From Bacteroidales bacterium (lineage in GTDB: Bacteria; Bacteroidota; Bacteroidia; Bacteroidales; Tenuifilaceae): a stretch of DNA of 64,000 nucleotides. The notes beneath the pieces are model-generated. The model was not told the origin of the DNA. It did not search any database and saw only the letters and a program-made list of their open reading frames with translations. The position numbers and the translations under genes were made by a program. This document shows positions 1-64,000 of the stretch, piece by piece; position 1 is the stretch's first letter; each line of letters opens with the position of its first letter. The stretch is taken from positions 1 through 64,000 of the forward strand of contig JANYLA010000050.1 of assembly GCA_025361485.1 (NCBI GenBank), in the 5' to 3' direction.

Positions 1-300
1 GTTCGGCGTAGGTTAGCGGAGCGTACCTGCGTCCAATTTATTCTTTCAGGCTGCGCCTGAGTTTTCAACCATTTACTACCTTCGCTTAGCGTTCTTTGAA
101 AAAATTGGCATTTGCCATAGCTACAGCAGGTGTAGCCTGTTTTGCAAAAAAGAGGAACTTCGAAAATCAGGCAAAAGCCTGTGAGAATATATTCGACTTA
201 GGCGTGCAGCCTAAGCCGAACAGAGAAAATAATAGTTGTTGTTATAAAGCGGTCAGGATACCGCTACTTAAAAAAGCGTAGTTTTGAAAATTACGCTTAG
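1..300. repeat. Tract of consecutive short stem-loops, non-coding
   Basis: The stretch contains a chain of perfect or near-perfect short inverted repeats, each with a small loop: 7-13/25-31 (one G-T pair), 46-51/55-60, 106-110/113-117, 120-125/131-136, 168-172/177-181, 197-203/209-215, 248-253/260-265 and 274-280/292-298. This density is not expected by chance or from a protein gene. A 61-codon open frame at 96-281 crosses all of these stems and has no recognisable protein character. The tract may be a decayed cluster of interspersed palindromic repeats or a structured RNA. It may continue beyond the left edge of the window. Confidence 0.6.
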
Positions 301-383
301 CGAGGTTTGAGTTAAAACTTTAAATTTACTTGGGTTTTAACCTTCTTCTTTCAGTGAAATCAATGTTTTTTTTGGAAATGGAT

Positions 384-415
384 TTGCTCATTCTTCAAAA
401 ATCAACCTATCTTTA
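384..415 (+). promoter_or_regulatory. Putative Bacteroidota-type promoter for ftsE
   Basis: TTG at 384-386 is followed after 21 bases by TATCTTTA (408-415). This matches the Bacteroidota -33 TTG / -7 TAnnTTTG pattern except for the last base. It lies about 50 bp before the ftsE start codon. Confidence 0.35.
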
Positions 416-463
416 TAGCAGTTTTAATACGTTTAACCGTTTTCCAAGCAAATATCTCATACC

Positions 464-1174
464 ATGGCCCTCGATACAATAATTGAAATTGCTAACGCTT
501 CACTATATCAAGATGAGCAGCTTATTCTTTCCGATGTAAGTTTTACAATCGGTAAAGGTGAATTTGTTTATATTATCGGGAAGGTCGGAAGCGGCAAGTC
601 GAGCTTAATAAAAACAATTACAGCAGAAATTGAACTCACAGAAGGTGATGGGATTGTGGCCGATTTCAACTTAAGAACAATTAAGCTTAGCCAGATACCA
701 TACCTGAGAAGAAAGATTGGAATAGTTTTTCAAGATTTTCAACTTCTCCCCGACAGGACCATCTCCGACAACCTTCTCTTTGTGCTGAAAGCAACTGGGT
801 GGAACAATAAATCGGAAATTGAACAGCGCATTAAAGATGCCCTCGAAAAGGTTGGACTTCAGAATAAGGATCACAAAATGCCGCATCAACTGTCGGGAGG
901 CGAGCAGCAACGGGTTGTTATCGCCAGAGCATTGCTCAATGATCCTGAAATTATTCTAGCCGATGAGCCTACCGGAAACCTTGACCCTGAAACATCGGAA
1001 GAGATTATGAGATTACTTCACGATATATCGCTAACAGGCCGTGCAGTAGTAATGGCAACACACAACTACTCATTGCTTAAAAAATTTCCTGGAAGAACAT
1101 TTAAATGCGAAAAGGGAAAAGTTATTGAAACGGAGCAGATGTCGGAGATTGACTTTGAAAGCCTGATGGAATAA
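464..1174 (+). CDS. ftsE: FtsE-like ABC transporter ATP-binding protein
   Basis: This 236-residue ATPase belongs to the FtsE group of ABC proteins. FtsE works with the membrane protein FtsX at the division site and couples ATP hydrolysis to activation of peptidoglycan hydrolases. Visible motifs are Walker [10 protein letters not shown] (39-47), Q-loop glutamine 90, signature LSGGEQQ (143-149), Walker B IILADEP (163-169) and the H-loop His200. Length is normal for FtsE. No ftsX or other permease gene lies next to it, so the membrane partner must be encoded elsewhere. The final 33 bp of the gene, including the stop codon, occur again at 1429-1461. The motifs alone do not fully exclude another short ABC ATPase, such as a LolD-type protein. 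Confidence 0.85.
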
Positions 1175-1461
1175 ACTCGGTGGCTCTTAATGCAAGATAA
1201 CTTTCTTCTCATAGATATTGACCTCTGGGTTTTCTATCTGTATTCTTTCCATACTTTTTCCTTGATGAAAAAGTATCAAAAAATCAAGAAAATCTGATGC
1301 TGCCCCCACAAAGCCAGCTCACCCTCGCCAGATTTTCATGCCCACCTCTTGCAAAACGATGATTTTGCATAAAACCAGTAAGGCTTTACTTCTCTATCAA
1401 TGGAAATTATCAGGATATAAAAAAAATCTCGGAGATTGACTTTGAAAGCCTGATGGAATAA
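1142..1461. repeat. 33-bp direct repeats flanking a 254-bp structured insert
   Basis: The last 33 bp of ftsE (1142-1174) are repeated exactly at 1429-1461. The 254 bp between them (1175-1428) have no gene but contain three inverted repeats: a 9-bp stem 1251-1259/1268-1276, a 9-bp pair 1288-1296/1329-1337 with a 32-base loop, and a 7-bp stem 1350-1356/1363-1369. The arrangement looks like insertion of a small non-autonomous element with a long target duplication, or a slipped duplication. The first copy keeps the ftsE reading frame and stop intact. The sequence AAAAGTATCAAAAAAT (1269-1284) recurs at 44820-44835. Confidence 0.7.
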
Positions 1462-1479
1462 TAAAATAATCAACAATTA

Positions 1480-2388
1480 TTATCGCTTAAATAGCTTAAC
1501 AAACCAAGGCAAGTCATTAATAACTACTCTTTGATAACTACATGGTTTTGCACCAAAACTTGCATAAAACCGAGCGACACTCTCGATATTAGAACCCTCA
1601 AAATCTAGCGTCAAAAACGATTCGGAGTAGCTATTAATAAAGTTATCCACAAGAGCAAACATGGCTTTATGCTTCTTTCCACGTTCGCTCGATGCTGCGC
1701 ACAGGTAAATAACCTTGCCATTTGTTTTCACAAAAAAGACTGCAGCACAAAGAATGCCCTGAGCTGTGTATGCAGCATAAATCTCTCCTTCTTTTCTCTC
1801 GATTGAGAGTTGAACAATTTTTCGAAGTTTTTCAAATTCATAGGCAGGTAAAGCGACGACTAGGTTTATTTTATAAAATTCAATAAATTCATCGACTGGT
1901 AATCGCTTATCCACCTTTACACCCATTGCAATAGCCTTTGAGATATTCCTTCGAGTATTCTCGCTGTAACTTGATGAAAGGGCAAAATAGGGTTGAACCA
2001 AATCAAGTTGATATGTAATTCTATTTTGTAAGTTGAACTTGGAAGAATCAAGCCGATTATAAATATTTAGGTTTATCTCTTTATACTTAATTTTTGAAGG
2101 AATTGAATCAAATATTTGTTCGAGAGTTTGCATATCGACTTTACTCGATGAAAATGCACCTAACTGCTGAGTAAAAAGAGGTTGATAAATATATGAAATG
2201 CCAAACTTGCGATTCGTGACTAATGGAAAAACTACGCTGTAATCATCACCGATAATGGCGTCCCACTCCCCTGCCACAATATTCAAATACCATGAGTATG
2301 CATAAACAATTCCATTCAATGAGTTGCTAATGCAATTATCCCATTTCTGATAATCAATATCGTTATGCTTAGTATACTGGATTGTCAC
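1480..2388 (-). CDS. GNAT/FemAB-like acyltransferase
   Basis: This 302-residue protein resembles the FemAB/BioF2-like branch of the GNAT fold (Acetyltransf_6-type), with the second half (about 150-285) carrying the GNAT-like strand-helix pattern. Such proteins transfer acyl or aminoacyl groups, often to cell-surface glycans or peptidoglycan precursors, but the substrate cannot be read from the sequence. There is no signal peptide or membrane segment, so it should be cytoplasmic. It starts with GTG and its first 20 bp overlap the 3' end of the upstream polysaccharide-deacetylase-like gene. The two are therefore probably translationally coupled and may modify the same envelope polymer. Confidence 0.6.
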   Translation of the reverse strand: MTIQYTKHNDIDYQKWDNCISNSLNGIVYAYSWYLNIVAGEWDAIIGDDYSVVFPLVTNRKFGISYIYQPLFTQQLGAFSSSKVDMQTLEQIFDSIPSKIKYKEINLNIYNRLDSSKFNLQNRITYQLDLVQPYFALSSSYSENTRRNISKAIAMGVKVDKRLPVDEFIEFYKINLVVALPAYEFEKLRKIVQLSIERKEGEIYAAYTAQGILCAAVFFVKTNGKVIYLCAASSERGKKHKAMFALVDNFINSYSESFLTLDFEGSNIESVARFYASFGAKPCSYQRVVINDLPWFVKLFKR

Positions 2389-3697
2389 TTTGCAACCTCT
2401 TAACTTTCTCGAGCACCAAAGGCATTAGCAGCTCCCACCCTTTCCAAGGTGCAATTCCCGACATATATTCATTATGCCAAATGGAAACAAAGGTTCCATT
2501 GACTTTATAAACCTTATCAACAAGATTCATTATGCTATTCAATGCTTCTAAAGGGTTCATCCTCATTTGCTCACAAAGAGTATAATCCATTGTTTGAAAT
2601 GGGATAATCTTTAAATCCAGAACTTTTTCTTCTCTGATATTATAAAATTTGAAAGGGGTACATGTACCAGCCCTAAAACCAATGCTATCGGAATATCCCA
2701 TGGAGTAGTCCTCTTTAATTCCAAGCAGAACTAAATTGGAATAGGTTGTTGGTAAAAAAATTCGAAGATAGTGCTGACGACTTTGTTTAATATTTACATT
2801 TAAAATCCGAGCAATATCATTTATCTCTAATTTGACGCGATCATAACTTGTTCCCGAATAGTACGAAGGATGAATCCCTACTTTAAATTTATCACCAATT
2901 CGATGAATCAAACTCTGCATTTCGTATTGCTGAACAGGAATGTTTCTATCGTACCTACCGTTCTTACCAACGAGTATAAACCAAATAGTCTTTGGCCAAT
3001 CCTTAAGCAAAGTGAATGCGCTTTCGTAAATATCAAAAGGGTCTTTCTTTAAGTTCAGGTAAACAATTATTCGATTGGTTACATCGCTAAAACGAAGCGT
3101 GAACAATGATCTTAACGTTCCTAAAATCGCTCTACCAACCCCTTTATGCTGATATGCGTATGCGTTATCAACATCAATGGTTGGGATAAATTCAAATCGC
3201 TTGGGATTAATCTTAAAACTCGGAAACTTATCCTGAATCTTCTTTACCAATTTATAGGTCCACTGATCAACAATTGGCTCATACAAAAATCCGCCTAACG
3301 AGGCAACGCTTTGGTCGGAGGCAAAACGATTATGCTTATCGGGCTCAAATAACAGGTATTCCTCATATCGAGTGATTAAAAAAAAGACTGCGGCAAAAAG
3401 ATCAAAAGGGATATCAGCCTCCTTTGAAGTTTTAAAAAAAGCGGGCAACTCCTCCCATTTAAAAAATTCTATTTTTTGACGCTCAACCGAATCCTCAATC
3501 ATTAAATTATGAGGCACTATATGTATTCCGTCTTTAACCGCCAACATGCAGTATGATACGAGAACACCACAATGCAGTTTCGCTTCTGAATAGGAAGAAG
3601 TTATACGAACCCTTACTCCGAGAATATCTTCGAAGATAAACCTAATCGTATAATCAACACGGGGCGTTAACCTTTGAGTATATACAAGTATATCCAT
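2369..3697 (-). CDS. Polysaccharide deacetylase family protein (DUF7033-type)
   Basis: The 442-residue product resembles the Bacteroidota polysaccharide-deacetylase proteins that have an N-terminal extension before a NodB-like barrel. Candidate catalytic or metal residues are Asp175 and Asp177 in the IPTIDVDNAY segment, His276 in GIHPSYY, His309 in RQHYLR and His408 in SIWHNEY. These fit the Asp-His-His metal site plus a second histidine of carbohydrate esterase family 4 in a diverged form. There is no signal peptide, so a cytoplasmic or membrane-surface substrate such as a lipid-linked glycan is likelier than an exported enzyme. The gene overlaps the downstream acyltransferase gene by 20 bp. 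Substrate unknown. Confidence 0.7.
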   Translation of the reverse strand: MDILVYTQRLTPRVDYTIRFIFEDILGVRVRITSSYSEAKLHCGVLVSYCMLAVKDGIHIVPHNLMIEDSVERQKIEFFKWEELPAFFKTSKEADIPFDLFAAVFFLITRYEEYLLFEPDKHNRFASDQSVASLGGFLYEPIVDQWTYKLVKKIQDKFPSFKINPKRFEFIPTIDVDNAYAYQHKGVGRAILGTLRSLFTLRFSDVTNRIIVYLNLKKDPFDIYESAFTLLKDWPKTIWFILVGKNGRYDRNIPVQQYEMQSLIHRIGDKFKVGIHPSYYSGTSYDRVKLEINDIARILNVNIKQSRQHYLRIFLPTTYSNLVLLGIKEDYSMGYSDSIGFRAGTCTPFKFYNIREEKVLDLKIIPFQTMDYTLCEQMRMNPLEALNSIMNLVDKVYKVNGTFVSIWHNEYMSGIAPWKGWELLMPLVLEKVKRLQSDNPVY

Positions 3698-3836
3698 TCA
3701 GGGAGCAACGATTTTATCAATACGAAGATATGATTTTTTTAAATAAATCAGGTGATCGTTGACGACAGATGGTTTTCAAATGTCTTATTTGATTTTTTGC
3801 TCACCTATCTCCTCTTCAACCATCAACGGTTATGAA

Positions 3837-6329
3837 CTAATCTAAAACTACAATGGTAATCCCTGTTCCTCCAAACTCAACACGCTCATCGGCAAACGAT
3901 TTAACACCAGGATGTGTGGCTAAATACTCGCGGATTAGCTGACGAAGAATACCATTCCCTTTACCATGCAGAATACGCACCTGGTTTACACCAAGCATTA
4001 AAGCTTCATCAACTAATTCCTGGGATGCTCTAATAGCCTCCTCGGCACGAAAACCGCGCAAATCGATCTCTCCTTTAAAGTTCAACTTCCGTTTAAGGGT
4101 ATCAACTCCACTGCCTGTTCTTGGCTGTGATACCTCACGGTTGGCTTTTCGATAGTCGTTTGATGATATCAACTCCAACTTCTCAATATCTATACTTGTA
4201 AGCATATTGCCAAAGGCTATTACGGCATTTTTTGAACCTACTTCAAACACTTCACCAACAATATCCTGATCCTTCAGTCTAACCTTATCACCCTTTTCAA
4301 GAGCTTTAATCTCTATTTTTTCAGGAGTTCCAACATTTGAATTAAGGCTATCCTTTTTAGCATTCTCCTCGCGACGCTTCTGTTTCTCTTTTAATCGTTC
4401 AATCTTCTGATCAATCGCTTCGTCCTGCGTATTAATTTTGCTCTCAAAATCATCCTTGAACTCAGCAAGTTCAGCACGAACTTCTTTCGTTTTCTCCTTG
4501 TGAGCATTCGTTTCTTTAATTACACGAATCGTGTTCTCAATTTGTCGATTAGTATTAGAAAGTAATTGTTCGGCTTCCTTTTTTGCCTTAGCAAAAATCT
4601 CTTTTCGCTGCGCTTTAATTGCAAGAAGTTCCTGTTCTAGTATCTTTTCGGTCTCCTCAACCTTTTTGTTGGTCAATCTAATATTGTCCCGTTTCTTCTC
4701 CCAGTAACGTTTATCGCGCGAAATTTCACGCAGATGTTTTTCGAAGCTGATATGATCCTCTCCCACCTTTGATGATGCTGACTGAAGCACATCCTCAGGC
4801 AATCCAATTTTCCGAGCAATCTCAAAGGCAAAACTACTTCCGGGTTTACCTATTTCAAGTTTGAATAACGGTTGAATCTTACTTACATCAAAAAGCATTG
4901 CTCCATTTACCACACCTTGATTACCAGCAGCAAAATGCTTTAAATTAGTATAATGGGTTGTTATTACCCCAAAAGTTCCCTGTTCGCAGAATCGCTGAAG
5001 AATAGATTCAGCAATAGCTCCACCAACCATTGGCTCGGTTCCTGCGCCAAACTCATCGATAAGAATCAACGATTTGGAATCGGCATTTCGCAGAAACTGC
5101 TTCATATTCAAAAGATGTGAGCTATAGGTACTTAAATCGTTCTCGATGGATTGCTCATCGCCAATATCAATAAAAATCTTATCGAAAATTCCAATCTCCG
5201 AATTCTCTAGCAACGAGGGTAAAAATCCGCACTGGAGCATGTATTGCAATAAACCTACAGTCTTTAGACAAACCGATTTTCCTCCTGCATTTGGGCCTGA
5301 AATCAACAGGATCCGCTCATTGCTATCGAGTTGAATATCCAACGGAACAATCTCTTTCTTCTCGCGCTTAAGGGTTAGGTAAAGCAATGGGTGCTTAGCC
5401 TGACGTACGTAGATGTGTGGTTTATCAGCCAATATTGGCTTTGCTCCGTTTACATCGATGGCAAAAAGCGCTTTGGCTCTAATAAAATCAATAGTACCCA
5501 AGAAATCATAAGCCAATAACAATTCAGGAATGTATGGACGAATTGAATCTGAGAATTCGACCAATATCCTGACCAGCTCTCGACGTTCGGCATACTCCAG
5601 CTCCCGAATCTCGTTATTCAGCTCAACCACCTCAACGGGCTCAATGTATACCGTTTTTCCGGTTGCAGACTCATCGTGAACAAAACCTTTTATCTTTCGT
5701 TTATTCGAGGCCGAAACAGGTATAACAATTCGTCCTTCGCGAATAGAAGGCGTGGCATCTGACTCAACATAGCCATCGGATTGAGCCGATTTCAGTATGC
5801 TTTGGATTCGTTTTGATATTGAAGCCTGCTTGGATGATACCTCGATGCGAATCCTTGCTAACTCAGGCGATGCATTGTCCTTAATCTTGCCAAATTTGTT
5901 TAGGATTGAGTCAATCCGATCGGTAACAAATGGATAATAGGATAAATTTTTGGTGAGATTTGTAAGGTTTGGGTAAAGCGGTTCATCGCCACGGCGAAAA
6001 AAGTTAAGCAAAGCCTTAATAGAATCGAGTGATTTGCGAAGATCAAACAGCTCTCGCTCATCGAGCCATGTTCCTTGAAGTTGAATTCGCTCTAGAAAAG
6101 GAGTAGTATCAATATAGTTATCAACCGGAAAACTATCATCCATCAAGGTAATAGTTTTCATCTCATCAACCTCCGAAATCAAACGGTTTACATTCACGAA
6201 ATCGGAGCTAAAAGAAACCTCCGTAACCTTTCTAATCCCTAAATGGCAGAGGCAGCGAGAGGTAACCAATTCTCGAACTTTATCAAAGCCAACTTTCTCC
6301 TCAAAATTTTTTGGGTAAATGTATTCCAT
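3837..6329 (-). CDS. mutS2: Endonuclease MutS2
   Basis: This 830-residue MutS paralogue has the MutS core domain, a Walker A GPNAGGKS (345-352), Walker B in LILIDEFGAGTEP, a long coiled-coil region (about 520-670) and a C-terminal Smr nuclease domain (about 750-830) containing IDLRGFRAEEA and LHGKGNGILR. It lacks the mismatch-recognition domain of MutS. Family members act on branched DNA and suppress recombination, or rescue collided ribosomes in Firmicutes; which role applies here is unknown. Length and domain order are complete. It is a single gene with its own Bacteroidota-type promoter just upstream at 6348-6377. Confidence 0.95.
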   Translation of the reverse strand: MEYIYPKNFEEKVGFDKVRELVTSRCLCHLGIRKVTEVSFSSDFVNVNRLISEVDEMKTITLMDDSFPVDNYIDTTPFLERIQLQGTWLDERELFDLRKSLDSIKALLNFFRRGDEPLYPNLTNLTKNLSYYPFVTDRIDSILNKFGKIKDNASPELARIRIEVSSKQASISKRIQSILKSAQSDGYVESDATPSIREGRIVIPVSASNKRKIKGFVHDESATGKTVYIEPVEVVELNNEIRELEYAERRELVRILVEFSDSIRPYIPELLLAYDFLGTIDFIRAKALFAIDVNGAKPILADKPHIYVRQAKHPLLYLTLKREKKEIVPLDIQLDSNERILLISGPNAGGKSVCLKTVGLLQYMLQCGFLPSLLENSEIGIFDKIFIDIGDEQSIENDLSTYSSHLLNMKQFLRNADSKSLILIDEFGAGTEPMVGGAIAESILQRFCEQGTFGVITTHYTNLKHFAAGNQGVVNGAMLFDVSKIQPLFKLEIGKPGSSFAFEIARKIGLPEDVLQSASSKVGEDHISFEKHLREISRDKRYWEKKRDNIRLTNKKVEETEKILEQELLAIKAQRKEIFAKAKKEAEQLLSNTNRQIENTIRVIKETNAHKEKTKEVRAELAEFKDDFESKINTQDEAIDQKIERLKEKQKRREENAKKDSLNSNVGTPEKIEIKALEKGDKVRLKDQDIVGEVFEVGSKNAVIAFGNMLTSIDIEKLELISSNDYRKANREVSQPRTGSGVDTLKRKLNFKGEIDLRGFRAEEAIRASQELVDEALMLGVNQVRILHGKGNGILRQLIREYLATHPGVKSFADERVEFGGTGITIVVLD

Positions 6330-6347
6330 AACACTTTAAATTCAGCG

Positions 6348-6377
6348 CAAAGGTAATAGTAATAAGCGTACAGACAA
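6348..6377 (-). promoter_or_regulatory. Bacteroidota-type promoter for mutS2
   Basis: Read on the minus strand, TTG (6377-6375) is followed after 19 bases by TACCTTTG (6355-6348). This is an exact match to the TAnnTTTG -7 consensus of Bacteroidota at standard spacing. The -7 box ends about 20 bp before the mutS2 start codon. Confidence 0.6.
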
Positions 6378-6541
6378 TGAAAGAGCATAAACATCCGTAA
6401 TAATCAGGCTAATAATAACCTCAAGGAGCATACGAATAATCGGGATTACAGATAATATGAAAAAGAATAAGAGAAAAATTCTATAATATTTGATTTTTAT
6501 TAAATGATTACGTAAAATGCATTTTTAAAATCATCCGAAAA

Positions 6542-8332
6542 ATGCCTTTAAATATCCCGCGCAATAATTCGCTAAAAGTTAAATTTGCTGTATTTACGGC
6601 AATTTCAACTGCGTTAATATTTCTGTTTTTGGTTATTTACGTTGGCAAATCGCAGCGTTCCGCAGCGTATACCGATTCAAAAACCATTGCTTTGGAAGTC
6701 TCGCGAAAAGCATCGCTAGAAACTGAAAAGTTTTTATCTACCGCATTTGAAGTTACCAGAGAGCTATCAAGAAACTTTGAGATACTCAAAAAAAATAAGA
6801 TTGAGAGAAAGGTGTTATGCCAAATGCTAACAAAATCGCTTGAAGACAATAAGAATTTTCTTGCAATTTGGCTATTATGGGAACCCAATGCATACGATGG
6901 AAAGGATAAAGAGTATTCAAATAAAGACCATTACGAATCGTCGGGCAGCTTCTCGATAACGTATTTCAGAGCGAATGGTGAGATAAAAACTGAGAAAAAT
7001 AATATCATTGATTATCAGGAAGATTACTACACTGTTCCTAAAAAAAAGAGACACGAGGTTTTAATCGATCCATACGAATATCAATACAGGGGTTTCGAAA
7101 AGATTTATTATGAAACTTCGGTTGTAATTCCGCTTATATACAACAACACTTTTAATGGCGTTGTTGCTGTAGATATCAACCTTAAAAGCCTGAAGGACAA
7201 ACTTAACTCAATTAACATTTATCAAACAGGCTATGTCTCACTCATATCAAACACCGGCATAATTGTATCTCATCCCGATAGTACCGTTTGCAAAAGGAAT
7301 ATTAAAGATTTTTTAAAAGGCTCGGCAAACTCAAACATTATCAACACGCTAAAGGACAAAGAAAAATCCTACGAAACAGTTTCGGAGTTTACAGGCAAGA
7401 AAGTTTTGCGAATAATTTATCCCGTAAAAATGGGCAATACGAATTCACCATGGTACACTATGGTTGAAATCCCATTGAATGAAATTACCGATAGATCTAA
7501 CCAACTTTTAATAACATCACTTATTATTTTGCTAATTGGCCTATCGCTTTTAATCTACTTAACCATTAATATTCTTGAGCGGCGCAAGTATGAAAGAGTG
7601 CTGCTTGAAGCTACATTAAAAGCAGAAGAGAGCGAAAGACTAAAAACAGCTTTTCTTAGCAATATCTCCCATGAAATAAGAACTCCAATGAATGGAATTA
7701 TGGGTTTTACAGAACTTCTTGTAAATAAAGACACCAATGATGAACAAAGAGTATTTTACAAAGAGCGAATCCTGAACGCATGCAATCAATTACTATTTAT
7801 CATTAACGATATAATTGACATTTCCGCCATTGAAACAGGGAAAGTATCCATAAGATTATCAAGTGTCTCGATGACTGAAATCGTATCAAACCTTAAGCAT
7901 TTCTTTGAGCCCCTTGCTGTAGAGAAAAACATTGCTTTAGTCATTCAAAATATGAATGAATCACCAATCGATTACTTTGAAACTGATGAGATAAAACTTG
8001 TTCAAATACTTACCAACCTGATAAATAACAGCTTTAAATTTACCGAGAAAGGCTCAGTAATTTTTGGTTATAACGTTGAAGAAAAATATATTAAGTTCTA
8101 TGTTAGAGATACTGGAATTGGTATAAAACCTGAGAATCAAGAAACAATTTTCGATCGATTTAGACAAGCAGATTATGGATTAAATCGTAAGCATCAAGGC
8201 ACAGGATTAGGTCTGTCTATTTCAAAGGCTTTTGCCGAATTACTTGGCGGGAAGATATGGTTTGAACCCAACAAAACGGTTGGCACCACATTTTACTTTA
8301 CAATACCCTACAAACCAGTTAAGTCCAATTAA
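6542..8332 (+). CDS. Cache-domain sensor histidine kinase
   Basis: This 596-residue membrane kinase has a transmembrane helix at about 13-35, an extracytoplasmic Cache (PDC)-type sensing region (about 36-320) and a second helix at about 322-345. It continues with a HisKA dimerisation domain with the phospho-acceptor His377 in FLSNISHEIRTPMNG and a HATPase_c domain ending near 590. G-boxes are visible as DTGIGIKPEN and GTGLGLSISK. There is no receiver domain in the protein and no response-regulator gene beside it, so it is an orphan kinase whose partner is encoded elsewhere. The ligand is unknown; Cache domains usually bind small metabolites. It ends 20 bp before the DUF3795 gene and may be co-transcribed with it. 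Confidence 0.85.
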   Translation: MPLNIPRNNSLKVKFAVFTAISTALIFLFLVIYVGKSQRSAAYTDSKTIALEVSRKASLETEKFLSTAFEVTRELSRNFEILKKNKIERKVLCQMLTKSLEDNKNFLAIWLLWEPNAYDGKDKEYSNKDHYESSGSFSITYFRANGEIKTEKNNIIDYQEDYYTVPKKKRHEVLIDPYEYQYRGFEKIYYETSVVIPLIYNNTFNGVVAVDINLKSLKDKLNSINIYQTGYVSLISNTGIIVSHPDSTVCKRNIKDFLKGSANSNIINTLKDKEKSYETVSEFTGKKVLRIIYPVKMGNTNSPWYTMVEIPLNEITDRSNQLLITSLIILLIGLSLLIYLTINILERRKYERVLLEATLKAEESERLKTAFLSNISHEIRTPMNGIMGFTELLVNKDTNDEQRVFYKERILNACNQLLFIINDIIDISAIETGKVSIRLSSVSMTEIVSNLKHFFEPLAVEKNIALVIQNMNESPIDYFETDEIKLVQILTNLINNSFKFTEKGSVIFGYNVEEKYIKFYVRDTGIGIKPENQETIFDRFRQADYGLNRKHQGTGLGLSISKAFAELLGGKIWFEPNKTVGTTFYFTIPYKPVKSN

Positions 8333-8352
8333 TAATAAGTAATTTATATTTA

Positions 8353-8805
8353 ATGGAATATCAAACAATATTGGAATTTCTTGGTCCATGTGGTATTAAT
8401 TGCCAAAAATGTTTTGCTTTCAAGAATGGGAATATCAAGAAAGAGAGCGAAAAACTTAAAAACAGTCTGGGTAGTTTCGATATCTATGCAAAACGTTTTA
8501 ATGAACTGCTAGACGCTCCTGTTTTTAATAAATATCCCGACTTTAAGGAAATGTTGGATTACTTTGCTTCTGGTAACTGTTTGGGTTGCAGAAAGCAAGA
8601 GTGTCATCTTTTTAAAGCATGTAATGTTAGAGTTTGCCACAAGGAGAAATCGGTTGACTTTTGTTTCCAATGCAACGACTTTCCGTGCAACAACTCAGGA
8701 TTTGACGTTCATTTAGAACAAAGGTGGGTTGTTATAAACCAAAAGATGAAAGAGATTGGGGTTGAGGAGTACTACAATGAAATTAAAGACAAACCTAGAT
8801 ATTAG
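8353..8805 (+). CDS. DUF3795 cysteine-rich protein
   Basis: The 150-residue protein matches the DUF3795 type: GPCGINCQKC near the N-terminus (Cys13, Cys17, Cys20) followed by a second group of eight cysteines in pairs such as CLGC and CFQC. This pattern suggests binding of zinc or an iron-sulfur cluster, but no function is established for the family. No signal peptide is present, so it should be cytoplasmic. It follows the histidine kinase by 20 bp on the same strand. Its stop codon overlaps the outer arm of a large inverted repeat that separates it from the convergent rubrerythrin gene. Confidence 0.7.
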   Translation: MEYQTILEFLGPCGINCQKCFAFKNGNIKKESEKLKNSLGSFDIYAKRFNELLDAPVFNKYPDFKEMLDYFASGNCLGCRKQECHLFKACNVRVCHKEKSVDFCFQCNDFPCNNSGFDVHLEQRWVVINQKMKEIGVEEYYNEIKDKPRY

Positions 8806-8882
8806 TGCCTAGAGTACTTAAAATGCCTAGAGTGCCTAAAGTTACAAGATTTTAACTTTAGGCACTCTAAATTCTAGGCACT
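8804..8882. terminator. Nested inverted repeat, probable bidirectional terminator
   Basis: A perfect 17-bp inverted repeat (8828-8844 and 8853-8869, 8-base loop) lies inside a second 10-bp pair (8804-8813 and 8873-8882). The left side is built from near-identical units TGCCTAGAGT (8806-8815 and 8824-8833) and TGCCTAAAGT (8833-8842). It fills the whole gap between the convergent DUF3795 and rubrerythrin genes, so it can end transcription both ways. The modular copies suggest it derives from an interspersed repeat and is not a simple terminator. Confidence 0.7.
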
Positions 8883-8891
8883 TTTCTTACT

Positions 8892-9470
8892 CTAATAATT
8901 CTTTCCCTTTTCCTCAAAATACGCTTCGGGATGATTGCAAACAGGGCAATTCTTTAAAGCTTTTTTGCCTTTGTGAACATGTCCGCATTTACGGCAAACC
9001 CATTCGATATCCTCTTCACGTTCAAAAACTTTTCCTGATTCAACTCTTTCTAAAAGTTTTTTATAACGCTCCTCATGCTCCTTCTCAATCTTAGCGATTA
9101 GTTTAAACGCAGTTGCCACTTTCTTAAACCCTTCCTGCTCGGCTATTTCGGCAAAACGAGGATATAGGTCTGTCCACTCTTCGTGCTCACCCATTGCCGC
9201 TGCTTTTAAGTTCTCAGCAGTTGTTCCGATCGAACCTGCTGGATAAGTTGCAGTAATTTCAACTGAACCTCCCTCTAAGAATCTAAAAAATATTTTAGCG
9301 TGTGCTTCTTCTTGCATTGCAGTTTCAAGAAACAACGCTGCAATTTGCTCATAGCCTTCCTCTTTAGCCTTTTTCGAAAAGAATGTATAGCGGTTTTTAG
9401 CTTGCGATTCGCCAGCAAATGCTTTTAAAAGATTCTTTTCTGTTTGAGTTCCTTTTATACTTTTATCCAT
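8892..9470 (-). CDS. rbr: Rubrerythrin
   Basis: This 192-residue non-haem iron protein reduces hydrogen peroxide in anaerobes and microaerophiles. The N-terminal four-helix domain shows di-iron ligand motifs: Glu21 in GESQAKNRY, Glu54 and His57 in [10 protein letters not shown], the EHEEW segment near 95-99 and EKEHEERY near 129-136. The C-terminal rubredoxin-like domain has CRKC (159-162) and CPVC (175-178), which bind a single iron. Length and domain order are complete. Its presence supports an anaerobic lifestyle with oxidative-stress defence. It is a monocistronic minus-strand gene. Confidence 0.95.
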
Positions 9471-9602
9471 AATGGTTATAGCGTTAAATTTAGAATCGTA
9501 TCAAAATTAGTAAAAAAAGTATGTGGATTGATTCCAAATTACTAATCGATTGTTTAGGCGAAGCGTATCAGGCTTTAAATAATGTCATCACATGAAGTTA
9601 TA

Positions 9603-9629
9603 AAAAAGCGGTCTGTTAAGCCGCTTTTT
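9603..9629 (-). terminator. Rho-independent terminator
   Basis: A 9-bp stem AAAAAGCGG (9603-9611) / CCGCTTTTT (9621-9629) with a 9-base loop. On the minus strand it ends in a T-run and lies about 35 bp after the membrane-protein gene ending at 9665, so it probably terminates that transcript or the M1-peptidase operon. Confidence 0.75.
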
Positions 9630-9664
9630 CTTGTGTGAATTAAAAAGTTTTTTTACGATTCCGT

Positions 9665-10519
9665 TTATTTTGAATACAAATTGTACTGGCTCCCAAACAT
9701 CCAAACCCTACTGAATACCCTAGAAAAAATAAACCCTTGTTGGATAAAAAACATTATTAGGATTGTAAAGCCTGAAGTCATTCCTATTGCGCGATTAAGG
9801 ACAAAAAGAATAACGAGCAAAAGTAATGGAACAATAAGTTGTAATAAAAACAATGGAAGTGCGCTTGCAAAATTTTTAAAAACAAACTTTAAAGAGCAAA
9901 AAATAGTCCTAAAAACCTTGCGCGAATCCTCTGAAACAATACAGATCTTCGTGTAATATGTTACCATTTGTAGAATTATCAATAAAATCAAATGGATAAT
10001 TACGCTAACTAAGACAATATAAAAAAGCGACGCTTCTGAGGCAACCGTATCGCTTGCACTACTTACAATCAATGACATAGGCAAATAAACCACAACCGCA
10101 ATTAATAAGTTAAATACTAGCATATACAAGAATAGCTTGATAAACCTAAAAAAGTAATGAACACAACCATTTAAAAATGCTTTAATAGAGAATTTTTCGT
10201 TTGAATTAAAAATGAATAAAATCCCCCCTGACATAAATATGCTAACTATTAAGTAAAAAAAGATAAGCCAACGAGCTTGAGCTATAATTGTAGCCAAACC
10301 TTTAAAAGATCGTAAGAATTCTGTTAAGGAGGTAAAGTCAAATCCTTTTAATAGGGCATCGGGAAGCATCGAATATCCAAATCCTTCTTTCAAAAAATTC
10401 AACATAGGAAATACCACTAAAAGAGCCAAAATTAGATTTATACAATAAATTAAAAATGCCATCTTCATTGCTCTAAAAGACATTTTAAATCCTGATATAT
10501 ATGAGTTAATTACTTTCAT
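9665..10519 (-). CDS. Polytopic membrane protein of unknown function
   Basis: The 284-residue protein is very hydrophobic, with about six predicted membrane helices (near 20-40, 84-106, 128-152, 165-190, 218-243 and 246-266). I recognise no catalytic motif and no confident family. It begins 23 bp after the stop codon of the upstream M1 peptidase gene on the same strand, so the two are probably co-transcribed and share a terminator at 9603-9629. A role in the membrane linked to the secreted peptidase is possible but unsupported. Confidence 0.6.
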   Translation of the reverse strand: MKVINSYISGFKMSFRAMKMAFLIYCINLILALLVVFPMLNFLKEGFGYSMLPDALLKGFDFTSLTEFLRSFKGLATIIAQARWLIFFYLIVSIFMSGGILFIFNSNEKFSIKAFLNGCVHYFFRFIKLFLYMLVFNLLIAVVVYLPMSLIVSSASDTVASEASLFYIVLVSVIIHLILLIILQMVTYYTKICIVSEDSRKVFRTIFCSLKFVFKNFASALPLFLLQLIVPLLLLVILFVLNRAIGMTSGFTILIMFFIQQGFIFSRVFSRVWMFGSQYNLYSK

Positions 10520-10542
10520 CTTTTTAATATTTTAATTGTTGA

Positions 10543-12558
10543 CTATGAGAATATTGAGAATGATTGCATCAAATTTTGCAACATAAAAAGAAACTTTAAC
10601 GCAAATTTCCATGCGGTTGATTTCTTAGGTTCCAGAGTTAGGCTATTATTCATCAGGTTTACATCCATAAGTATCTTATTTTCAGGATCGACTTTTGCCC
10701 AAACAATCTTAGCCGGTTTTTGGTATGAAAAATCAAACGACCGTGCCTTACCATCCCAAATTTCATGAACTTCATCACCATTATCGAATTTAATCAGCAC
10801 ATCAATGGGTAAACAAATCTCGCCAAGACGATTTAAAACAACTTTTGATTTATAAATTTTCGTTTTGGAAACACTATCCTTAAGCATAACCTTTTGTCCA
10901 TTAACATCAACAATACCTTTATCAGAAATAACCTCATTATTCTCTATTGATGCAACCATATAGTCGCAAGTATTAGTGCCATATAAAACCTGATCGAAAT
11001 ACCAGTTCATATTCTCACCAAATTTATTTCCATGGTTTTTTGCAACAACTTCATTAACTATTGCTATAAAATCAGTTGCGCAAGGATGTTTGAATTTCCA
11101 TCGGTTATAGTATGTTTTCACTATCTCATCCATGGTTTCTCGACCAACCAAATTGTCAAGTGTATTCATCCATGTAGATGCCTTCATGTAGGATAAGTTA
11201 CCATATCCACCATGTTTATAATCCCACGAATAGCGGAAATTTTCAGCAATTTTTGGGTTGCGCATGGCAACATAACCATTTCGAGTATTTTCACCATCGC
11301 CCATCTTTAGCCCTAAAAAATCAACAAGCGATGATTTATCACCATATGCATAATCCATTATTCGGGTTTCAAAATAGCTATTAAAACCTTCATCTAACCA
11401 AGGTTTCTCAAACTCATTCGATGCAAGAATACCCATAAAGTATGCATGACCAAATTCGTGAATAGTAACCATTTCGGTAAACCTTAACCCGTAAGGCATA
11501 CCCCATAAACAATCGGCTGTAATGAATGTAGTATACTCCATACCACCAGCACCCATTCCTCTAAAGGGGGGATCAACAATAGTTAAATATGGATAAGGAT
11601 ATTCTCCGAGATGCTCTTCGAAATATTTAAGAGCGATAATAGCTGAGTTGATATGCCTATCGGCCTGACTAAAATGCTCAGGCTGGAGAAGAACTTTAAT
11701 CTTTACATGTTTGTACTGACTTTCAGCTATTTGAAAACGTGGTGAAGCAGTCCAAGCAAAATCTACGATATCCTCTGCTCTGTAATTTAAGGTTTTGGTA
11801 CCATCTCCATTATCCTTCACCGATTGAAGTAAACCACCGCTTCCAACTTCAAACTTATTTGGCAGAGTTATATTTACATTATAAACGCTAAAGTTTGAAT
11901 AGAATTCCGAATTAGCATGAAACTGATGACAATTCCATTGTCCTTTTATCGCATACCGCTGTCCTTTAGGTTCATAAACACCAATTTTTGGAAACCATTG
12001 TCCAACCAAGAAGAAATCATCACTATAACCAGTACGTGCAAATATTTTAGGGAGTTTAGATACAAACTTTATCTCCAGCTGTATCTCCTCGTTTGGTTTT
12101 ACTGGCTTTTCAAGCATTACAGATATAACTGTTTGATCATCTGGGTTGTTATCATCCGGATGAATAAAAACTATTTTGCTTGTCAGCACCTCGCCTCCAA
12201 CTACTTTCATACTAAGCACATCGATATAGCCCCATTCCTCCATTTTTGATTCATCCAAACTAAATCCTCTATGTGAACCACCCGATTCATGCATAAAGGT
12301 TGATTTAGTATTCTTAAACGCGTTCAGATATAAATGGAATTGGAGTTCACTAACGAGATCGGTTGATGGATTCCTCCAATGTAAAATCATATCCCCATCA
12401 ATAAGTCTTTTATCAGGATTCAATTTTACAGACATATCATAGCTTGTAATTCTTTCGCTATTAGGCTTTGAAAAAATGTCTGCCTGTGCGATGGACACTT
12501 GATTTATGCTCATTAAAAGACCTATCAATAAGCAAATGTTCTTAAATACTGTTTTCAT
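10543..12558 (-). CDS. M1-family zinc metallopeptidase, exported
   Basis: This gluzincin has HEFGH with His367, Glu368 and His371 and, 18 residues later, Glu390, the third zinc ligand (WLDEG). The segment GMGAGGMEY upstream corresponds to the substrate-binding GAMEN-like motif. The N-terminal beta domain occupies about 30-240. A signal peptide (about residues 1-24, ending VSIAQA) predicts export to the periplasm or outer membrane. The reading frame is open to a TTG at 12579, but the ATG at 12558 places the signal peptide correctly, so I use it. The last 100 or so residues are non-catalytic. M1 enzymes remove N-terminal amino acids from peptides. It is followed by a membrane-protein gene in a probable operon. 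Confidence 0.88.
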   Translation of the reverse strand: MKTVFKNICLLIGLLMSINQVSIAQADIFSKPNSERITSYDMSVKLNPDKRLIDGDMILHWRNPSTDLVSELQFHLYLNAFKNTKSTFMHESGGSHRGFSLDESKMEEWGYIDVLSMKVVGGEVLTSKIVFIHPDDNNPDDQTVISVMLEKPVKPNEEIQLEIKFVSKLPKIFARTGYSDDFFLVGQWFPKIGVYEPKGQRYAIKGQWNCHQFHANSEFYSNFSVYNVNITLPNKFEVGSGGLLQSVKDNGDGTKTLNYRAEDIVDFAWTASPRFQIAESQYKHVKIKVLLQPEHFSQADRHINSAIIALKYFEEHLGEYPYPYLTIVDPPFRGMGAGGMEYTTFITADCLWGMPYGLRFTEMVTIHEFGHAYFMGILASNEFEKPWLDEGFNSYFETRIMDYAYGDKSSLVDFLGLKMGDGENTRNGYVAMRNPKIAENFRYSWDYKHGGYGNLSYMKASTWMNTLDNLVGRETMDEIVKTYYNRWKFKHPCATDFIAIVNEVVAKNHGNKFGENMNWYFDQVLYGTNTCDYMVASIENNEVISDKGIVDVNGQKVMLKDSVSKTKIYKSKVVLNRLGEICLPIDVLIKFDNGDEVHEIWDGKARSFDFSYQKPAKIVWAKVDPENKILMDVNLMNNSLTLEPKKSTAWKFALKFLFMLQNLMQSFSIFS

Positions 12559-12953
12559 AGGAAGGAAATGATTAGTCAACTAAATTAAATGATTTTTTAA
12601 ATATTAAAGTTAATTATCGCTAAGATATTTGACGCCTTAAGGATTAATTAGCTACATCGAACCCTTAAAATTATTTTGATGAGTGTCCGTTATTATGACT
12701 ATTCCTTTGAATTCTGCGAAATTACTCTGACAGGTTCTTCGAACTCTGCCAGGAAGTTTCTAGAGAATAATGACCTTTCAGAGTCGTTAGACCTGAAAGA
12801 GTCAATTAACAGTTCTCATTTAGGCATCTTTGCGGAAATTCGGTTATTTACTGGATGCCCATTGAAGATGGATTCAAAAAATTAAGATAGAACATTAAGG
12901 TTATGGAGTTTAAGTATAACTTTACGCCATAACCTTTAATGCCTTTAGTAGCT
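12559..12953. other. Gene-free stretch with several stem-loops
   Basis: No credible gene is seen between the M1 peptidase start and the lipoprotein start. The stretch holds an imperfect hairpin at 12727-12737/12741-12752, a 7-bp pair 12775-12781/12793-12799, and a long inverted repeat 12893-12906/12927-12941 described separately. A 69-codon open frame at 12676-12885 crosses the first two hairpins, has no known domain and is not credited as a gene. Confidence 0.5.
12893..12941. repeat. Long inverted repeat just upstream of a lipoprotein gene
   Basis: A 14-base left arm (12893-12906) pairs with a 15-base right arm (12927-12941) with a single bulged A; the 20-base loop contains further self-complementary bases. 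The hairpin ends 12 bp before the ATG at 12954, and the alternative ATG at 12939 lies within the right arm. It may terminate upstream transcripts, affect translation, or be a copy of an interspersed repeat. Confidence 0.6.
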
Positions 12954-13385
12954 ATGAGAAAGCATTTACACATCGCTGTCTTCGTTTTTATAATCGTAAG
13001 CTGCTCAACGAATAGCTTCGAAAAAGATACAATAGCAATTCAAATTGCAATGAATAAGCAATCTCAATGCTGGAGCAATGGAGATATTGACGGGTTTATG
13101 AATGGTTACTGGAAATCGGATAGCCTCCGGTTTTTAGGTCAACGAGGGCTTACTAAGGGTTGGCAAACAACATTAAATAACTACAAAAAATCATACCCAG
13201 ATAAAAGCGCAATGGGAAAGTTAATATTCACTCACATATCGTTTGAACCTTTAAATGACAAACAGATTTTTGTTGTGGGTAAATGGGAACTTAAAAGAGA
13301 GAAGGATACCTTAAGCGGTTATTATTCCTTAATCTGGAAAAAGATTGATAATGAATGGAAAGTGATTTTTGACCATACAAACTAA
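12954..13385 (+). CDS. DUF4440/SnoaL-like small lipoprotein
   Basis: The mature protein resembles the nuclear-transport-factor-2 (DUF4440/SnoaL) fold: a helix-rich start with QSQCWSNGDIDGFMNGYW, then curved-sheet strands ending in YSLIWKKIDNEWKVIFDHT. The N-terminus is a lipoprotein signal peptide with a lipobox IIVSCS, predicting an anchored periplasmic or surface protein. I chose ATG 12954 over 12939 because it gives a normal signal peptide and leaves the upstream hairpin outside the gene. The family is diverse (enzymes and binding proteins), so no activity can be assigned. It converges with the rRNA methyltransferase gene 12 bp away. Confidence 0.7.
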   Translation: MRKHLHIAVFVFIIVSCSTNSFEKDTIAIQIAMNKQSQCWSNGDIDGFMNGYWKSDSLRFLGQRGLTKGWQTTLNNYKKSYPDKSAMGKLIFTHISFEPLNDKQIFVVGKWELKREKDTLSGYYSLIWKKIDNEWKVIFDHTN

Positions 13386-13397
13386 TCATACACCAAA

Positions 13398-14582
13398 TTA
13401 CTCCACCTGCAACACAAGCCCTTTTAGATATTCTCCTTCAGGATGGTAAATATTTATTGGGTGATCGGCTGGTTGCGTTAGCTGATGTAGAATTTTCACA
13501 CTTCTTCCGGTCATTGCACATCCTGAGAATACGGCATTTCGAAAGCTGTCCTTATTCACAACCTGCGAGCAGGAGAATGTAAATAGCAAACCACCGGGAT
13601 TCAACTTATCAATGGCTGCAGCATTAAGCCTTTTGTAGGCTTGAAGAGCATTTCTTAGCGCATCGTTATGCTTTGCAAAAGCAGGAGGATCAAGTATAAT
13701 GATATCGAATTTTTCGGTTGAATTTCTAATAAACTCAAATACATCGCCACAAACAGCCTCGTGCTTTGAGGTATCGCCAAAGTTTAATTCAATATTCCTT
13801 TTAGTTAGCTCAATCGCCTTTTGTGAGCTATCAACGGTAATCGCTTTTGTTGCACCGCCCTTAATCGCGTATACGGAAAATCCGCCAGTGTAACCAAATG
13901 TATTTAAAACGGTTTTGCCGTTAGCGTAATTTTGCAGTAAGAGTCGATTCTCGCGTTGATCGATAAAAAAACCTGTCTTTTGCCCTTCGATCCAAGACAC
14001 CTCGAATCGATTTCCATGCTCAAGCAGGGTATCTGATGATTCCTTGCCGATTAAATAGCCGTCAATTGGGTTTATCCCCGATTTAAAAGGAAGCGTTCCT
14101 GTACTTTTATCGTAAACCGAGGCGATATCGCCCTTAAACTCTTCAACGATAATTTCGGCAAGCATCTGACGTATAATGTACATCCCAACGGAATGGCATT
14201 GCATTACTGCGGTTGAACCATAAATATCAACAATCAGTCCAGGCATATTATCGCCTTCGCCATGAATTAGCCTATATGTGTTTGTGATGCTACTCTTGAA
14301 TAAACCAAGCGTTTTTCTGAGGTGTATCGCATTTGAAATTTTTTGTCTCCAAAATTCTTTGTTGATATCTGCTTTTTCAAAAGAGATAACCCTTACCGAA
14401 ATGGATGATGGCTGGTAATGGCCTAGCGCAATAAAATTTCCGAATGAATCATCAATTTCAACCACATCCCCTTCGGATGGATTTCCATTAATTTTTCGAA
14501 TTGCACCTGAAAATAACCAAGGATGAAAACGCTGCAAAGATTGTTCTTTCCCCGGTTTTAGATCTATTTTAATAAATTCCAT
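13398..14582 (-). CDS. RlmI-like class I SAM-dependent rRNA methyltransferase
   Basis: This 394-residue protein has an N-terminal PUA RNA-binding domain (about 1-75) and a C-terminal Rossmann methyltransferase domain. The SAM-binding motif is visible as NTFGYTGGFSVYA, the catalytic motif as LDPPAF, and a candidate nucleophilic cysteine as FSCSQ. This is the architecture of RlmI, which forms 5-methylcytosine at position 1962 of 23S rRNA in E. coli. The exact target here is inferred. It is the last gene of an apparent operon with a 3'-5' exonuclease (24 bp upstream) and a DUF5063 protein, consistent with a role in RNA metabolism. Confidence 0.85.
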   Translation of the reverse strand: MEFIKIDLKPGKEQSLQRFHPWLFSGAIRKINGNPSEGDVVEIDDSFGNFIALGHYQPSSISVRVISFEKADINKEFWRQKISNAIHLRKTLGLFKSSITNTYRLIHGEGDNMPGLIVDIYGSTAVMQCHSVGMYIIRQMLAEIIVEEFKGDIASVYDKSTGTLPFKSGINPIDGYLIGKESSDTLLEHGNRFEVSWIEGQKTGFFIDQRENRLLLQNYANGKTVLNTFGYTGGFSVYAIKGGATKAITVDSSQKAIELTKRNIELNFGDTSKHEAVCGDVFEFIRNSTEKFDIIILDPPAFAKHNDALRNALQAYKRLNAAAIDKLNPGGLLFTFSCSQVVNKDSFRNAVFSGCAMTGRSVKILHQLTQPADHPINIYHPEGEYLKGLVLQVE

Positions 14583-14606
14583 TTTTCGATTTTTGTTTGG
14601 CTAATT

Positions 14607-15179
14607 TCACTCTAATATCATTTTCTTGTATATCTCGCTACAAATCCATGCATCAATTGCAGCGTATTGAAGCTGTGCTTCGGTAAGCGTTTCGGATTCC
14701 CAGTTTGAGAGCTGTTGGCTTTTCGAAACTCTAACATTAAGAACTATTGCAGCGAGTTTACGAACGCTTTTATTTTCAATCCCCTTTTCTACGGCAAAGT
14801 TCTGCAAATCAATGAACCCTTGAGGTTTGAATGCTTGTACTTTTTGTAACGATTTGATATCGTCGTGTATTGCAGCGCCAACCTTGATAATGTTTTTATC
14901 TTGAAGAACTTTTACAAGTGATTTTGGAATACCAGTTGGTATAACCCTAATAATAAGTGCTAATTCGTCGGAGGCGAGCTGGAGTAAAGCTACGCTATGT
15001 GTTTGACCCTTTTTAAATGTTGGTTTTGTTTCTGTATCGAAACCAATTATTCTGCTTTTTAAAAGGGATGGCAACCAAATATTTAGCTCTTTTTCGCTTG
15101 AAATCACTCTAATTTCACCCGAGTATGATGTTCTAGGAAGTTTAAGAATTTCTTCGTTATCAATCGTTTCTGCAAACAT
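14607..15179 (-). CDS. RNase D/WRN-type 3'-5' exonuclease
   Basis: The 190-residue single-domain protein is a DEDDy exonuclease. Asp48 and Glu50 in GFDTETKP form the Exo I motif, HDDIKSL forms Exo II, and QLQYAAIDAW contains the Tyr and Asp of Exo III. It lacks the HRDC domains of full RNase D, so it resembles the stand-alone WRN-exonuclease type. Substrates in this family are RNA or DNA 3' ends. It sits one base from the DUF5063 gene and 24 bp from the rRNA methyltransferase gene, so translation is probably coupled with the former. Confidence 0.88.
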   Translation of the reverse strand: MFAETIDNEEILKLPRTSYSGEIRVISSEKELNIWLPSLLKSRIIGFDTETKPTFKKGQTHSVALLQLASDELALIIRVIPTGIPKSLVKVLQDKNIIKVGAAIHDDIKSLQKVQAFKPQGFIDLQNFAVEKGIENKSVRKLAAIVLNVRVSKSQQLSNWESETLTEAQLQYAAIDAWICSEIYKKMILE

Positions 15180-15180
15180 C

Positions 15181-15795
15181 TCAAATATTGCTATTTAAAT
15201 CATTTTGGCGTCGTGTGATGAACCAATTACTTGTATCGTTCTCTTTTTGTTCCGTTTTCGATTCATCGGTTTGTTCTAAATCGATATCCGAGAATAGAAG
15301 TAAGTGCATTGTCCTTATTGAATTTGCTAGCCTCATTCCCCAGTATTCCTGAAAATTTGTTCTGCATTCCCAAAGTGCATCGTTCATAACCTCAGCGTCG
15401 CCAGCCTGATAAAGCATGGTGAAATTCTTAAGATCCTGCCAAACATCGGTTAAATATTCTGCAATGCTTGCCGTATAAACACCATCCCCTTCATTCGCCC
15501 TCGGATCGTATATTTCAAGAAAATCATTGTTTGGGCCTAAGTTCTCTTTAAGGTTATTCTGAATCTCAAAATAAAACTCTTCGGTCACAAATTTTTCGTT
15601 CCCCTCATCGTATATTGGATCTGTCTCTGGGAGCAGAGATGCCTTGTAATACAATAGAGGAAGCAGTTTTTGAGATGCAGTAATGAATGATTTTCGATTG
15701 TGTGTTTTAATATTTTCAAGAAAGGCACAGTATTCTCTTGCAACAGTAGCAAATTCAACAACATTTCGGCTATACACTATGCTTTTTATATCCAT
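15181..15795 (-). CDS. DUF5063 domain protein
   Basis: The 204-residue acidic, helical protein matches the DUF5063 type I know from Bacteroidota. It has a four-helix-like pattern with FATVAREYCAFLE near the start, an acidic middle, and EYWGMRLANSIRTMHLLL near the end. No catalytic motif is obvious. It is the first gene of a three-gene operon with a DEDDy exonuclease (1 bp gap) and an RlmI-like methyltransferase. The spacing suggests it assists the exonuclease or RNA processing, but that is inference from context. Confidence 0.7.
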   Translation of the reverse strand: MDIKSIVYSRNVVEFATVAREYCAFLENIKTHNRKSFITASQKLLPLLYYKASLLPETDPIYDEGNEKFVTEEFYFEIQNNLKENLGPNNDFLEIYDPRANEGDGVYTASIAEYLTDVWQDLKNFTMLYQAGDAEVMNDALWECRTNFQEYWGMRLANSIRTMHLLLFSDIDLEQTDESKTEQKENDTSNWFITRRQNDLNSNI

Positions 15796-15836
15796 TTCAG
15801 TCTATTTGATTGTGATTTGTAAATATTTTAGAAATG

Positions 15837-15844
15837 CAAATATA
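15837..15844 (-). promoter_or_regulatory. Putative -7 element for the DUF5063 operon
   Basis: On the minus strand this is TATATTTG, an exact match to TAnnTTTG, about 40 bp before the DUF5063 start. No clear TTG lies at the right distance upstream, so support is partial. Confidence 0.35.
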
Positions 15845-15980
15845 GGAAAGTTGTTAAAGGTTACACTTACATTTTGAAGCCTTATTTTTATCAATGAATA
15901 GTTTTTGTACTCGTTAAAAATGAGACTAGGCATAAAGGTTCATGCCATTATAATTGAAACATAAAGTATTAATAGTAGAA

Positions 15981-18002
15981 TTAACCTAAGGGTAAAGTAA
16001 ATCTGAATGTAGAGCCTTTGCCAATTTCGCTTTCGATCCAAAATTCGCCATCGAGTTTTTTAATAAACTCTTTACATATTGTCAATCCAATCCCTGTCCC
16101 TTTCTCGTTAAAAGTGCCTAAGGTTGAATGGTTTATATCAGATATTAATAAGTTACTAATAAGCTCTTTGCCCATTCCAATACCATTGTCTTGAATAGAA
16201 ATCTCAGCGTGGTCTATAAATGATTTTGCAGAAACTTTAATTTCTCCCCCAGGATTTGAATATTTTATAGAGTTCGAAATCAGATTGCGAATTACGGTGT
16301 TCAACATGTTGGCGTCTGCAATTACATAAAATTCATCTATCGATTCGTAATGTAGTTTTACTCTCTTGTTGTTCGCGTGTGGGAAAAAAGTTTTAATATT
16401 TTCACTAATTACAGTTATAATACTTATTTTTTCTTTACTGACATTTACCTGGTGAGTTTGAGTTTTAGCCCAATTTAAAAGATTTTCAAGGATGCCCAAT
16501 GTGTTAATTCCAACTTCGTTAATTTGCTCATTCATCTCGACGATTTCATCTATACTTGATTTGTTAACATTCTCTTTAATATAGTTTGAGAATCCAATAA
16601 TTGAAGTAAAAGGAGATCTCAAATCATGCCCTATTATTGAGAATAATTTATCCTTCGTGAAATTAAGATTTGATAGATTGTCTGATTGTTTTTGAAGCGC
16701 ATCCCTTTGAGCCTCAATTTCTTCCTTTTGTGATTTAATTTCTGTATTCGCAATGGTTAATCCTGTATTTAATTCTGCAATTTCCTTTGTTTTTAGATTT
16801 AATGCTTTATAGGCTTGGTTTTTATCACGATAAAAAAATACAATTATTCCAATTAGCACTACCATCAAAAGGAAACCTACAATTAAAATATTTAACTGAG
16901 TTCGTTGATTGCTAATTCTTTCATTTAATATCTCTTCTTTCTGCTTTGTAATAATTTCCTGCTCTTTATTCTTAATTTCATACTTGTAGTTTTCAGTTAA
17001 TCTGGTAATTTTCTGAATATAAATATTGTTAGTGATACTATCTTTTATATTTGTTGCAAACTCCTGAAAATAGAGTGCCTTTTTGAATTCCCCCAGTTTA
17101 GAATAGGATAATTTAAGTCCTTCAGCTGCGTCCTTGTTAACTTGAGGAATCCCGAAACCTTTAATTAAAATCATGCTTTTCTTAAAGTTTTCTATTGCTC
17201 CATTATAATCTTTTTTTTGATTATCGTACTCGCCAAGACATTTATAAATATTAGCAATTCCTACATAATCATTCATCAGTTTAAATATCGCAAGAGATCG
17301 ATTGTAATAGATTAAACTGCTATCATAGCTCCCTTTTTTAAAATGAATTAATCCTATATTTAAATAGGAGGATGCAATACCGGTTTTTAATTTTAATTGC
17401 TTACGATATTCGAGTGATTTTCGAAATGAAACTAAAGCTGAGTCATCTTCTGAACTATTCATGTATATAAGGCCTAACATATGATAAATATAACTTAGGT
17501 TGTACTTATCATTTAGCTGAGTAGATATTTTCAATGCTTTATTAACATATTCTAATGCTTGATCATAAACACCTAATCGATTATAAATATCCCCGATGTT
17601 ATTGTATTCGAGTGCTTCAAGTTTGAGAAAATTACATTTTTCGGCAAGATCGAGCCCTTTGAAGTAGAAATCCATTGCCTTAGAAAAATTCCCTAGGTTG
17701 CGTTGGTAGATGCCTAAGCGACCAAGAATATCTGCCTGCTCGAATTTCAGGTTTTTATCAATTGCATTTTTAAGAGCCGTTTTACCAAAGGAAACGGCTT
17801 TTGTTGTATCAGAATTTCGGTACTCCCAGCTTATCTGCTTTAAAACAGCAACTCTGGTAGAATCTTTTACAGTATTTAGCAACTTTGATAAACTATCAAT
17901 AGTTGTTTGTTTTTGCGAATATGAATTGATTGAAAATGATAGAGAGAAAGTTATTGTTATGAGTAAAAAAAAATAAAAAATAATCCCTTTGTTTTTAAAC
18001 AT
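15981..18002 (-). CDS. TPR-containing sensor histidine kinase
   Basis: The 673-residue protein begins with a signal peptide (about 1-30). About eight tetratricopeptide repeats follow (about 60-330), recognisable by recurring units such as NNIGDIYNRLGVYDQALEY. Next come a coiled-coil, a single membrane helix (about 372-393), a second coiled-coil, then a HisKA domain with His459 in IIGHDLRSPF and a HATPase_c domain with DNGIGM and GTGIGLTICK. This architecture is common in Bacteroidota, where the periplasmic TPR part may sense proteins or peptides. No response-regulator gene is adjacent, so the output is unknown. Confidence 0.9.
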   Translation of the reverse strand: MFKNKGIIFYFFLLITITFSLSFSINSYSQKQTTIDSLSKLLNTVKDSTRVAVLKQISWEYRNSDTTKAVSFGKTALKNAIDKNLKFEQADILGRLGIYQRNLGNFSKAMDFYFKGLDLAEKCNFLKLEALEYNNIGDIYNRLGVYDQALEYVNKALKISTQLNDKYNLSYIYHMLGLIYMNSSEDDSALVSFRKSLEYRKQLKLKTGIASSYLNIGLIHFKKGSYDSSLIYYNRSLAIFKLMNDYVGIANIYKCLGEYDNQKKDYNGAIENFKKSMILIKGFGIPQVNKDAAEGLKLSYSKLGEFKKALYFQEFATNIKDSITNNIYIQKITRLTENYKYEIKNKEQEIITKQKEEILNERISNQRTQLNILIVGFLLMVVLIGIIVFFYRDKNQAYKALNLKTKEIAELNTGLTIANTEIKSQKEEIEAQRDALQKQSDNLSNLNFTKDKLFSIIGHDLRSPFTSIIGFSNYIKENVNKSSIDEIVEMNEQINEVGINTLGILENLLNWAKTQTHQVNVSKEKISIITVISENIKTFFPHANNKRVKLHYESIDEFYVIADANMLNTVIRNLISNSIKYSNPGGEIKVSAKSFIDHAEISIQDNGIGMGKELISNLLISDINHSTLGTFNEKGTGIGLTICKEFIKKLDGEFWIESEIGKGSTFRFTLPLG

Positions 18003-18020
18003 TGTGTGCTGTTTTATTTA

Positions 18021-18028
18021 CAAATATA
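18021..18028 (-). promoter_or_regulatory. Putative -7 element for the TPR kinase gene
   Basis: Minus-strand TATATTTG, an exact TAnnTTTG match 18 bp before the start codon. The region is very AT-rich, so chance matching is possible. Confidence 0.3.
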
Positions 18029-18239
18029 AAAAAATTAAAACAAAAACTCTTTTTTTGCTTGACATCCAGGTGCTTTATTCAAACTATTGGATATGATTCT
18101 TAGGTTGGATTATGAAATTCTTAGACCTAATTAGTATAACAACAATGTTGATATCGAAAAATTGCTTTAATTATGGGATAACTTGATTCAGATTCGAAAA
18201 AAGACAAGAGTATAAAATCCAATCAGATATTCAGCTGTA

Positions 18240-20144
18240 TTAATTCCTCCATGCCAACAACCCGTCTTCCGTTTTAACAACTTTTTTATTGTCTAACAGG
18301 AAATGAATTACCTTTAATGTTCTGTCAGACTTTAGTTTGATTGAATCAACAAGATGTTCAATGGTTGCTGGTTGTTGCAAAAGAATTAATTTAATCTTTT
18401 CCAAAATGTTATCAAACTCAATTTTACTGATATCAAGTTCATTGCGAGAGGTGCAAACATCGCATTTTCCACAGCGGACTGAACTTGTATCACCAAAGTA
18501 TTCAAGTAAAAACTGACTACGGCATTTGGTTGTAGTCGAAGCGTATTCAATTAGTGCATCGATCCGTTTCAAAAACCGTTCTTTCCTTAATTGATAGTTC
18601 TCGTAGCGAAGCAACAGGTTTTTTTCATCGAGCCGTTCTGTGGTAAAAATAACCAGCGGTGTTTTTTTTCTAGGAATATAGTTTATAATTTTCTGTTTGC
18701 TTAGTAATTTAAGGTTCTCAATTACATTTTTCAATGGAATTCCTGATGCTTTTGCAATATAAGCTTCATCAATATTTACGTATTGCGAAAAAACACCTGC
18801 AAACGCTCTGAGCAAAACCTTTATAAACTTATCCATTTCAGCATGAGCAACCTGATATTTGTAAAGGTCTTGCCTATCAATGGTAAAAATTAAACGGCTA
18901 GGATTATCGAGTTCATCGGTTAGCTCAATGTAGCCTTCTCTTTCGAGAAACTTTAAAGAGTTGTAGGCTTTTACCGTGTTAATCTTATAGGTTGATGCAA
19001 AATCCATTAGGTTGAAATCATAAATTTCACCCTTTCCTGCGCCAATTGCTATGTTGAGATATGAACCAAGCGCTTGATAGGTTCGTTTTATCTCATCTGT
19101 TTCGGGGAAATTGGCTGCAATTCGCTGCTCAATTTTAGATTTATCCGATTCGTTGTAAAGCAGAATTGCATATGCAAGGTTTAAATCGCGCCCTGCACGC
19201 CCTGCTTCCTGAAAATAAGCTTCGGGTGAGTCGGGTAAATCGGTATGGATTACAAAACGCACATTGGGTTTATCTATCCCCATACCAAATGCATTGGTCG
19301 AAACGATTACTCGCGTTTTTCCCTTTTGCCAATCATCCTGCCGGCTACTCCTCATATCGCCAGATAATCCTGCATGATAGAAATCGGCAGAGATGCCCTC
19401 TTTCTTCAGCATGAGAGCAATCTCCTTCGTTTTCTCTCTATTCCGGGTATAAATAATTCCGGTACCCGGAATGCCATTGATTATTTTGAGTAGATATTTG
19501 TTTTTATCCTCAATATTTCGAACCAAATAAACCAAATTTTTTCGTTCAAAGCTCATCTGAATGAGATTCTTCACTTTGAACTTTAACTTATCCTGAATAT
19601 CATCTGCAACCTCAGGGGTTGCTGTTGCGGTAAGAGCAAGAAACGGAGTATTGGGCAAAAGTTCTCGCAGTTCAGCAATCTTCATGTATGAGGGTCGAAA
19701 ATCGTAACCCCACTGAGATATACAATGCGATTCATCAATTGCAATAAGATTAACATTAAGCTTTCGAAGTCTAACCTTGAAGAGTTCTGTATCCAACCTT
19801 TCAGGCGAAAGGTAAAGAAACTTAAAATCACCATATGCACAGTTATCGAGTTGAATCTCTATCTCGTGGCGGGTCATACCTGAATGGATCGCAACAGCCT
19901 TTATGTCTCTTTTCTTAAGGTTTTCAACCTGATCTTTCATCAAAGCGATCAACGGTGTAACTACAATACAAATACCCTCTTTGGCTAGCGAAGGTACTTG
20001 AAAAGTGATTGACTTTCCGCCTCCTGTTGGCATCAGAGCAAGCGTATCGTGCCCATCGTATACCGATTGGATTATCTCCTCCTGTATCGACCTAAAGGTG
20101 CTAAAGCCCCAGTAACGGTGCAATATCTGCTCGAATCGGTTCAA
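18240..20144 (-). CDS. recQ: RecQ-family ATP-dependent DNA helicase
   Basis: The 634-residue protein has the RecA-like helicase core with Walker A PTGGGKS (39-45), the DESH box (137-140), an aromatic-rich loop QWGYDFRP and motif VI (QEAGRAGRD). The RecQ zinc-binding region follows, with cysteines in TTKCRSQF and CGKCDVC, then a winged-helix region. It lacks an evident HRDC domain, so it is a short RecQ form. RecQ unwinds DNA 3' to 5' in recombination and fork repair. The start codon is TTG at 20144; the following residues MNRFEQILHRYWGF are the expected RecQ N-terminus. Confidence 0.92.
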   Translation of the reverse strand: MNRFEQILHRYWGFSTFRSIQEEIIQSVYDGHDTLALMPTGGGKSITFQVPSLAKEGICIVVTPLIALMKDQVENLKKRDIKAVAIHSGMTRHEIEIQLDNCAYGDFKFLYLSPERLDTELFKVRLRKLNVNLIAIDESHCISQWGYDFRPSYMKIAELRELLPNTPFLALTATATPEVADDIQDKLKFKVKNLIQMSFERKNLVYLVRNIEDKNKYLLKIINGIPGTGIIYTRNREKTKEIALMLKKEGISADFYHAGLSGDMRSSRQDDWQKGKTRVIVSTNAFGMGIDKPNVRFVIHTDLPDSPEAYFQEAGRAGRDLNLAYAILLYNESDKSKIEQRIAANFPETDEIKRTYQALGSYLNIAIGAGKGEIYDFNLMDFASTYKINTVKAYNSLKFLEREGYIELTDELDNPSRLIFTIDRQDLYKYQVAHAEMDKFIKVLLRAFAGVFSQYVNIDEAYIAKASGIPLKNVIENLKLLSKQKIINYIPRKKTPLVIFTTERLDEKNLLLRYENYQLRKERFLKRIDALIEYASTTTKCRSQFLLEYFGDTSSVRCGKCDVCTSRNELDISKIEFDNILEKIKLILLQQPATIEHLVDSIKLKSDRTLKVIHFLLDNKKVVKTEDGLLAWRN

Positions 20145-20351
20145 TGAATAATTTGTTTTTGGCTAATACAAACTTAACTAAAATATGTTGATTTTATTGA
20201 TGTTTAATTGCTTTGAAAATGGGGATAATTGATTCTTAAAGGGTTAAAAATTGTTAAGTTCGAAATTTATTCAAGCCATATATTGTACTAACATCTTATA
20301 AGAACCAATATATTATGGCCATTCCAATATCAAACGACTAGAAATAACGGC

Positions 20352-20381
20352 TTGTTGGTATGGCATTTTTTTGTATCTTGC
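20352..20381 (+). promoter_or_regulatory. Promoter for the guaB-foldase operon
   Basis: TTG at 20352-20354 (or 20355-20357) is followed after 19 (or 16) bases by TATCTTGC (20374-20381), close to the Bacteroidota TAnnTTTG -7 box. It lies 28 bp before the guaB start. Confidence 0.5.
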
Positions 20382-20408
20382 CGCATTTAATAAATAAACT
20401 ACAAGTAT

Positions 20409-21878
20409 ATGTCATTTTACGATGAGAAGGTTGTAGCCGAGGGGCTTACATTTGATGATGTTCTGCTAATTCCAGCATATTCAGAAGTATTACCTCGAAA
20501 TGTGGATATCTCCACAAAGTTCTCAAGGAATATTGACCTTAAAGCTCCGATCGTTTCTGCCGCAATGGATACCGTAACTGAGTCTGCCTTAGCCATTGCC
20601 ATTGCACGTCAGGGCGGCATCGGAGTTATACATAAAAACATGAGCATCGAAGCACAAGCCAAACAGGTTAAGGATGTGAAACGCGCTGAGAACGGAATGA
20701 TTTACGAGCCCGTTACCATACACCCTGAGGGAACTGTCGGAGATGCGCTTGGCTTAATGCAAGAATTTCATATAGGAGGCATTCCTGTTATCGATCAAAG
20801 CAATAAGTTGATAGGGATTGTAACTAACCGCGATTTAAGGTTTCAGCAGGATATGCGCCGTCCGATTAAAGAAATAATGACGACCAAAGGGTTAATTACC
20901 ACTTCAAAAACCACTGATCTTGAGAAAGCCGCAGCAATTTTACAGGAGTACAAGATTGAAAAATTACCTGTGGTAGATGACGATTTTAAGTTAATTGGTC
21001 TACTTACTTACAAAGATATTACCAAGGTTAAAGATAACCCTTTTGCTAGCAAAGATAGCAAGGGTCGTTTACGTGTTGCTGCTGGAGTTGGTGTTACAAA
21101 TGATACGATGGAAAGGGTTGCAGCGCTTTACCGCAATAAAGTTGATGCTATAGTTATTGATACTGCTCATGGTCACACCAAAGGTGTAGTTGATATGCTG
21201 AAACGCGTTAAGGGTGAATATCCTGACTTAGATGTTGTTGTTGGCAATATAGCAACTGCTGAGGCTGCATTATACCTATACGAAGCAGGTGCTGATGCTG
21301 TAAAAGTTGGGATTGGACCAGGTTCAATTTGCACTACACGTATTATTGCTGGCGTAGGTGTTCCTCAGCTGAAAGCAATTTATGAGGTGTCCCTTGCATT
21401 AAAAGGAAAAGGGGTCCCTGTTATTGCCGATGGCGGTATTCGCTATTCGGGTGATATCGTGAAGGCTTTAGCTGCCGGAGCTGATACTATTATGGCTGGC
21501 TCTCTTTTTGCCGGTGTTGAGGAATCGACCGGTGAAACAATTATTTTCGATGGTCGAAAATTCAAACTTTACCGTGGAATGGGTTCAATTGAGGCAATGC
21601 AGCAGGGCTCTAAGGATAGATACTTCCAAGATGTTGAGGATGATATTAAAAAATTAGTGCCCGAGGGAATTGCTGCACGTGTTCCTTACAAAGGCACTCT
21701 TGCTGAAGTTTTCTATCAGATGATTGGAGGCTTACGGGCTGGTATGGGATACTGTGGCGCAAATAGTATCAACGAACTCAAAAGTGCAAAGTTTGTCAGG
21801 ATTACAAGTGCCGGCATGATCGAGAGTCATCCACATGATGTTTCCATCACGCGCGAAGCGCCAAATTATAGCCGATAG
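20409..21878 (+). CDS. guaB: Inosine-5'-monophosphate dehydrogenase
   Basis: IMPDH oxidises IMP to XMP with NAD+, the committed step of guanine nucleotide synthesis. The 489-residue protein has the TIM-barrel split by two CBS domains (about 98-205). The catalytic Cys308 lies in [11 protein letters not shown], and the flap segment is [12 protein letters not shown]. Length is standard. It is the first gene of an operon with three PpiC/SurA-type foldase genes and an OstA-like gene, with gaps of 45, 18, 23 and 30 bp. I recall this order from other Bacteroidota. CBS domains bind purine nucleotides and allow allosteric control. Confidence 0.97.
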
Positions 21879-21923
21879 GTTTTATTAAATATTCAAGCAG
21901 TTAAGTTAAACCCTAAATAAACA

Positions 21924-23903
21924 ATGATGCGGTTAATTTCTCGATTTATCATTTTTGCTTCAATATTCGGAGCAGTTATTGCAAATGCTCAGCAAAAGAA
22001 TGAGCAAACTCTTATAACTATTGGCAATGAGAATATTCCTGCAAGTGAGTTTATTAGAATTTACTTGAAGAATAATCAAGAAACAAAACCTATCGACAGT
22101 AAATCGGTTGAGGACTATTTGAACTTATTTATTAATTTCAAACTAAAAGTTGCTGACGCTCTTAATTCTAAGTTAGATACATCAAAATCATTTAGGAATG
22201 AATTAGCAGGCTACAGACAGCAACTTGCCCGACCATATATGGTTGATAAAGAAACCGAGCAAAATCTAATAAATGAGGCTTATGAAAGAATGAAATATGA
22301 TGTAAATGCAAGTCATATTCTTATCGCAGTCTCCGAACAGGCAACCCCATCAGATACTTTAAAACTTTACGAAAAAGCCATTGCTATCAGGAATCGTATA
22401 ATTGCTGGAGAACCATTTGAAGTAGTTGCAAGAGCTACAAGTGATGACCATTCAGTAAACAATAATAATGGAACACTGGGTTACTTTACCGCTTTTCAAA
22501 TGGTTTATCCTTTTGAATCGGCTGTTTTTAAGTTGAAAGTGGGTGAACTCTCAATGCCAGTTCGAACCCGCTTTGGTTACCATATCATTAAATTAAATGA
22601 TAAACGACTAACCAAAGGTCAGGTTAAAGTTGCTCATATTATGATCGCTGTTCCTAAGGAAGCGAACCCAGAACAGCAAGCACAATCGAAAAATAAAATT
22701 CAGGAAATATATAAACAAGTATTAAATAACGAGGATTTTGGAAAGTTGGCAACTCAATTTTCTCAAGATCCTGGCTCGTCAAAGAATAACGGAGAATTAC
22801 CTTGGTTTGGCACAGGTAACTTAGTCCCCGAATTTGAGAATGTAGCATTTGGATTTGACCACGACGGACAAATATCTGAACCTTTTCAAACAGCATACGG
22901 ATGGCACATCGTGAAACGTATTGACCGAAAAGTAGTTGGCTCGTTCGATGAAATGCTTCCTGAGATTAAGAAACGGTTATCGGCTGATATGCGAAATGCA
23001 ATTTCCATTGAAAAGATGTTGGTTAAGATTAAAAAGGACAATAATTTTAAAGAGGACACTCTAAATCTTTTTCAAATTGTTTTTTTACTCGACTCATCTA
23101 TCTACAAAGGCAAATGGCAAACCCCTGTAATTAAGGAGAATAATACATTATACTCCATTTCAAATCAGAAGTATGATCAGCAAGAATTTTGTAATTTCTT
23201 AGCACAATACCAACAAAAACCTGTTTCTGGCTCCTTCCTTTCAATCGTAAAGAGGGCATTTGGTGAATGGGTTAGTAAAGGTTTATATAACTATCAGGAA
23301 TCAATTCTCGAACAGCAATACCCCGATTTTAAAAACCTAGTTCAGGAGTATCACGATGGAATTTTACTCTTTAATATTAGCGATATCAATGTATGGTCTA
23401 AAGCTTCGAATGATAGCACTGGTTTGATGAAGTTTTATCAAGATAAAAAGGAGAATTATCGTTGGGGCGAAAGAGTGCATTATGCTATTTACACCTGTGC
23501 TGATGAAAAGCAGCTTGCTAAAGCAAATAAAATGGTTGCAGCTAGAAAATTGAAAGGGTTTAAGCCCGAGGATATTGTAAACAAGTTGAATAAAGGAAAA
23601 TTACCTCAGGTTAAATTGAAATATCAGGTTGCTAATATAGACGACAAAGATATAGCCGGATATAAGAGCTGGGTGAATAGCCTATCAACAGTATCAAGCA
23701 ATGACGGCATAAGCAGTTTCAAGGAGTTGATTGATGTTACAACGGGTGACATTAAGGACCTTGCTGATTGTAAAGGGCAGGCTATTTCAGATTACCAACA
23801 ATTACTCGAAGATGAATGGTTAAAATCATTGCACGAAAGATATCCAACGGTTATTAATCAGGATATTCTCAAACAAGTTATTGAAGGCTTTGTGAAAAAA
23901 TAG
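21924..23903 (+). CDS. Exported peptidyl-prolyl isomerase with two parvulin domains
   Basis: The 659-residue protein has a signal peptide (about 1-23, ending VIANAQ), an N-terminal SurA-like helical region, and two consecutive parvulin domains (about 125-220 and 232-325). The latter are recognisable from VNASHILIAV, VKVAHIMIAV, NNGTLGYFTAF and KNNGELPWFG. The remaining 330 residues match no family I recognise. Parvulin proteins of this kind act as periplasmic foldases for outer-membrane proteins. It is the first of three foldase-type genes after guaB and before a SurA-like gene. It may start at either of two adjacent ATGs. Confidence 0.9.
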   Translation: MMRLISRFIIFASIFGAVIANAQQKNEQTLITIGNENIPASEFIRIYLKNNQETKPIDSKSVEDYLNLFINFKLKVADALNSKLDTSKSFRNELAGYRQQLARPYMVDKETEQNLINEAYERMKYDVNASHILIAVSEQATPSDTLKLYEKAIAIRNRIIAGEPFEVVARATSDDHSVNNNNGTLGYFTAFQMVYPFESAVFKLKVGELSMPVRTRFGYHIIKLNDKRLTKGQVKVAHIMIAVPKEANPEQQAQSKNKIQEIYKQVLNNEDFGKLATQFSQDPGSSKNNGELPWFGTGNLVPEFENVAFGFDHDGQISEPFQTAYGWHIVKRIDRKVVGSFDEMLPEIKKRLSADMRNAISIEKMLVKIKKDNNFKEDTLNLFQIVFLLDSSIYKGKWQTPVIKENNTLYSISNQKYDQQEFCNFLAQYQQKPVSGSFLSIVKRAFGEWVSKGLYNYQESILEQQYPDFKNLVQEYHDGILLFNISDINVWSKASNDSTGLMKFYQDKKENYRWGERVHYAIYTCADEKQLAKANKMVAARKLKGFKPEDIVNKLNKGKLPQVKLKYQVANIDDKDIAGYKSWVNSLSTVSSNDGISSFKELIDVTTGDIKDLADCKGQAISDYQQLLEDEWLKSLHERYPTVINQDILKQVIEGFVKK

Positions 23904-23921
23904 TTTAACCTAGTTGATGAT

Positions 23922-24785
23922 ATGATTAAAGTAAACCTTCGTTACAAAATTTATCTTTCTCTTGTTTTTTTATTAACGTTATTGAACTCCTGTAATAACA
24001 AAAATAGCAAGGAACAGAGACCTCTGGCCGTTGTTTATGATAATTTTTTGTATAAATCGGACATAACAGATATCTTCCCACGGGGAATGACAAAGGGGGA
24101 TAGTGTTAAAATATTGAATGCTTACGTAGATCAATGGATACGGCATAATCTTATGTTAAGATTATCGCAAGAGAATTTAACCGACATTCAGAAAAACGTT
24201 AATAAGCAGCTCGAAGATTATCGCTCATCACTCCTGATATTCAAATATGAGCAGGAGTATATCCTTCAACGGCTTGACACTGCTGTATCGAAAGAGGAAA
24301 TACAATCGTTTTACAGCAACAATATTTCAAATTTCACACTTAACGAAACATTGGTTAAAGCCTTATATATAAAGCTCAGAAAGGATACTCCTTATGTAAA
24401 TAAAATTAAGGAACTTTACATGTCCAATCGTGATGACGACATTAAATCTCTTGATAACTTAGCATATCAGGTTGCAGATAAGTACGATTACTTTAGCGAT
24501 AAATGGTTACCATTTAGCACCCTTCAACGTCAATTCCCATATCCAATTGAAGGCTCAGAAGATTATCTAAGAAGTAAACGTAGCATCGAAATGGAGGATG
24601 GTAATTATAGCTATTTAGTAAACATTCGATCTGTAATGTTTAAAGGGCAAACATCTCCGCTGGAGTATGAAGTCACTAATATTAAAAGTATAATTATTAA
24701 CAAGCGTAAACAGAAACTCATTAACGATTTAGAGAACAGCGTATATAACGATGCTCTGAACCATAAGAAATTCCAATCATTCTAA
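23922..24785 (+). CDS. SurA/PpiC-like lipoprotein without a clear parvulin domain
   Basis: The 287-residue protein has a lipoprotein signal peptide with lipobox LLNSC (Cys about 24), so it should be anchored in the periplasm or outer membrane. The following sequence (VDQWIRHNLMLRLSQ; later EEIQSFYSNNISNF) resembles the helical chaperone region of SurA/PpiC proteins. The signature parvulin motifs seen in both neighbours are absent, so isomerase activity is doubtful and a pure chaperone role is likelier. It lies 18 bp after one foldase gene and 23 bp before the next. Confidence 0.72.
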   Translation: MIKVNLRYKIYLSLVFLLTLLNSCNNKNSKEQRPLAVVYDNFLYKSDITDIFPRGMTKGDSVKILNAYVDQWIRHNLMLRLSQENLTDIQKNVNKQLEDYRSSLLIFKYEQEYILQRLDTAVSKEEIQSFYSNNISNFTLNETLVKALYIKLRKDTPYVNKIKELYMSNRDDDIKSLDNLAYQVADKYDYFSDKWLPFSTLQRQFPYPIEGSEDYLRSKRSIEMEDGNYSYLVNIRSVMFKGQTSPLEYEVTNIKSIIINKRKQKLINDLENSVYNDALNHKKFQSF

Positions 24786-24808
24786 CTCAACATTATTCGT
24801 TTTTAAAG

Positions 24809-26164
24809 ATGAAAAAAAACAACTTTCTTAAACCTACAGTTCTTTTAATACTGTTATCCTTTTCTTTTATTCGCTCAACTTTTTCGCAAGAAACAATTGA
24901 TAAAGTAGTTGCAGTTGTTGGTGGCGACATGATATTAGTCTCTGATGTTGAGCAAGAGTTGATGCGTCTGAAAATGCAAGGCAATTTACCTGAGGGAGAT
25001 GTTAAATGTCAGGTGTTTGAGCAAATATTAATTCAGAAACTTCTCTTACATCAATCAAAAATTGATAGTATAGCACCAAATAATACAGCAATTGAAGATG
25101 AGATTGATAAAAGGCTTCGCTACTTCATTAATCAAATAGGATCGGAAAAAGCATTAGAAAATTATTTTCACAAACCAATCTATGAAATTAAAAATGATTT
25201 ACGAGATGTTATTCGTGAGCAGCAGCTTACCCAGCAGATGAGACAAAAAGTTGTTGATAAAATCACTGTAACGCCATCGGAAGTTAAAGATTTCTTTAAA
25301 AAAATACCCATTGACAGCTTACCCGTAATCCCTGAGCAATACGAATTACAGCAAATAGCCATGTACCCCCCTTCATCAGCCCAAGCTAAGTTCCATGTTA
25401 AAGAAAAGTTACTTGAACTCAGAAGCAGAATATTAAAGGGTGAACGATTTTCAATGCTAGCAATGGCTTATTCCGAAGATTTAGCTTCTGCAAAAAAAGG
25501 TGGTGAACTCGGATTTCGCTCACGAGACGAACTGGTTAAGAGTTTCGCAGATGTTGCATTTAGCCTTGCCGATGGTCAGGTTAGCCAGATTGTTGAAAGT
25601 GAGTACGGATTCCATATCATCCAAATGATTGAGAAAAAAAGTAATCAAGTAAATGTTAGGCATATATTGTTAAAACCTCAATTCACATCAGACATGCTTG
25701 CCGAAGCACAAGCCAAACTCGACAGTATTGCGAACCTGATTAAAACTGATAGCATGAAGTTCGAGGGAGCTTGCACTAAATTCTCCGAGGATAAAAAATC
25801 AAGAATGAATGGAGGGCTTGTTGTAAACCCAGCAAACAATACAAAGTACTTTGAGAAAGAACAACTTCAACCATCAGATTATTACGTTATAAAAGAGTTA
25901 AAAAAGGGTGAAATGAGTGCTCCTTTTGAATCGAGAGATGAAAATGCTAACGTTATCTTTAAAGTAATTAAAATTAAAAATGTAATCCCATCACATAAAG
26001 CTAACTTAGTTGACGATTACAACATTATTCATGGGATGACCAAGCAAAGTAAGGAATACGAGGTGTTTATGAAATGGGTCACTGAAAAACAAAGATTGAC
26101 GTATATCAAGATAGATCCAGAATACAAGAATTGCAAATTCATTTCTGAAGGTTGGATTAAGTAG
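24809..26164 (+). CDS. SurA-like periplasmic chaperone/peptidyl-prolyl isomerase
   Basis: The 451-residue protein has a signal peptide (about 1-26), the SurA N-terminal chaperone domain beginning with IDKVVAVVGGDMILVSDVE (about 29-47), and two parvulin-like domains (about 175-275 and 285-390). Motifs include KKGGELGFRSRDEL and VNVRHILLKP. This is the full SurA plan. SurA escorts unfolded outer-membrane proteins across the periplasm to the BAM complex. Its neighbours are two further foldase-type proteins and an OstA-like protein, which supports a role in outer-membrane assembly. Confidence 0.92.
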   Translation: MKKNNFLKPTVLLILLSFSFIRSTFSQETIDKVVAVVGGDMILVSDVEQELMRLKMQGNLPEGDVKCQVFEQILIQKLLLHQSKIDSIAPNNTAIEDEIDKRLRYFINQIGSEKALENYFHKPIYEIKNDLRDVIREQQLTQQMRQKVVDKITVTPSEVKDFFKKIPIDSLPVIPEQYELQQIAMYPPSSAQAKFHVKEKLLELRSRILKGERFSMLAMAYSEDLASAKKGGELGFRSRDELVKSFADVAFSLADGQVSQIVESEYGFHIIQMIEKKSNQVNVRHILLKPQFTSDMLAEAQAKLDSIANLIKTDSMKFEGACTKFSEDKKSRMNGGLVVNPANNTKYFEKEQLQPSDYYVIKELKKGEMSAPFESRDENANVIFKVIKIKNVIPSHKANLVDDYNIIHGMTKQSKEYEVFMKWVTEKQRLTYIKIDPEYKNCKFISEGWIK

Positions 26165-26194
26165 CAAAAAGCAACAAAAGTACATTTCCCTTTA

Positions 26195-27823
26195 ATGAGA
26201 TTATTTAGCCATATACTTAGGTTTGCATTTACTGCATCACTTTTAGCCTATTGTGCATTTTCGTACGCTCAGAGTGAAAAGGGAATTAGCGTTTCGGCAG
26301 AATCGATGAAGAGCCTTATTCGTGATGGACAACAAATGGTTCGCTATCTTAAGAATGTTAACATTCTGCATCAAGGGGCAATCATGACTTGTGATAGCGC
26401 CTATTTAAATAAGAAAAAAGGTATTATTGAAGCATTCAATAATGTTGTTGTTACAAAAGAAGATACTAAGCTATATGGCGATTACCTAATCTATGATGAG
26501 AATGTATCATCCGGTAAGATTACAGGTAAAATAGTTAAGCTAGTCCAAAATGATGCCAGTCTTGTAACTGATATTATTTACTTTAACACTAAGTTGAATT
26601 CAGCATATTATCTTACATCCGGTACTTTAACAAATAAGGATAATAAGTTAATTAGCCAGCGCGGTTACTACTACTCAAAAAGTAAAAAATACAATTTTGC
26701 AGGATTGGTTGAAATGGAGGGCAAAGATGGTCGTTTATATACTGACTCTTTAGAGTATAATACACTGGATGAGAACGTTTACTTTTTTGGTCCTACCCGA
26801 ATTTACAATAAAAAGAACTATATATACTGCGAAAAAGGTTGGTACAATCGAAAAACAAATGTTTCGAACTTTTTTAAGAATGCATTCATTGACAATGGTT
26901 CAAAAAAACTATATGGACAGGATATTTTCTACGATAAGTCCAAGGGCTTTGCAAAGGTTGTTGATAATGTTGCCATTGTCGACACAGCAAATAAACTAAC
27001 TGTTTATGGAGGGAAAGCGACATATTGCGACTCAACCAAATTTGCAGAAGTAGATTTAAACCCACTAATGGTTATGGTTTCGGGTAATGATACGCTCTTT
27101 CTGAAAAGCGAGAAGTTTCTTGTCAATTCAATCCCCGATAATTCTCTTCCCGATTCATTGTATCGTATTATTAAAGCGTTAGGCAAAGTTGCATTCTTTA
27201 AAAAGGATTTGCAGGGGCATTGTGATTCACTTTTGTACAATACTAAAGATTCAACAATTAGTTTATTCGTTGAACCCGTTTTGTGGAGCGATAATAATCA
27301 GATAACCGCCGATTTTATCAAAGGCTACACCGGAAAAGGGAATAAAATCAGGAGAATGGATTTTGACGGAAATGCGTTTAGCACTTCAATTGAAGATTCG
27401 TTAAACTTTAATCAGATTAGAGGCAAATCTATGATAGCCTCATTTACCGAAGGACAACTAACAAAACTAGATGTTAAAGGCAACGGACAGGCTGTTTATT
27501 ACCTTCGTGACGAGGGCATTATAGCAGCAGCGAATAAAGCCGAAGGCACTGATTTAACAGTTACTTTTAAGAATAGTAAAATATCAAAAATATCATTTAA
27601 AATCAAGCCCATTTCGGCATTTTATCCTATTAAAAAGGTCGATTATGATGAGATTACCCTCAAGGGTTTTCATTGGCTAGAGAGTTCTCGACCAAAAAGC
27701 AAATTTGATATAATTCCTAAAGGTTTAGACCTGATCCTGACAGATGAAAAACCTGGATTTCAAAGAGATCTTAAGAAAACTCTTCTAACTTTACCCGAAG
27801 ATAAAAAGGAATTAGTTGAATAA
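26195..27823 (+). CDS. OstA-like (LptA/LptD N-domain type) protein
   Basis: The 542-residue exported protein has a signal peptide (about 1-26, ending FSYAQ). Repeated beta-jellyroll strands characteristic of OstA/LptA proteins follow, for example YLNKKKGIIEAFNNVVVT and LYGDYLIYDE. Such domains form a periplasmic bridge that carries lipopolysaccharide to the outer membrane. It lacks the C-terminal barrel of LptD, so it may be a bridge component. It is the last gene of the guaB-foldase operon and converges with tex 16 bp away. Confidence 0.85.
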   Translation: MRLFSHILRFAFTASLLAYCAFSYAQSEKGISVSAESMKSLIRDGQQMVRYLKNVNILHQGAIMTCDSAYLNKKKGIIEAFNNVVVTKEDTKLYGDYLIYDENVSSGKITGKIVKLVQNDASLVTDIIYFNTKLNSAYYLTSGTLTNKDNKLISQRGYYYSKSKKYNFAGLVEMEGKDGRLYTDSLEYNTLDENVYFFGPTRIYNKKNYIYCEKGWYNRKTNVSNFFKNAFIDNGSKKLYGQDIFYDKSKGFAKVVDNVAIVDTANKLTVYGGKATYCDSTKFAEVDLNPLMVMVSGNDTLFLKSEKFLVNSIPDNSLPDSLYRIIKALGKVAFFKKDLQGHCDSLLYNTKDSTISLFVEPVLWSDNNQITADFIKGYTGKGNKIRRMDFDGNAFSTSIEDSLNFNQIRGKSMIASFTEGQLTKLDVKGNGQAVYYLRDEGIIAAANKAEGTDLTVTFKNSKISKISFKIKPISAFYPIKKVDYDEITLKGFHWLESSRPKSKFDIIPKGLDLILTDEKPGFQRDLKKTLLTLPEDKKELVE

Positions 27824-27839
27824 TGCCTTAGTAATGTTT

Positions 27840-29984
27840 TTACTGCTCAATATCCTTCATCGTTAGCTGAATCCTTTTTCGTGCAACATCAACCTCGGTT
27901 ACTTTTACCTTTACGTGTTGATGAAGCTTAACCACATCATTCGGGTTTGAAATAAACTTATTAGCTAGCTGTGAGATGTGGACAAGTCCATCCTGCTTAA
28001 CCCCAACATCAACAAAGGCTCCAAAATTGGTAATATTTGTAACAATTCCTGGCAGAACCATTCCTGCTACCAAATCATCTATTTTATATATTCCATCAGC
28101 AAAATCGAATACCTTGATGGCTTTACGAGGATCGCGTCCCGGTTTCGAAAGTTCCTGCATAATATCGTTGAGCGTTGGAATACCTATCTTTTCGGTTACA
28201 TACCTTTCTAGTTTGATTTTACTTCGTAGAGTTTCGTCCTTCATCAAATCGATAACCTCACAACCGGCATCTTTAGCCATTTTCTCTACCACATGGTAGC
28301 TCTCGGGGTGAACAGCGCTATTATCGAGCGGATTCTTAGCATCAGGAATACGAAGAAACCCTGCGCTCTGTTCAAAAGCTTTATCGCCAAGTCTTGGTAT
28401 TTTCTTTAACTCTGTGCGGCTTTGGAACATGCCATTCTCCTTTCGATAATCAACAATATTTTTCGCGAGTTGTAGACCTAGCCCTGAAACGTAAGTTAGC
28501 AGATGCTTACTTGCTGTATTCAGATTAACCCCAACCTTATTAACACAGCTCTCCACTACCCCATCGAGTCCGGTTTTTAGCTTCGCTTGATCCACATCAT
28601 GCTGGTATTGCCCAACACCAATCGATTTTGGATCGATCTTTACCAATTCTGCTAAAGGATCAAGGAGTCTCCGTCCAATTGAAACCGATCCACGAACGGT
28701 AACATCAAACTCAGGGAATTCTTCTCTGGCCACTGCTGATGCCGAGTATATCGAAGCACCATCCTCGCTTACAACATAAACTCTAACCTCGCGGTTGAAT
28801 TGAATGTGTTTCACAAAGTTTTCGGTCTCGCGGCTAGCCGTTCCATTCCCTATGGCAATGGCATCAATCTTATAGGTATCGACAAGATTTGAAACTTTGC
28901 TCATCGCCTTACCTGACTCGCTTTGTGGTGGGTGAGGATAAATGGTTTCGTTATGCAGAAGATTGCCTTGCTGATCGAGGCAAACCAGTTTGCATCCACT
29001 TTTATACCCTGGATCGAGCGCAAGTACCATCTTTGGTCCTAATGGAGCGGACAGCAGAAGTTGACGAAGATTTTCGGCAAAAACTCTGATTGCCTCCTCA
29101 TCGGCTTTTTCCTTTAGTTCTGCAGTATATTCATTTTCGATGGATGGTTCAAGTAGTCGTTTGTAACAATCCTTAATAGCCATCGAAACTTGAGTTTGTG
29201 GCTCACCCGAACCTTTAACCATAAATCGTTCAATCTCCTCAATCAGATTCTCCTCAGGTGGAGTAATGCTCACCTTAAGAAATCCCTCATCCTGCCCACG
29301 GCGCATAGCCAAAAATCGATGCGATGCGCATCGGCGAACCTCTTCCTCGAAGCCAAAATAGTCGGTATATTTTATCCCTTCAGTTTCTTTATTTTTTACA
29401 ACCTTCGATTTGATAATTGCACCGCGCTTAAAATGCCTACGAGCAACATTACGAGCCTTCTCGTTCTCATTAACCCATTCGGCAATAATATCTCTGGCGC
29501 CTTGCAACGCTTCATCAGCATCTGCAACCTGATCGTTCACATATTTTTCAGCTTTGCCATAAATATCTCGATCCTGTTGTCGCATGATTAGCTCAGCCAA
29601 GGGCTCTAAGCCCTTCTCCTTCGCAATGGTTGCCTTTGTTCTGCGCTTGGGTTTATATGGTAGATAAATATCTTCGAGTTCAGTTAAATCGTAACATTCT
29701 ACGATTCTTTTCTTAAGTTCGTCGGTTAGCTTGCCTTGCTCTTCTATGGTAGTCAATACTGTTTCTTTCCTTTTATCAAGTTCAGCGTACTTAACCGATA
29801 AATCGCGGATTGAGGTGATCTGAACTTCATCTAAATCTCCGGTCTGCTCCTTCCTGTAACGGCTGATAAAAGGGATAGTTCCACCCTCTTCGATCAGCTT
29901 AATGGTATTTGAAACTTGGCGTGAGCTGATTGAAAGTTCCTTCGATATAAGATCAATATGTTTATTAACGTTTACTAAGTCCAT
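27840..29984 (-). CDS. tex: Tex-family RNA-binding transcription accessory protein
   Basis: The 714-residue protein has the Tex domain order: an N-terminal helix-turn-helix region, a YqgF/RNase H-like fold (about 330-430, LALDPGYKSGCKLVCLD), helix-hairpin-helix motifs (near 500-560, SGLGLQLAKNIVDYRKENG) and a C-terminal S1 RNA-binding domain (about 635-705, GIVTNITNFGAFVDVGVKQ). Tex proteins bind nucleic acids and associate with transcription. Nuclease activity is not established. It is a single gene convergent with the OstA-like gene. Confidence 0.95.
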   Translation of the reverse strand: MDLVNVNKHIDLISKELSISSRQVSNTIKLIEEGGTIPFISRYRKEQTGDLDEVQITSIRDLSVKYAELDKRKETVLTTIEEQGKLTDELKKRIVECYDLTELEDIYLPYKPKRRTKATIAKEKGLEPLAELIMRQQDRDIYGKAEKYVNDQVADADEALQGARDIIAEWVNENEKARNVARRHFKRGAIIKSKVVKNKETEGIKYTDYFGFEEEVRRCASHRFLAMRRGQDEGFLKVSITPPEENLIEEIERFMVKGSGEPQTQVSMAIKDCYKRLLEPSIENEYTAELKEKADEEAIRVFAENLRQLLLSAPLGPKMVLALDPGYKSGCKLVCLDQQGNLLHNETIYPHPPQSESGKAMSKVSNLVDTYKIDAIAIGNGTASRETENFVKHIQFNREVRVYVVSEDGASIYSASAVAREEFPEFDVTVRGSVSIGRRLLDPLAELVKIDPKSIGVGQYQHDVDQAKLKTGLDGVVESCVNKVGVNLNTASKHLLTYVSGLGLQLAKNIVDYRKENGMFQSRTELKKIPRLGDKAFEQSAGFLRIPDAKNPLDNSAVHPESYHVVEKMAKDAGCEVIDLMKDETLRSKIKLERYVTEKIGIPTLNDIMQELSKPGRDPRKAIKVFDFADGIYKIDDLVAGMVLPGIVTNITNFGAFVDVGVKQDGLVHISQLANKFISNPNDVVKLHQHVKVKVTEVDVARKRIQLTMKDIEQ

Positions 29985-30124
29985 CGGTAAATTATTTAAG
30001 GATACAAAAGAACAAAAAAATAATTAAAGACTTGTTGAGTATTCGATTCCACTTTGATGTGAATTGATAATTGCTTCGCTTAGTGCTTTATTCTAAACTT
30101 AATAGAATATGATGCTGATTATAG

Positions 30125-30152
30125 TTGAAGCAAAAGCAAATCGTTACTTTTG
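30125..30152 (+). promoter_or_regulatory. Bacteroidota-type promoter for phosphomannomutase
   Basis: TTG at 30125-30127 is followed after 17 bases by TACTTTTG (30145-30152), an exact TAnnTTTG match. It lies 27 bp before the start codon. Confidence 0.6.
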
Positions 30153-30179
30153 CACAATAACTAATAAAAAATCAGGGCT

Positions 30180-31523
30180 ATGGGCGCTTTTCATGCATAC
30201 GATATTCGGGGTATTTATAATAAAGATTTTAATAAGGACGATGCTTACAAAATAGGTTTCTTTTTGGTTGAACTACTTAAAACCGATAAAGTGCTTGTTG
30301 GTCGTGATGTTAGAGTTTCATCCGATGAGATTTTTGAATATTTAGCCAAAGGCATTAATGATGCAGGAGCCGATGTTTACAACCTTGGTTTAGCAACCAC
30401 TCCAATGGTTTATTTTGCCACAGCAAAGCATGGTTTTAACGCCTCTGTTCAGATTACCGCATCTCATAACGCAAGAGAGTATAACGGGATGAAGGTTTCA
30501 CGAGAGAACGCACTACCTGTTGGGTATGATGCAGGGCTTAAAGAGATTGAGGCAAAGGTTAAGACTGAACTGGTTGTGCCAGTATCAAAAAAAGGGAAGA
30601 TTATCGACTTTGAGGTTAAGGCTGATTACCTAAAATTTCTAAATGGTTATCGAAGTAACTATTCAAACCTAAAGATTGGGATAGATTGCTCCAATGGTAT
30701 GGCTGCGCTCCTGATTAAAGATATACTTGGCAATGAGCCTGTTTATATATTCGATGACCTTGATGGAACTTTCCCAAACCACGAAGCGAATCCGCTTGTT
30801 CCAGAAAATGTAGTTGACCTACAAAAACTGGTAAAAGAGAATAAGTGCGATGTTGGAATCATCTTCGATGGCGATGCCGATAGGGTTATGTTTGTTGATG
30901 AGAACTCAAAATTCATTTCGCCCGATTTGATGATTGCTGTTTTAGGACATTATTTCCTCGAAGAGAAAAATCAAAAGGGTATTGTACTTCAGGATATAAG
31001 AACCTCAAAAGCTGTTGGTGAATATCTAGCTCCGTTAGGAGGGACAACCCAAACATGGCGCGTTGGTCGTGCATTTGCAGCACCAAAACTTCGTGAACTA
31101 AATGGTGTTTTTGGAGGAGAACTTGCTGGTCATTACTACTTCCGCGATTTCTACTACTCCGATTCTGGTTTAATGGCTTGCCTTATTATTCTGAACGTGA
31201 TTAGCAAGATGAAGGAGAAAGGTATTTCCCTATCACAGCTAATATCGAAGATTGAGGCGTATGCGAACTCGGGTGAGATTAACTTTAAAATTGAAAAGAA
31301 AAAAGAGGCGATGGATGCTGTTCGCACTCACTTTATATCAGAAGAAACACCAACCGCATCATTCGATTTTGATGGTTACAGAGTTGAATTCCCCGATTGG
31401 TGGTTCAACATCCGTCCATCAAACACAGAGCCTTACCTAAGGTTTATTGCCGAGGCAAAAACAAAGGAGATGTTAGATGAAAAGGTGAAATGCGCTAGAA
31501 GAATAATTGAGAAGTTAATGTAA
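30180..31523 (+). CDS. Phosphomannomutase/phosphoglucomutase
   Basis: The 447-residue enzyme belongs to the alpha-D-phosphohexomutase family, which interconverts sugar 1- and 6-phosphates for cell-surface polysaccharide and nucleotide-sugar synthesis. All four family motifs are visible: the phosphoserine loop TASHNAREYNG with Ser95, the magnesium loop DGDADRV, the sugar-specificity loop GGELAGHYYF, and the phosphate-binding loop PSNTEPYLR near the C-terminus. The GGELAGH loop fits the dual phosphomannomutase/phosphoglucomutase type, but substrate preference is inferred. It stands alone with its own promoter and a strong terminator. Confidence 0.92.
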   Translation: MGAFHAYDIRGIYNKDFNKDDAYKIGFFLVELLKTDKVLVGRDVRVSSDEIFEYLAKGINDAGADVYNLGLATTPMVYFATAKHGFNASVQITASHNAREYNGMKVSRENALPVGYDAGLKEIEAKVKTELVVPVSKKGKIIDFEVKADYLKFLNGYRSNYSNLKIGIDCSNGMAALLIKDILGNEPVYIFDDLDGTFPNHEANPLVPENVVDLQKLVKENKCDVGIIFDGDADRVMFVDENSKFISPDLMIAVLGHYFLEEKNQKGIVLQDIRTSKAVGEYLAPLGGTTQTWRVGRAFAAPKLRELNGVFGGELAGHYYFRDFYYSDSGLMACLIILNVISKMKEKGISLSQLISKIEAYANSGEINFKIEKKKEAMDAVRTHFISEETPTASFDFDGYRVEFPDWWFNIRPSNTEPYLRFIAEAKTKEMLDEKVKCARRIIEKLM

Positions 31524-31547
31524 TCAGCACTGCAAGCTATACTAATT

Positions 31548-31582
31548 AAAAGCCCCCAAGAAAATTCTTGGGGGCTTTTGTA
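31548..31582. terminator. Strong bidirectional terminator
   Basis: A 15-bp inverted repeat (31548-31562 and 31565-31579) contains AGCCCCCAAG / CTTGGGGGCT and has A- and T-rich ends on both strands. It separates the convergent phosphomannomutase and small charged-protein genes and can serve both. Confidence 0.9.
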
Positions 31583-31804
31583 TTATTGAGATTTTTCCTC
31601 GGTCTCTTCCTTTTCCTCGTCCCGTTCAACAGGCGGTTCAGAGGTAATATTTCCAAACTTATCGACATAGGCGATCATGCTATCGAAACCACCTCCAGTA
31701 GAGTTCTCTTTACGGTCAGATTTCTTTTGCTCCTTCTCCTGCCTTTTTTTAAGGCGTTTCTCTGTTTTCTGCTTTTTGATAAAGCGATTATTAGGTCCTG
31801 CCAT
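31583..31804 (-). CDS. Small highly charged protein, linked to DEAD-box helicase
   Basis: The 73-residue protein starts with a lysine/arginine-rich helix (about 5-33), followed by a Gly-rich turn STGGGFDSMIAYVDKFGN and an acidic tail. From memory, a similar segment occurs in Bacteroidota as a small protein or as an N-terminal extension of cold-shock-domain proteins; here no cold-shock domain follows. It begins 12 bp after the DEAD-box helicase stop codon and ends at a terminator. The context suggests an RNA-binding helper of the helicase, possibly cold-inducible, but that is inference. Confidence 0.65.
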   Translation of the reverse strand: MAGPNNRFIKKQKTEKRLKKRQEKEQKKSDRKENSTGGGFDSMIAYVDKFGNITSEPPVERDEEKEETEEKSQ

Positions 31805-31816
31805 AATTTCTTCTTT

Positions 31817-33022
31817 CTAGTTAACAAATGTAAATGCTTTTCCGCTTTCTCCAGCTCTTCCAGTCCTTCCAATACGATGAATATAGCTATCCATATTTTT
31901 AGGCTGCTGATAGTTGATTACGTGCGAAACATGAGAGATATCGAGTCCTCTAGCCGCAACATCGGTTGCAACTAAAACCTGAATTCGTTTGTTCTTAAAT
32001 GAGTCAAGCGCATTGATTCTGTAATTTTGCGATTTATTACCATGAATCTCATCGGCCTTTATACCTGCTTGTCTTAAATCCTTAGTGATTCTGCTTACCC
32101 AACGTTTGGTTTCGGCAAATACTAAAACCTTTTCGAACGATTTGTCGCGAACCATACTTACAAGAACATCCATCTTATTCTCGCCATTCTTAACCCTGAT
32201 AATATCTTGGTCGATTGACTCTGGACTAACATTTCCTGTTCTAACACGGACCTCAACAGGATTTTCGAGTAAATTATTGATCAATGCTTTTTGACCCTTC
32301 TCTTCGGTTGCAGAAAAAAGAACCGTTTGTTTACGGTTGCTCATTCCATCAACAAAAAACTGAATATCGTGCGAGAAACCCATATCCAACAATCGGTCAA
32401 ACTCATCCAATACAAGTATAGAGAAGTTTTTTAGATTTAATGCCCTTTGACGTATCATATCAGAGATCCGTCCTGGAGTACCAATGATTAAGTGACTTGG
32501 TCTTCTTAGATTGGTAACATCGCGCATTACGCTAGTGCCACCAATTAAGCAGTTGCTTGACAGGTTAAGATCTTTGCTAATGCTCTTGAATTCGCTCTCA
32601 ATCTGAAGGGCTAGTTCACGGGTTGGCGATACGATTAGTACTTGAAAATTAGGTCTCTGATTTATAAGATTGTTTATAATCGGCACTAAAAAAGCTGCTG
32701 TTTTACCAGTTCCAGTTTGAGCTAATCCTACTAAATTTCTGCCATCGAGAATTGCCTCAAGGGTTTTATCCTGAATTTCGGTTGGGGTTTTAAAACCCTT
32801 TTTCAATAGGTTTTTAACAATGATAGGATTAACCTGTAAATCCTCAATTAAACGTGTTGAAGTGTACTTTGTTACTTCTTGTGAAATTGCTTTTTTTACG
32901 AAAAGGGTTGGATCTAAAGATTTAGTTTTACCTTGTCCATTACCTGTTGATCTTCCTCTTGTTGGTTTTTTGTAGTCAAGATTCCGCTGTCCCCTATTTT
33001 TTAGAGGTCGTCTGTTTTCCAT
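31817..33022 (-). CDS. DEAD-box RNA helicase (RhlE-like)
   Basis: The 401-residue protein has the DEAD-box helicase motifs: a Q-motif region KKGFKTPTEIQ, Walker A AQTGTGKT, PTRELA, motif II as DEFD where DEAD is usual, motif III SAT, and motif VI HRIGRTGRAG. It resembles the RhlE/CsdA group that remodels structured RNA or assists ribosome assembly. The N-terminal 45 residues are basic and low in complexity. The substitution of DEFD for DEAD keeps the two acidic residues needed for ATP hydrolysis. It is the first gene of a two-gene operon with a small charged protein. Confidence 0.92.
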   Translation of the reverse strand: MENRRPLKNRGQRNLDYKKPTRGRSTGNGQGKTKSLDPTLFVKKAISQEVTKYTSTRLIEDLQVNPIIVKNLLKKGFKTPTEIQDKTLEAILDGRNLVGLAQTGTGKTAAFLVPIINNLINQRPNFQVLIVSPTRELALQIESEFKSISKDLNLSSNCLIGGTSVMRDVTNLRRPSHLIIGTPGRISDMIRQRALNLKNFSILVLDEFDRLLDMGFSHDIQFFVDGMSNRKQTVLFSATEEKGQKALINNLLENPVEVRVRTGNVSPESIDQDIIRVKNGENKMDVLVSMVRDKSFEKVLVFAETKRWVSRITKDLRQAGIKADEIHGNKSQNYRINALDSFKNKRIQVLVATDVAARGLDISHVSHVINYQQPKNMDSYIHRIGRTGRAGESGKAFTFVN

Positions 33023-33292
33023 TTTTAAAATTAGTTAATGCCGCTGATGCTAACATTAACCGCGTATCTGTTCAAAGGGGTAATGTTTCTTTGGCGTAAA
33101 TATTATTCAGCGTAAACTAGTGAAGTAGAAAGAATGTCTTCTTGAAAGGTGATATCGAGAGAAATACTAACTATACAGATCTAAAATATGCTAAAATCGA
33201 TGCAAAGGAAGTCATAATTAATTCAATATCCAAATAGCTTGTAAATTAAGGTTTAGTGCTAAGACTAAGCAAACAGCTTTATGTCCAAATTT

Positions 33293-34108
33293 TTAATTTG
33301 CATTAAAATAAATTCCACTTACTAACAGCCTGTTCGCTATTATTATGACAACCAACAAAAGGTATAACCAAAAATGTGGTCTATTCAAGGATTCAAACTC
33401 CTTATTAAAATTGTTATTGGGATAGATTTTTGTTAGAGCATTCCTATAACCCCAGAAGAAAGAGAAGGGCATACAAATAGGAGCAATTAAGCTTAATACA
33501 GCCTTAATAGGTAAATTTAAAAATGTTGTGATGATAATACCAATAAATATTGGGTAGAGTAATAATGAACGAATAAATTGGAATCTTAAATCTTTATTCT
33601 CAATTACCTCTCGTGAACCCATTTCAACAAAGTACTTTGCTTGGCTATTCATAAGAAAATACAACATAGCTACACCTGCTAATGCTATTAAAATAGTTAG
33701 CCAAATTGAGAAGCCAAGCGCATGACAAATATAACCAGTATCACCACCAGTAAACAAAGGCGCAACCATTAGATAGCCAAAAAAACCTATATAACCGAAG
33801 GAAGACATGTAAAGATTAAACAGAAATAAAGTATTTCGTTTTGTTTGAAGGGTGCAAATGAAATGAAAAAGCATTCCAATAGCTAAACTAACGAATGGAC
33901 CTGCGCTTTTAATAAAAAGTATGCTTTGCCGCGATAATCCAGCATCAATATTCGAAACATAATTATGGTGAATAGAGATACCTTTTGCTTGAACAATTAT
34001 TGATGCAAAGAAATGACCGAACTCATGCAATGTCATTGCCAATGTAGAGGCAACAACAAATAGAATCGATGAATTTATGATGATGTGTTTTTGTCTTATC
34101 AAACCCAT
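33293..34108 (-). CDS. M50-like integral membrane metalloprotease homologue
   Basis: The 271-residue protein has about six membrane helices. The first long one contains HEFGH (His28, Glu29, His32), the zinc site pattern of site-2-type M50 peptidases, and KSAGPFVSLAIG resembles the M50 AGP-N/S segment. A possible third ligand is Asp in FTGGDTGY, although the usual DGG motif is not clear. It may be an intramembrane peptidase or a degenerate relative. There are no PDZ or CBS domains. It stands alone, divergent from the electron-transfer cluster that begins at 34501. Confidence 0.6.
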   Translation of the reverse strand: MGLIRQKHIIINSSILFVVASTLAMTLHEFGHFFASIIVQAKGISIHHNYVSNIDAGLSRQSILFIKSAGPFVSLAIGMLFHFICTLQTKRNTLFLFNLYMSSFGYIGFFGYLMVAPLFTGGDTGYICHALGFSIWLTILIALAGVAMLYFLMNSQAKYFVEMGSREVIENKDLRFQFIRSLLLYPIFIGIIITTFLNLPIKAVLSLIAPICMPFSFFWGYRNALTKIYPNNNFNKEFESLNRPHFWLYLLLVVIIIANRLLVSGIYFNAN

Positions 34109-34361
34109 AATTTTAGTATTTATTTGAATTACTATTTATCATACTCTTATTAAAGGTGCTCCAAATAGTACAACCTTTAACTTTCTTTAACAGTTTAGGG
34201 CTTATTGTAAAAAGTAAAAACAAATAACTTTCTTTTAATGCAAATCTATTCATTTTCAAACTAAATGAAAGAGCTAGAGTTCTCATTTTTCAATCACAAT
34301 AAATATTCTCTTAAAAATAATGGTATTTTTGGTTCGTCAAGAACTTTATTTTGTAATTTGA
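34109..34361. other. Intergenic region, no feature seen
   Basis: AT-rich sequence between two divergent genes. I see no credible small gene or strong hairpin here; the only structured part of the interval is the palindrome starting at 34362. Confidence 0.4.
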
Positions 34362-34407
34362 CAATGTTTGGAAACATTGATTTGCTTTTAAGCATTTAAT
34401 AGCTTTA
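34362..34407 (+). promoter_or_regulatory. Candidate operator overlapping promoter of the cytochrome cluster
   Basis: The palindrome CAATGTTTGGAAACATTG (34362-34379) has two perfect 8-bp arms with two central bases. Its last bases TTG (34377-34379) stand 20 bases before TAGCTTTA (34400-34407), a one-base variant of the TAnnTTTG -7 box. The palindrome therefore covers the likely -33 element, a typical place for a dimeric regulator. It is about 120 bp before the cytochrome b-like gene. The regulator is unknown. Confidence 0.45.
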
Positions 34408-34500
34408 GCAGTTCAAGATTTATTGTTTTGAGGCTTACAACAATTTCGATGTAATATCGTATTTATAATTCAGGGAGTTTAATTCATTAAAATCAGTGGA

Positions 34501-35370
34501 ATGTCAAAAACAGCTCATCGAATTTTCATTTTCGGAATGGCTCTTATCGTCATAGGAACCATTACGTTTCTATTTTATCTGGGGTTTTCCTACTATCAAA
34601 TCAGCTTAGAGGAGCGGTTTTTTGATCCGTCCAACACATTACTAAAACCAAGTGGCACATTGGGGCACGGCTTTGGAATTTTTGGTTCGTTGTTTATGAT
34701 ACTTGGCATTTTACTATATATGGCTCGTAAACGATTTCGTTCATTATCGCGGTTAGGCAATTTAAAGTACTGGCTTGAGTTTCATATTTTTCTTTGCACT
34801 CTGGGTCCAATTCTTGTACTTTTTCATACATCATTTAAATTCGGAGGAATTGTAGCAATTAGCTTTTGGAGTATGGTTGCAGTATTTTTAAGTGGAATCG
34901 TTGGGCGGTTTATCTATATTCAAATTCCTAGATCAATTGAAGGGAGAGAACTTAGCTTGAATGAGGTTCGGAATATGAAGAGTGATATTGGTGAAATAAT
35001 TCGTAATTCATACCAATTGGAAGAAGAAAGTTATAATACAATTGTAACATCTATAGGCAATAAGCCTGAGTTAAATCATGGCAATATTTTTGTTCGTACC
35101 ATCAGAAAATATTTCGATGATATTAAAACAATCCGATTAGTAAAACATGTTCTCAAGAAGAATAAACTTCCAAAATCTGAAATCCATAAGGTTGTTGGTT
35201 TAGTACAGAATGATATTTCCATAAATCGAAAGATTGAAAGGCTTGTAACAATGCAAAAATTATTCAATTATTGGCATGTAGCCCACCTACCCTTTGCGCT
35301 TGTTATGTTAATAATAATGGTTATTCATGTAGCAGTTACTATAGTTTTTGGATATAAATGGATATTTTAA
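34501..35370 (+). CDS. Membrane b-type cytochrome, probably di-haem
   Basis: The 289-residue protein has about five membrane helices. Two helices carry histidines at cytochrome-b spacing: His95-X13-His109 and His262-X13-His276. This would bind two stacked haems between the two helices, as in quinol-cytochrome c oxidoreductases and related proteins. Further histidines (56, 259) lie at membrane edges. A charged cytoplasmic-type loop of about 110 residues separates the two halves. Its stop codon overlaps the start of the FAD oxidoreductase by 13 bp, and three multihaem cytochrome genes follow, so it probably passes electrons across the inner membrane. I do not recognise a named family; the haem assignment is inferred from the spacing. 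Confidence 0.65.
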   Translation: MSKTAHRIFIFGMALIVIGTITFLFYLGFSYYQISLEERFFDPSNTLLKPSGTLGHGFGIFGSLFMILGILLYMARKRFRSLSRLGNLKYWLEFHIFLCTLGPILVLFHTSFKFGGIVAISFWSMVAVFLSGIVGRFIYIQIPRSIEGRELSLNEVRNMKSDIGEIIRNSYQLEEESYNTIVTSIGNKPELNHGNIFVRTIRKYFDDIKTIRLVKHVLKKNKLPKSEIHKVVGLVQNDISINRKIERLVTMQKLFNYWHVAHLPFALVMLIIMVIHVAVTIVFGYKWIF

Positions 35371-36695
35371 GTATGGAAATACTCTTTGAGGAAATTGCTG
35401 TTTATTCAATCGTTGCATTGCTTTGCATTGTGGTGGTGGTAATCTATTTACGAAAGCAAAGTCGCGAATCAAGAATCGTTAGCGCCAAAATAAAAAAAGC
35501 AAAAGAGGAAGGACTTTACGAGCCAGTTTCGCTTCATCCTGTTATAGATCATAACTGCATAAAAACAGGTGCTTGCATTGCTGCTTGCCCCGAACACGAT
35601 ATTTTGGGCATTGTTAATGGTAGAGCAACTACCATTAATGCCTCTCAGTGCATAGGACATGGAGCATGTTTTCATGCTTGCCCTACACAAGCAATAACAT
35701 TGGTTATTGGTACTGAAAAACGAGGAGTTGATCTGCCTCACATGAACCAAAATTTCGAAACCAATGTTCCGGGTATATTTATTGCTGGCGAATTGGGTGG
35801 AATGGGTCTTATTCGAAATGCTGTTGAACAGGGGAAACAGGCCGTTGAAAACATGGTTAAATCCATTAAAAAAGAACATGGAGCAATGTATGACATCGTC
35901 ATTATTGGTGCAGGGCCAGCGGGAATATCAGCATCGTTGAAAGCAAAAATGCTTAAACTCAAATCTATTATACTGGAGCAGGATTCATTGGGTGGCACCG
36001 TTTTTACTTTTCCTCGGAAGAAAATTGTAATGACAGCGCCTATGGATCTTCCGCTCTATGGAAAAATTAAACTTTTTGAAACAAGCAAGGGTGAGTTATT
36101 AGATTTATGGAATACCGTTTTGAAAAAAAACGATATTCAAGTTAAGGAACGATCCAAGGTAGAATCAATAGTTAATGAAGATGGTAATTTTAAGATTACC
36201 ACTTTGACGGGCGAGCATTACACAGCGAATAAAATCCTTTTATCCATTGGAAGACGCGGCACACCTCGTAAGTTAAATGTACCAGGGGAAGAAAGTGAAA
36301 AGGTTGCTTATCGTTTATTAGAACCCGAAATTATTGAAGGGAAAAACATTATGGTAGTAGGTGGCGGCGATTCAGCAATTGAATCAGCATTACTACTTGC
36401 AGATAAAAACAAGGTAACTTTATCATACCGAAGTGAAGCATTTAGCCGCCTAAAGCCTGTTAATAGTCAGAAAATTAATACTGCAATTGCAAATGAAACC
36501 ATCGATGTGCGACTAAGTTCAAACATTTTATCCATTGATAAAGATGATGTTACTCTTTCATCTGGAACTGAAAGCATAAAACTAGAGAATGATTTAGTCT
36601 ATATCTTTGCAGGAGGAGAATTACCAACCCAATTTTTGGAGAAAATTGGAATTACAATTACCAAGAAGTTTGGAGAAGCTGTATTGAAGCATTAA
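35358..36695 (+). CDS. Membrane-anchored ferredoxin-FAD/NAD(P) oxidoreductase
   Basis: The 445-residue protein has an N-terminal membrane helix (about 13-31) and a two-cluster ferredoxin-like region with Cys67/73/77 and Cys98/104/108. The position of the second cysteine in each CxxCxxCxxxCP motif is Thr70 and His101. Then come a TNVPGIFIAGELGG segment (135-148), the FAD site GAGPAG (184-189) and the NAD(P) site GGGDSA (335-340). In thioredoxin reductase-type enzymes the TxVPGIFAAGD segment ends the protein; here it precedes the FAD site, indicating a circular permutation. The gene overlaps the b-cytochrome gene by 13 bp. It may also start at ATG 35373. Likely role: electron entry from NAD(P)H or a ferredoxin. 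Confidence 0.8.
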   Translation: MDILSMEILFEEIAVYSIVALLCIVVVVIYLRKQSRESRIVSAKIKKAKEEGLYEPVSLHPVIDHNCIKTGACIAACPEHDILGIVNGRATTINASQCIGHGACFHACPTQAITLVIGTEKRGVDLPHMNQNFETNVPGIFIAGELGGMGLIRNAVEQGKQAVENMVKSIKKEHGAMYDIVIIGAGPAGISASLKAKMLKLKSIILEQDSLGGTVFTFPRKKIVMTAPMDLPLYGKIKLFETSKGELLDLWNTVLKKNDIQVKERSKVESIVNEDGNFKITTLTGEHYTANKILLSIGRRGTPRKLNVPGEESEKVAYRLLEPEIIEGKNIMVVGGGDSAIESALLLADKNKVTLSYRSEAFSRLKPVNSQKINTAIANETIDVRLSSNILSIDKDDVTLSSGTESIKLENDLVYIFAGGELPTQFLEKIGITITKKFGEAVLKH

Positions 36696-36715
36696 ATTGT
36701 TAAAAAAAATATTTC

Positions 36716-38533
36716 ATGCCCAATAAAATAAATATTTTTAGTTTGATTTTTTTATCTTTTGTAATCTCCTTTAGTAGCAGTTTTGCACAAATATCACCAG
36801 GAGAATTATCGAAAGTGCATTCCCATTTAGAAGGAATGACAAACTGCACACAATGTCATGTTTTAGGCTCAAAGGTGTCGAATGATAAATGCCTTGCTTG
36901 CCATTCCGAAGTTAAAGAGCGTATTAACCAACAAAAAGGATATCATTCATCAATTGAGGTAAAAGGGAAGGATTGTGTTAGCTGTCATAATGACCATCAT
37001 GGTAAAAATTTTCAAATTGTACATTTCGATGAGCTGCAATTCCAGCATAACCTAACAGGCTTTAAGCTTGAAGGAAAGCACAGCACAAAGAAATGCAACG
37101 ATTGTCATACTGCAAAAAACATTCCCAACGAAAAGATTAAAAATAAGTCATTTACCTTTCTTGGATTAAATACCCAATGTTTATCGTGCCATGTTGACTA
37201 TCACCAAAAAACACTTCCAAGCACTTGTGCTGACTGTCATGGCAATGAATCCTTTAAACCTGCTTCAAAATTTAGCCATGCTACTACAAAATTCCCGCTA
37301 ATAGGGAAACATCAAACTGTCGATTGTGCAAAATGCCATAAGATTGAGACAAAAGAGGGCAAGAATTTTCAGAATTTCAAAGGGGTTCAGTTTACCAATT
37401 GCACTAGCTGTCATAAAGATGTTCATGATAATAAATTTGGACAAAACTGTCGCCAATGCCATACCGAATCTTCTTTTCACGATATCAAAGGGACAAGTGG
37501 CTTTGATCATAGTAAGACCAATTTCAAATTGGAAGAAAAACATCTTAGCGTTAGCTGTAAATCATGCCATAAAACGAAATATACCGATCCTATTAAGCAC
37601 AATCAATGTATAGATTGCCATACAGATTATCATAGCGGACAATTTGCTCAATTAGGCGTATCGCCCGATTGCGCAAAATGCCATACGGTTAAAGGATTTG
37701 CTGAGGCAAATTTCACCATTGAGCAACACAATCTTGGCCCTTTTAAGCTAGAGGGATTACATCAAACCACAACTTGTTCAGCCTGCCACAAGAAAACCGA
37801 AAAATGGAATTTTAGAGAGATTGGAAAAACGTGCACCGATTGTCATACAGATTATCATAATGGTCAATTTACAAAATTAGGTTTACAGCCCAATTGCTCC
37901 GATTGTCATTCGACCAAAGGTTTTACAGAAGCCAGTTATTCCATTGCTCAACACAACCAAACTGCATTTAAATTGCAAGGTTCTCATGCAGCAACTCCAT
38001 GCTTTGAGTGTCACAAAAAAGAAGAGAAATGGAATTTTAGAAGCATTGGAAAAACGTGCACCGATTGTCACACAAATATTCATCAATCCTATATACCAGA
38101 GAAATATTTTCCTAATCAAAATTGCACCAAATGCCATACTGAAAACAACTGGAATAGCGTAACTTTCGATCATGCACAAACAAATTTTAAACTAACTGGT
38201 GCTCACTCAACAACTTCCTGTAGATCATGTCACTTTGGAAAAAAATTAGAAGGACATGACCTTCAAAAATTCACAGGACTATCAAATACCTGTAGTAGTT
38301 GTCATACTGATCATCATTTTCGACAATTTGAAAAAAATGGCAGCACAAATTGTACCGAATGCCATACCACAGAGAGCTGGAATGCAAAAGGTTTTGATCA
38401 TAATAAAACTGCATTCAAACTTGATGGAGAGCATCAAAATGTTGCTTGCACTAAGTGTCATAAACCGACTACGGATCAGAAATTTATTGTTTACAAAATA
38501 AAAGAATTCAAATGCGAATCCTGTCACTTATAA
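36716..38533 (+). CDS. Exported multihaem cytochrome c, 23 CXXCH motifs
   Basis: The 605-residue protein starts with a cleavable signal peptide (about 1-25, ending SSSFAQ) and contains 23 CXXCH haem-attachment motifs with regularly spaced free histidines that can be sixth ligands. The pattern of short motifs such as CTDCHTDYHNGQF resembles the cytochrome c3/c7-type multihaem fold. Internal repeats are visible: KLEGLHQTTTCSACHKK and KLQGSHAATPCFECHKK, each followed by KWNFR. It should be a soluble periplasmic electron carrier. It is 20 bp after the oxidoreductase gene and overlaps the next cytochrome gene by 22 bp, so all are one transcript. Confidence 0.93.
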   Translation: MPNKINIFSLIFLSFVISFSSSFAQISPGELSKVHSHLEGMTNCTQCHVLGSKVSNDKCLACHSEVKERINQQKGYHSSIEVKGKDCVSCHNDHHGKNFQIVHFDELQFQHNLTGFKLEGKHSTKKCNDCHTAKNIPNEKIKNKSFTFLGLNTQCLSCHVDYHQKTLPSTCADCHGNESFKPASKFSHATTKFPLIGKHQTVDCAKCHKIETKEGKNFQNFKGVQFTNCTSCHKDVHDNKFGQNCRQCHTESSFHDIKGTSGFDHSKTNFKLEEKHLSVSCKSCHKTKYTDPIKHNQCIDCHTDYHSGQFAQLGVSPDCAKCHTVKGFAEANFTIEQHNLGPFKLEGLHQTTTCSACHKKTEKWNFREIGKTCTDCHTDYHNGQFTKLGLQPNCSDCHSTKGFTEASYSIAQHNQTAFKLQGSHAATPCFECHKKEEKWNFRSIGKTCTDCHTNIHQSYIPEKYFPNQNCTKCHTENNWNSVTFDHAQTNFKLTGAHSTTSCRSCHFGKKLEGHDLQKFTGLSNTCSSCHTDHHFRQFEKNGSTNCTECHTTESWNAKGFDHNKTAFKLDGEHQNVACTKCHKPTTDQKFIVYKIKEFKCESCHL

Positions 38534-40401
38534 TTATCGCCATTTCAGTATTCCTGATTGCATGGTTCATTCCCTCGCCTCATGGTGCTGATTTTAAGAT
38601 TAGCTGTAATGTTTGCCACAGCCCAAAAGGATGGAAGTTAGATAAGGATATCTATTCTTTTAATCATTCTAAAACAAAACTTCCCTTGTTGGGGCAACAT
38701 ACAAAAACCGATTGCAAGCTGTGTCATCCTACTTTAGTTTTCTCTGAAGCAAAGGCTGAATGTGTATCTTGCCATAAGGATGTGCATGAATCCTCGGTTG
38801 GACCTGAGTGTAATCGATGCCACACCAATAATTCTTGGTTAGTACAGGACATAACCAGAGTTCATCAGCAAAGCCGTTTCCCTTTAGTTGGCGTTCACTC
38901 TACGGTTGATTGTAACCAATGTCATAAGTCTGAAACATTTCTGAAATTTGAAGTATTGGGAGCTGATTGTTTTAGCTGCCATAGCGATTTGTATGCTGCT
39001 ACAACTCAGCCTAACCATAAATCATCAGAATTTTCCACACAATGTAATGATTGTCATAGTATTTATTCAAAGAACTGGAGCGGCACAAATTTTAATCACA
39101 ATTTCTTTCCTCTAAAGCAAGGTCATGAAGGCGTTGCGTGTTTAAAATGCCATACAAACGGACAGTTTACAAAGATTCCTACAGAATGTTTTACATGCCA
39201 TCAAACGGACTACAATACAACTTCAAATCCCAATCACTTAGCCGCAAATTTTCCAACAACCTGTATTTCTTGTCATACAATATCACCAGGTTGGAAGCCA
39301 ACTTCTTTTAACCATTCTAATTTCCCGCTTACACAAGGTCATGCTCTAACTGACTGTGCAAAATGCCATGTAAATGGGAATTATTCGAATATCCCAACTG
39401 ATTGTTTTACATGTCATCAAACTGATTACAATGCAACAACAAACCCGAACCATCAATCGGCAAATTTCCCTACAAACTGTATTTCTTGTCATACAACATC
39501 ACCAGGTTGGAAGCCAACTTCTTTTAGTCATTCTAATTTTCCCCTTACTCAAGGTCATGCTCTAACCGATTGTGCAAAATGCCATGTAAATGGGAATTAT
39601 TCGAATACCCCTACTGATTGTTTCGTATGCCATCAAACAGATTATAATGCAACTACAAACCCAAATCATAAAGCCGTTAATTTCCCGACAACATGTAGTA
39701 CTTGCCATACAACTACCCCTGGATGGAAACCTGCTACCTTTAATCACACTAACTTCCCGCTTACTCAAGGACATGCAATTACCGATTGTGCAAAATGCCA
39801 TGTGAACGGTAATTATTCAAATACTCCAACTGACTGTTTTACATGCCATCAAACTGATTATAATTCAACTATAAATCCCAATCATAAAGCCGTTAATTTT
39901 CCGACAACCTGTAGTACTTGCCATACAACTACTCCTGGATGGAAACCTGCTACCTTTGATCACTCAAGTTTTCCGCTTAGTCAGGGCCATGCAATAACTG
40001 ATTGTGCAAAATGTCATGTGAATGGAAATTATACAAACGTTGCAAAGGATTGTATTACTTGCCATCAAGCTAATTACAATGCAACTAGTAATCCAATACA
40101 TTCCGCTTTAAACTTCTCAACCGTTTGTACTGAATGTCATACAACAACACCTGGATGGAAACCTGCAAGCTATAAACTTCACGATGCGTTATCTTTTCCA
40201 ATTTATTCTGGAAGTCACCGTGGGCAGTGGTCTAGCTGTATCGATTGCCATTCAAACACAAGTAATTATAAGGCTTTTAGCTGTACCAATTGCCATGAAC
40301 ATAATAAAACAGATATGGATCAGAAGCATAGCGGAGAAAGTGGCTACACTTATTCCAGTACAGCCTGCTTACGCTGCCACCCTAGAGGTTCTTCAAAATG
40401 A
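38512..40401 (+). CDS. Membrane-anchored cytochrome c, 25 CXXCH motifs, tandem array
   Basis: The 629-residue protein has an N-terminal hydrophobic anchor (about 3-20) followed by IPSPHG, which looks uncleaved. It has 25 CXXCH motifs. The head (7 motifs) is followed by five tandem 72-residue units (39136-40215 in DNA), each with three CXXCH motifs and three extra histidines, then a three-motif tail ending CLRCHPRGSSK. The 1:1 ratio of extra histidines to haems in the array fits bis-His ligation. It overlaps the previous gene by 22 bp and the next by 4 bp. Likely role: a long periplasmic electron-conducting chain tethered to the inner membrane. Confidence 0.93.
   Translation: MRILSLIIIAISVFLIAWFIPSPHGADFKISCNVCHSPKGWKLDKDIYSFNHSKTKLPLLGQHTKTDCKLCHPTLVFSEAKAECVSCHKDVHESSVGPECNRCHTNNSWLVQDITRVHQQSRFPLVGVHSTVDCNQCHKSETFLKFEVLGADCFSCHSDLYAATTQPNHKSSEFSTQCNDCHSIYSKNWSGTNFNHNFFPLKQGHEGVACLKCHTNGQFTKIPTECFTCHQTDYNTTSNPNHLAANFPTTCISCHTISPGWKPTSFNHSNFPLTQGHALTDCAKCHVNGNYSNIPTDCFTCHQTDYNATTNPNHQSANFPTNCISCHTTSPGWKPTSFSHSNFPLTQGHALTDCAKCHVNGNYSNTPTDCFVCHQTDYNATTNPNHKAVNFPTTCSTCHTTTPGWKPATFNHTNFPLTQGHAITDCAKCHVNGNYSNTPTDCFTCHQTDYNSTINPNHKAVNFPTTCSTCHTTTPGWKPATFDHSSFPLSQGHAITDCAKCHVNGNYTNVAKDCITCHQANYNATSNPIHSALNFSTVCTECHTTTPGWKPASYKLHDALSFPIYSGSHRGQWSSCIDCHSNTSNYKAFSCTNCHEHNKTDMDQKHSGESGYTYSSTACLRCHPRGSSK
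39136..40215 (+). repeat. Five tandem 216-bp units encoding three-haem modules
   Basis: Unit starts lie at 39136, 39352, 39568, 39784 and 40000, exactly 216 bp apart. Units 2 and 3, and 3 and 4, are very similar at the DNA level, pointing to recent in-frame amplification. The last unit diverges towards its end, where the array meets the tail. Each encodes 72 residues with three CXXCH motifs. Confidence 0.9.
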
Positions 40402-41438
40402 GAAAGAATAATACAATAACTCTTTTTTTAATCATCGGCGCAGCTGTGCTTATGATTGCTTGGTTTATTCCGTCACCACATGGGGATGATTTTAAGATAA
40501 GCTGTAATGTATGCCATAGTTCAAAAGGATGGTATGTTGATAAGGAGATTTATTCCTTTAATCACGATAAAACAAAAATGCCATTGTTCGGGCAACACAT
40601 CAAAGCAGATTGCAAAAGATGTCATCCAACGTTGATTTTTTCTGAAGCGAAAACGGATTGTATATCATGTCATAAAGATGTACACGAATCATCCGTAGGA
40701 CCCGATTGTAATCGCTGTCATTCAACTAACTCATGGCTAGTCGAAAACATTACTAAAATCCACCAGCAAAGCCGATTCCCTCTGGTTGGAATCCATTCCA
40801 CCGTTGATTGTTACAAATGCCATAAATCGGAAACATTTCTACGATTTGAGGCTATTGGAACCGATTGTTATAGCTGTCATAGTGCCATTTACTCTGCCAC
40901 AACCCAGCCAAACCACGTATCATCTGGTTTTTCGCAGCGATGTGATGAGTGCCATAATATCTATTCAAAAGAATGGAAAGGAGAAGGTTTTAACCATAAA
41001 TTTTTCCCTCTTACACAGGGGCATGCAATTTCAAGCTGTGAAACCTGTCATACAAATGGAAACTATTCAAATCTATCAAAAGCATGCGTTGATTGCCACC
41101 AAACAGATTATAATACAGCATCGAATCCAAATCATCAATCATTAAACTTTCCTACAACATGTAACGATTGTCATTCAACTCAAGTTGGTTGGAAACCTGC
41201 TGCTTATAAACAACACGACAGCCAATATTTTCCTATCTATTCAGGAGCACACAATGGAAGATGGGCTAACTGTACTGATTGCCATTCCAATACGAGCAAC
41301 TACACTATTTTTAGCTGTACCGATTGCCACGAACACAATAAAGCGTCAATGGATAGTAAGCACGATGGAGAAAGTGGATATTCTTACACTAGCTCGGCAT
41401 GTTTGCATTGTCATCCGAGGGGAAGTTCTGAAAAATAG
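40398..41438 (+). CDS. Membrane-anchored cytochrome c, 13 CXXCH motifs
   Basis: The 346-residue protein is a close paralogue of the preceding one: same anchor with WFIPSPHG, same seven-motif head, same tail ending CLHCHPRGSSEK. It has only one three-haem unit (from about 41034) against five, and 13 CXXCH motifs against 25. The difference of 12 motifs equals four units. The start codon overlaps the stop codon of the previous gene by 4 bp. It probably works in the same electron pathway, as a shorter connector or for a different partner. Confidence 0.93.
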   Translation: MRKNNTITLFLIIGAAVLMIAWFIPSPHGDDFKISCNVCHSSKGWYVDKEIYSFNHDKTKMPLFGQHIKADCKRCHPTLIFSEAKTDCISCHKDVHESSVGPDCNRCHSTNSWLVENITKIHQQSRFPLVGIHSTVDCYKCHKSETFLRFEAIGTDCYSCHSAIYSATTQPNHVSSGFSQRCDECHNIYSKEWKGEGFNHKFFPLTQGHAISSCETCHTNGNYSNLSKACVDCHQTDYNTASNPNHQSLNFPTTCNDCHSTQVGWKPAAYKQHDSQYFPIYSGAHNGRWANCTDCHSNTSNYTIFSCTDCHEHNKASMDSKHDGESGYSYTSSACLHCHPRGSSEK

Positions 41439-41456
41439 TTATTAATTTTTTTTACT

Positions 41457-43067
41457 ATGAGGTATTTAATCCTTGCATCTCTGATTATCATTTTTGCTGA
41501 GAATTCGAACGCACAAAAAAATGGCGAAACAGCAACTGGAAAAGTAAGTTACGTCAGTTCGCAGAATGTGTACGTAAAATTTGAATCGACTAAAAACATC
41601 TCTATTGGAGATACTCTTTTTGTAACAAGCGAAAACTTGTCAATACCAGCGCTGATAGTAACCAACATGTCATCTACATCTTGCGTATGCTCATCCATTG
41701 CAGGAGTTAATATAAATCTTGCATTGGAGATAGTTGCTAAGCATAGAGATAAAACAGCAAAAGTTATGAACAAGATCGCTGTAATTAAAGATAATAAATT
41801 GCCTCCATCTCATGAAGCCAAGGATAGCGTTTCGAATGTAAAAACAAAGCAAAGTGAGTTTAAAGAGAAGATTAATGGGAGTATTTCAGCATCGTCATAT
41901 TCAAATTTCTCTAGCATTAACACAACGAACTCAAACAGATTTCAATACAATCTTACGTTAAACGCTTTGAATATCAACAATTCAAGATTGTCTTTCGAAA
42001 CGTATACCTCTTTTAGATATAATCAAAACGAATGGAACTTGGTTAAAAAGGATATTTTTCATGCCCTAAGATTCTATAGCCTCAACGTTAAATACGATAT
42101 AACGAAGAACACCCAATTTAGCTTTGGCCGAAGGGTTAATTCAAAAATATCCAGCATTGGTGCAATAGATGGCGTTCAATTTGAAACCAAGATCAATCGG
42201 TTTTCGCTAGGTGCTTTTTTGGGTTCAAGACCCAACTATATCGATTATAATTTCGATTTAACGCTGCCTCAATTTGGTGCTTACATTGCTCATAGCTTTA
42301 AAATGTCGAATGGTGAAATGCAAAATACATTTGCGTTGGTCAACCAGATGAATAACTCCAAAACCGATAGGCGATTCGCTTACTTTCAGCACAGTAACTC
42401 ACTGATAAAAAATCTGTATTTCTACAGCTCATTTGAAATAGATCTATACAAGAACATAAATAACAAAGCACAAAATACCTTCTCGCTTACAAGCTCCTAT
42501 TTGTCTTTAAACTATAGGGTTTGGAAACGATTATCATTTTCAACCTCATATGATATTCGAAAAAGTGTAATTTACTATGAAACTTATAAGAATTTAATCA
42601 ACCAGTTTATCGAAACCCAAGCAAGGCAAGGGTTGAGTTTTCAGGCGAACTATAATTCATTGAAAAACATCTACTTTGGAATTAGAACTGGGTATCGTTT
42701 CCCAAGCAATAATTCAAAAGCCTCTAAAAATATTTATGGCTATGTTACTTTTAGCCGAATACCAATCTTAAACATCTCAACCACATTGGCTACCACGTGG
42801 TTACAATCAGATTATTTGACTGGTAAAATTTATTATATGAATATGTCGCGTGAGTTTTTTCACGGAAAATTTTATTCGGAATTAGGTTATCAGTATGTTG
42901 ATTACAACTTTGGAGGAGCGCTAACCTCATTAAAACAAAATATAGCAGACATTAGCATCTCGTGGAGAATATACAAGAAATTATCGAGTTCTATAAAGTT
43001 TGAAGAGACTTTTGAAAACAGGACCCGTTATAGCCGTTTGAATTTTCAGATCATTCAAAGATTTTAA
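41457..43067 (+). CDS. Outer-membrane beta-barrel protein of the cytochrome cluster
   Basis: The 536-residue protein has a signal peptide (about 1-19), an N-terminal small beta domain (about 20-100; TGKVSYVSSQNVYVKFE looks like an SH3-like fold), a charged linker, and a C-terminal region (about 135-536) of alternating amphipathic strands rich in Tyr, Phe and Asn that ends in Phe. These features point to an outer-membrane barrel. It lies 18 bp after the last cytochrome gene and is the last gene of the cluster. By analogy with porin-cytochrome conduits it could hold a cytochrome in the outer membrane, but no sequence identity with MtrB-type porins can be claimed by eye. Confidence 0.75.
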   Translation: MRYLILASLIIIFAENSNAQKNGETATGKVSYVSSQNVYVKFESTKNISIGDTLFVTSENLSIPALIVTNMSSTSCVCSSIAGVNINLALEIVAKHRDKTAKVMNKIAVIKDNKLPPSHEAKDSVSNVKTKQSEFKEKINGSISASSYSNFSSINTTNSNRFQYNLTLNALNINNSRLSFETYTSFRYNQNEWNLVKKDIFHALRFYSLNVKYDITKNTQFSFGRRVNSKISSIGAIDGVQFETKINRFSLGAFLGSRPNYIDYNFDLTLPQFGAYIAHSFKMSNGEMQNTFALVNQMNNSKTDRRFAYFQHSNSLIKNLYFYSSFEIDLYKNINNKAQNTFSLTSSYLSLNYRVWKRLSFSTSYDIRKSVIYYETYKNLINQFIETQARQGLSFQANYNSLKNIYFGIRTGYRFPSNNSKASKNIYGYVTFSRIPILNISTTLATTWLQSDYLTGKIYYMNMSREFFHGKFYSELGYQYVDYNFGGALTSLKQNIADISISWRIYKKLSSSIKFEETFENRTRYSRLNFQIIQRF

Positions 43068-43075
43068 TGCCAGAC

Positions 43076-43103
43076 TTGAAATATTAATCTTTTATTACCT
43101 TTG
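43076..43103 (+). promoter_or_regulatory. Bacteroidota-type promoter for the 43175 lipoprotein gene
   Basis: TTG at 43076-43078 is followed after 17 bases by TACCTTTG (43096-43103), an exact -7 match, 71 bp before the start codon. A 7-bp hairpin (43128-43134/43140-43146) lies in the leader. The gene is therefore probably transcribed separately from the cytochrome cluster. Confidence 0.5.
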
Positions 43104-43174
43104 AATTTATATAAATAATTTACTTACAACTTATTGATAATAAGTTATGTTTTATATTTATTAAGAAACACATT

Positions 43175-43600
43175 ATGAAAAAACCGATTGTTAACCTACT
43201 CATTTCCTTATTACTGATTTTTATTATAACAAGTTGCAAACTTGATGGGAGTAGTTATACAAACGCACCTGTTATTATTCCTTTGACCAATTGGGAACTA
43301 CCCGATACATCAAAAGTATCTACTCCATTCGGCTTAACGTTGAATGCATCATTAACAAGTAGTTGTACTCATAATCTTGTATTTGGGGTTAATGAAGTTG
43401 CAAACTTTAAAAAAAAGGCCTTTGCTACTGCTGTGTACGAAAATAGCGGAGAGAACTGTAATCCAGTTGAATTACCATTTGATTCAACAATAGTTATCAC
43501 ACCTACATCGGCAGGAAAATACTATTACTATTTTTTAACCCTTGATGAAGAAAAGAAAGCGTTGATCTACTCTGTTGATTCAATAATTATTATTCCTTAA
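43175..43600 (+). CDS. Hypothetical lipoprotein
   Basis: The 141-residue protein has a lipoprotein signal peptide with lipobox IITSC (Cys about 21). The rest is beta-rich, with LTSSCTHNLVFGVNEV in the middle and GKYYYYFLTLDEEKKALIYSVDSIIIIP at the end as recognisable stretches; the whole could be a single Ig-like or C2-like sandwich. Two further cysteines could form a disulfide. I do not recognise a family. It follows the beta-barrel gene of the cytochrome cluster by 107 bp but has its own promoter-like sequence, so functional linkage is uncertain. Confidence 0.6.
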   Translation: MKKPIVNLLISLLLIFIITSCKLDGSSYTNAPVIIPLTNWELPDTSKVSTPFGLTLNASLTSSCTHNLVFGVNEVANFKKKAFATAVYENSGENCNPVELPFDSTIVITPTSAGKYYYYFLTLDEEKKALIYSVDSIIIIP

Positions 43601-43632
43601 ACTGCTTGCACAGGTTTATAACTTAAATGTCA

Positions 43633-43647
43633 CGGACTGCAAGTCCG
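43633..43647. terminator. Short hairpin between convergent genes
   Basis: CGGACT (43633-43638) pairs with AGTCCG (43642-43647) across a three-base loop, between the convergent lipoprotein and tsaD genes. There is no T-run, so it may be a remnant of an interspersed palindromic repeat and not a true terminator. Confidence 0.4.
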
Positions 43648-43671
43648 CGAAAGCAAAGTAGACTTAATGCA

Positions 43672-44688
43672 CTAAAGCGGAAATCGAGCCAAAGGGATTA
43701 CGTCGTGACTCGAGAACTCTCCTTTAAGATATTTAAAGTATCCTGCAATTGCAATCATAGCGGCATTATCGGTGGTAAATCTAAACTCAGGAATGTAAAC
43801 ATTCCATCCATTTTTTTCCCCAAGTTGTGTAAGCGCTCCACGCAATCCGGAATTTGCCGACACCCCTCCTGCTATTGCAATTTCAGAAATATTTGTTGCT
43901 TTTGCTGCTTTTTCAATCTTTTCGAGAAGTATTGAAATGATGGTAAACTGCAGCGAAGCACATAAATCCTCCTTATTCTGCTCAATAAAATTAGGGTTCT
44001 CATTCAACCTGTCGCGCAGGAAGTAGAGGAACGATGTTTTTAATCCGCTAAAACTAAAATCGAGCCCTTTTTGCAAAGGCTTTGCAAATTTAAATGCATG
44101 AGGATTACCAAGGGCTGCTAACTTATCAATTACAGGGCCACCAGGATAGGACAATCCCATCACTTTAGCACATTTATCAAAAGCCTCACCTGCGGCATCA
44201 TCAATAGTTTGACCTATTATCTCCATATCAAGATAATCACGAATGACAACAAGTTGAGTGTGTCCTCCTGAAACAAGCAAGCAGAGGAATGGAAAATTAG
44301 GGTGCTTCTCAATTCCTTTATCCTTTACAAAATGAGCTAATATATGACCTTGTAAATGGTTAACACCTATTAGTGGAATACCTTGAGCAAGCGCAAACCC
44401 TTTCGCAAAGGATGAACCTACAAGCAATGAGCCAAGTAACCCAGGACCTCTTGTAAAAGCAACCGCATTCACCTCGCTTATCTTTATGTTAGCAAGTTTT
44501 AAGGCTCTATCAACAACAGGTATAATATTCGCCTGATGAGCCCGCGATGCAAGTTCAGGAACTACACCTCCATAAACTCTATGAACATCCTGATTGCTAA
44601 TCAGATTCGAAAGTAAATTTCCATCTCGAATTACTGCTGCAGAGGTATCATCGCACGATGACTCAATCCCAAGAATTACTATACTCAT
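43672..44688 (-). CDS. tsaD: tRNA N6-threonylcarbamoyladenosine synthase subunit TsaD
   Basis: TsaD transfers the threonylcarbamoyl group to A37 of tRNAs that read ANN codons, with TsaB and TsaE. The protein (338 residues from ATG 44688; a TTG lies just before it) has the ASKHA fold. The metal-binding histidines are His111 and His115 in NHLQGHILAH, and SGGHTQLV, GEAFDK and GGVSANSGLR are other family motifs. Length is standard. It is divergent from the TamB-like gene. Confidence 0.97.
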   Translation of the reverse strand: MSIVILGIESSCDDTSAAVIRDGNLLSNLISNQDVHRVYGGVVPELASRAHQANIIPVVDRALKLANIKISEVNAVAFTRGPGLLGSLLVGSSFAKGFALAQGIPLIGVNHLQGHILAHFVKDKGIEKHPNFPFLCLLVSGGHTQLVVIRDYLDMEIIGQTIDDAAGEAFDKCAKVMGLSYPGGPVIDKLAALGNPHAFKFAKPLQKGLDFSFSGLKTSFLYFLRDRLNENPNFIEQNKEDLCASLQFTIISILLEKIEKAAKATNISEIAIAGGVSANSGLRGALTQLGEKNGWNVYIPEFRFTTDNAAMIAIAGYFKYLKGEFSSHDVIPLARFPL

Positions 44689-44772
44689 CAATTATTTTTT
44701 TTACCTGACAAAAGAATTTAACAATACAAGCATTTTACTGATGTTAGCGCTACTTTTTTTTGTACTTTTCGG

Positions 44773-44835
44773 TACTTTTTGGGCATTGTTTATGATATAA
44801 CCATTTTCTAAATCGAAGCAAAAGTATCAAAAAAT
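44773..44835. repeat. Inverted repeat related to the ftsE-insert element, at the tamB start
   Basis: TACTTTT (44773-44779) pairs with AAAAGTA (44820-44826). The right arm is part of AAAAGTATCAAAAAAT (44820-44835), identical to 1269-1284 in the insert after ftsE, where the same arm pairs with a TACTTTTT arm. Two further TACTTTT-type sequences lie just upstream (44752-44770). The repeat overlaps the predicted first codons of the TamB-like protein. Confidence 0.5.
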
Positions 44836-47800
44836 TAGTTAAAATATTCGTTTGGGGAATTGTCGTTATTCTCGCCTTAATCATTTTATCCTGGCTTTCA
44901 TTGCAAAACAGCCAGGTACAGACGATACTAATTACTAAAGCAACTTCCTACATTAAAGAAAAATTCAATGCGAATATATCGATTCGAAGAATAGACATTC
45001 AACCATTTAATCGAATTCTACTTCGAGATGTTTATATTGAAGACCTAAATAAAGATACGCTTATTGCTGCAAAAACAATTAGTGTCTCGATATTATGGTT
45101 TAACACCAATGCCAATGTTCTTAAATTTAAAAGGTTAAACTTAACCGATGCTTATATCAATTTCGGTATCGATTCAACGGGAAGTTTAAATATTGAAAAC
45201 CTTCTCAATAAGTTTTTCCCACCTGATACTATTATTTCACCCCCTTCAAGTAAGCCATTTGCGCTAGAGTTTAAAAATATTAAGATTGAGAACAGCCGAT
45301 TTAGGCTAAATTCATATAATCCAACAAAGCAGGATAAAGGGATAAATTTTGAAGACATTGATCTTAGGCATTTAAATTTAGATGCCAGAGATTTTGGGCT
45401 TCATCGAGATACTATCTCAGTAATCGTTAACGACCTCAACTTTATTGAGAAAAGTGGCTTTAATGCTGAAAAGATTCGCGTCGAATTTAGCATGTGTAGT
45501 AAACATCTAAACTTCGATAAACTTCGAATAAAAGCAAATGGTTCAAATATTCAGATGCCCTATCTGCATATGTCCTTTGATGGGATTGAAAAAATGAGCA
45601 ATTTCGTTCAAGAAGTCAAATTAGATATGCAATTTGAGAACTCCTTAATAAAATCTCAAACTATTGGATACATTGTCCCAGATTTAGCAAATCTTGATAT
45701 TGAAGCGGTAATAAATGGCAAGGTTAAAGGAACGATAAGCGATTTGCGAGCCAAAAATCTTTTAATAACTAGCGGTACGCAAACCAAAATAGCAACCAAC
45801 TTTCATGTTTCGGGACTTCCGGATATTGAGCGTACAATGATGATAATCGATTTCAAAGAGTTCTCTACATCGTCAAATGATATAGAAAAGTTCAAATTTG
45901 CAGACTCAAACAAACCTATTATCGAATTACCGTTAGAACTAAATGAACTTAAAAAGATAACCTACAAAGGAAATTTTACTGGTTTTATCAATGATTTCGT
46001 TGCTTTTGGATCAGTATCTACTGCTATTGGAAAACTATCGCTCGACCTATCCATTAAGCCGGATACAACCCAAAATACAGAATTTAATGGGAATGTTTCG
46101 ACCAGTAATCTTGATTTAGGAAAGCTATTGGGAACAAGTACAATTGGCAGGATTAGTCTAAATGCAATGGTAAAAGGCACATCCGACAAAAATGCCAATC
46201 TACAAGCCTTTACCGATGCTACAGTTAGCCAGTTCGAAGCGAATAATTATAACTATTCAAACATCAAAATAAATGGCACTGTAACCAATAGAACTTATGT
46301 TGGTTCTGTTGCCCTCAATGACCCAAACTGTAAATTGAACTTTTTAGGAAAGGTGGATTTTTCGGATTCAATCCCTGTTTTTGATTTCTCTGCATTTGTT
46401 CCAAAAATCGACCTCGTAAAACTAAATCTAAATTCAACCGACTCGATTTCACAGGCTTCATTCCTATTTACAGCCAAAATATCAGGAAATAATCTTGATA
46501 ATAGCAAGGGAGAGATTAAAGTTATTAACTCTTCATACAAGAATCAGAACGGAGAATTTAAACTATCCGATATAACGATTAACGCAGATAATAATAATGA
46601 CAGTAAATTGGTAACTCTCCAATCGGAGTTTGCTGAGGGCGAACTTAGAAGCAAGTACAACTATTCAAACATATTTAAGAATTTAGAAAAACTCCTGTAT
46701 AAATATGTTCCTGCATTAGAGAAAAATCAGGAAACGCCCATCGCTATGATAAACAAAGTTGAAAATCCTGAATTCAACGACTACATTATTAAACTAAGGC
46801 TTAAAAAGACAAAAAAACTAACCGATGTACTTTTCCCTACCGTCAAAATAGCTGAAAATACAAGCGTTTTTGGTATATTTAATCCTGACTTAAACACGCT
46901 CACGTTAAAAGTAAAAGTTCCCGAATTAACAATTGGATCAAACACCTTTAAGGATATATTGATTGACGGGCAAACCAAGGATAGTATTTTTGAAGCAAGC
47001 GTTTCAACACCACTATTATCCTTTGGTGGTTCAATGATCCGAAACATCATTCTTTCTACTTCAGCTGAGCATAATAAGCTCGACCTAACATTTGGATGGG
47101 ATAATAAGCAGATTCCTATTAACAAGGGTTCAATCCACGCCTTGGCCGATTTCAATCCATCATCTTTAAATAATAGTTCAACTGCAAAAATTGATTTCAT
47201 AAAATCTGAATTTATTATTAACGATTCAATCTGGACAATCTCTCCGAGTTCGGTAACCTTTGACTCATCAATCATTGCTGTAAATCTGTTCAATATCCAT
47301 AACCAAAACCAATCGTTATCGGTAACAGGTAATATCTCCAACAATCCAACGGACTCCATACAGGTTAACCTAGATAATATCGATATTTCAAATCTCAACT
47401 TTTACCTTAAAAGCATTGGATATGAACTCGGCGGGCGAATAGATGGCTTTGCAAAAGTGACAAATATCTACTCCAACCCTACCCTATTTGCTGATATAGG
47501 AATTAATAAGCTGATTATAAACAAACGAGCAATTGGTAATGTAAAGTTTAACAGTGAATGGTTTAATGCCGAAAAGAAGCTATCAATTAATTTAAATAAT
47601 ATCAAAAACGATACCTTGACCTTTGAAACAAAGGGAAATATATATACCGAGACAAATAAGTTAGATATTGAAATAAATATCAATCGCATCTTACTTGAGC
47701 ATTTTAGCCCAATTCTTACTGGAGTAGTATCCGATTTAGCGGGATCAATTAATGGAAATCTAAAATTGAAAGGGACATTAAAGAAACCTCTATTAAACGG

Positions 47801-49394
47801 AGCATTAAATATCGATAAAGGTGCACTAACCCTTGATTTTATGAAAGCACCTTATACCATTAACGACCGAATAGTACTTGACAATAGCAATATTATTTTC
47901 AAAAACTTTAAAGTTCTCGATTCAAAACAACATGTTGCAAAAGTTAACGGTAGCATTAACACCGGCTATTTCGGCGACTTTAACCTTAACCTTAACGTTA
48001 GCCCATCGAACTTTCAGTGCATCAATACAACAGAACGAGATAATGAACTTTTTTACGGAACCGTTTATACCACTGGTTTAGTTTCGATTACCGGAAAACC
48101 AGATGATATAAATATGAATATTGCTGTGCGAACAGACAATAATACAATTCTTTTTTTACCATTATCGAATAGTGGAGAAGTTGCTAAGAATAACTTTATA
48201 ACATTTACGAGTAAAAACTCCGATGAAATATTTATCGATGAAGAGGCTCCTATTAAGAAAGAGGAAAGCACCACCAATATTAACCTATCCTTCGACATCC
48301 AGGTAACACCAGAGGCTGAGATGCAAATCATTATCGATAAAAAATTAGGCGACATTATTAAAGCACGCGGATCTGGAAATCTTAAAATGGACGTAAATCC
48401 CGGTAAGGACTTGTTTAAGATATATGGCGATTACCTTATTGAAAAGGGGGATTATTTATTCACACTACAAGGAGTAATAAATAAAAAATTTAAAATTGAT
48501 AGAGGCAGTAGCCTTTCTTGGGATGGAGATCCAACTGATGCAACAATGAATATCAAGGCTATTTATGGTGTCAGAACCCCATTAAAGGATCTCCTTTATG
48601 ACTATTCAGGTAAATACGATAATCGCGTACCCGTTAACTGCCAAATTCAGCTTACACAAAAGCTTATGGCACCTGGAATTAAGTTTAGTATTGATGTTCC
48701 CAATATCGAAAGCGAAACAAAAACGCTTATTGAAAGTGCCCTTAATACTGAGGATAATATTAATAAACAATTTCTATCGCTACTAGTTATCAATAGCTTC
48801 CTTCCACCAAACAATGATCAGAAAAAGCAGAATGATTTACCTGCTACAAGCAATATTGGATTAACAGATGGTTTAAACAATTCGTTAAGCGAGCTGCTAT
48901 CGAACCAGCTAAGCAACTGGGTTTCGCAATTGAGTAAGAATTTTGAATTCGGTTTTAACTATCGCCCGGGATCAAGTACGAATAACCTTAGCTCTGAACA
49001 GTACGAACTTGCTGTATCAACACAGCTTTTAGACGACAGGGTTACAATAAATGGTAACGTAAACTATGGCCCACGCAGCAATACAAGTTCTATTGCAGGC
49101 GACTTTAACTTTGAATTAAAGCTGAATAAATCGGGAAAATTGAGGTTTAAAGGCTTTGCCCGATCCAATGATGAGATGCTTACTACAACTTCAACGCAAA
49201 CAATCACCACTGGCGCAGGTATAGTATATAGGGAGGATTTCAACAATTTTAAAGATTTAATTTATCGAATAAAACACACATTTAAACAAGAACCTGTTGT
49301 GGTTCCATTGAAAGAAACTCCCATACCAATTGATTCAAACGATTCAACAAAAACAATAAAAACCGATTCAATACCCTTTCTCAATCTAAAATAA
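44826..49394 (+). CDS. tamB: TamB-like translocation/assembly module protein (DUF490)
   Basis: The protein (about 1,520 residues) is made of long stretches of beta-strand repeats as in TamB/AsmA-like proteins, which span the periplasm and move lipids or help insert proteins in the outer membrane. It ends with a DUF490-type C-terminal domain (about the last 400 residues; GDYLIEKGDYLFTLQG and LSNQLSNWVSQLSKNFEFG). Before the first usual start codon (TTG 44901), the same frame encodes a basic segment and membrane helix, KKLVKIFVWGIVVILALI, typical of the TamB N-terminus. No ATG, GTG or TTG precedes it after the in-frame stop at 44793. I place the start at ATC 44826, which is uncertain. Confidence 0.8.
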   Translation: MKKLVKIFVWGIVVILALIILSWLSLQNSQVQTILITKATSYIKEKFNANISIRRIDIQPFNRILLRDVYIEDLNKDTLIAAKTISVSILWFNTNANVLKFKRLNLTDAYINFGIDSTGSLNIENLLNKFFPPDTIISPPSSKPFALEFKNIKIENSRFRLNSYNPTKQDKGINFEDIDLRHLNLDARDFGLHRDTISVIVNDLNFIEKSGFNAEKIRVEFSMCSKHLNFDKLRIKANGSNIQMPYLHMSFDGIEKMSNFVQEVKLDMQFENSLIKSQTIGYIVPDLANLDIEAVINGKVKGTISDLRAKNLLITSGTQTKIATNFHVSGLPDIERTMMIIDFKEFSTSSNDIEKFKFADSNKPIIELPLELNELKKITYKGNFTGFINDFVAFGSVSTAIGKLSLDLSIKPDTTQNTEFNGNVSTSNLDLGKLLGTSTIGRISLNAMVKGTSDKNANLQAFTDATVSQFEANNYNYSNIKINGTVTNRTYVGSVALNDPNCKLNFLGKVDFSDSIPVFDFSAFVPKIDLVKLNLNSTDSISQASFLFTAKISGNNLDNSKGEIKVINSSYKNQNGEFKLSDITINADNNNDSKLVTLQSEFAEGELRSKYNYSNIFKNLEKLLYKYVPALEKNQETPIAMINKVENPEFNDYIIKLRLKKTKKLTDVLFPTVKIAENTSVFGIFNPDLNTLTLKVKVPELTIGSNTFKDILIDGQTKDSIFEASVSTPLLSFGGSMIRNIILSTSAEHNKLDLTFGWDNKQIPINKGSIHALADFNPSSLNNSSTAKIDFIKSEFIINDSIWTISPSSVTFDSSIIAVNLFNIHNQNQSLSVTGNISNNPTDSIQVNLDNIDISNLNFYLKSIGYELGGRIDGFAKVTNIYSNPTLFADIGINKLIINKRAIGNVKFNSEWFNAEKKLSINLNNIKNDTLTFETKGNIYTETNKLDIEININRILLEHFSPILTGVVSDLAGSINGNLKLKGTLKKPLLNGALNIDKGALTLDFMKAPYTINDRIVLDNSNIIFKNFKVLDSKQHVAKVNGSINTGYFGDFNLNLNVSPSNFQCINTTERDNELFYGTVYTTGLVSITGKPDDINMNIAVRTDNNTILFLPLSNSGEVAKNNFITFTSKNSDEIFIDEEAPIKKEESTTNINLSFDIQVTPEAEMQIIIDKKLGDIIKARGSGNLKMDVNPGKDLFKIYGDYLIEKGDYLFTLQGVINKKFKIDRGSSLSWDGDPTDATMNIKAIYGVRTPLKDLLYDYSGKYDNRVPVNCQIQLTQKLMAPGIKFSIDVPNIESETKTLIESALNTEDNINKQFLSLLVINSFLPPNNDQKKQNDLPATSNIGLTDGLNNSLSELLSNQLSNWVSQLSKNFEFGFNYRPGSSTNNLSSEQYELAVSTQLLDDRVTINGNVNYGPRSNTSSIAGDFNFELKLNKSGKLRFKGFARSNDEMLTTTSTQTITTGAGIVYREDFNNFKDLIYRIKHTFKQEPVVVPLKETPIPIDSNDSTKTIKTDSIPFLNLK

Positions 49395-49535
49395 CAAACA
49401 GAAGGCACTCTGTAAATGGGCAAAAACATCATCAAAACAGTCAAAATTTATTAATTAACATAATAGGCCTATAATAAGTACCATCGAATAAACGTTTTTT
49501 AGTAAATTTCGGACGTAATAATCGAAGCATAGAAT

Positions 49536-50426
49536 ATGTTTGAAAAAACAAATAGCGCTCAAGGGTTTATTGGAACTTTTTTAGTTCATACCATTGCTAT
49601 AGCTTTACTCCTTCTTATTAACCTTTCGGCGTCGTTGCCCGAGTTAGAAAACGAAGGCCTTTTAATAAACTTTGGCAATAGCCAAGATGGTTTTGGAAGT
49701 TCCGAACCAATGATTAACTATGAAAATGCCGTTGTTATATCGTTACCCTCAGAAACAAAAATTCAGAAAGCGGAAGATAAAAAGATTTTAACCCAAGATT
49801 TTGAGGATGCACCTGCAATTGAAGTTAAAAAGAAGACTAAGGATAAAGAGATTAAAAAGAAAGTAACACCTATAAATGAGGAAACAAAGGTAAAAAAAGA
49901 GGTTACGGTTAAGAAGGAAATTCAAGACACAAAAGTAACTGAAACCTCGAAACCAATTGAAGAAATTAAACAACCTGTTGTTAATAAAAAGGCTCTATTC
50001 CCAGGAAAAGCAACCGATGCAGGAACTTCAGGCGAAGGAATAACTGGGAAAGAAGGTAACCAAGGTTCCCTCGAAGGTTCACCCGACTCCGATAATCGAA
50101 CTGGTGGTGCTACCGGTGGAAATGGAACAGGCGAAGGCGAAGGGAAAGGCAAAGGAATCAGTTTTAACCTTGGTGGACGAAAATCATTATCGCTCCCAAA
50201 ACCAGACTATTTAAAGCAAAAACAGGGCATTGTTGTTGTTACTGTTACTGTTGATAAGCAAGGAAATGTCACCAAGGCTATACCAGGCGCAAAGGGCACA
50301 ACAACGCTTGACGAGGATTTACAAAAAGCCGCTGTAAAAGCAGCCCTTACAGCAAAATTTGATGTAAGCCCAAATGCTCCAGCCTTTCAAACAGGAACGA
50401 TTACTTATGTGTTTAAGTATCAGTAA
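49536..50426 (+). CDS. Energy transducer TonB-like protein
   Basis: The 296-residue protein has an N-terminal membrane helix (about 12-32), a long Lys/Glu-rich, proline-containing periplasmic linker (about 85-150), a Gly-rich stretch (about 160-200) and a C-terminal TonB-like domain (about 210-296; VVVTVTVDKQGNVTKAIPGAKG). TonB transmits proton-motive energy from ExbB-ExbD to outer-membrane receptors. No exbB or exbD gene is adjacent. A role in transport or in an envelope-spanning assembly is possible. It is 141 bp downstream of the TamB-like gene. Confidence 0.85.
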   Translation: MFEKTNSAQGFIGTFLVHTIAIALLLLINLSASLPELENEGLLINFGNSQDGFGSSEPMINYENAVVISLPSETKIQKAEDKKILTQDFEDAPAIEVKKKTKDKEIKKKVTPINEETKVKKEVTVKKEIQDTKVTETSKPIEEIKQPVVNKKALFPGKATDAGTSGEGITGKEGNQGSLEGSPDSDNRTGGATGGNGTGEGEGKGKGISFNLGGRKSLSLPKPDYLKQKQGIVVVTVTVDKQGNVTKAIPGAKGTTTLDEDLQKAAVKAALTAKFDVSPNAPAFQTGTITYVFKYQ

Positions 50427-50499
50427 GGGGATTTGACTATTAAGTATTATTACATCGTTAAATTTTTAACTGAATAACAAATTAACATGCCTATTAAAA

Positions 50500-51249
50500 T
50501 CAAAAAAACAGCATCTTAATCGCAAAAGTTAATACAGTAACAAGTAAAAACCATCTTATAAAGTTCACGCCCCACTTGACGGCAACAAGGGTTGCAACCC
50601 ATGCTCCGAACATACTACCAAATCCAAGAATAAAACCCAAAAGATAATTTACCTGTTTATTGTAAATAAACACACCCAATGCAACAGTTGTATATGCTAA
50701 TACAATAAACACCTTTATTGCATTAGCTTTTAATAGATCAAAACCTGCTCCAAGTACCAAGCCTGAAAGTAAAAAGAAACCAACTCCAGCCTGAATAAAA
50801 CCACCATAAAAACCAATTGCAAGGAATGCCACAAAACTTATGAAGCTGGGCTTTGATTTAACTTTTCCGGCATGCTCATTTATCCACTTTTCGGGCTTAA
50901 ATAGAATAACAAAAAACATTACGATTAGCAATGCTCCAATTATCCTATTCATTAATTGAGCATCGAGGTTAACTGCCATGCTGGAACCTATGAACGCTCC
51001 AATAATTGAAGGAATAGTGAGCCAAAATCCCTCCTTCCATTCAAATACTTTTTTCTGCTTAAACCCACCGACCCCGACAATACTCTGCATTAGAATTGCA
51101 ATTCGATTTGTTCCATTGGCAACATTAACAGGAAGGCCCATAAATATAAGTACAGGAAGGGTGAGCAGAGAACCACTACCTGCAAGAGTATTTATAAAAC
51201 CGGAAACAAACCCTACAATTATAACTAGGAGATATAAATAAAATTCCAT
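50500..51249 (-). CDS. TSUP-family (TauE/SafE) membrane permease
   Basis: The 249-residue protein has about eight membrane helices in two repeats, typical of the TSUP family. The conserved GFVSGFINTLAGSGSLLTLP near the N-terminus and FYGGFIQAGVGFFLLSGLV in the second half form the two halves of the transport site. Known members export or import sulfite, sulfoacetate, thiosulfate or other organic anions, but the substrate here cannot be deduced. Five bp separate it from the upstream PH-like protein gene, so they form a two-gene operon. Confidence 0.88.
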   Translation of the reverse strand: MEFYLYLLVIIVGFVSGFINTLAGSGSLLTLPVLIFMGLPVNVANGTNRIAILMQSIVGVGGFKQKKVFEWKEGFWLTIPSIIGAFIGSSMAVNLDAQLMNRIIGALLIVMFFVILFKPEKWINEHAGKVKSKPSFISFVAFLAIGFYGGFIQAGVGFFLLSGLVLGAGFDLLKANAIKVFIVLAYTTVALGVFIYNKQVNYLLGFILGFGSMFGAWVATLVAVKWGVNFIRWFLLVTVLTFAIKMLFF

Positions 51250-51254
51250 TCTCT

Positions 51255-51755
51255 TTATTTCTTCTCTTTACTTTTGGAATATCTAATAAAATCAACAAAC
51301 TCATAGGATACTCCTTTGTGCTTACATAGTTCAGCAACTTTATCTTTAATCTCAACAACTTGACTATAGGGCAGCCAACCAAGTTGAATTCTTCTTCGTT
51401 TACCCGATTTCTTGAAGAAAGATATATAGGCATAACCAATTCCTACTCTCTTTATTAAATCCCAATTTATATAGTTAGCAGTTTTAGAACGAATTCCAAA
51501 CTTAAACTCTATGCCATTCTCATCGGCCTTGACATATAGTTTAGTCTTAAAAGTTAACCAAGCAAAATAAATATATAAACAAAAGTATAGTATTGTAATA
51601 AGAAAAAACCACTCTATTGGACTTTTCATCCTAAAAGAAACTGATAATGAAGCCAATGTAAGAATCATACAAATAATAGCACCAAAAATCAATTGCTTAA
51701 TAACTCGAGGTTTCTTACTCGAATACTCATTAAGATCGATATAGAAGTTTTTCAT
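51255..51755 (-). CDS. Membrane protein with PH-like domain
   Basis: From the ATG at 51755 the protein has 166 residues (a TTG at 51779 gives eight more). It has two membrane helices (near 24-45 and 53-75) in the N-terminal half and then a beta-rich region (LYVKADENGIEFKFG... YINWDLIKRVGIGYAYISFF) resembling a bacterial PH (bPH-type) domain. Such proteins are common but poorly understood. It starts the operon with the TSUP permease. Confidence 0.65.
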   Translation of the reverse strand: MKNFYIDLNEYSSKKPRVIKQLIFGAIICMILTLASLSVSFRMKSPIEWFFLITILYFCLYIYFAWLTFKTKLYVKADENGIEFKFGIRSKTANYINWDLIKRVGIGYAYISFFKKSGKRRRIQLGWLPYSQVVEIKDKVAELCKHKGVSYEFVDFIRYSKSKEKK

Positions 51756-51875
51756 GCATAAAGAATTAGAAATCAACAAAGCACATTTACAAATTTAGAA
51801 AAAATAATTAGAGGTTCAAGCACATAACACTTAATCTACGGATGTTGTGTTCGTATCAACAAAACTACAGCGCAT

Positions 51876-51905
51876 AAAAAAACCTCGCAGTTGCGAGGTT
51901 TTTTT
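51876..51905 (-). terminator. Terminator after glyA
   Basis: A 14-bp stem (51876-51889 and 51892-51905) with AACCTCGCA / TGCGAGGTT and A/T-runs at both ends. It lies 17 bp after the glyA stop on the minus strand. Confidence 0.85.
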
Positions 51906-51921
51906 ATCTTATAATCACTTG

Positions 51922-53202
51922 CTACCAAGCATATAAAGGGAAATCTTTCATCAGCTTATTTACATCTGTTCTAACCTCACCGATTACCTTTTCATCTTCA
52001 GTATTTGATAACACTCTATCAATCAAATCAACAATGGCAGCCATATGGTTCTCCTTCAAACCACGGGTTGTGATGGCAGGTGAGCCAATTCGAATACCCG
52101 ATGTTTGGAAAGGCGAACGGCTATCGAAAGGAACCATATTTTTATTAATGGTAATATCAGCCTTTACGAGAGTATTCTCAGCTTTTTTACCAGTTAATTC
52201 AGGGAATTTTGTTCGTAAATCAATTAACATTAAGTGATTATCAGTACCGCCTGAAACAACCTTGTAACCTTTTGCAGTGAATGCCTTTGCCAAAGCTGAA
52301 GCATTCTTCTTAACCTGCGCTTGATACGCTTTATAATCAGGTCTTAACGCCTCACCAAACGATACTGCTTTTGATGCAATTACATGCTCAAGTGGACCAC
52401 CTTGTATACCAGGAAAAACGCTACTATTGATAATCTGAGACATCAACTTAACTTCACCTTTTGGTGTTGTTAAGCCCCATGGGTTAGCAAAATCTTTACC
52501 CATTAATATAATACCACCCCGTGGACCACGAAGTGTTTTATGTGTTGTAGATGTTACAATATGAGCATATTTAACAGGATTTTCAAGTAACCCTGCTGCA
52601 ATAAGACCAGCAGGATGTGCCATATCAACCATTAATAAAGCACCAACTTTATCAGCAATCTCTCGCATGCGCTTATAATCCCACTCCCTTGAATAAGCCG
52701 AAGCACCACCAACCAATAGTTTTGGTTTATGCTCAATGGCCATTCTCTCCATCATGTCGTAATCAACCTGACCAGTCTCCTCCTTCACTCCATAGGAAAC
52801 AGCTTTAAACCATAATCCTGAAAAGTTAACAGGAGAGCCATGCGATAGGTGACCTCCGTGCGATAAATCAAGGCCTAAGAATGTATCCCCAGGCTTTAGA
52901 ACTGCAAGAAAAACAGCCATATTAGCCTGAGCACCAGAGTGTGGCTGAACGTTTGCATACTCAGCTCCAAAAAGTTCCTTTAATCTATCAATGGCAATCT
53001 GCTCGGTTTGATCAACAATCTCACAACCTCCATAGTATCTTGCTCCAGGATAACCCTCGGCGTATTTATTGGTTAAGACGGAACCCATTGCTTCAAGCAC
53101 CTGAGGGCTAACAAAATTCTCAGAGGCAATTAACTCTATACCGTGCATCTGACGTTGATTTTCCTTCTCAATCAGATCAAATATTTGTGTATCTCGTATC
53201 AT
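51922..53202 (-). CDS. glyA: Serine hydroxymethyltransferase
   Basis: This 426-residue PLP enzyme interconverts serine and glycine and feeds one-carbon units to tetrahydrofolate. The lysine that binds PLP is in [13 protein letters not shown]. Other family segments are visible: [15 protein letters not shown] near residue 40 and [12 protein letters not shown]. Length is typical. It is a single gene with its own promoter and terminator. Confidence 0.98.
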
Positions 53203-53227
53203 AGATTTGTTTTGTTGAATTTTGACG

Positions 53228-53235
53228 CAAAAGTA
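53228..53235 (-). promoter_or_regulatory. Putative -7 element for glyA
   Basis: Minus-strand TACTTTTG, an exact TAnnTTTG match 25 bp before the glyA start codon. No convincing TTG at the -33 position. Confidence 0.35.
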
Positions 53236-53279
53236 TAACTTTTGAATTGGAAAAAAGATATTTTGAATTGAAATATTTA

Positions 53280-55052
53280 CTACTCTGAGAATTGAACTAG
53301 AACATTCCTGTACGCAGAAAAAATCTTCGATTTGGAAACAAAACCGACATACTCATCATTATCCAACACAGGAAGATTCCACGAATCTGTATCCTCAAAC
53401 TTCCTCATCACCACATTCATCGAATCATTTATATTAATAAAACCAGGCGGAAATGAAATATAATCTCTTACGAATGTGCTTTCGTATAAATCAGCATTAA
53501 ACATAATATCTCTAATCTCATCGAGGAGAACAATCCCCATAAATTTTTCGTTATCATCAACCACTGGGAAAATATTTCGTTTTGATTGGCTAATAACTTT
53601 TATTAAGCAACCAAGAGTATCGTTAAGGTTTATCTTCACGAAATCTTTCTCGATAAGGCTATCTAATTGAAGAAGTGTTAAAACTGCCTTATCCTTATGA
53701 TGTGTTAATAATTCGCCTCGAGCAGCAAGCTGTTTTGTATATATTGAGTGCGGTTCAAAGTAAAGTATCGTAATAAAAGATATTGTAGCTGTAATCATTA
53801 ATGGAATAAAAAGGGCATAACCACCCGTAATCTCTGCAATTAAAAAGATTGCGGTAAGCGGGGCATGCATAACTCCTGCCATCATCCCAGCCATCCCAAC
53901 GAGTACAAAATTGCTCTCCGATACCTGAAAGAAAACAAATTGGTTTATTATTTTGGCAACAAAATAGCCAGCCACTCCACCCATAAATAGCGTAGGTGCA
54001 AAGGTTCCTCCTATTCCACCAGCACCAGTTGTTGACGCAGTAGCAATTACCTTCGTTGCAAGTAGTACAATTAGCGCTACTAGAAGTAGCCAATATTCGT
54101 TTTGGAATGCAGCAAAAGGGCTATTTCTAAATAGTTCAGCCGAACGACCATCAAGAAGTAGCTGAATTGTATCATACCCCTCACCGTATAGCGGTGGAAA
54201 AACAAAAATTAGCGTACCAAGCATCAAACTACCAATTATCCATTTTTTATAGGGATTGGTAATCTTTGCGTATCGTCCTTCGACTTTCATCGACATACGA
54301 GTGAAATAAACCGACACAAAACCACAAAAAACCCCGAGGAAGATATACCAAACAATATTATGAAGATAGAATGGATGCGTTACCTGATAATCGAATACAA
54401 CACCTTTTCCTAAAATAAAATAGGATACTGATGCTGCCGAAACAGCAGATATTAACAGAGGTACTATTGAACTCATCGTAAGATCGAGCAATAAAACTTC
54501 TAATGTAAAAACCAACCCTGCCAAAGGGGCTTTAAAAATCGATGCAATTGCTCCAGCAGCGCCACAACCTATGAGTAATGTTAAAGTACGATAGTTCAAC
54601 CTAAAGAATTGCCCTACATTGGAACCGATTGCTGAACCCGTAAGAACAATTGGGGCTTCAGCCCCAACAGAACCCCCAAATCCAATGGTAATAGTACTTG
54701 CGACCATTGAACTGTAGGTATTATGCCGCTTAATTTTACTCCCTTTCTTTGAAATTGAAAATAAAATTTTAGATATCCCATGACCAATATTATCCTTAAC
54801 AAAATAGCGGACATAAAGCATTGTAATGATTATCCCCATGCCAGGTAAGGCCAAATACAATAAATTAAAAGAGCCTTTACTTACAATTTCTTGTATAAAA
54901 CCATGTAGGAAATGAACTGTATTTTTAAGTATAACTGCAGCAAGACCGCTTAGGATTCCAACAACAAAACTTAATATCAGGATTAAGCGTTGCTGAGGGA
55001 TTTTACGACTACTAACAAGTAAAAAAGAAAATACCTTTTGAAAATATTTCAT
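53280..55052 (-). CDS. ClC-family chloride channel/antiporter with CBS domains
   Basis: From the ATG at 55052 the protein has 590 residues (a TTG lies nine bases upstream). It has about ten membrane helices with ClC selectivity segments: [11 protein letters not shown], which keeps the gating glutamate, and [15 protein letters not shown]. The cytoplasmic C-terminus carries a pair of CBS domains (about 450-590; [20 protein letters not shown] and [18 protein letters not shown]). The gating glutamate suggests either proton-coupled antiport or gated chloride flow; the sequence alone cannot decide. CBS domains may bind adenine nucleotides. Monocistronic. Confidence 0.92.
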
Positions 55053-55325
55053 GAAAAGCAATTTACAGTTACAAATGTACCTACAATATAATTCAAACCT
55101 AGGTTCTATTCAAAAAACTATAATTAAAAAGAATTCTTATAATTTATTCATTATTATTTTGAAAATATCCCAAAACATCTATATTTGAACTATTAATATT
55201 TTTTTTGAAGCTGCATTTTTTTTACACTTCTGTTCTCTTTTTTAATTCAATTCGTTATTGTTTTTGCAGTTTAATTAGTTTTTCAATCTCTTTTATTTAC
55301 AATATAAAAATAGCAATCTCTCAGA

Positions 55326-56585
55326 ATGATTGAAGTTGAAAAGTTTTGCTTAGATAATGGGTTAAAAGTAATTGTCCATAACGACAATAGCACTCCTATT
55401 GTATCGTTCAATTTATTATATAATGTTGGCTCAAAGGATGAAGACCCAAACCGTACAGGTTTTGCTCATCTATTTGAACACCTAATGTTTGGCGGCTCAG
55501 CAAATATTCCAGTATTCGACGAACATTTAGAACGAACGGGTGGCGAAAATAATGCATTTACAAATAACGACTTCACAAACTACTACATAACCATACCCAA
55601 AGAAAATCTCGAAACGGCTTTTTGGCTTGAAAGCGACAGAATGTTAAAGCTTGCATTCTCTAAGAAGAGTCTAGATGTTCAACGAAATGTTGTTATTGAA
55701 GAATTCAACCAACGCTATCTAAATCAACCTTACGGTGATATTTGGTTACTAATTAGACCGTTGGCATACAAAATTCACCCTTACGGCTGGCCAACAATCG
55801 GAAAAAATATTGATCATATTAAAAATGTAACTCTTACCGATGTAAAAGAGTTTTTTTACAAGCATTACGCACCGAATAACGCGATACTTAGCGTTGCAGG
55901 TCCTGTGAACACAAAAGAAATCTTTGATTTAACGAGTAAGTGGTTTGGTGAAATTGAAAAACGCATCCTTTCTCCTCGAAACTTAGGCAAAGAACCCAAG
56001 CAAACGGAGTCAAGAAAACTTGAGATTGAAAGGGTTGTTCCATTCGATTCCATATATAAGGCTTATCACATGAGTAGTCGTAATCACCCTGATTTTCAAG
56101 CAGCAGATCTTATCTCCGATTTACTTTCCAACGGAAAATCATCAAGGCTTTACCAAAAACTTGTAAAGGAAAACAACCTATTCAGCGATATCAACGCATA
56201 CATTACAGGCGACATAGAGGAAGGTTTATTTGTAATTACGGGTCGGCTTTTTAAAAACACATCTTTTGAAGTTGCTGAAAGAGCAATTAATGATGAACTC
56301 GAAACGATCAAAAACAAATCCGTTGATGGCTATGAGCTCGAAAAGGTGAAAAACAAATTTGAATCAAATTTTAAGTTTGGCGAAGCCAACCCGCTCGACA
56401 AAGCCATGAATCTTGCATTTTACGAACTTTTAGGCAATGCCAATGACATTAACCTTGAGGTTGAGCGCTATCGTGAGGTTACTGCCGAGAAAGTAAAGGA
56501 GGTTGCCTTAAATATTTTTAATGAGTCCAATTGTTCAACCCTTTACTATAAAGCAAAGAGCAACGGTAATCCAATAGAAGAATAG
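55326..56585 (+). CDS. M16-family zinc peptidase (active member)
   Basis: The 419-residue protein has the inverted zinc-site motif HLFEH (His48, Glu51, His52) with a further glutamate at 125-126 (VVIEEFNQR) as third ligand, typical of M16 peptidases. No signal peptide is apparent. It is 18 bp before a second M16 protein that lacks this motif, so the two probably form a heterodimer in which this subunit is catalytic, as in mitochondrial-processing-peptidase-like bacterial pairs. Substrate unknown. Confidence 0.92.
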   Translation: MIEVEKFCLDNGLKVIVHNDNSTPIVSFNLLYNVGSKDEDPNRTGFAHLFEHLMFGGSANIPVFDEHLERTGGENNAFTNNDFTNYYITIPKENLETAFWLESDRMLKLAFSKKSLDVQRNVVIEEFNQRYLNQPYGDIWLLIRPLAYKIHPYGWPTIGKNIDHIKNVTLTDVKEFFYKHYAPNNAILSVAGPVNTKEIFDLTSKWFGEIEKRILSPRNLGKEPKQTESRKLEIERVVPFDSIYKAYHMSSRNHPDFQAADLISDLLSNGKSSRLYQKLVKENNLFSDINAYITGDIEEGLFVITGRLFKNTSFEVAERAINDELETIKNKSVDGYELEKVKNKFESNFKFGEANPLDKAMNLAFYELLGNANDINLEVERYREVTAEKVKEVALNIFNESNCSTLYYKAKSNGNPIEE

Positions 56586-56603
56586 ATTTTCAAACCCAAT
56601 AAG

Positions 56604-57899
56604 ATGCTGAATAGAAAATCGCCACCATCAAGGCAAATACCAAACAAAATCAATATAACCAAGGCTGATGAGATTACTCTGCCAAACGGAATACGATTAC
56701 TGGTTATTAATGCAGGCTCCGAGGATGTATGCAGGCTTGATTTTAATTTCTTTGCCGGTTCTCGTTACCAACAAAAAAGGATTGAATCAAGAGCAACTTT
56801 TGCGCTGTTAACTGAGGGGACTTCAAATCTCACCTCGCATCAAATTGCTGAAAAGTTTGACTTCTATGGTAGCTTTTGTGAGCATGCAACTGATAGAGAT
56901 TTTGGTAAAATTACGCTTCTTTCGCTCAATAAATACCTTGAGCAATCCCTTGAGATTCTTGAACAAGTAATTAAACATCCCGTATTTCCAGAAAAAGAGC
57001 TAGAAACATACAGAATTAAAGGAAAGCAATCGTTAGTAGTTGAGCTCGAAAAAGTTTCAACCCTTGCAAGGCAAGATTTTTTTAAAGGTCTTTTCGGAAA
57101 CTCTCATCCTTATGGAGTTTACGCCGAACCTCAGGATTATCTGGAACTACAAAGAACCCATCTTGTTGATTTTCATCAAAGATTCATCACATCAAACCGA
57201 TGCACAATAGTGCTTTCGGGGAAAATTGGAGATAGTGAATTGAATACTGTGATCAAGCGTTTTGGAGAAACGAGTTGGGGTGATAAATCAACAGTCCTTG
57301 TTGACTTTCCAACAATTAACACACCCGTTCAAAAGAAATATTTCTCAAATAAGGCTGATGCCGTTCAATCGGCCATCAGAATTGGTAGGCAGCTAGTTGA
57401 TAGAAAACACCCCGATTATTGCGGATTAGTTGTACTGAACACAATTCTTGGAGGCTACTTTGGCTCAAGGTTGATGAAAAATATTAGAGAAGATAAAGGT
57501 TACACCTATGGAATATCATCATCAATACTAAACCTACGAGAATTATGCGTTTTCGTAATCGGAACCGAGGTTGGCTCAGAATTTACCCTACTCGCACTTA
57601 AAGAAATATATACCGAAATTGATCGTTTAAAGAATGAGCCGGTAAGCGAAGCTGAACTCGACCTGGTTAAGAACTATTTATTGGGAGAGCTCCTTCGCTC
57701 ATTCGATGGTGCATTTGCAATCGCTGATAGCATAACCAGTCTATTTGAGTACAACGACTTAGACTATGTTTTTTTTGAAAAAACAATTAAGACCATAAAA
57801 ACCATTACTCCAAATCAAATAATAAAACTCGCAAATGACTATCTTCGTAGCACTGATTTAACGGAGTGTGTTGCAGGTTCAATTAATAACTTAAACTAG
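56604..57899 (+). CDS. M16-family protein lacking the zinc motif
   Basis: The 431-residue protein has the M16 fold (VDFHQRFITSNRCTIVLSG; later REDKGYTYGISSS) but its N-terminal domain has no HxxEH; the corresponding region reads RIESRATFALLTEGTS. It is therefore probably the non-catalytic partner of the preceding gene product, contributing substrate recognition through the arginine/tyrosine segment near the C-terminal half. Gaps are 18 bp upstream and 6 bp downstream, so three genes share one transcript. Confidence 0.9.
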   Translation: MLNRKSPPSRQIPNKINITKADEITLPNGIRLLVINAGSEDVCRLDFNFFAGSRYQQKRIESRATFALLTEGTSNLTSHQIAEKFDFYGSFCEHATDRDFGKITLLSLNKYLEQSLEILEQVIKHPVFPEKELETYRIKGKQSLVVELEKVSTLARQDFFKGLFGNSHPYGVYAEPQDYLELQRTHLVDFHQRFITSNRCTIVLSGKIGDSELNTVIKRFGETSWGDKSTVLVDFPTINTPVQKKYFSNKADAVQSAIRIGRQLVDRKHPDYCGLVVLNTILGGYFGSRLMKNIREDKGYTYGISSSILNLRELCVFVIGTEVGSEFTLLALKEIYTEIDRLKNEPVSEAELDLVKNYLLGELLRSFDGAFAIADSITSLFEYNDLDYVFFEKTIKTIKTITPNQIIKLANDYLRSTDLTECVAGSINNLN

Positions 57900-57905
57900 G
57901 TCTTT

Positions 57906-59504
57906 ATGAATAGGTATTGCTGGCTGATAATCATTCTCATTGTAGGCTACTGCATTCCTGCAAAATCACAAACGCAACCTAAACGACCATTAAGTGATTC
58001 CATTTACTTAACCATTGACTTAAACCCAGGTCATCATCCTACAATTTATTGGGCGCCTCCGGTATTCGACCCTCTTTACCCTAATCCAACAGGTTATATA
58101 ATTTACAAAAGAATTGTTAATGCCATAAATCCACTACCAGGTTTAAGGGTACCAATAGACACGGTTGGACCAGGAATAACTTCTTATACCGACAACTTAT
58201 CAGACGGTAATATTGAAAGATTGACATACTGCTTAGCATCGCTTGGACCTACTAGAGCTAGTGAATATACCAGCTATCATTCGTCAATATTTATTAAATC
58301 ATTCTACGACAGCTGCTACAATCAGCTTAAGTTAAGCTGGGACACAACAAATTATCTAGGGTGGGGTAATAGAATTAAAAAATACGATGTTTATACTAGC
58401 AATAGTCCCAACCTAGCAAGTTTTAGCCTTCTTACAAGTTTGCCAGGGAATGATCCAGAAGTAACAATAACAAATGTAGTTGAGAACAGTGATTACTACG
58501 TTTATGTTAAAGCAACAAAGGACACTACGGGCACCGGTGGAACCCCATTTGTTACGACATCTAATATTTTTTACAAAAGAACGACGATGCCAATTCATCC
58601 TGCAAGCATGTCAATCGATTCAATAATTGCTGAGGATAAAAGGATTAATATCTATTTTAAAATCGATCCAACTACTGGATTAAAAAAATTTCAAGTTGTC
58701 CGATGGGAACACCCCGATTCCATTAAAAGCATTTTTAGCAGAAAAATACTTCATGCTTTCAGCGATCCAACAAAAACATTTTATGCTGATACAGTAGACA
58801 ATTGGGCTGCACGAACCCGTCCATTCTTCTACAAAATTGATGCGCTTAACACCTGCTTAAGAATTGTGAAGGTTTCAAACCACACCAATGCTATAACTCC
58901 TAATGTACTTGCAGGAAAAGGGCTGAAGAATAAAATTGAATGGGACGAACTCTATATTGACACTGCAATAAATGAACATAAAAAAGACTCCGTCAAATAC
59001 AGGGTCATTCGTTATGCATTCAGAACGGCACCCGAACCTCCGGTTTTCTTACCCGAAACAGATAAATTAGAATTAATTGATGATGTAAATGACCTTGCAG
59101 GTGAAACCGATCCTTATTCAATTAAATTTTGCTACCAAATAGAGGCTACCGAAACGGATACTGTACTTAAAGTGGTAATGTTTAGCCGCTCAAGAATTCA
59201 ATGTGTCGAAATTATCCCTGGAGTAACAATGCCCGATGCAATTATACCAACCGATTACACCTCGAACTTTGGTAATTCGCGTAATATTTTAGTCCCAATC
59301 ATCACATTCAGAGCCGACTACTCCATTAGCGTTTATAATCGATGGGGAAATTTAATATTCTACGGGGAAAACAAAGGGTGGAATGGCTACTTCTCAAGTG
59401 GCGAATTAGCAAAAGAAGGAACATATATATATAGACTTGTTGTTCATACGTTAGGAAATCGCGATGTAATCAAGGAGGGAAGTTTTGTTGTAATTTACAA
59501 ATAG
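57906..59504 (+). CDS. Secreted protein with T9SS type B / gliding-motility C-terminal domain
   Basis: The 532-residue protein has a signal peptide (about 1-22, ending IPAKSQ), a series of fibronectin-type III-like beta domains (about 40-440), and a C-terminal CHU_C-type domain (about 447-532) with SISVYNRWGNLIFYG, NGYFSSGELAKEGTYIYRL and a basic end. In Bacteroidota this C-terminal domain directs proteins through the type IX secretion system to the cell surface. No enzymatic motif is seen. It follows the M16 pair by 6 bp. Confidence 0.88.
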   Translation: MNRYCWLIIILIVGYCIPAKSQTQPKRPLSDSIYLTIDLNPGHHPTIYWAPPVFDPLYPNPTGYIIYKRIVNAINPLPGLRVPIDTVGPGITSYTDNLSDGNIERLTYCLASLGPTRASEYTSYHSSIFIKSFYDSCYNQLKLSWDTTNYLGWGNRIKKYDVYTSNSPNLASFSLLTSLPGNDPEVTITNVVENSDYYVYVKATKDTTGTGGTPFVTTSNIFYKRTTMPIHPASMSIDSIIAEDKRINIYFKIDPTTGLKKFQVVRWEHPDSIKSIFSRKILHAFSDPTKTFYADTVDNWAARTRPFFYKIDALNTCLRIVKVSNHTNAITPNVLAGKGLKNKIEWDELYIDTAINEHKKDSVKYRVIRYAFRTAPEPPVFLPETDKLELIDDVNDLAGETDPYSIKFCYQIEATETDTVLKVVMFSRSRIQCVEIIPGVTMPDAIIPTDYTSNFGNSRNILVPIITFRADYSISVYNRWGNLIFYGENKGWNGYFSSGELAKEGTYIYRLVVHTLGNRDVIKEGSFVVIYK

Positions 59505-59641
59505 TAAACATAACTTGATTCTTTATCTTCTTAATCGTAACCTCTTACCAACTTATTTTTACTATTTTTACAGTTTAAAGGCTTACTAATTAACAAGCAT
59601 TTAAGTATCTCATTCATCAAATTTTTTCATATCGATTATTT

Positions 59642-61912
59642 ATGAACCTTCAATCGGAAGAAGAAAAAAAGATAATACAAGAAAACTACGAGGATTTATT
59701 AAAGAATTGTATTCGATGTAATTCCGACGAAGATAAAGCCCTTATCCAAAAAGCATTCAACCTAGCCAACGAGGCTCATAAAGGGGTTAAAAGAAAATCT
59801 GGTGAGCCTTATATCATCCATCCAATTGCTGTAGCCAAAATAGTTACCCATGAAATTGGTCTGGGTGCTAAATCTATTGCCTGCGCTTTACTCCACGATG
59901 TTGTTGAGGACACGGACTATACCGTGGAGGATATGGAACGCATATTTGGTCCAAAGATTGCATCAATTATTGATGGTTTGACAAAAATTTCAGGAGTCTT
60001 TGATGCCAACTCTTCCTTGCAGGCTGAGAATTTTCGAAAAATGCTGCTTACACTTACCGATGACATCCGTGTAATCCTCATAAAACTAGCGGATAGGCTG
60101 CATAATATGCGCACGCTAGATTCTCTTGCTCCTCATAAGCAAATGAAAATTGCTGGAGAAACCATTTATCTATATGCTCCGCTCGCTCATCGTCTTGGAC
60201 TCTATGCCATAAAGATGGAATTAGAGGATTTAAGCCTCAAATATAGATTTCCACAAGTTTTCGATGAGATTAAAAGTCGAATTGCCGATAGCGAGAAGAA
60301 AAGAGTTCAGCTCATCAATCACTTTTCCCTACCAATAATTACGAAGCTCGAAGAGAATAGCATTGATTTTGAAATAACCGGACGTCCAAAGTCCATTTAC
60401 TCTATATGGAAGAAGATTCAATCAAAGAATGTGACCTTCGAAGATATCTATGATTTACTTGCTATTCGCATTATTTTTAAACCATATCCGCATATCCCGG
60501 AAAAAACTCAATGCTGGCATATCTATTCGCTAATTACAGATATATACAAACCAAAGCCTGATCGCATTCGCGATTGGGTGAGCACACCAAAAGCCAATGG
60601 TTATGAGGCTTTGCACTGCACTGTTATGGGTCCAAATGGACATTGGATTGAAGTTCAGATTCGCACGCAAAGAATGGATGATATTGCCGAAAGAGGCTTT
60701 GCCGCTCATTGGAAGTACAAAGAAATCGATTCAAATAGTCAAGAAAACGAGCTCGATAAATGGGTTAAGCGCATCAAAGAGATACTTGAAAACCCACAGG
60801 CTAATGCCTTAGATTTCCTCGACGAATTTAAACTCAACCTTTTCTCATCTGAAATTATTGTATTTACACCCAAAGGGGAAACCAAAACGCTACCAAAAGG
60901 TGCAACAACTCTTGACTTTGCCTACGAAATCCATTCCGAAATTGGAAATAAAGCAATCGGTGCAAAAGTTAACCACAAGTTAGTACCATTAAGCTATGCA
61001 CTCAATAGTGGTGATCAGATTGAGATTATAACTGCCACAACTCAAAAACCATCGTGGGAATCGTTAAACTATGTAATCTCGGCAAAAGCTAAACTTGCAA
61101 TAAAATCAGCCTTAAAAGCGGAAACAAAAAATAGAATAGAAAAAGGAAGAAATCTGGTTGAGAAAAAATTAGCTGAACTTGGAGTAACCCCATCATCTCG
61201 CGTTTTCAAAAAAATTCTTCCTGCTTATGAAGTTCTTTCGAAAGATGAACTGTATAGCAAAGTAGGTTCAAACCTGATATCACTTGAAGATCTTAAAAAA
61301 ATATTAAAAAAGAACACCAAGAGTAAGTGGATAAAATACTGGGGATTACAATTTGCAAGCAACTCATTACGAAAAAAAGCAATTGAAGATAATGACGATT
61401 TTGATAATGACGATGATTTACAAACCACTCACAAGATAGACCAAAAAACCCCATATCTTTTAAGAGAGACTCAGGATGAAGACTCACCATCATACATAGT
61501 TGCTAAATGCTGCAACCCAATACCCGGAGATGAGGTAATCGGCTTCATCACCCCCGAAGAAAATGTGATCATTCATAAAGCAACCTGCGTTGAAGCAATT
61601 AGATTGATGTCGCAACACGGCGACAAAATTGTTTCAGCAAAATGGACAACTCACAAAGTGCTATCATTCCTTGCTCGCATTGAAGTTCGCGGCATGGATC
61701 GAATTGGAATTTTAAGTGAACTTGTAAAAGTTATTTCTGATGAATTAAGAGTGAATATTAGAAAACTCCATATTGATAGTCACGATGGCATATTCGAAAG
61801 CATGATAGATCTATACGTTCATAATATTAGCGATCTTAATAATTTAGTAATGAATGTTATGAAAATAAAAGGAATTGACTCGGTTAAAAGAGTTGAAAAA
61901 TTTGATGATTAA
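59642..61912 (+). CDS. rel: Bifunctional (p)ppGpp synthetase/hydrolase (Rel/SpoT type)
   Basis: The 756-residue protein has the full RelA/SpoT plan: HD hydrolase domain with His60, His85 and Asp86 (LLHDVVEDT); synthetase domain (about 240-350; YEALHCTVMGPNGHWIEVQ); TGS domain (about 395-460; IIVFTPKGETKTLPKGATTL); and a C-terminal ACT domain (about 680-756). The HD metal motif is intact, so it can both make and degrade (p)ppGpp. The alarmone controls stringent response. It stands 99 bp before fur. Confidence 0.97.
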   Translation: MNLQSEEEKKIIQENYEDLLKNCIRCNSDEDKALIQKAFNLANEAHKGVKRKSGEPYIIHPIAVAKIVTHEIGLGAKSIACALLHDVVEDTDYTVEDMERIFGPKIASIIDGLTKISGVFDANSSLQAENFRKMLLTLTDDIRVILIKLADRLHNMRTLDSLAPHKQMKIAGETIYLYAPLAHRLGLYAIKMELEDLSLKYRFPQVFDEIKSRIADSEKKRVQLINHFSLPIITKLEENSIDFEITGRPKSIYSIWKKIQSKNVTFEDIYDLLAIRIIFKPYPHIPEKTQCWHIYSLITDIYKPKPDRIRDWVSTPKANGYEALHCTVMGPNGHWIEVQIRTQRMDDIAERGFAAHWKYKEIDSNSQENELDKWVKRIKEILENPQANALDFLDEFKLNLFSSEIIVFTPKGETKTLPKGATTLDFAYEIHSEIGNKAIGAKVNHKLVPLSYALNSGDQIEIITATTQKPSWESLNYVISAKAKLAIKSALKAETKNRIEKGRNLVEKKLAELGVTPSSRVFKKILPAYEVLSKDELYSKVGSNLISLEDLKKILKKNTKSKWIKYWGLQFASNSLRKKAIEDNDDFDNDDDLQTTHKIDQKTPYLLRETQDEDSPSYIVAKCCNPIPGDEVIGFITPEENVIIHKATCVEAIRLMSQHGDKIVSAKWTTHKVLSFLARIEVRGMDRIGILSELVKVISDELRVNIRKLHIDSHDGIFESMIDLYVHNISDLNNLVMNVMKIKGIDSVKRVEKFDD

Positions 61913-62011
61913 ACCTTTTAAGCATATTCTTGTTTTAAAATAGCAGCAAACATCAAAAAACGCTTAATACAAAAACATTAACTGCAAACAATTAAATAAA
62001 CAAAAGACACC

Positions 62012-62476
62012 ATGACCTGCATAAGCACAAAAGATACCGTAAAAAAACTTTTTATTGATTATCTTGAACGTAAAGGGCATCGGAAAACACCAGAGCGATT
62101 CTCCATTCTCGAAGAAATTTATACTCACGAAGGCCATTTCGACATTGAAACCCTATACATCTACATGAAGAATAAGAAGTATAGGGTTAGCCGTGCAACA
62201 TTGTACAATACCATCGAGCTGCTGCTCGATTGCGGGCTAGTGGTTAAGCATCAGTTCGGTAAAAACATTGCTCAATTCGAGAAAGCCTACGAATGCAAAC
62301 AACACGATCACCTTATCTGTACTAGATGCGGAAAAGTCATCGAATTCTGTGACCCACGGGTTCAGGAGATAAAAAACACAGCAGGTAAAACTATGAACTT
62401 TAAGATTTCTCATCACTCCCTCTACTTTTATGGTACTTGCACCGATTGCATTGAGGAAATTGAATTGAATAATTAA
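62012..62476 (+). CDS. fur: Fur-family metal-responsive repressor
   Basis: The 154-residue protein has the winged helix (about 20-85; [20 protein letters not shown]), the [10 protein letters not shown] metal segment (His98, His100, Cys103, Cys106) and a second pair Cys143/Cys146 (CTDC) forming the structural zinc site. The Fur family includes iron (Fur), zinc (Zur) and peroxide (PerR) sensors; the gene context with rel and purA does not decide which. It precedes a strong terminator. Confidence 0.92.
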
Positions 62477-62500
62477 TACCATTAGAGTCCTAAGCTATAT

Positions 62501-62532
62501 AAACCGATGAATAATCTTCATCGGTTTTTTTA
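62501..62532 (+). terminator. Rho-independent terminator after fur
   Basis: An 11-bp stem AAACCGATGAA / TTCATCGGTTT (62501-62511 and 62517-62527), 5-base loop, followed by a T-run. It lies 25 bp after the fur stop codon. Confidence 0.9.
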
Positions 62533-62549
62533 TGAGTCACTTTAGCAAA

Positions 62550-62575
62550 CTGTTGATAACTTAAATTATCAGCAG
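62550..62575. promoter_or_regulatory. Palindrome upstream of purA, candidate operator
   Basis: CTGTTGATAA (62550-62559) pairs with TTATCAGCAG (62566-62575), one G-T mismatch, six bases between. It lies upstream of TACCTTTA (62589-62596), a possible -7 box of purA. Location and symmetry suggest a regulator site or a small hairpin; no regulator can be named. Confidence 0.35.
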
Positions 62576-62669
62576 AATAAAAAAAATGTACCTTTAAATG
62601 GTCATAAAAACCATCTCGTATCAGGGAAGTTTTATTACCTCTTAAGTAACATTTCAAAACAATAATTTA

Positions 62670-63935
62670 ATGAAAGCAGATGTATTATTAGGCCTTCAGT
62701 GGGGCGATGAAGGCAAGGGTAAAGTTGTGGATGTACTTACCACCAATTACGATGTAATAGCTAGATTTCAAGGCGGTCCAAATGCAGGACATTCCTTGGA
62801 GTTTAATAATATAAAACACGTACTACATACAATCCCATCGGGTGTTTTTCATAGTGACAAAATTAACATAATCGGGAATGGCGTTGTTATCGATCCCATA
62901 ACATTTGCAACCGAAATAGAGGCTTTAAAGAAGATGGGGGTTAACCTTGAGAAAACACTTAAAATCTCAAAAAAAGCTCATCTGATTCTTCCTTCACACC
63001 GTGAACTAGATGCTGCATCTGAAGCATCCAAAGGTAAAGCTAAAATTGGCTCTACGCTAAAAGGAATAGGTCCAACCTATATGGATAAAACAGGCAGAAA
63101 TGGCCTTAGGGTTGGAGATACTATCAGAATTGATTTCCATGAACGGTATAATAGCTTAAAAAATAAGCATAAGGATATCCTCAAGCAATACAACTACAAT
63201 AGCAATATTGAACAGCATGAAGATGCTTGGTTCAAGGGCATCGAGGTGATGAAACAATTCGAACTAATCGATTCAGAGGTAGCCATAAATGAGCTACTCA
63301 ATAACGGCAAGCGCTTCTTAGCCGAGGGAGCTCAAGGCTCTTTACTTGACATAGATTTTGGCTCTTACCCCTACGTAACCTCTTCGAACACAGTTTGTGC
63401 TGGAGCTTGTACAGGTTTAGGGATTGCACCATCAAGAATTGGCGAAGTGCTAGGCATTTTTAAGGCTTACTGCACTAGAGTTGGTTCTGGTCCATTTCCT
63501 ACCGAACAAGAAAATCCTACCGGTGAGGAAATGCGGAAGATTGGTTTTGAATTTGGTGCAACGACTGGTCGGCCTCGCAGATGTGGATGGCTCGATCTAG
63601 TAGCCTTAAAGTATGCCATTATGCTCAATGGCGTTACTGCCCTTATTATGACTAAAGCTGATGTTTTGGACACCTTCGATAGCATCAAGATTGCTACAGC
63701 TTACAAAGTAAATGGCAATATCACCAATACAATGCCTTTTGAAATCGATGTCCCAATTGAACCCATATATCAAGAATTTAAGGGCTGGAAAACCGATATC
63801 ACCAACATGAAGAAAGAAGCTGAACTTCCCGTTTCATTAATAGAATACATTAAGTTTATCGAAACTGAAACAGGAATACCAATAACCATCGTTTCAGTGG
63901 GCCCAGGAAGAGATGCAACGATTATTAGAAACTAA
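62670..63935 (+). CDS. purA: Adenylosuccinate synthetase
   Basis: The 421-residue enzyme joins IMP and aspartate with GTP to form adenylosuccinate, the first step from IMP to AMP. The N-terminal GTP-binding loop is QWGDEGKGKVVD (10-21). The IMP/aspartate-binding segments include NAGHSLEF and TTTGRPRRCGW-like GATTGRPRRCGWLD, and the active His is in NAGHS. Length is typical. It is downstream of fur with a terminator between them, so it is probably transcribed from its own promoter. Together with guaB in this window it covers both branches from IMP. Confidence 0.97.
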   Translation: MKADVLLGLQWGDEGKGKVVDVLTTNYDVIARFQGGPNAGHSLEFNNIKHVLHTIPSGVFHSDKINIIGNGVVIDPITFATEIEALKKMGVNLEKTLKISKKAHLILPSHRELDAASEASKGKAKIGSTLKGIGPTYMDKTGRNGLRVGDTIRIDFHERYNSLKNKHKDILKQYNYNSNIEQHEDAWFKGIEVMKQFELIDSEVAINELLNNGKRFLAEGAQGSLLDIDFGSYPYVTSSNTVCAGACTGLGIAPSRIGEVLGIFKAYCTRVGSGPFPTEQENPTGEEMRKIGFEFGATTGRPRRCGWLDLVALKYAIMLNGVTALIMTKADVLDTFDSIKIATAYKVNGNITNTMPFEIDVPIEPIYQEFKGWKTDITNMKKEAELPVSLIEYIKFIETETGIPITIVSVGPGRDATIIRN

Positions 63936-64000
63936 TTAAATTTCAATAGATTAAACTATAATAGACAATTTAAGATTTGACAAATAATTTAAAGGCAGTT

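Follow-up and report, generated by a model that had tools for sequence, protein, structure and literature searches.

Organization of the operon

The window, a stretch of 64,000 nucleotides from a Bacteroidales bacterium, contains a run of six open reading frames at 34501-43067, all on the same strand, as claimed in a preliminary description of this DNA. The genes, hereafter named A to F, and a repeat array within one of them are as follows.

34501..35370, + strand: A, inner-membrane protein, probable dihaem cytochrome b (His pairs, hydropathy)
35358..36695, + strand: B, membrane-anchored ferredoxin-like protein with a permuted YpdA/TrxR-like FAD/NAD(P)H domain (Pfam, permutation test)
36716..38533, + strand: C, 23-haem c-type cytochrome with a signal peptide (CXXCH count, c7/c3 families)
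38512..40401, + strand: D, 25-haem modular cytochrome (CXXCH count, E-like haem spacing)
39187..40087, + strand: 216-bp tandem array in D encoding 3-haem modules, 4.2 copies (Tandem Repeats Finder)
40398..41438, + strand: E, 13-haem short paralogue of D (CXXCH count, spacing as in D)
41457..43067, + strand: F, outer-membrane barrel, N-terminal beta domain and 22 predicted strands (AlphaFold2 model)

Genes A and B overlap by 13 bp, B and C are separated by 20 bp, C and D overlap by 22 bp, D and E overlap by 4 bp, and E and F are separated by 18 bp. Junctions of 20 bp or less, as originally described, are found for A/B, B-C, D/E and E-F, but the C/D overlap is slightly longer. A promoter scan gave no excess over shuffled sequences. 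Direct counting of CXXCH motifs yielded 23 in C, 25 in D and 13 in E, reproducing the earlier total of 61. Residue-shuffled versions of these proteins contained on average 0.34, 0.31 and 0.17 motifs, respectively, with a maximum of 3, and no CXXCH was found in the other open frames longer than 100 amino acids of the window.

Two further genes flank the operon. Just upstream and divergently oriented, 33293-34108 encodes a multi-pass membrane protein with an HEFGH motif that resembles membrane metalloproteases. Just downstream, the open reading frame 43175-43600 encodes a lipoprotein-like product that has an ITSC lipobox and matches nothing in Pfam or NCBIfam; it was ruled out as a seventh part of the operon, since a near relative of the locus (L013) has no counterpart after F.

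The inner-membrane module

Protein A has about five transmembrane segments according to hydropathy and the structure model, no Pfam family above cut-off and no CXXCH motif. It is probably a dihaem cytochrome b, as first proposed, and carries two His pairs with a 13-residue spacing on two transmembrane helices. Cytochrome-b proteins hold two stacked b haems with such H-x13-H pairs on two helices. In each of the pairs H95/H109 and H262/H276 the two His lie 14 residues apart; all four are invariant in 40 homologues, and the pattern is retained in almost all distant ones. By the positive-inside rule, the loop charges of A put the long, basic loop that follows residue 143 on the cytoplasmic side. 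The structure model is of low confidence (pLDDT 73), too weak for a fold assignment, and its Foldseek matches are meaningless.

In protein B, Pfam detected Fer4 and Pyr_redox domains, in line with the proposed ferredoxin-FAD/NAD(P) oxidoreductase. The domain assignment holds, with two departures from the usual form: a non-canonical ferredoxin part and a circular permutation of the flavoprotein part. The Fe-S domain has six Cys, and B lacks the two complete CxxCxxCxxxCP motifs of a 2[4Fe-4S] ferredoxin. In the first motif, Thr/Ser replaces the second Cys at position 70; in the second, H101 occupies the second-Cys position. This His is invariant in 32 sequences and present in all distant B relatives with a readable motif. 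In the relatives whose loci have B as the last gene (see below), Cys is present in the first motif.

The permutation affects a segment at about residues 120-172, which normally forms the end of TrxR and here precedes the N-terminal FAD motif. The YpdA/TrxR-like full-length domain order FAD-NAD(P)H-FAD is not found in B as encoded and appears only after reordering. With the segment moved to the end, the YpdA model gave one full-length match (1-315 of 316, 166.8 bits); with the segment removed, the score was 150.3 bits. The nearest solved relatives of B are YpdA and TrxR-like ferredoxin-NADP reductases. B shares the flavin and NAD(P)H-binding fold with these reductases and with YpdA/Bdr, but is set apart by its circular permutation, its membrane anchor and its fusion to a ferredoxin domain that has His in a ligand position. 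A literature search, with most subscription journals outside its coverage, returned no permuted ferredoxin-flavoprotein. Beyond the Fe-S ligands, B contains just one Cys, located in the transmembrane helix, and a disulphide-reductase role is therefore unlikely. Because basic residues follow its single N-terminal transmembrane helix, the domains of B should face the cytoplasm by the positive-inside rule.

A nearly fixed cytochrome and a modular one

All three cytochromes, C, D and E, have matches in the c7/c3 families. Cytochrome C contains 20 haems in 68 of 89 copies and 23 haems in 15 of 89, and it has a weak, local similarity to the DmsE decahaem family. Haem numbers of D/E range from 10 to 64 in the 84 copies counted, and equal 1 modulo 3 in 64 of 86, including both D and E of the window. 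The haem spacing of these two proteins is identical except for four blocks inserted in D, each of 72 amino acids and 3 haems, which belong to the 216-bp tandem array (83% matches in Tandem Repeats Finder); in the close relative L013 the number of extra blocks is two. Because D/E counts are mostly 1 modulo 3 and block numbers differ between the window and L013, D grows or shrinks in 3-haem steps, with C nearly fixed in size. D and E are length variants of one cytochrome, and the 61 haem sites, although correctly counted, are therefore not a fixed property of the system. A C of fixed size could be fitted to a constant distance, for example that across the periplasm, leaving D free to vary outside the cell or as a store.

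Like the GSU1996-type c7-repeat nanowire cytochromes, D/E is a chain of 3-haem units. However, D matches the corresponding triheme nanowire-domain model only weakly (TIGR04257, 28.3 bits against a curated cut-off of 40 bits), and D/E varies widely in its number of units. Near-identical neighbouring modules occur in single D proteins, including that of the window. Within-gene homogenization as a general rule was rejected as weak, with a mean module identity of 42% within and 39% between proteins. In two other loci, L055 and L074, the D-type cytochrome runs to the end of the available stretch, with at least 62 and at least 69 haems, respectively. In most D homologues a signal peptide ends before a conserved SPHG; no clear cleavage site was seen in D and E of the window.

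The outer-membrane barrel

The AlphaFold2 model of F (mean pLDDT 82) comprises a small N-terminal beta domain and 22 strands, as expected for the outer-membrane barrel initially claimed. Foldseek retrieved only generic large barrels, for example pilus ushers and Occ porins, with TM-scores of at most 0.55. No Pfam family was detected at E up to 0.1 and no sequence relative was found in the PDB, so that F belongs to no known family, related or unrelated, in the libraries searched. A relationship to MtrB was not supported: there was no MtrB_PioB Pfam match and no PDB relative, and MtrB was absent from the 50 best folds. MtrB has 26 strands (PMC12133095) compared with about 22 in F; by standard barrel geometry, the backbone radius would be about 20 Å for F and about 23 Å for 26 strands.

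Respiratory genes of the host

In the few stretches of the host genome examined, a COX1 oxidase gene lies beside alternative-complex-III-like genes (NrfD and Fe-S), and NorB and a third COX1-family gene are also encoded. On another contig of the same genome (C81, L133), a cluster at 7193-11135 encodes a 7-haem cytochrome, a cytochrome b561, an Fe-S protein and NrfD, and resembles a quinone-linked multihaem complex. It is followed at 15459-18611 by a gene for a 1050-amino-acid fused ResB/cytochrome-c-assembly protein. From these genes the host looks facultative, and the operon need not be its main respiration because it has other chains for O2 and NO.

Conservation and gene order across Bacteroidota

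A scan with protein A, using one genome per species, identified 263 related stretches, of which the best 80 were examined for gene content. For 49 loci the sequence following A extended for 8.5 kb or more, and in 46 of them B, C, a D/E cytochrome and F were present after A. In the remaining three only F was absent, and one very large D, or D together with E, fills the available downstream DNA. We also evaluated co-occurrence in 296 Bacteroidota genomes with a completeness of 90% or more. Of these, 29 contained A, 28 contained B (E up to 1e-90) and 26 contained F, and every genome with B or F also carried A (Fisher p of 2e-38 for B and 3e-34 for F, which are indicative only, the genomes being related). 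A, B, C, D/E and F form a conserved functional unit, carried by about one tenth of the sampled genomes. The barrel gene adjoins multihaem cytochrome genes across genomes, as in porin-cytochrome systems, and barrel and cytochromes thus co-occur well beyond the window.

Two gene orders were observed in 20 loci from this sample, A-(TPR)-B-C-D-F and A-(TPR)-C-D-F-B, and the B tree separates the second at a branch with 100/99 support. The core set recurs, but not in one six-gene order. The preliminary description had read the order of the genes as matching an electron path from the cytoplasm to the outer membrane. Since the second clade has B last, gene order does not encode this path and was rejected as evidence for it; the match in the window is coincidental, and it is the protein inventory that supports a path from the inner to the outer membrane.

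The TPR gene encodes a membrane-anchored protein of about 200 amino acids, possibly a cytochrome maturation or assembly factor. It adjoins A in many distant operons, at L105, L107, L108, L109, L111, L113, L114, L115, L122 and L124 and is missing from the operon of the window. In one genome, A and the TPR gene lie about 15-20 kb away from B and F. L114 also encodes a second, shorter A-like protein (195 amino acids, 29% identical) with H-x13-H pairs, next to a 10-haem cytochrome, which suggests a related second system.

A candidate trans-envelope electron conduit

We consider it probable that the operon builds an electron conduit across the cell envelope. Several observations argue for this reading: the almost perfect co-occurrence of A, B and F in the genome sample; the H-x13-H pattern of A, the Fe-S, FAD and NAD(P)H parts of B and the 22 strands of F; and the long multihaem cytochromes C and D/E in a host that encodes the fused assembly protein. 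Other points count against it. Neither the sequence nor the fold of F resembles a known conduit barrel (Pfam, PDB, Foldseek), no lipoprotein or surface-anchoring signal was demonstrated on C, D or E, the model of A is of low confidence, and the host has other respiratory chains.

The variable length of D/E could also indicate that the cytochromes serve chiefly to store electrons or buffer redox state in the periplasm, with F an unrelated solute porin. The width of the envelope is constant while haem numbers vary from 10 to 64, and capacitor-like roles have been suggested for giant Bacteroidota cytochromes in the accessible text of a sludge survey (PMC11495043). We regard this as very unlikely: all 26 genomes with F also have A, and in most complete loci the F gene comes immediately after D or E, which is not the pattern of a general porin.

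The conduit remains our preferred reading, and its best-supported input would be an NAD(P)H- or ferredoxin-facing flavoprotein with a dihaem b protein, in place of a c-haem quinol dehydrogenase. Electron exchange with quinones is common among dihaem b proteins, and CbcL-type quinol oxidases pair b haems with multihaem c proteins (PMC6295460). A might accordingly be a quinol-oxidizing or quinone-reducing cytochrome b, with B feeding or tapping the quinone pool as an accessory NAD(P)H enzyme of an ordinary quinol-driven conduit. This seems somewhat unlikely, since 28 of the 29 genomes with A also have B and the two genes often share 13-23 bp, pointing to a tight A-B complex and not to an accessory enzyme.

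Comparison with characterized systems

The operon matches no characterized system among those tested, in agreement with the initial view that it has no named counterpart. MtrCAB, PioAB and MtoAB likewise encode multihaem c cytochromes with a large outer-membrane barrel. They differ in the barrel itself, in a 10-haem cytochrome where C has 20-23 haems and in CymA as inner-membrane input where B plus A are found here. Scores for an OmcA/MtrC-type extracellular decahaem cytochrome (TIGR03507) were 15.7-18.4 bits, far below the cut-off of 209. In the accessible descriptions of the Geobacter conduits OmbB-OmaB-OmcB, ExtABCD and OetABI (PMC6344600, PMC10553843), a barrel is likewise encoded with periplasmic and outer cytochromes in one operon. 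As described there, cytochrome sizes and partner genes are different, and no flavoprotein partner comparable to B is mentioned. CbcL, ImcH and CymA also pass electrons across the inner membrane to periplasmic cytochromes, and CbcL has b haems; their inner-membrane proteins carry c-type haems, whereas A has none of the CXXCH type and is paired with a cytoplasmic Fe-S/FAD protein. By these comparisons, the unit would work like a porin-cytochrome conduit, outside the Mtr/Pio/Mto family by the tests made and with a different inner-membrane input.

Earlier reports on Bacteroidota, as far as their accessible text goes, touch on similar genes. He et al. flagged putative new conduits in humic-lake Bacteroidetes from gene organization (PMC6344600). 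The sludge survey cited above reported hitherto undescribed Bacteroidota cytochromes whose haem motifs number over 100 and which are prevalent among Saprospiraceae. A seven-gene Bacteroidetes cluster comprises six cytochromes and a barrel (PMC8258643); it was rejected as the same arrangement, with no B-like gene in the accessible description. An Arctic soil study reported a 20-haem cytochrome of Maribacter (PMC3669403), which may be C. The accessible parts of the first three reports describe no A/B module, five-part unit or modular growth, and some of them probably concern the same system. Our literature search found no description of the A/B module or of the conserved unit, an absence that is weak evidence given that most subscription journals lay outside its coverage.

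Proposed mechanism

In the mechanism that we propose, NAD(P)H or reduced ferredoxin would deliver electrons to the cytoplasm-facing flavoprotein/Fe-S protein B, and the two b haems of A would move them through the inner membrane. Cytochrome C, nearly constant in size, would then conduct them through the periplasm. C and/or the modular D/E would thread through or dock on barrel F to reach the cell surface, where Fe(III) or Mn oxides, humic matter or a partner cell could serve as acceptor. D/E would act as a linear wire or a store whose length changes through tandem duplication of the 3-haem module. The sequences themselves show the genes, haem sites, domains, conserved ligands, permutation, modular growth and co-occurrence; we infer the topology, the order of electron transfer, its outward direction, the acceptor, the seating of a cytochrome in the barrel and the independence from quinones.

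Sequence gives no direction, and the same conduit might run inward, from Fe(II), a partner cell or another donor through F, D, C and A, with B reducing NAD(P)+ or ferredoxin. B resembles reversible ferredoxin-NADP reductases, and related porin-cytochrome systems, Pio and Mto among them, operate in either direction (see also the accessible text of PMC6344600). However, uphill reduction of NAD(P)+ from donors in the Fe(II) range by way of b haems would need energy, the operon has no coupling subunit, and the bacteria appear to belong mainly to organotrophic lineages. Inward flow thus seems improbable.

With outward flow as the preferred direction, we tentatively put forward a broader possibility. 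This would be a phylum-wide, quinone-independent route leading directly across both membranes, in which electrons of NAD(P)H or ferredoxin would pass by way of a permuted flavoprotein, its Fe-S cluster having a His ligand, and a dihaem b protein to a cytochrome wire whose length evolves by duplication of modules. What is known of extracellular electron transfer comes mainly from Shewanella and Geobacter, whose proteins are the ones that genome surveys look for. A distinct conserved set in about one in ten sampled Bacteroidota genomes would escape searches of this kind and could give these polymer degraders a direct part in the respiration of iron, manganese and humic matter; A, B and F are ready markers for it. 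With its 10 to 64 haems, cytochrome D offers a graded range of natural wires on which the dependence of conduction on length can be tested.
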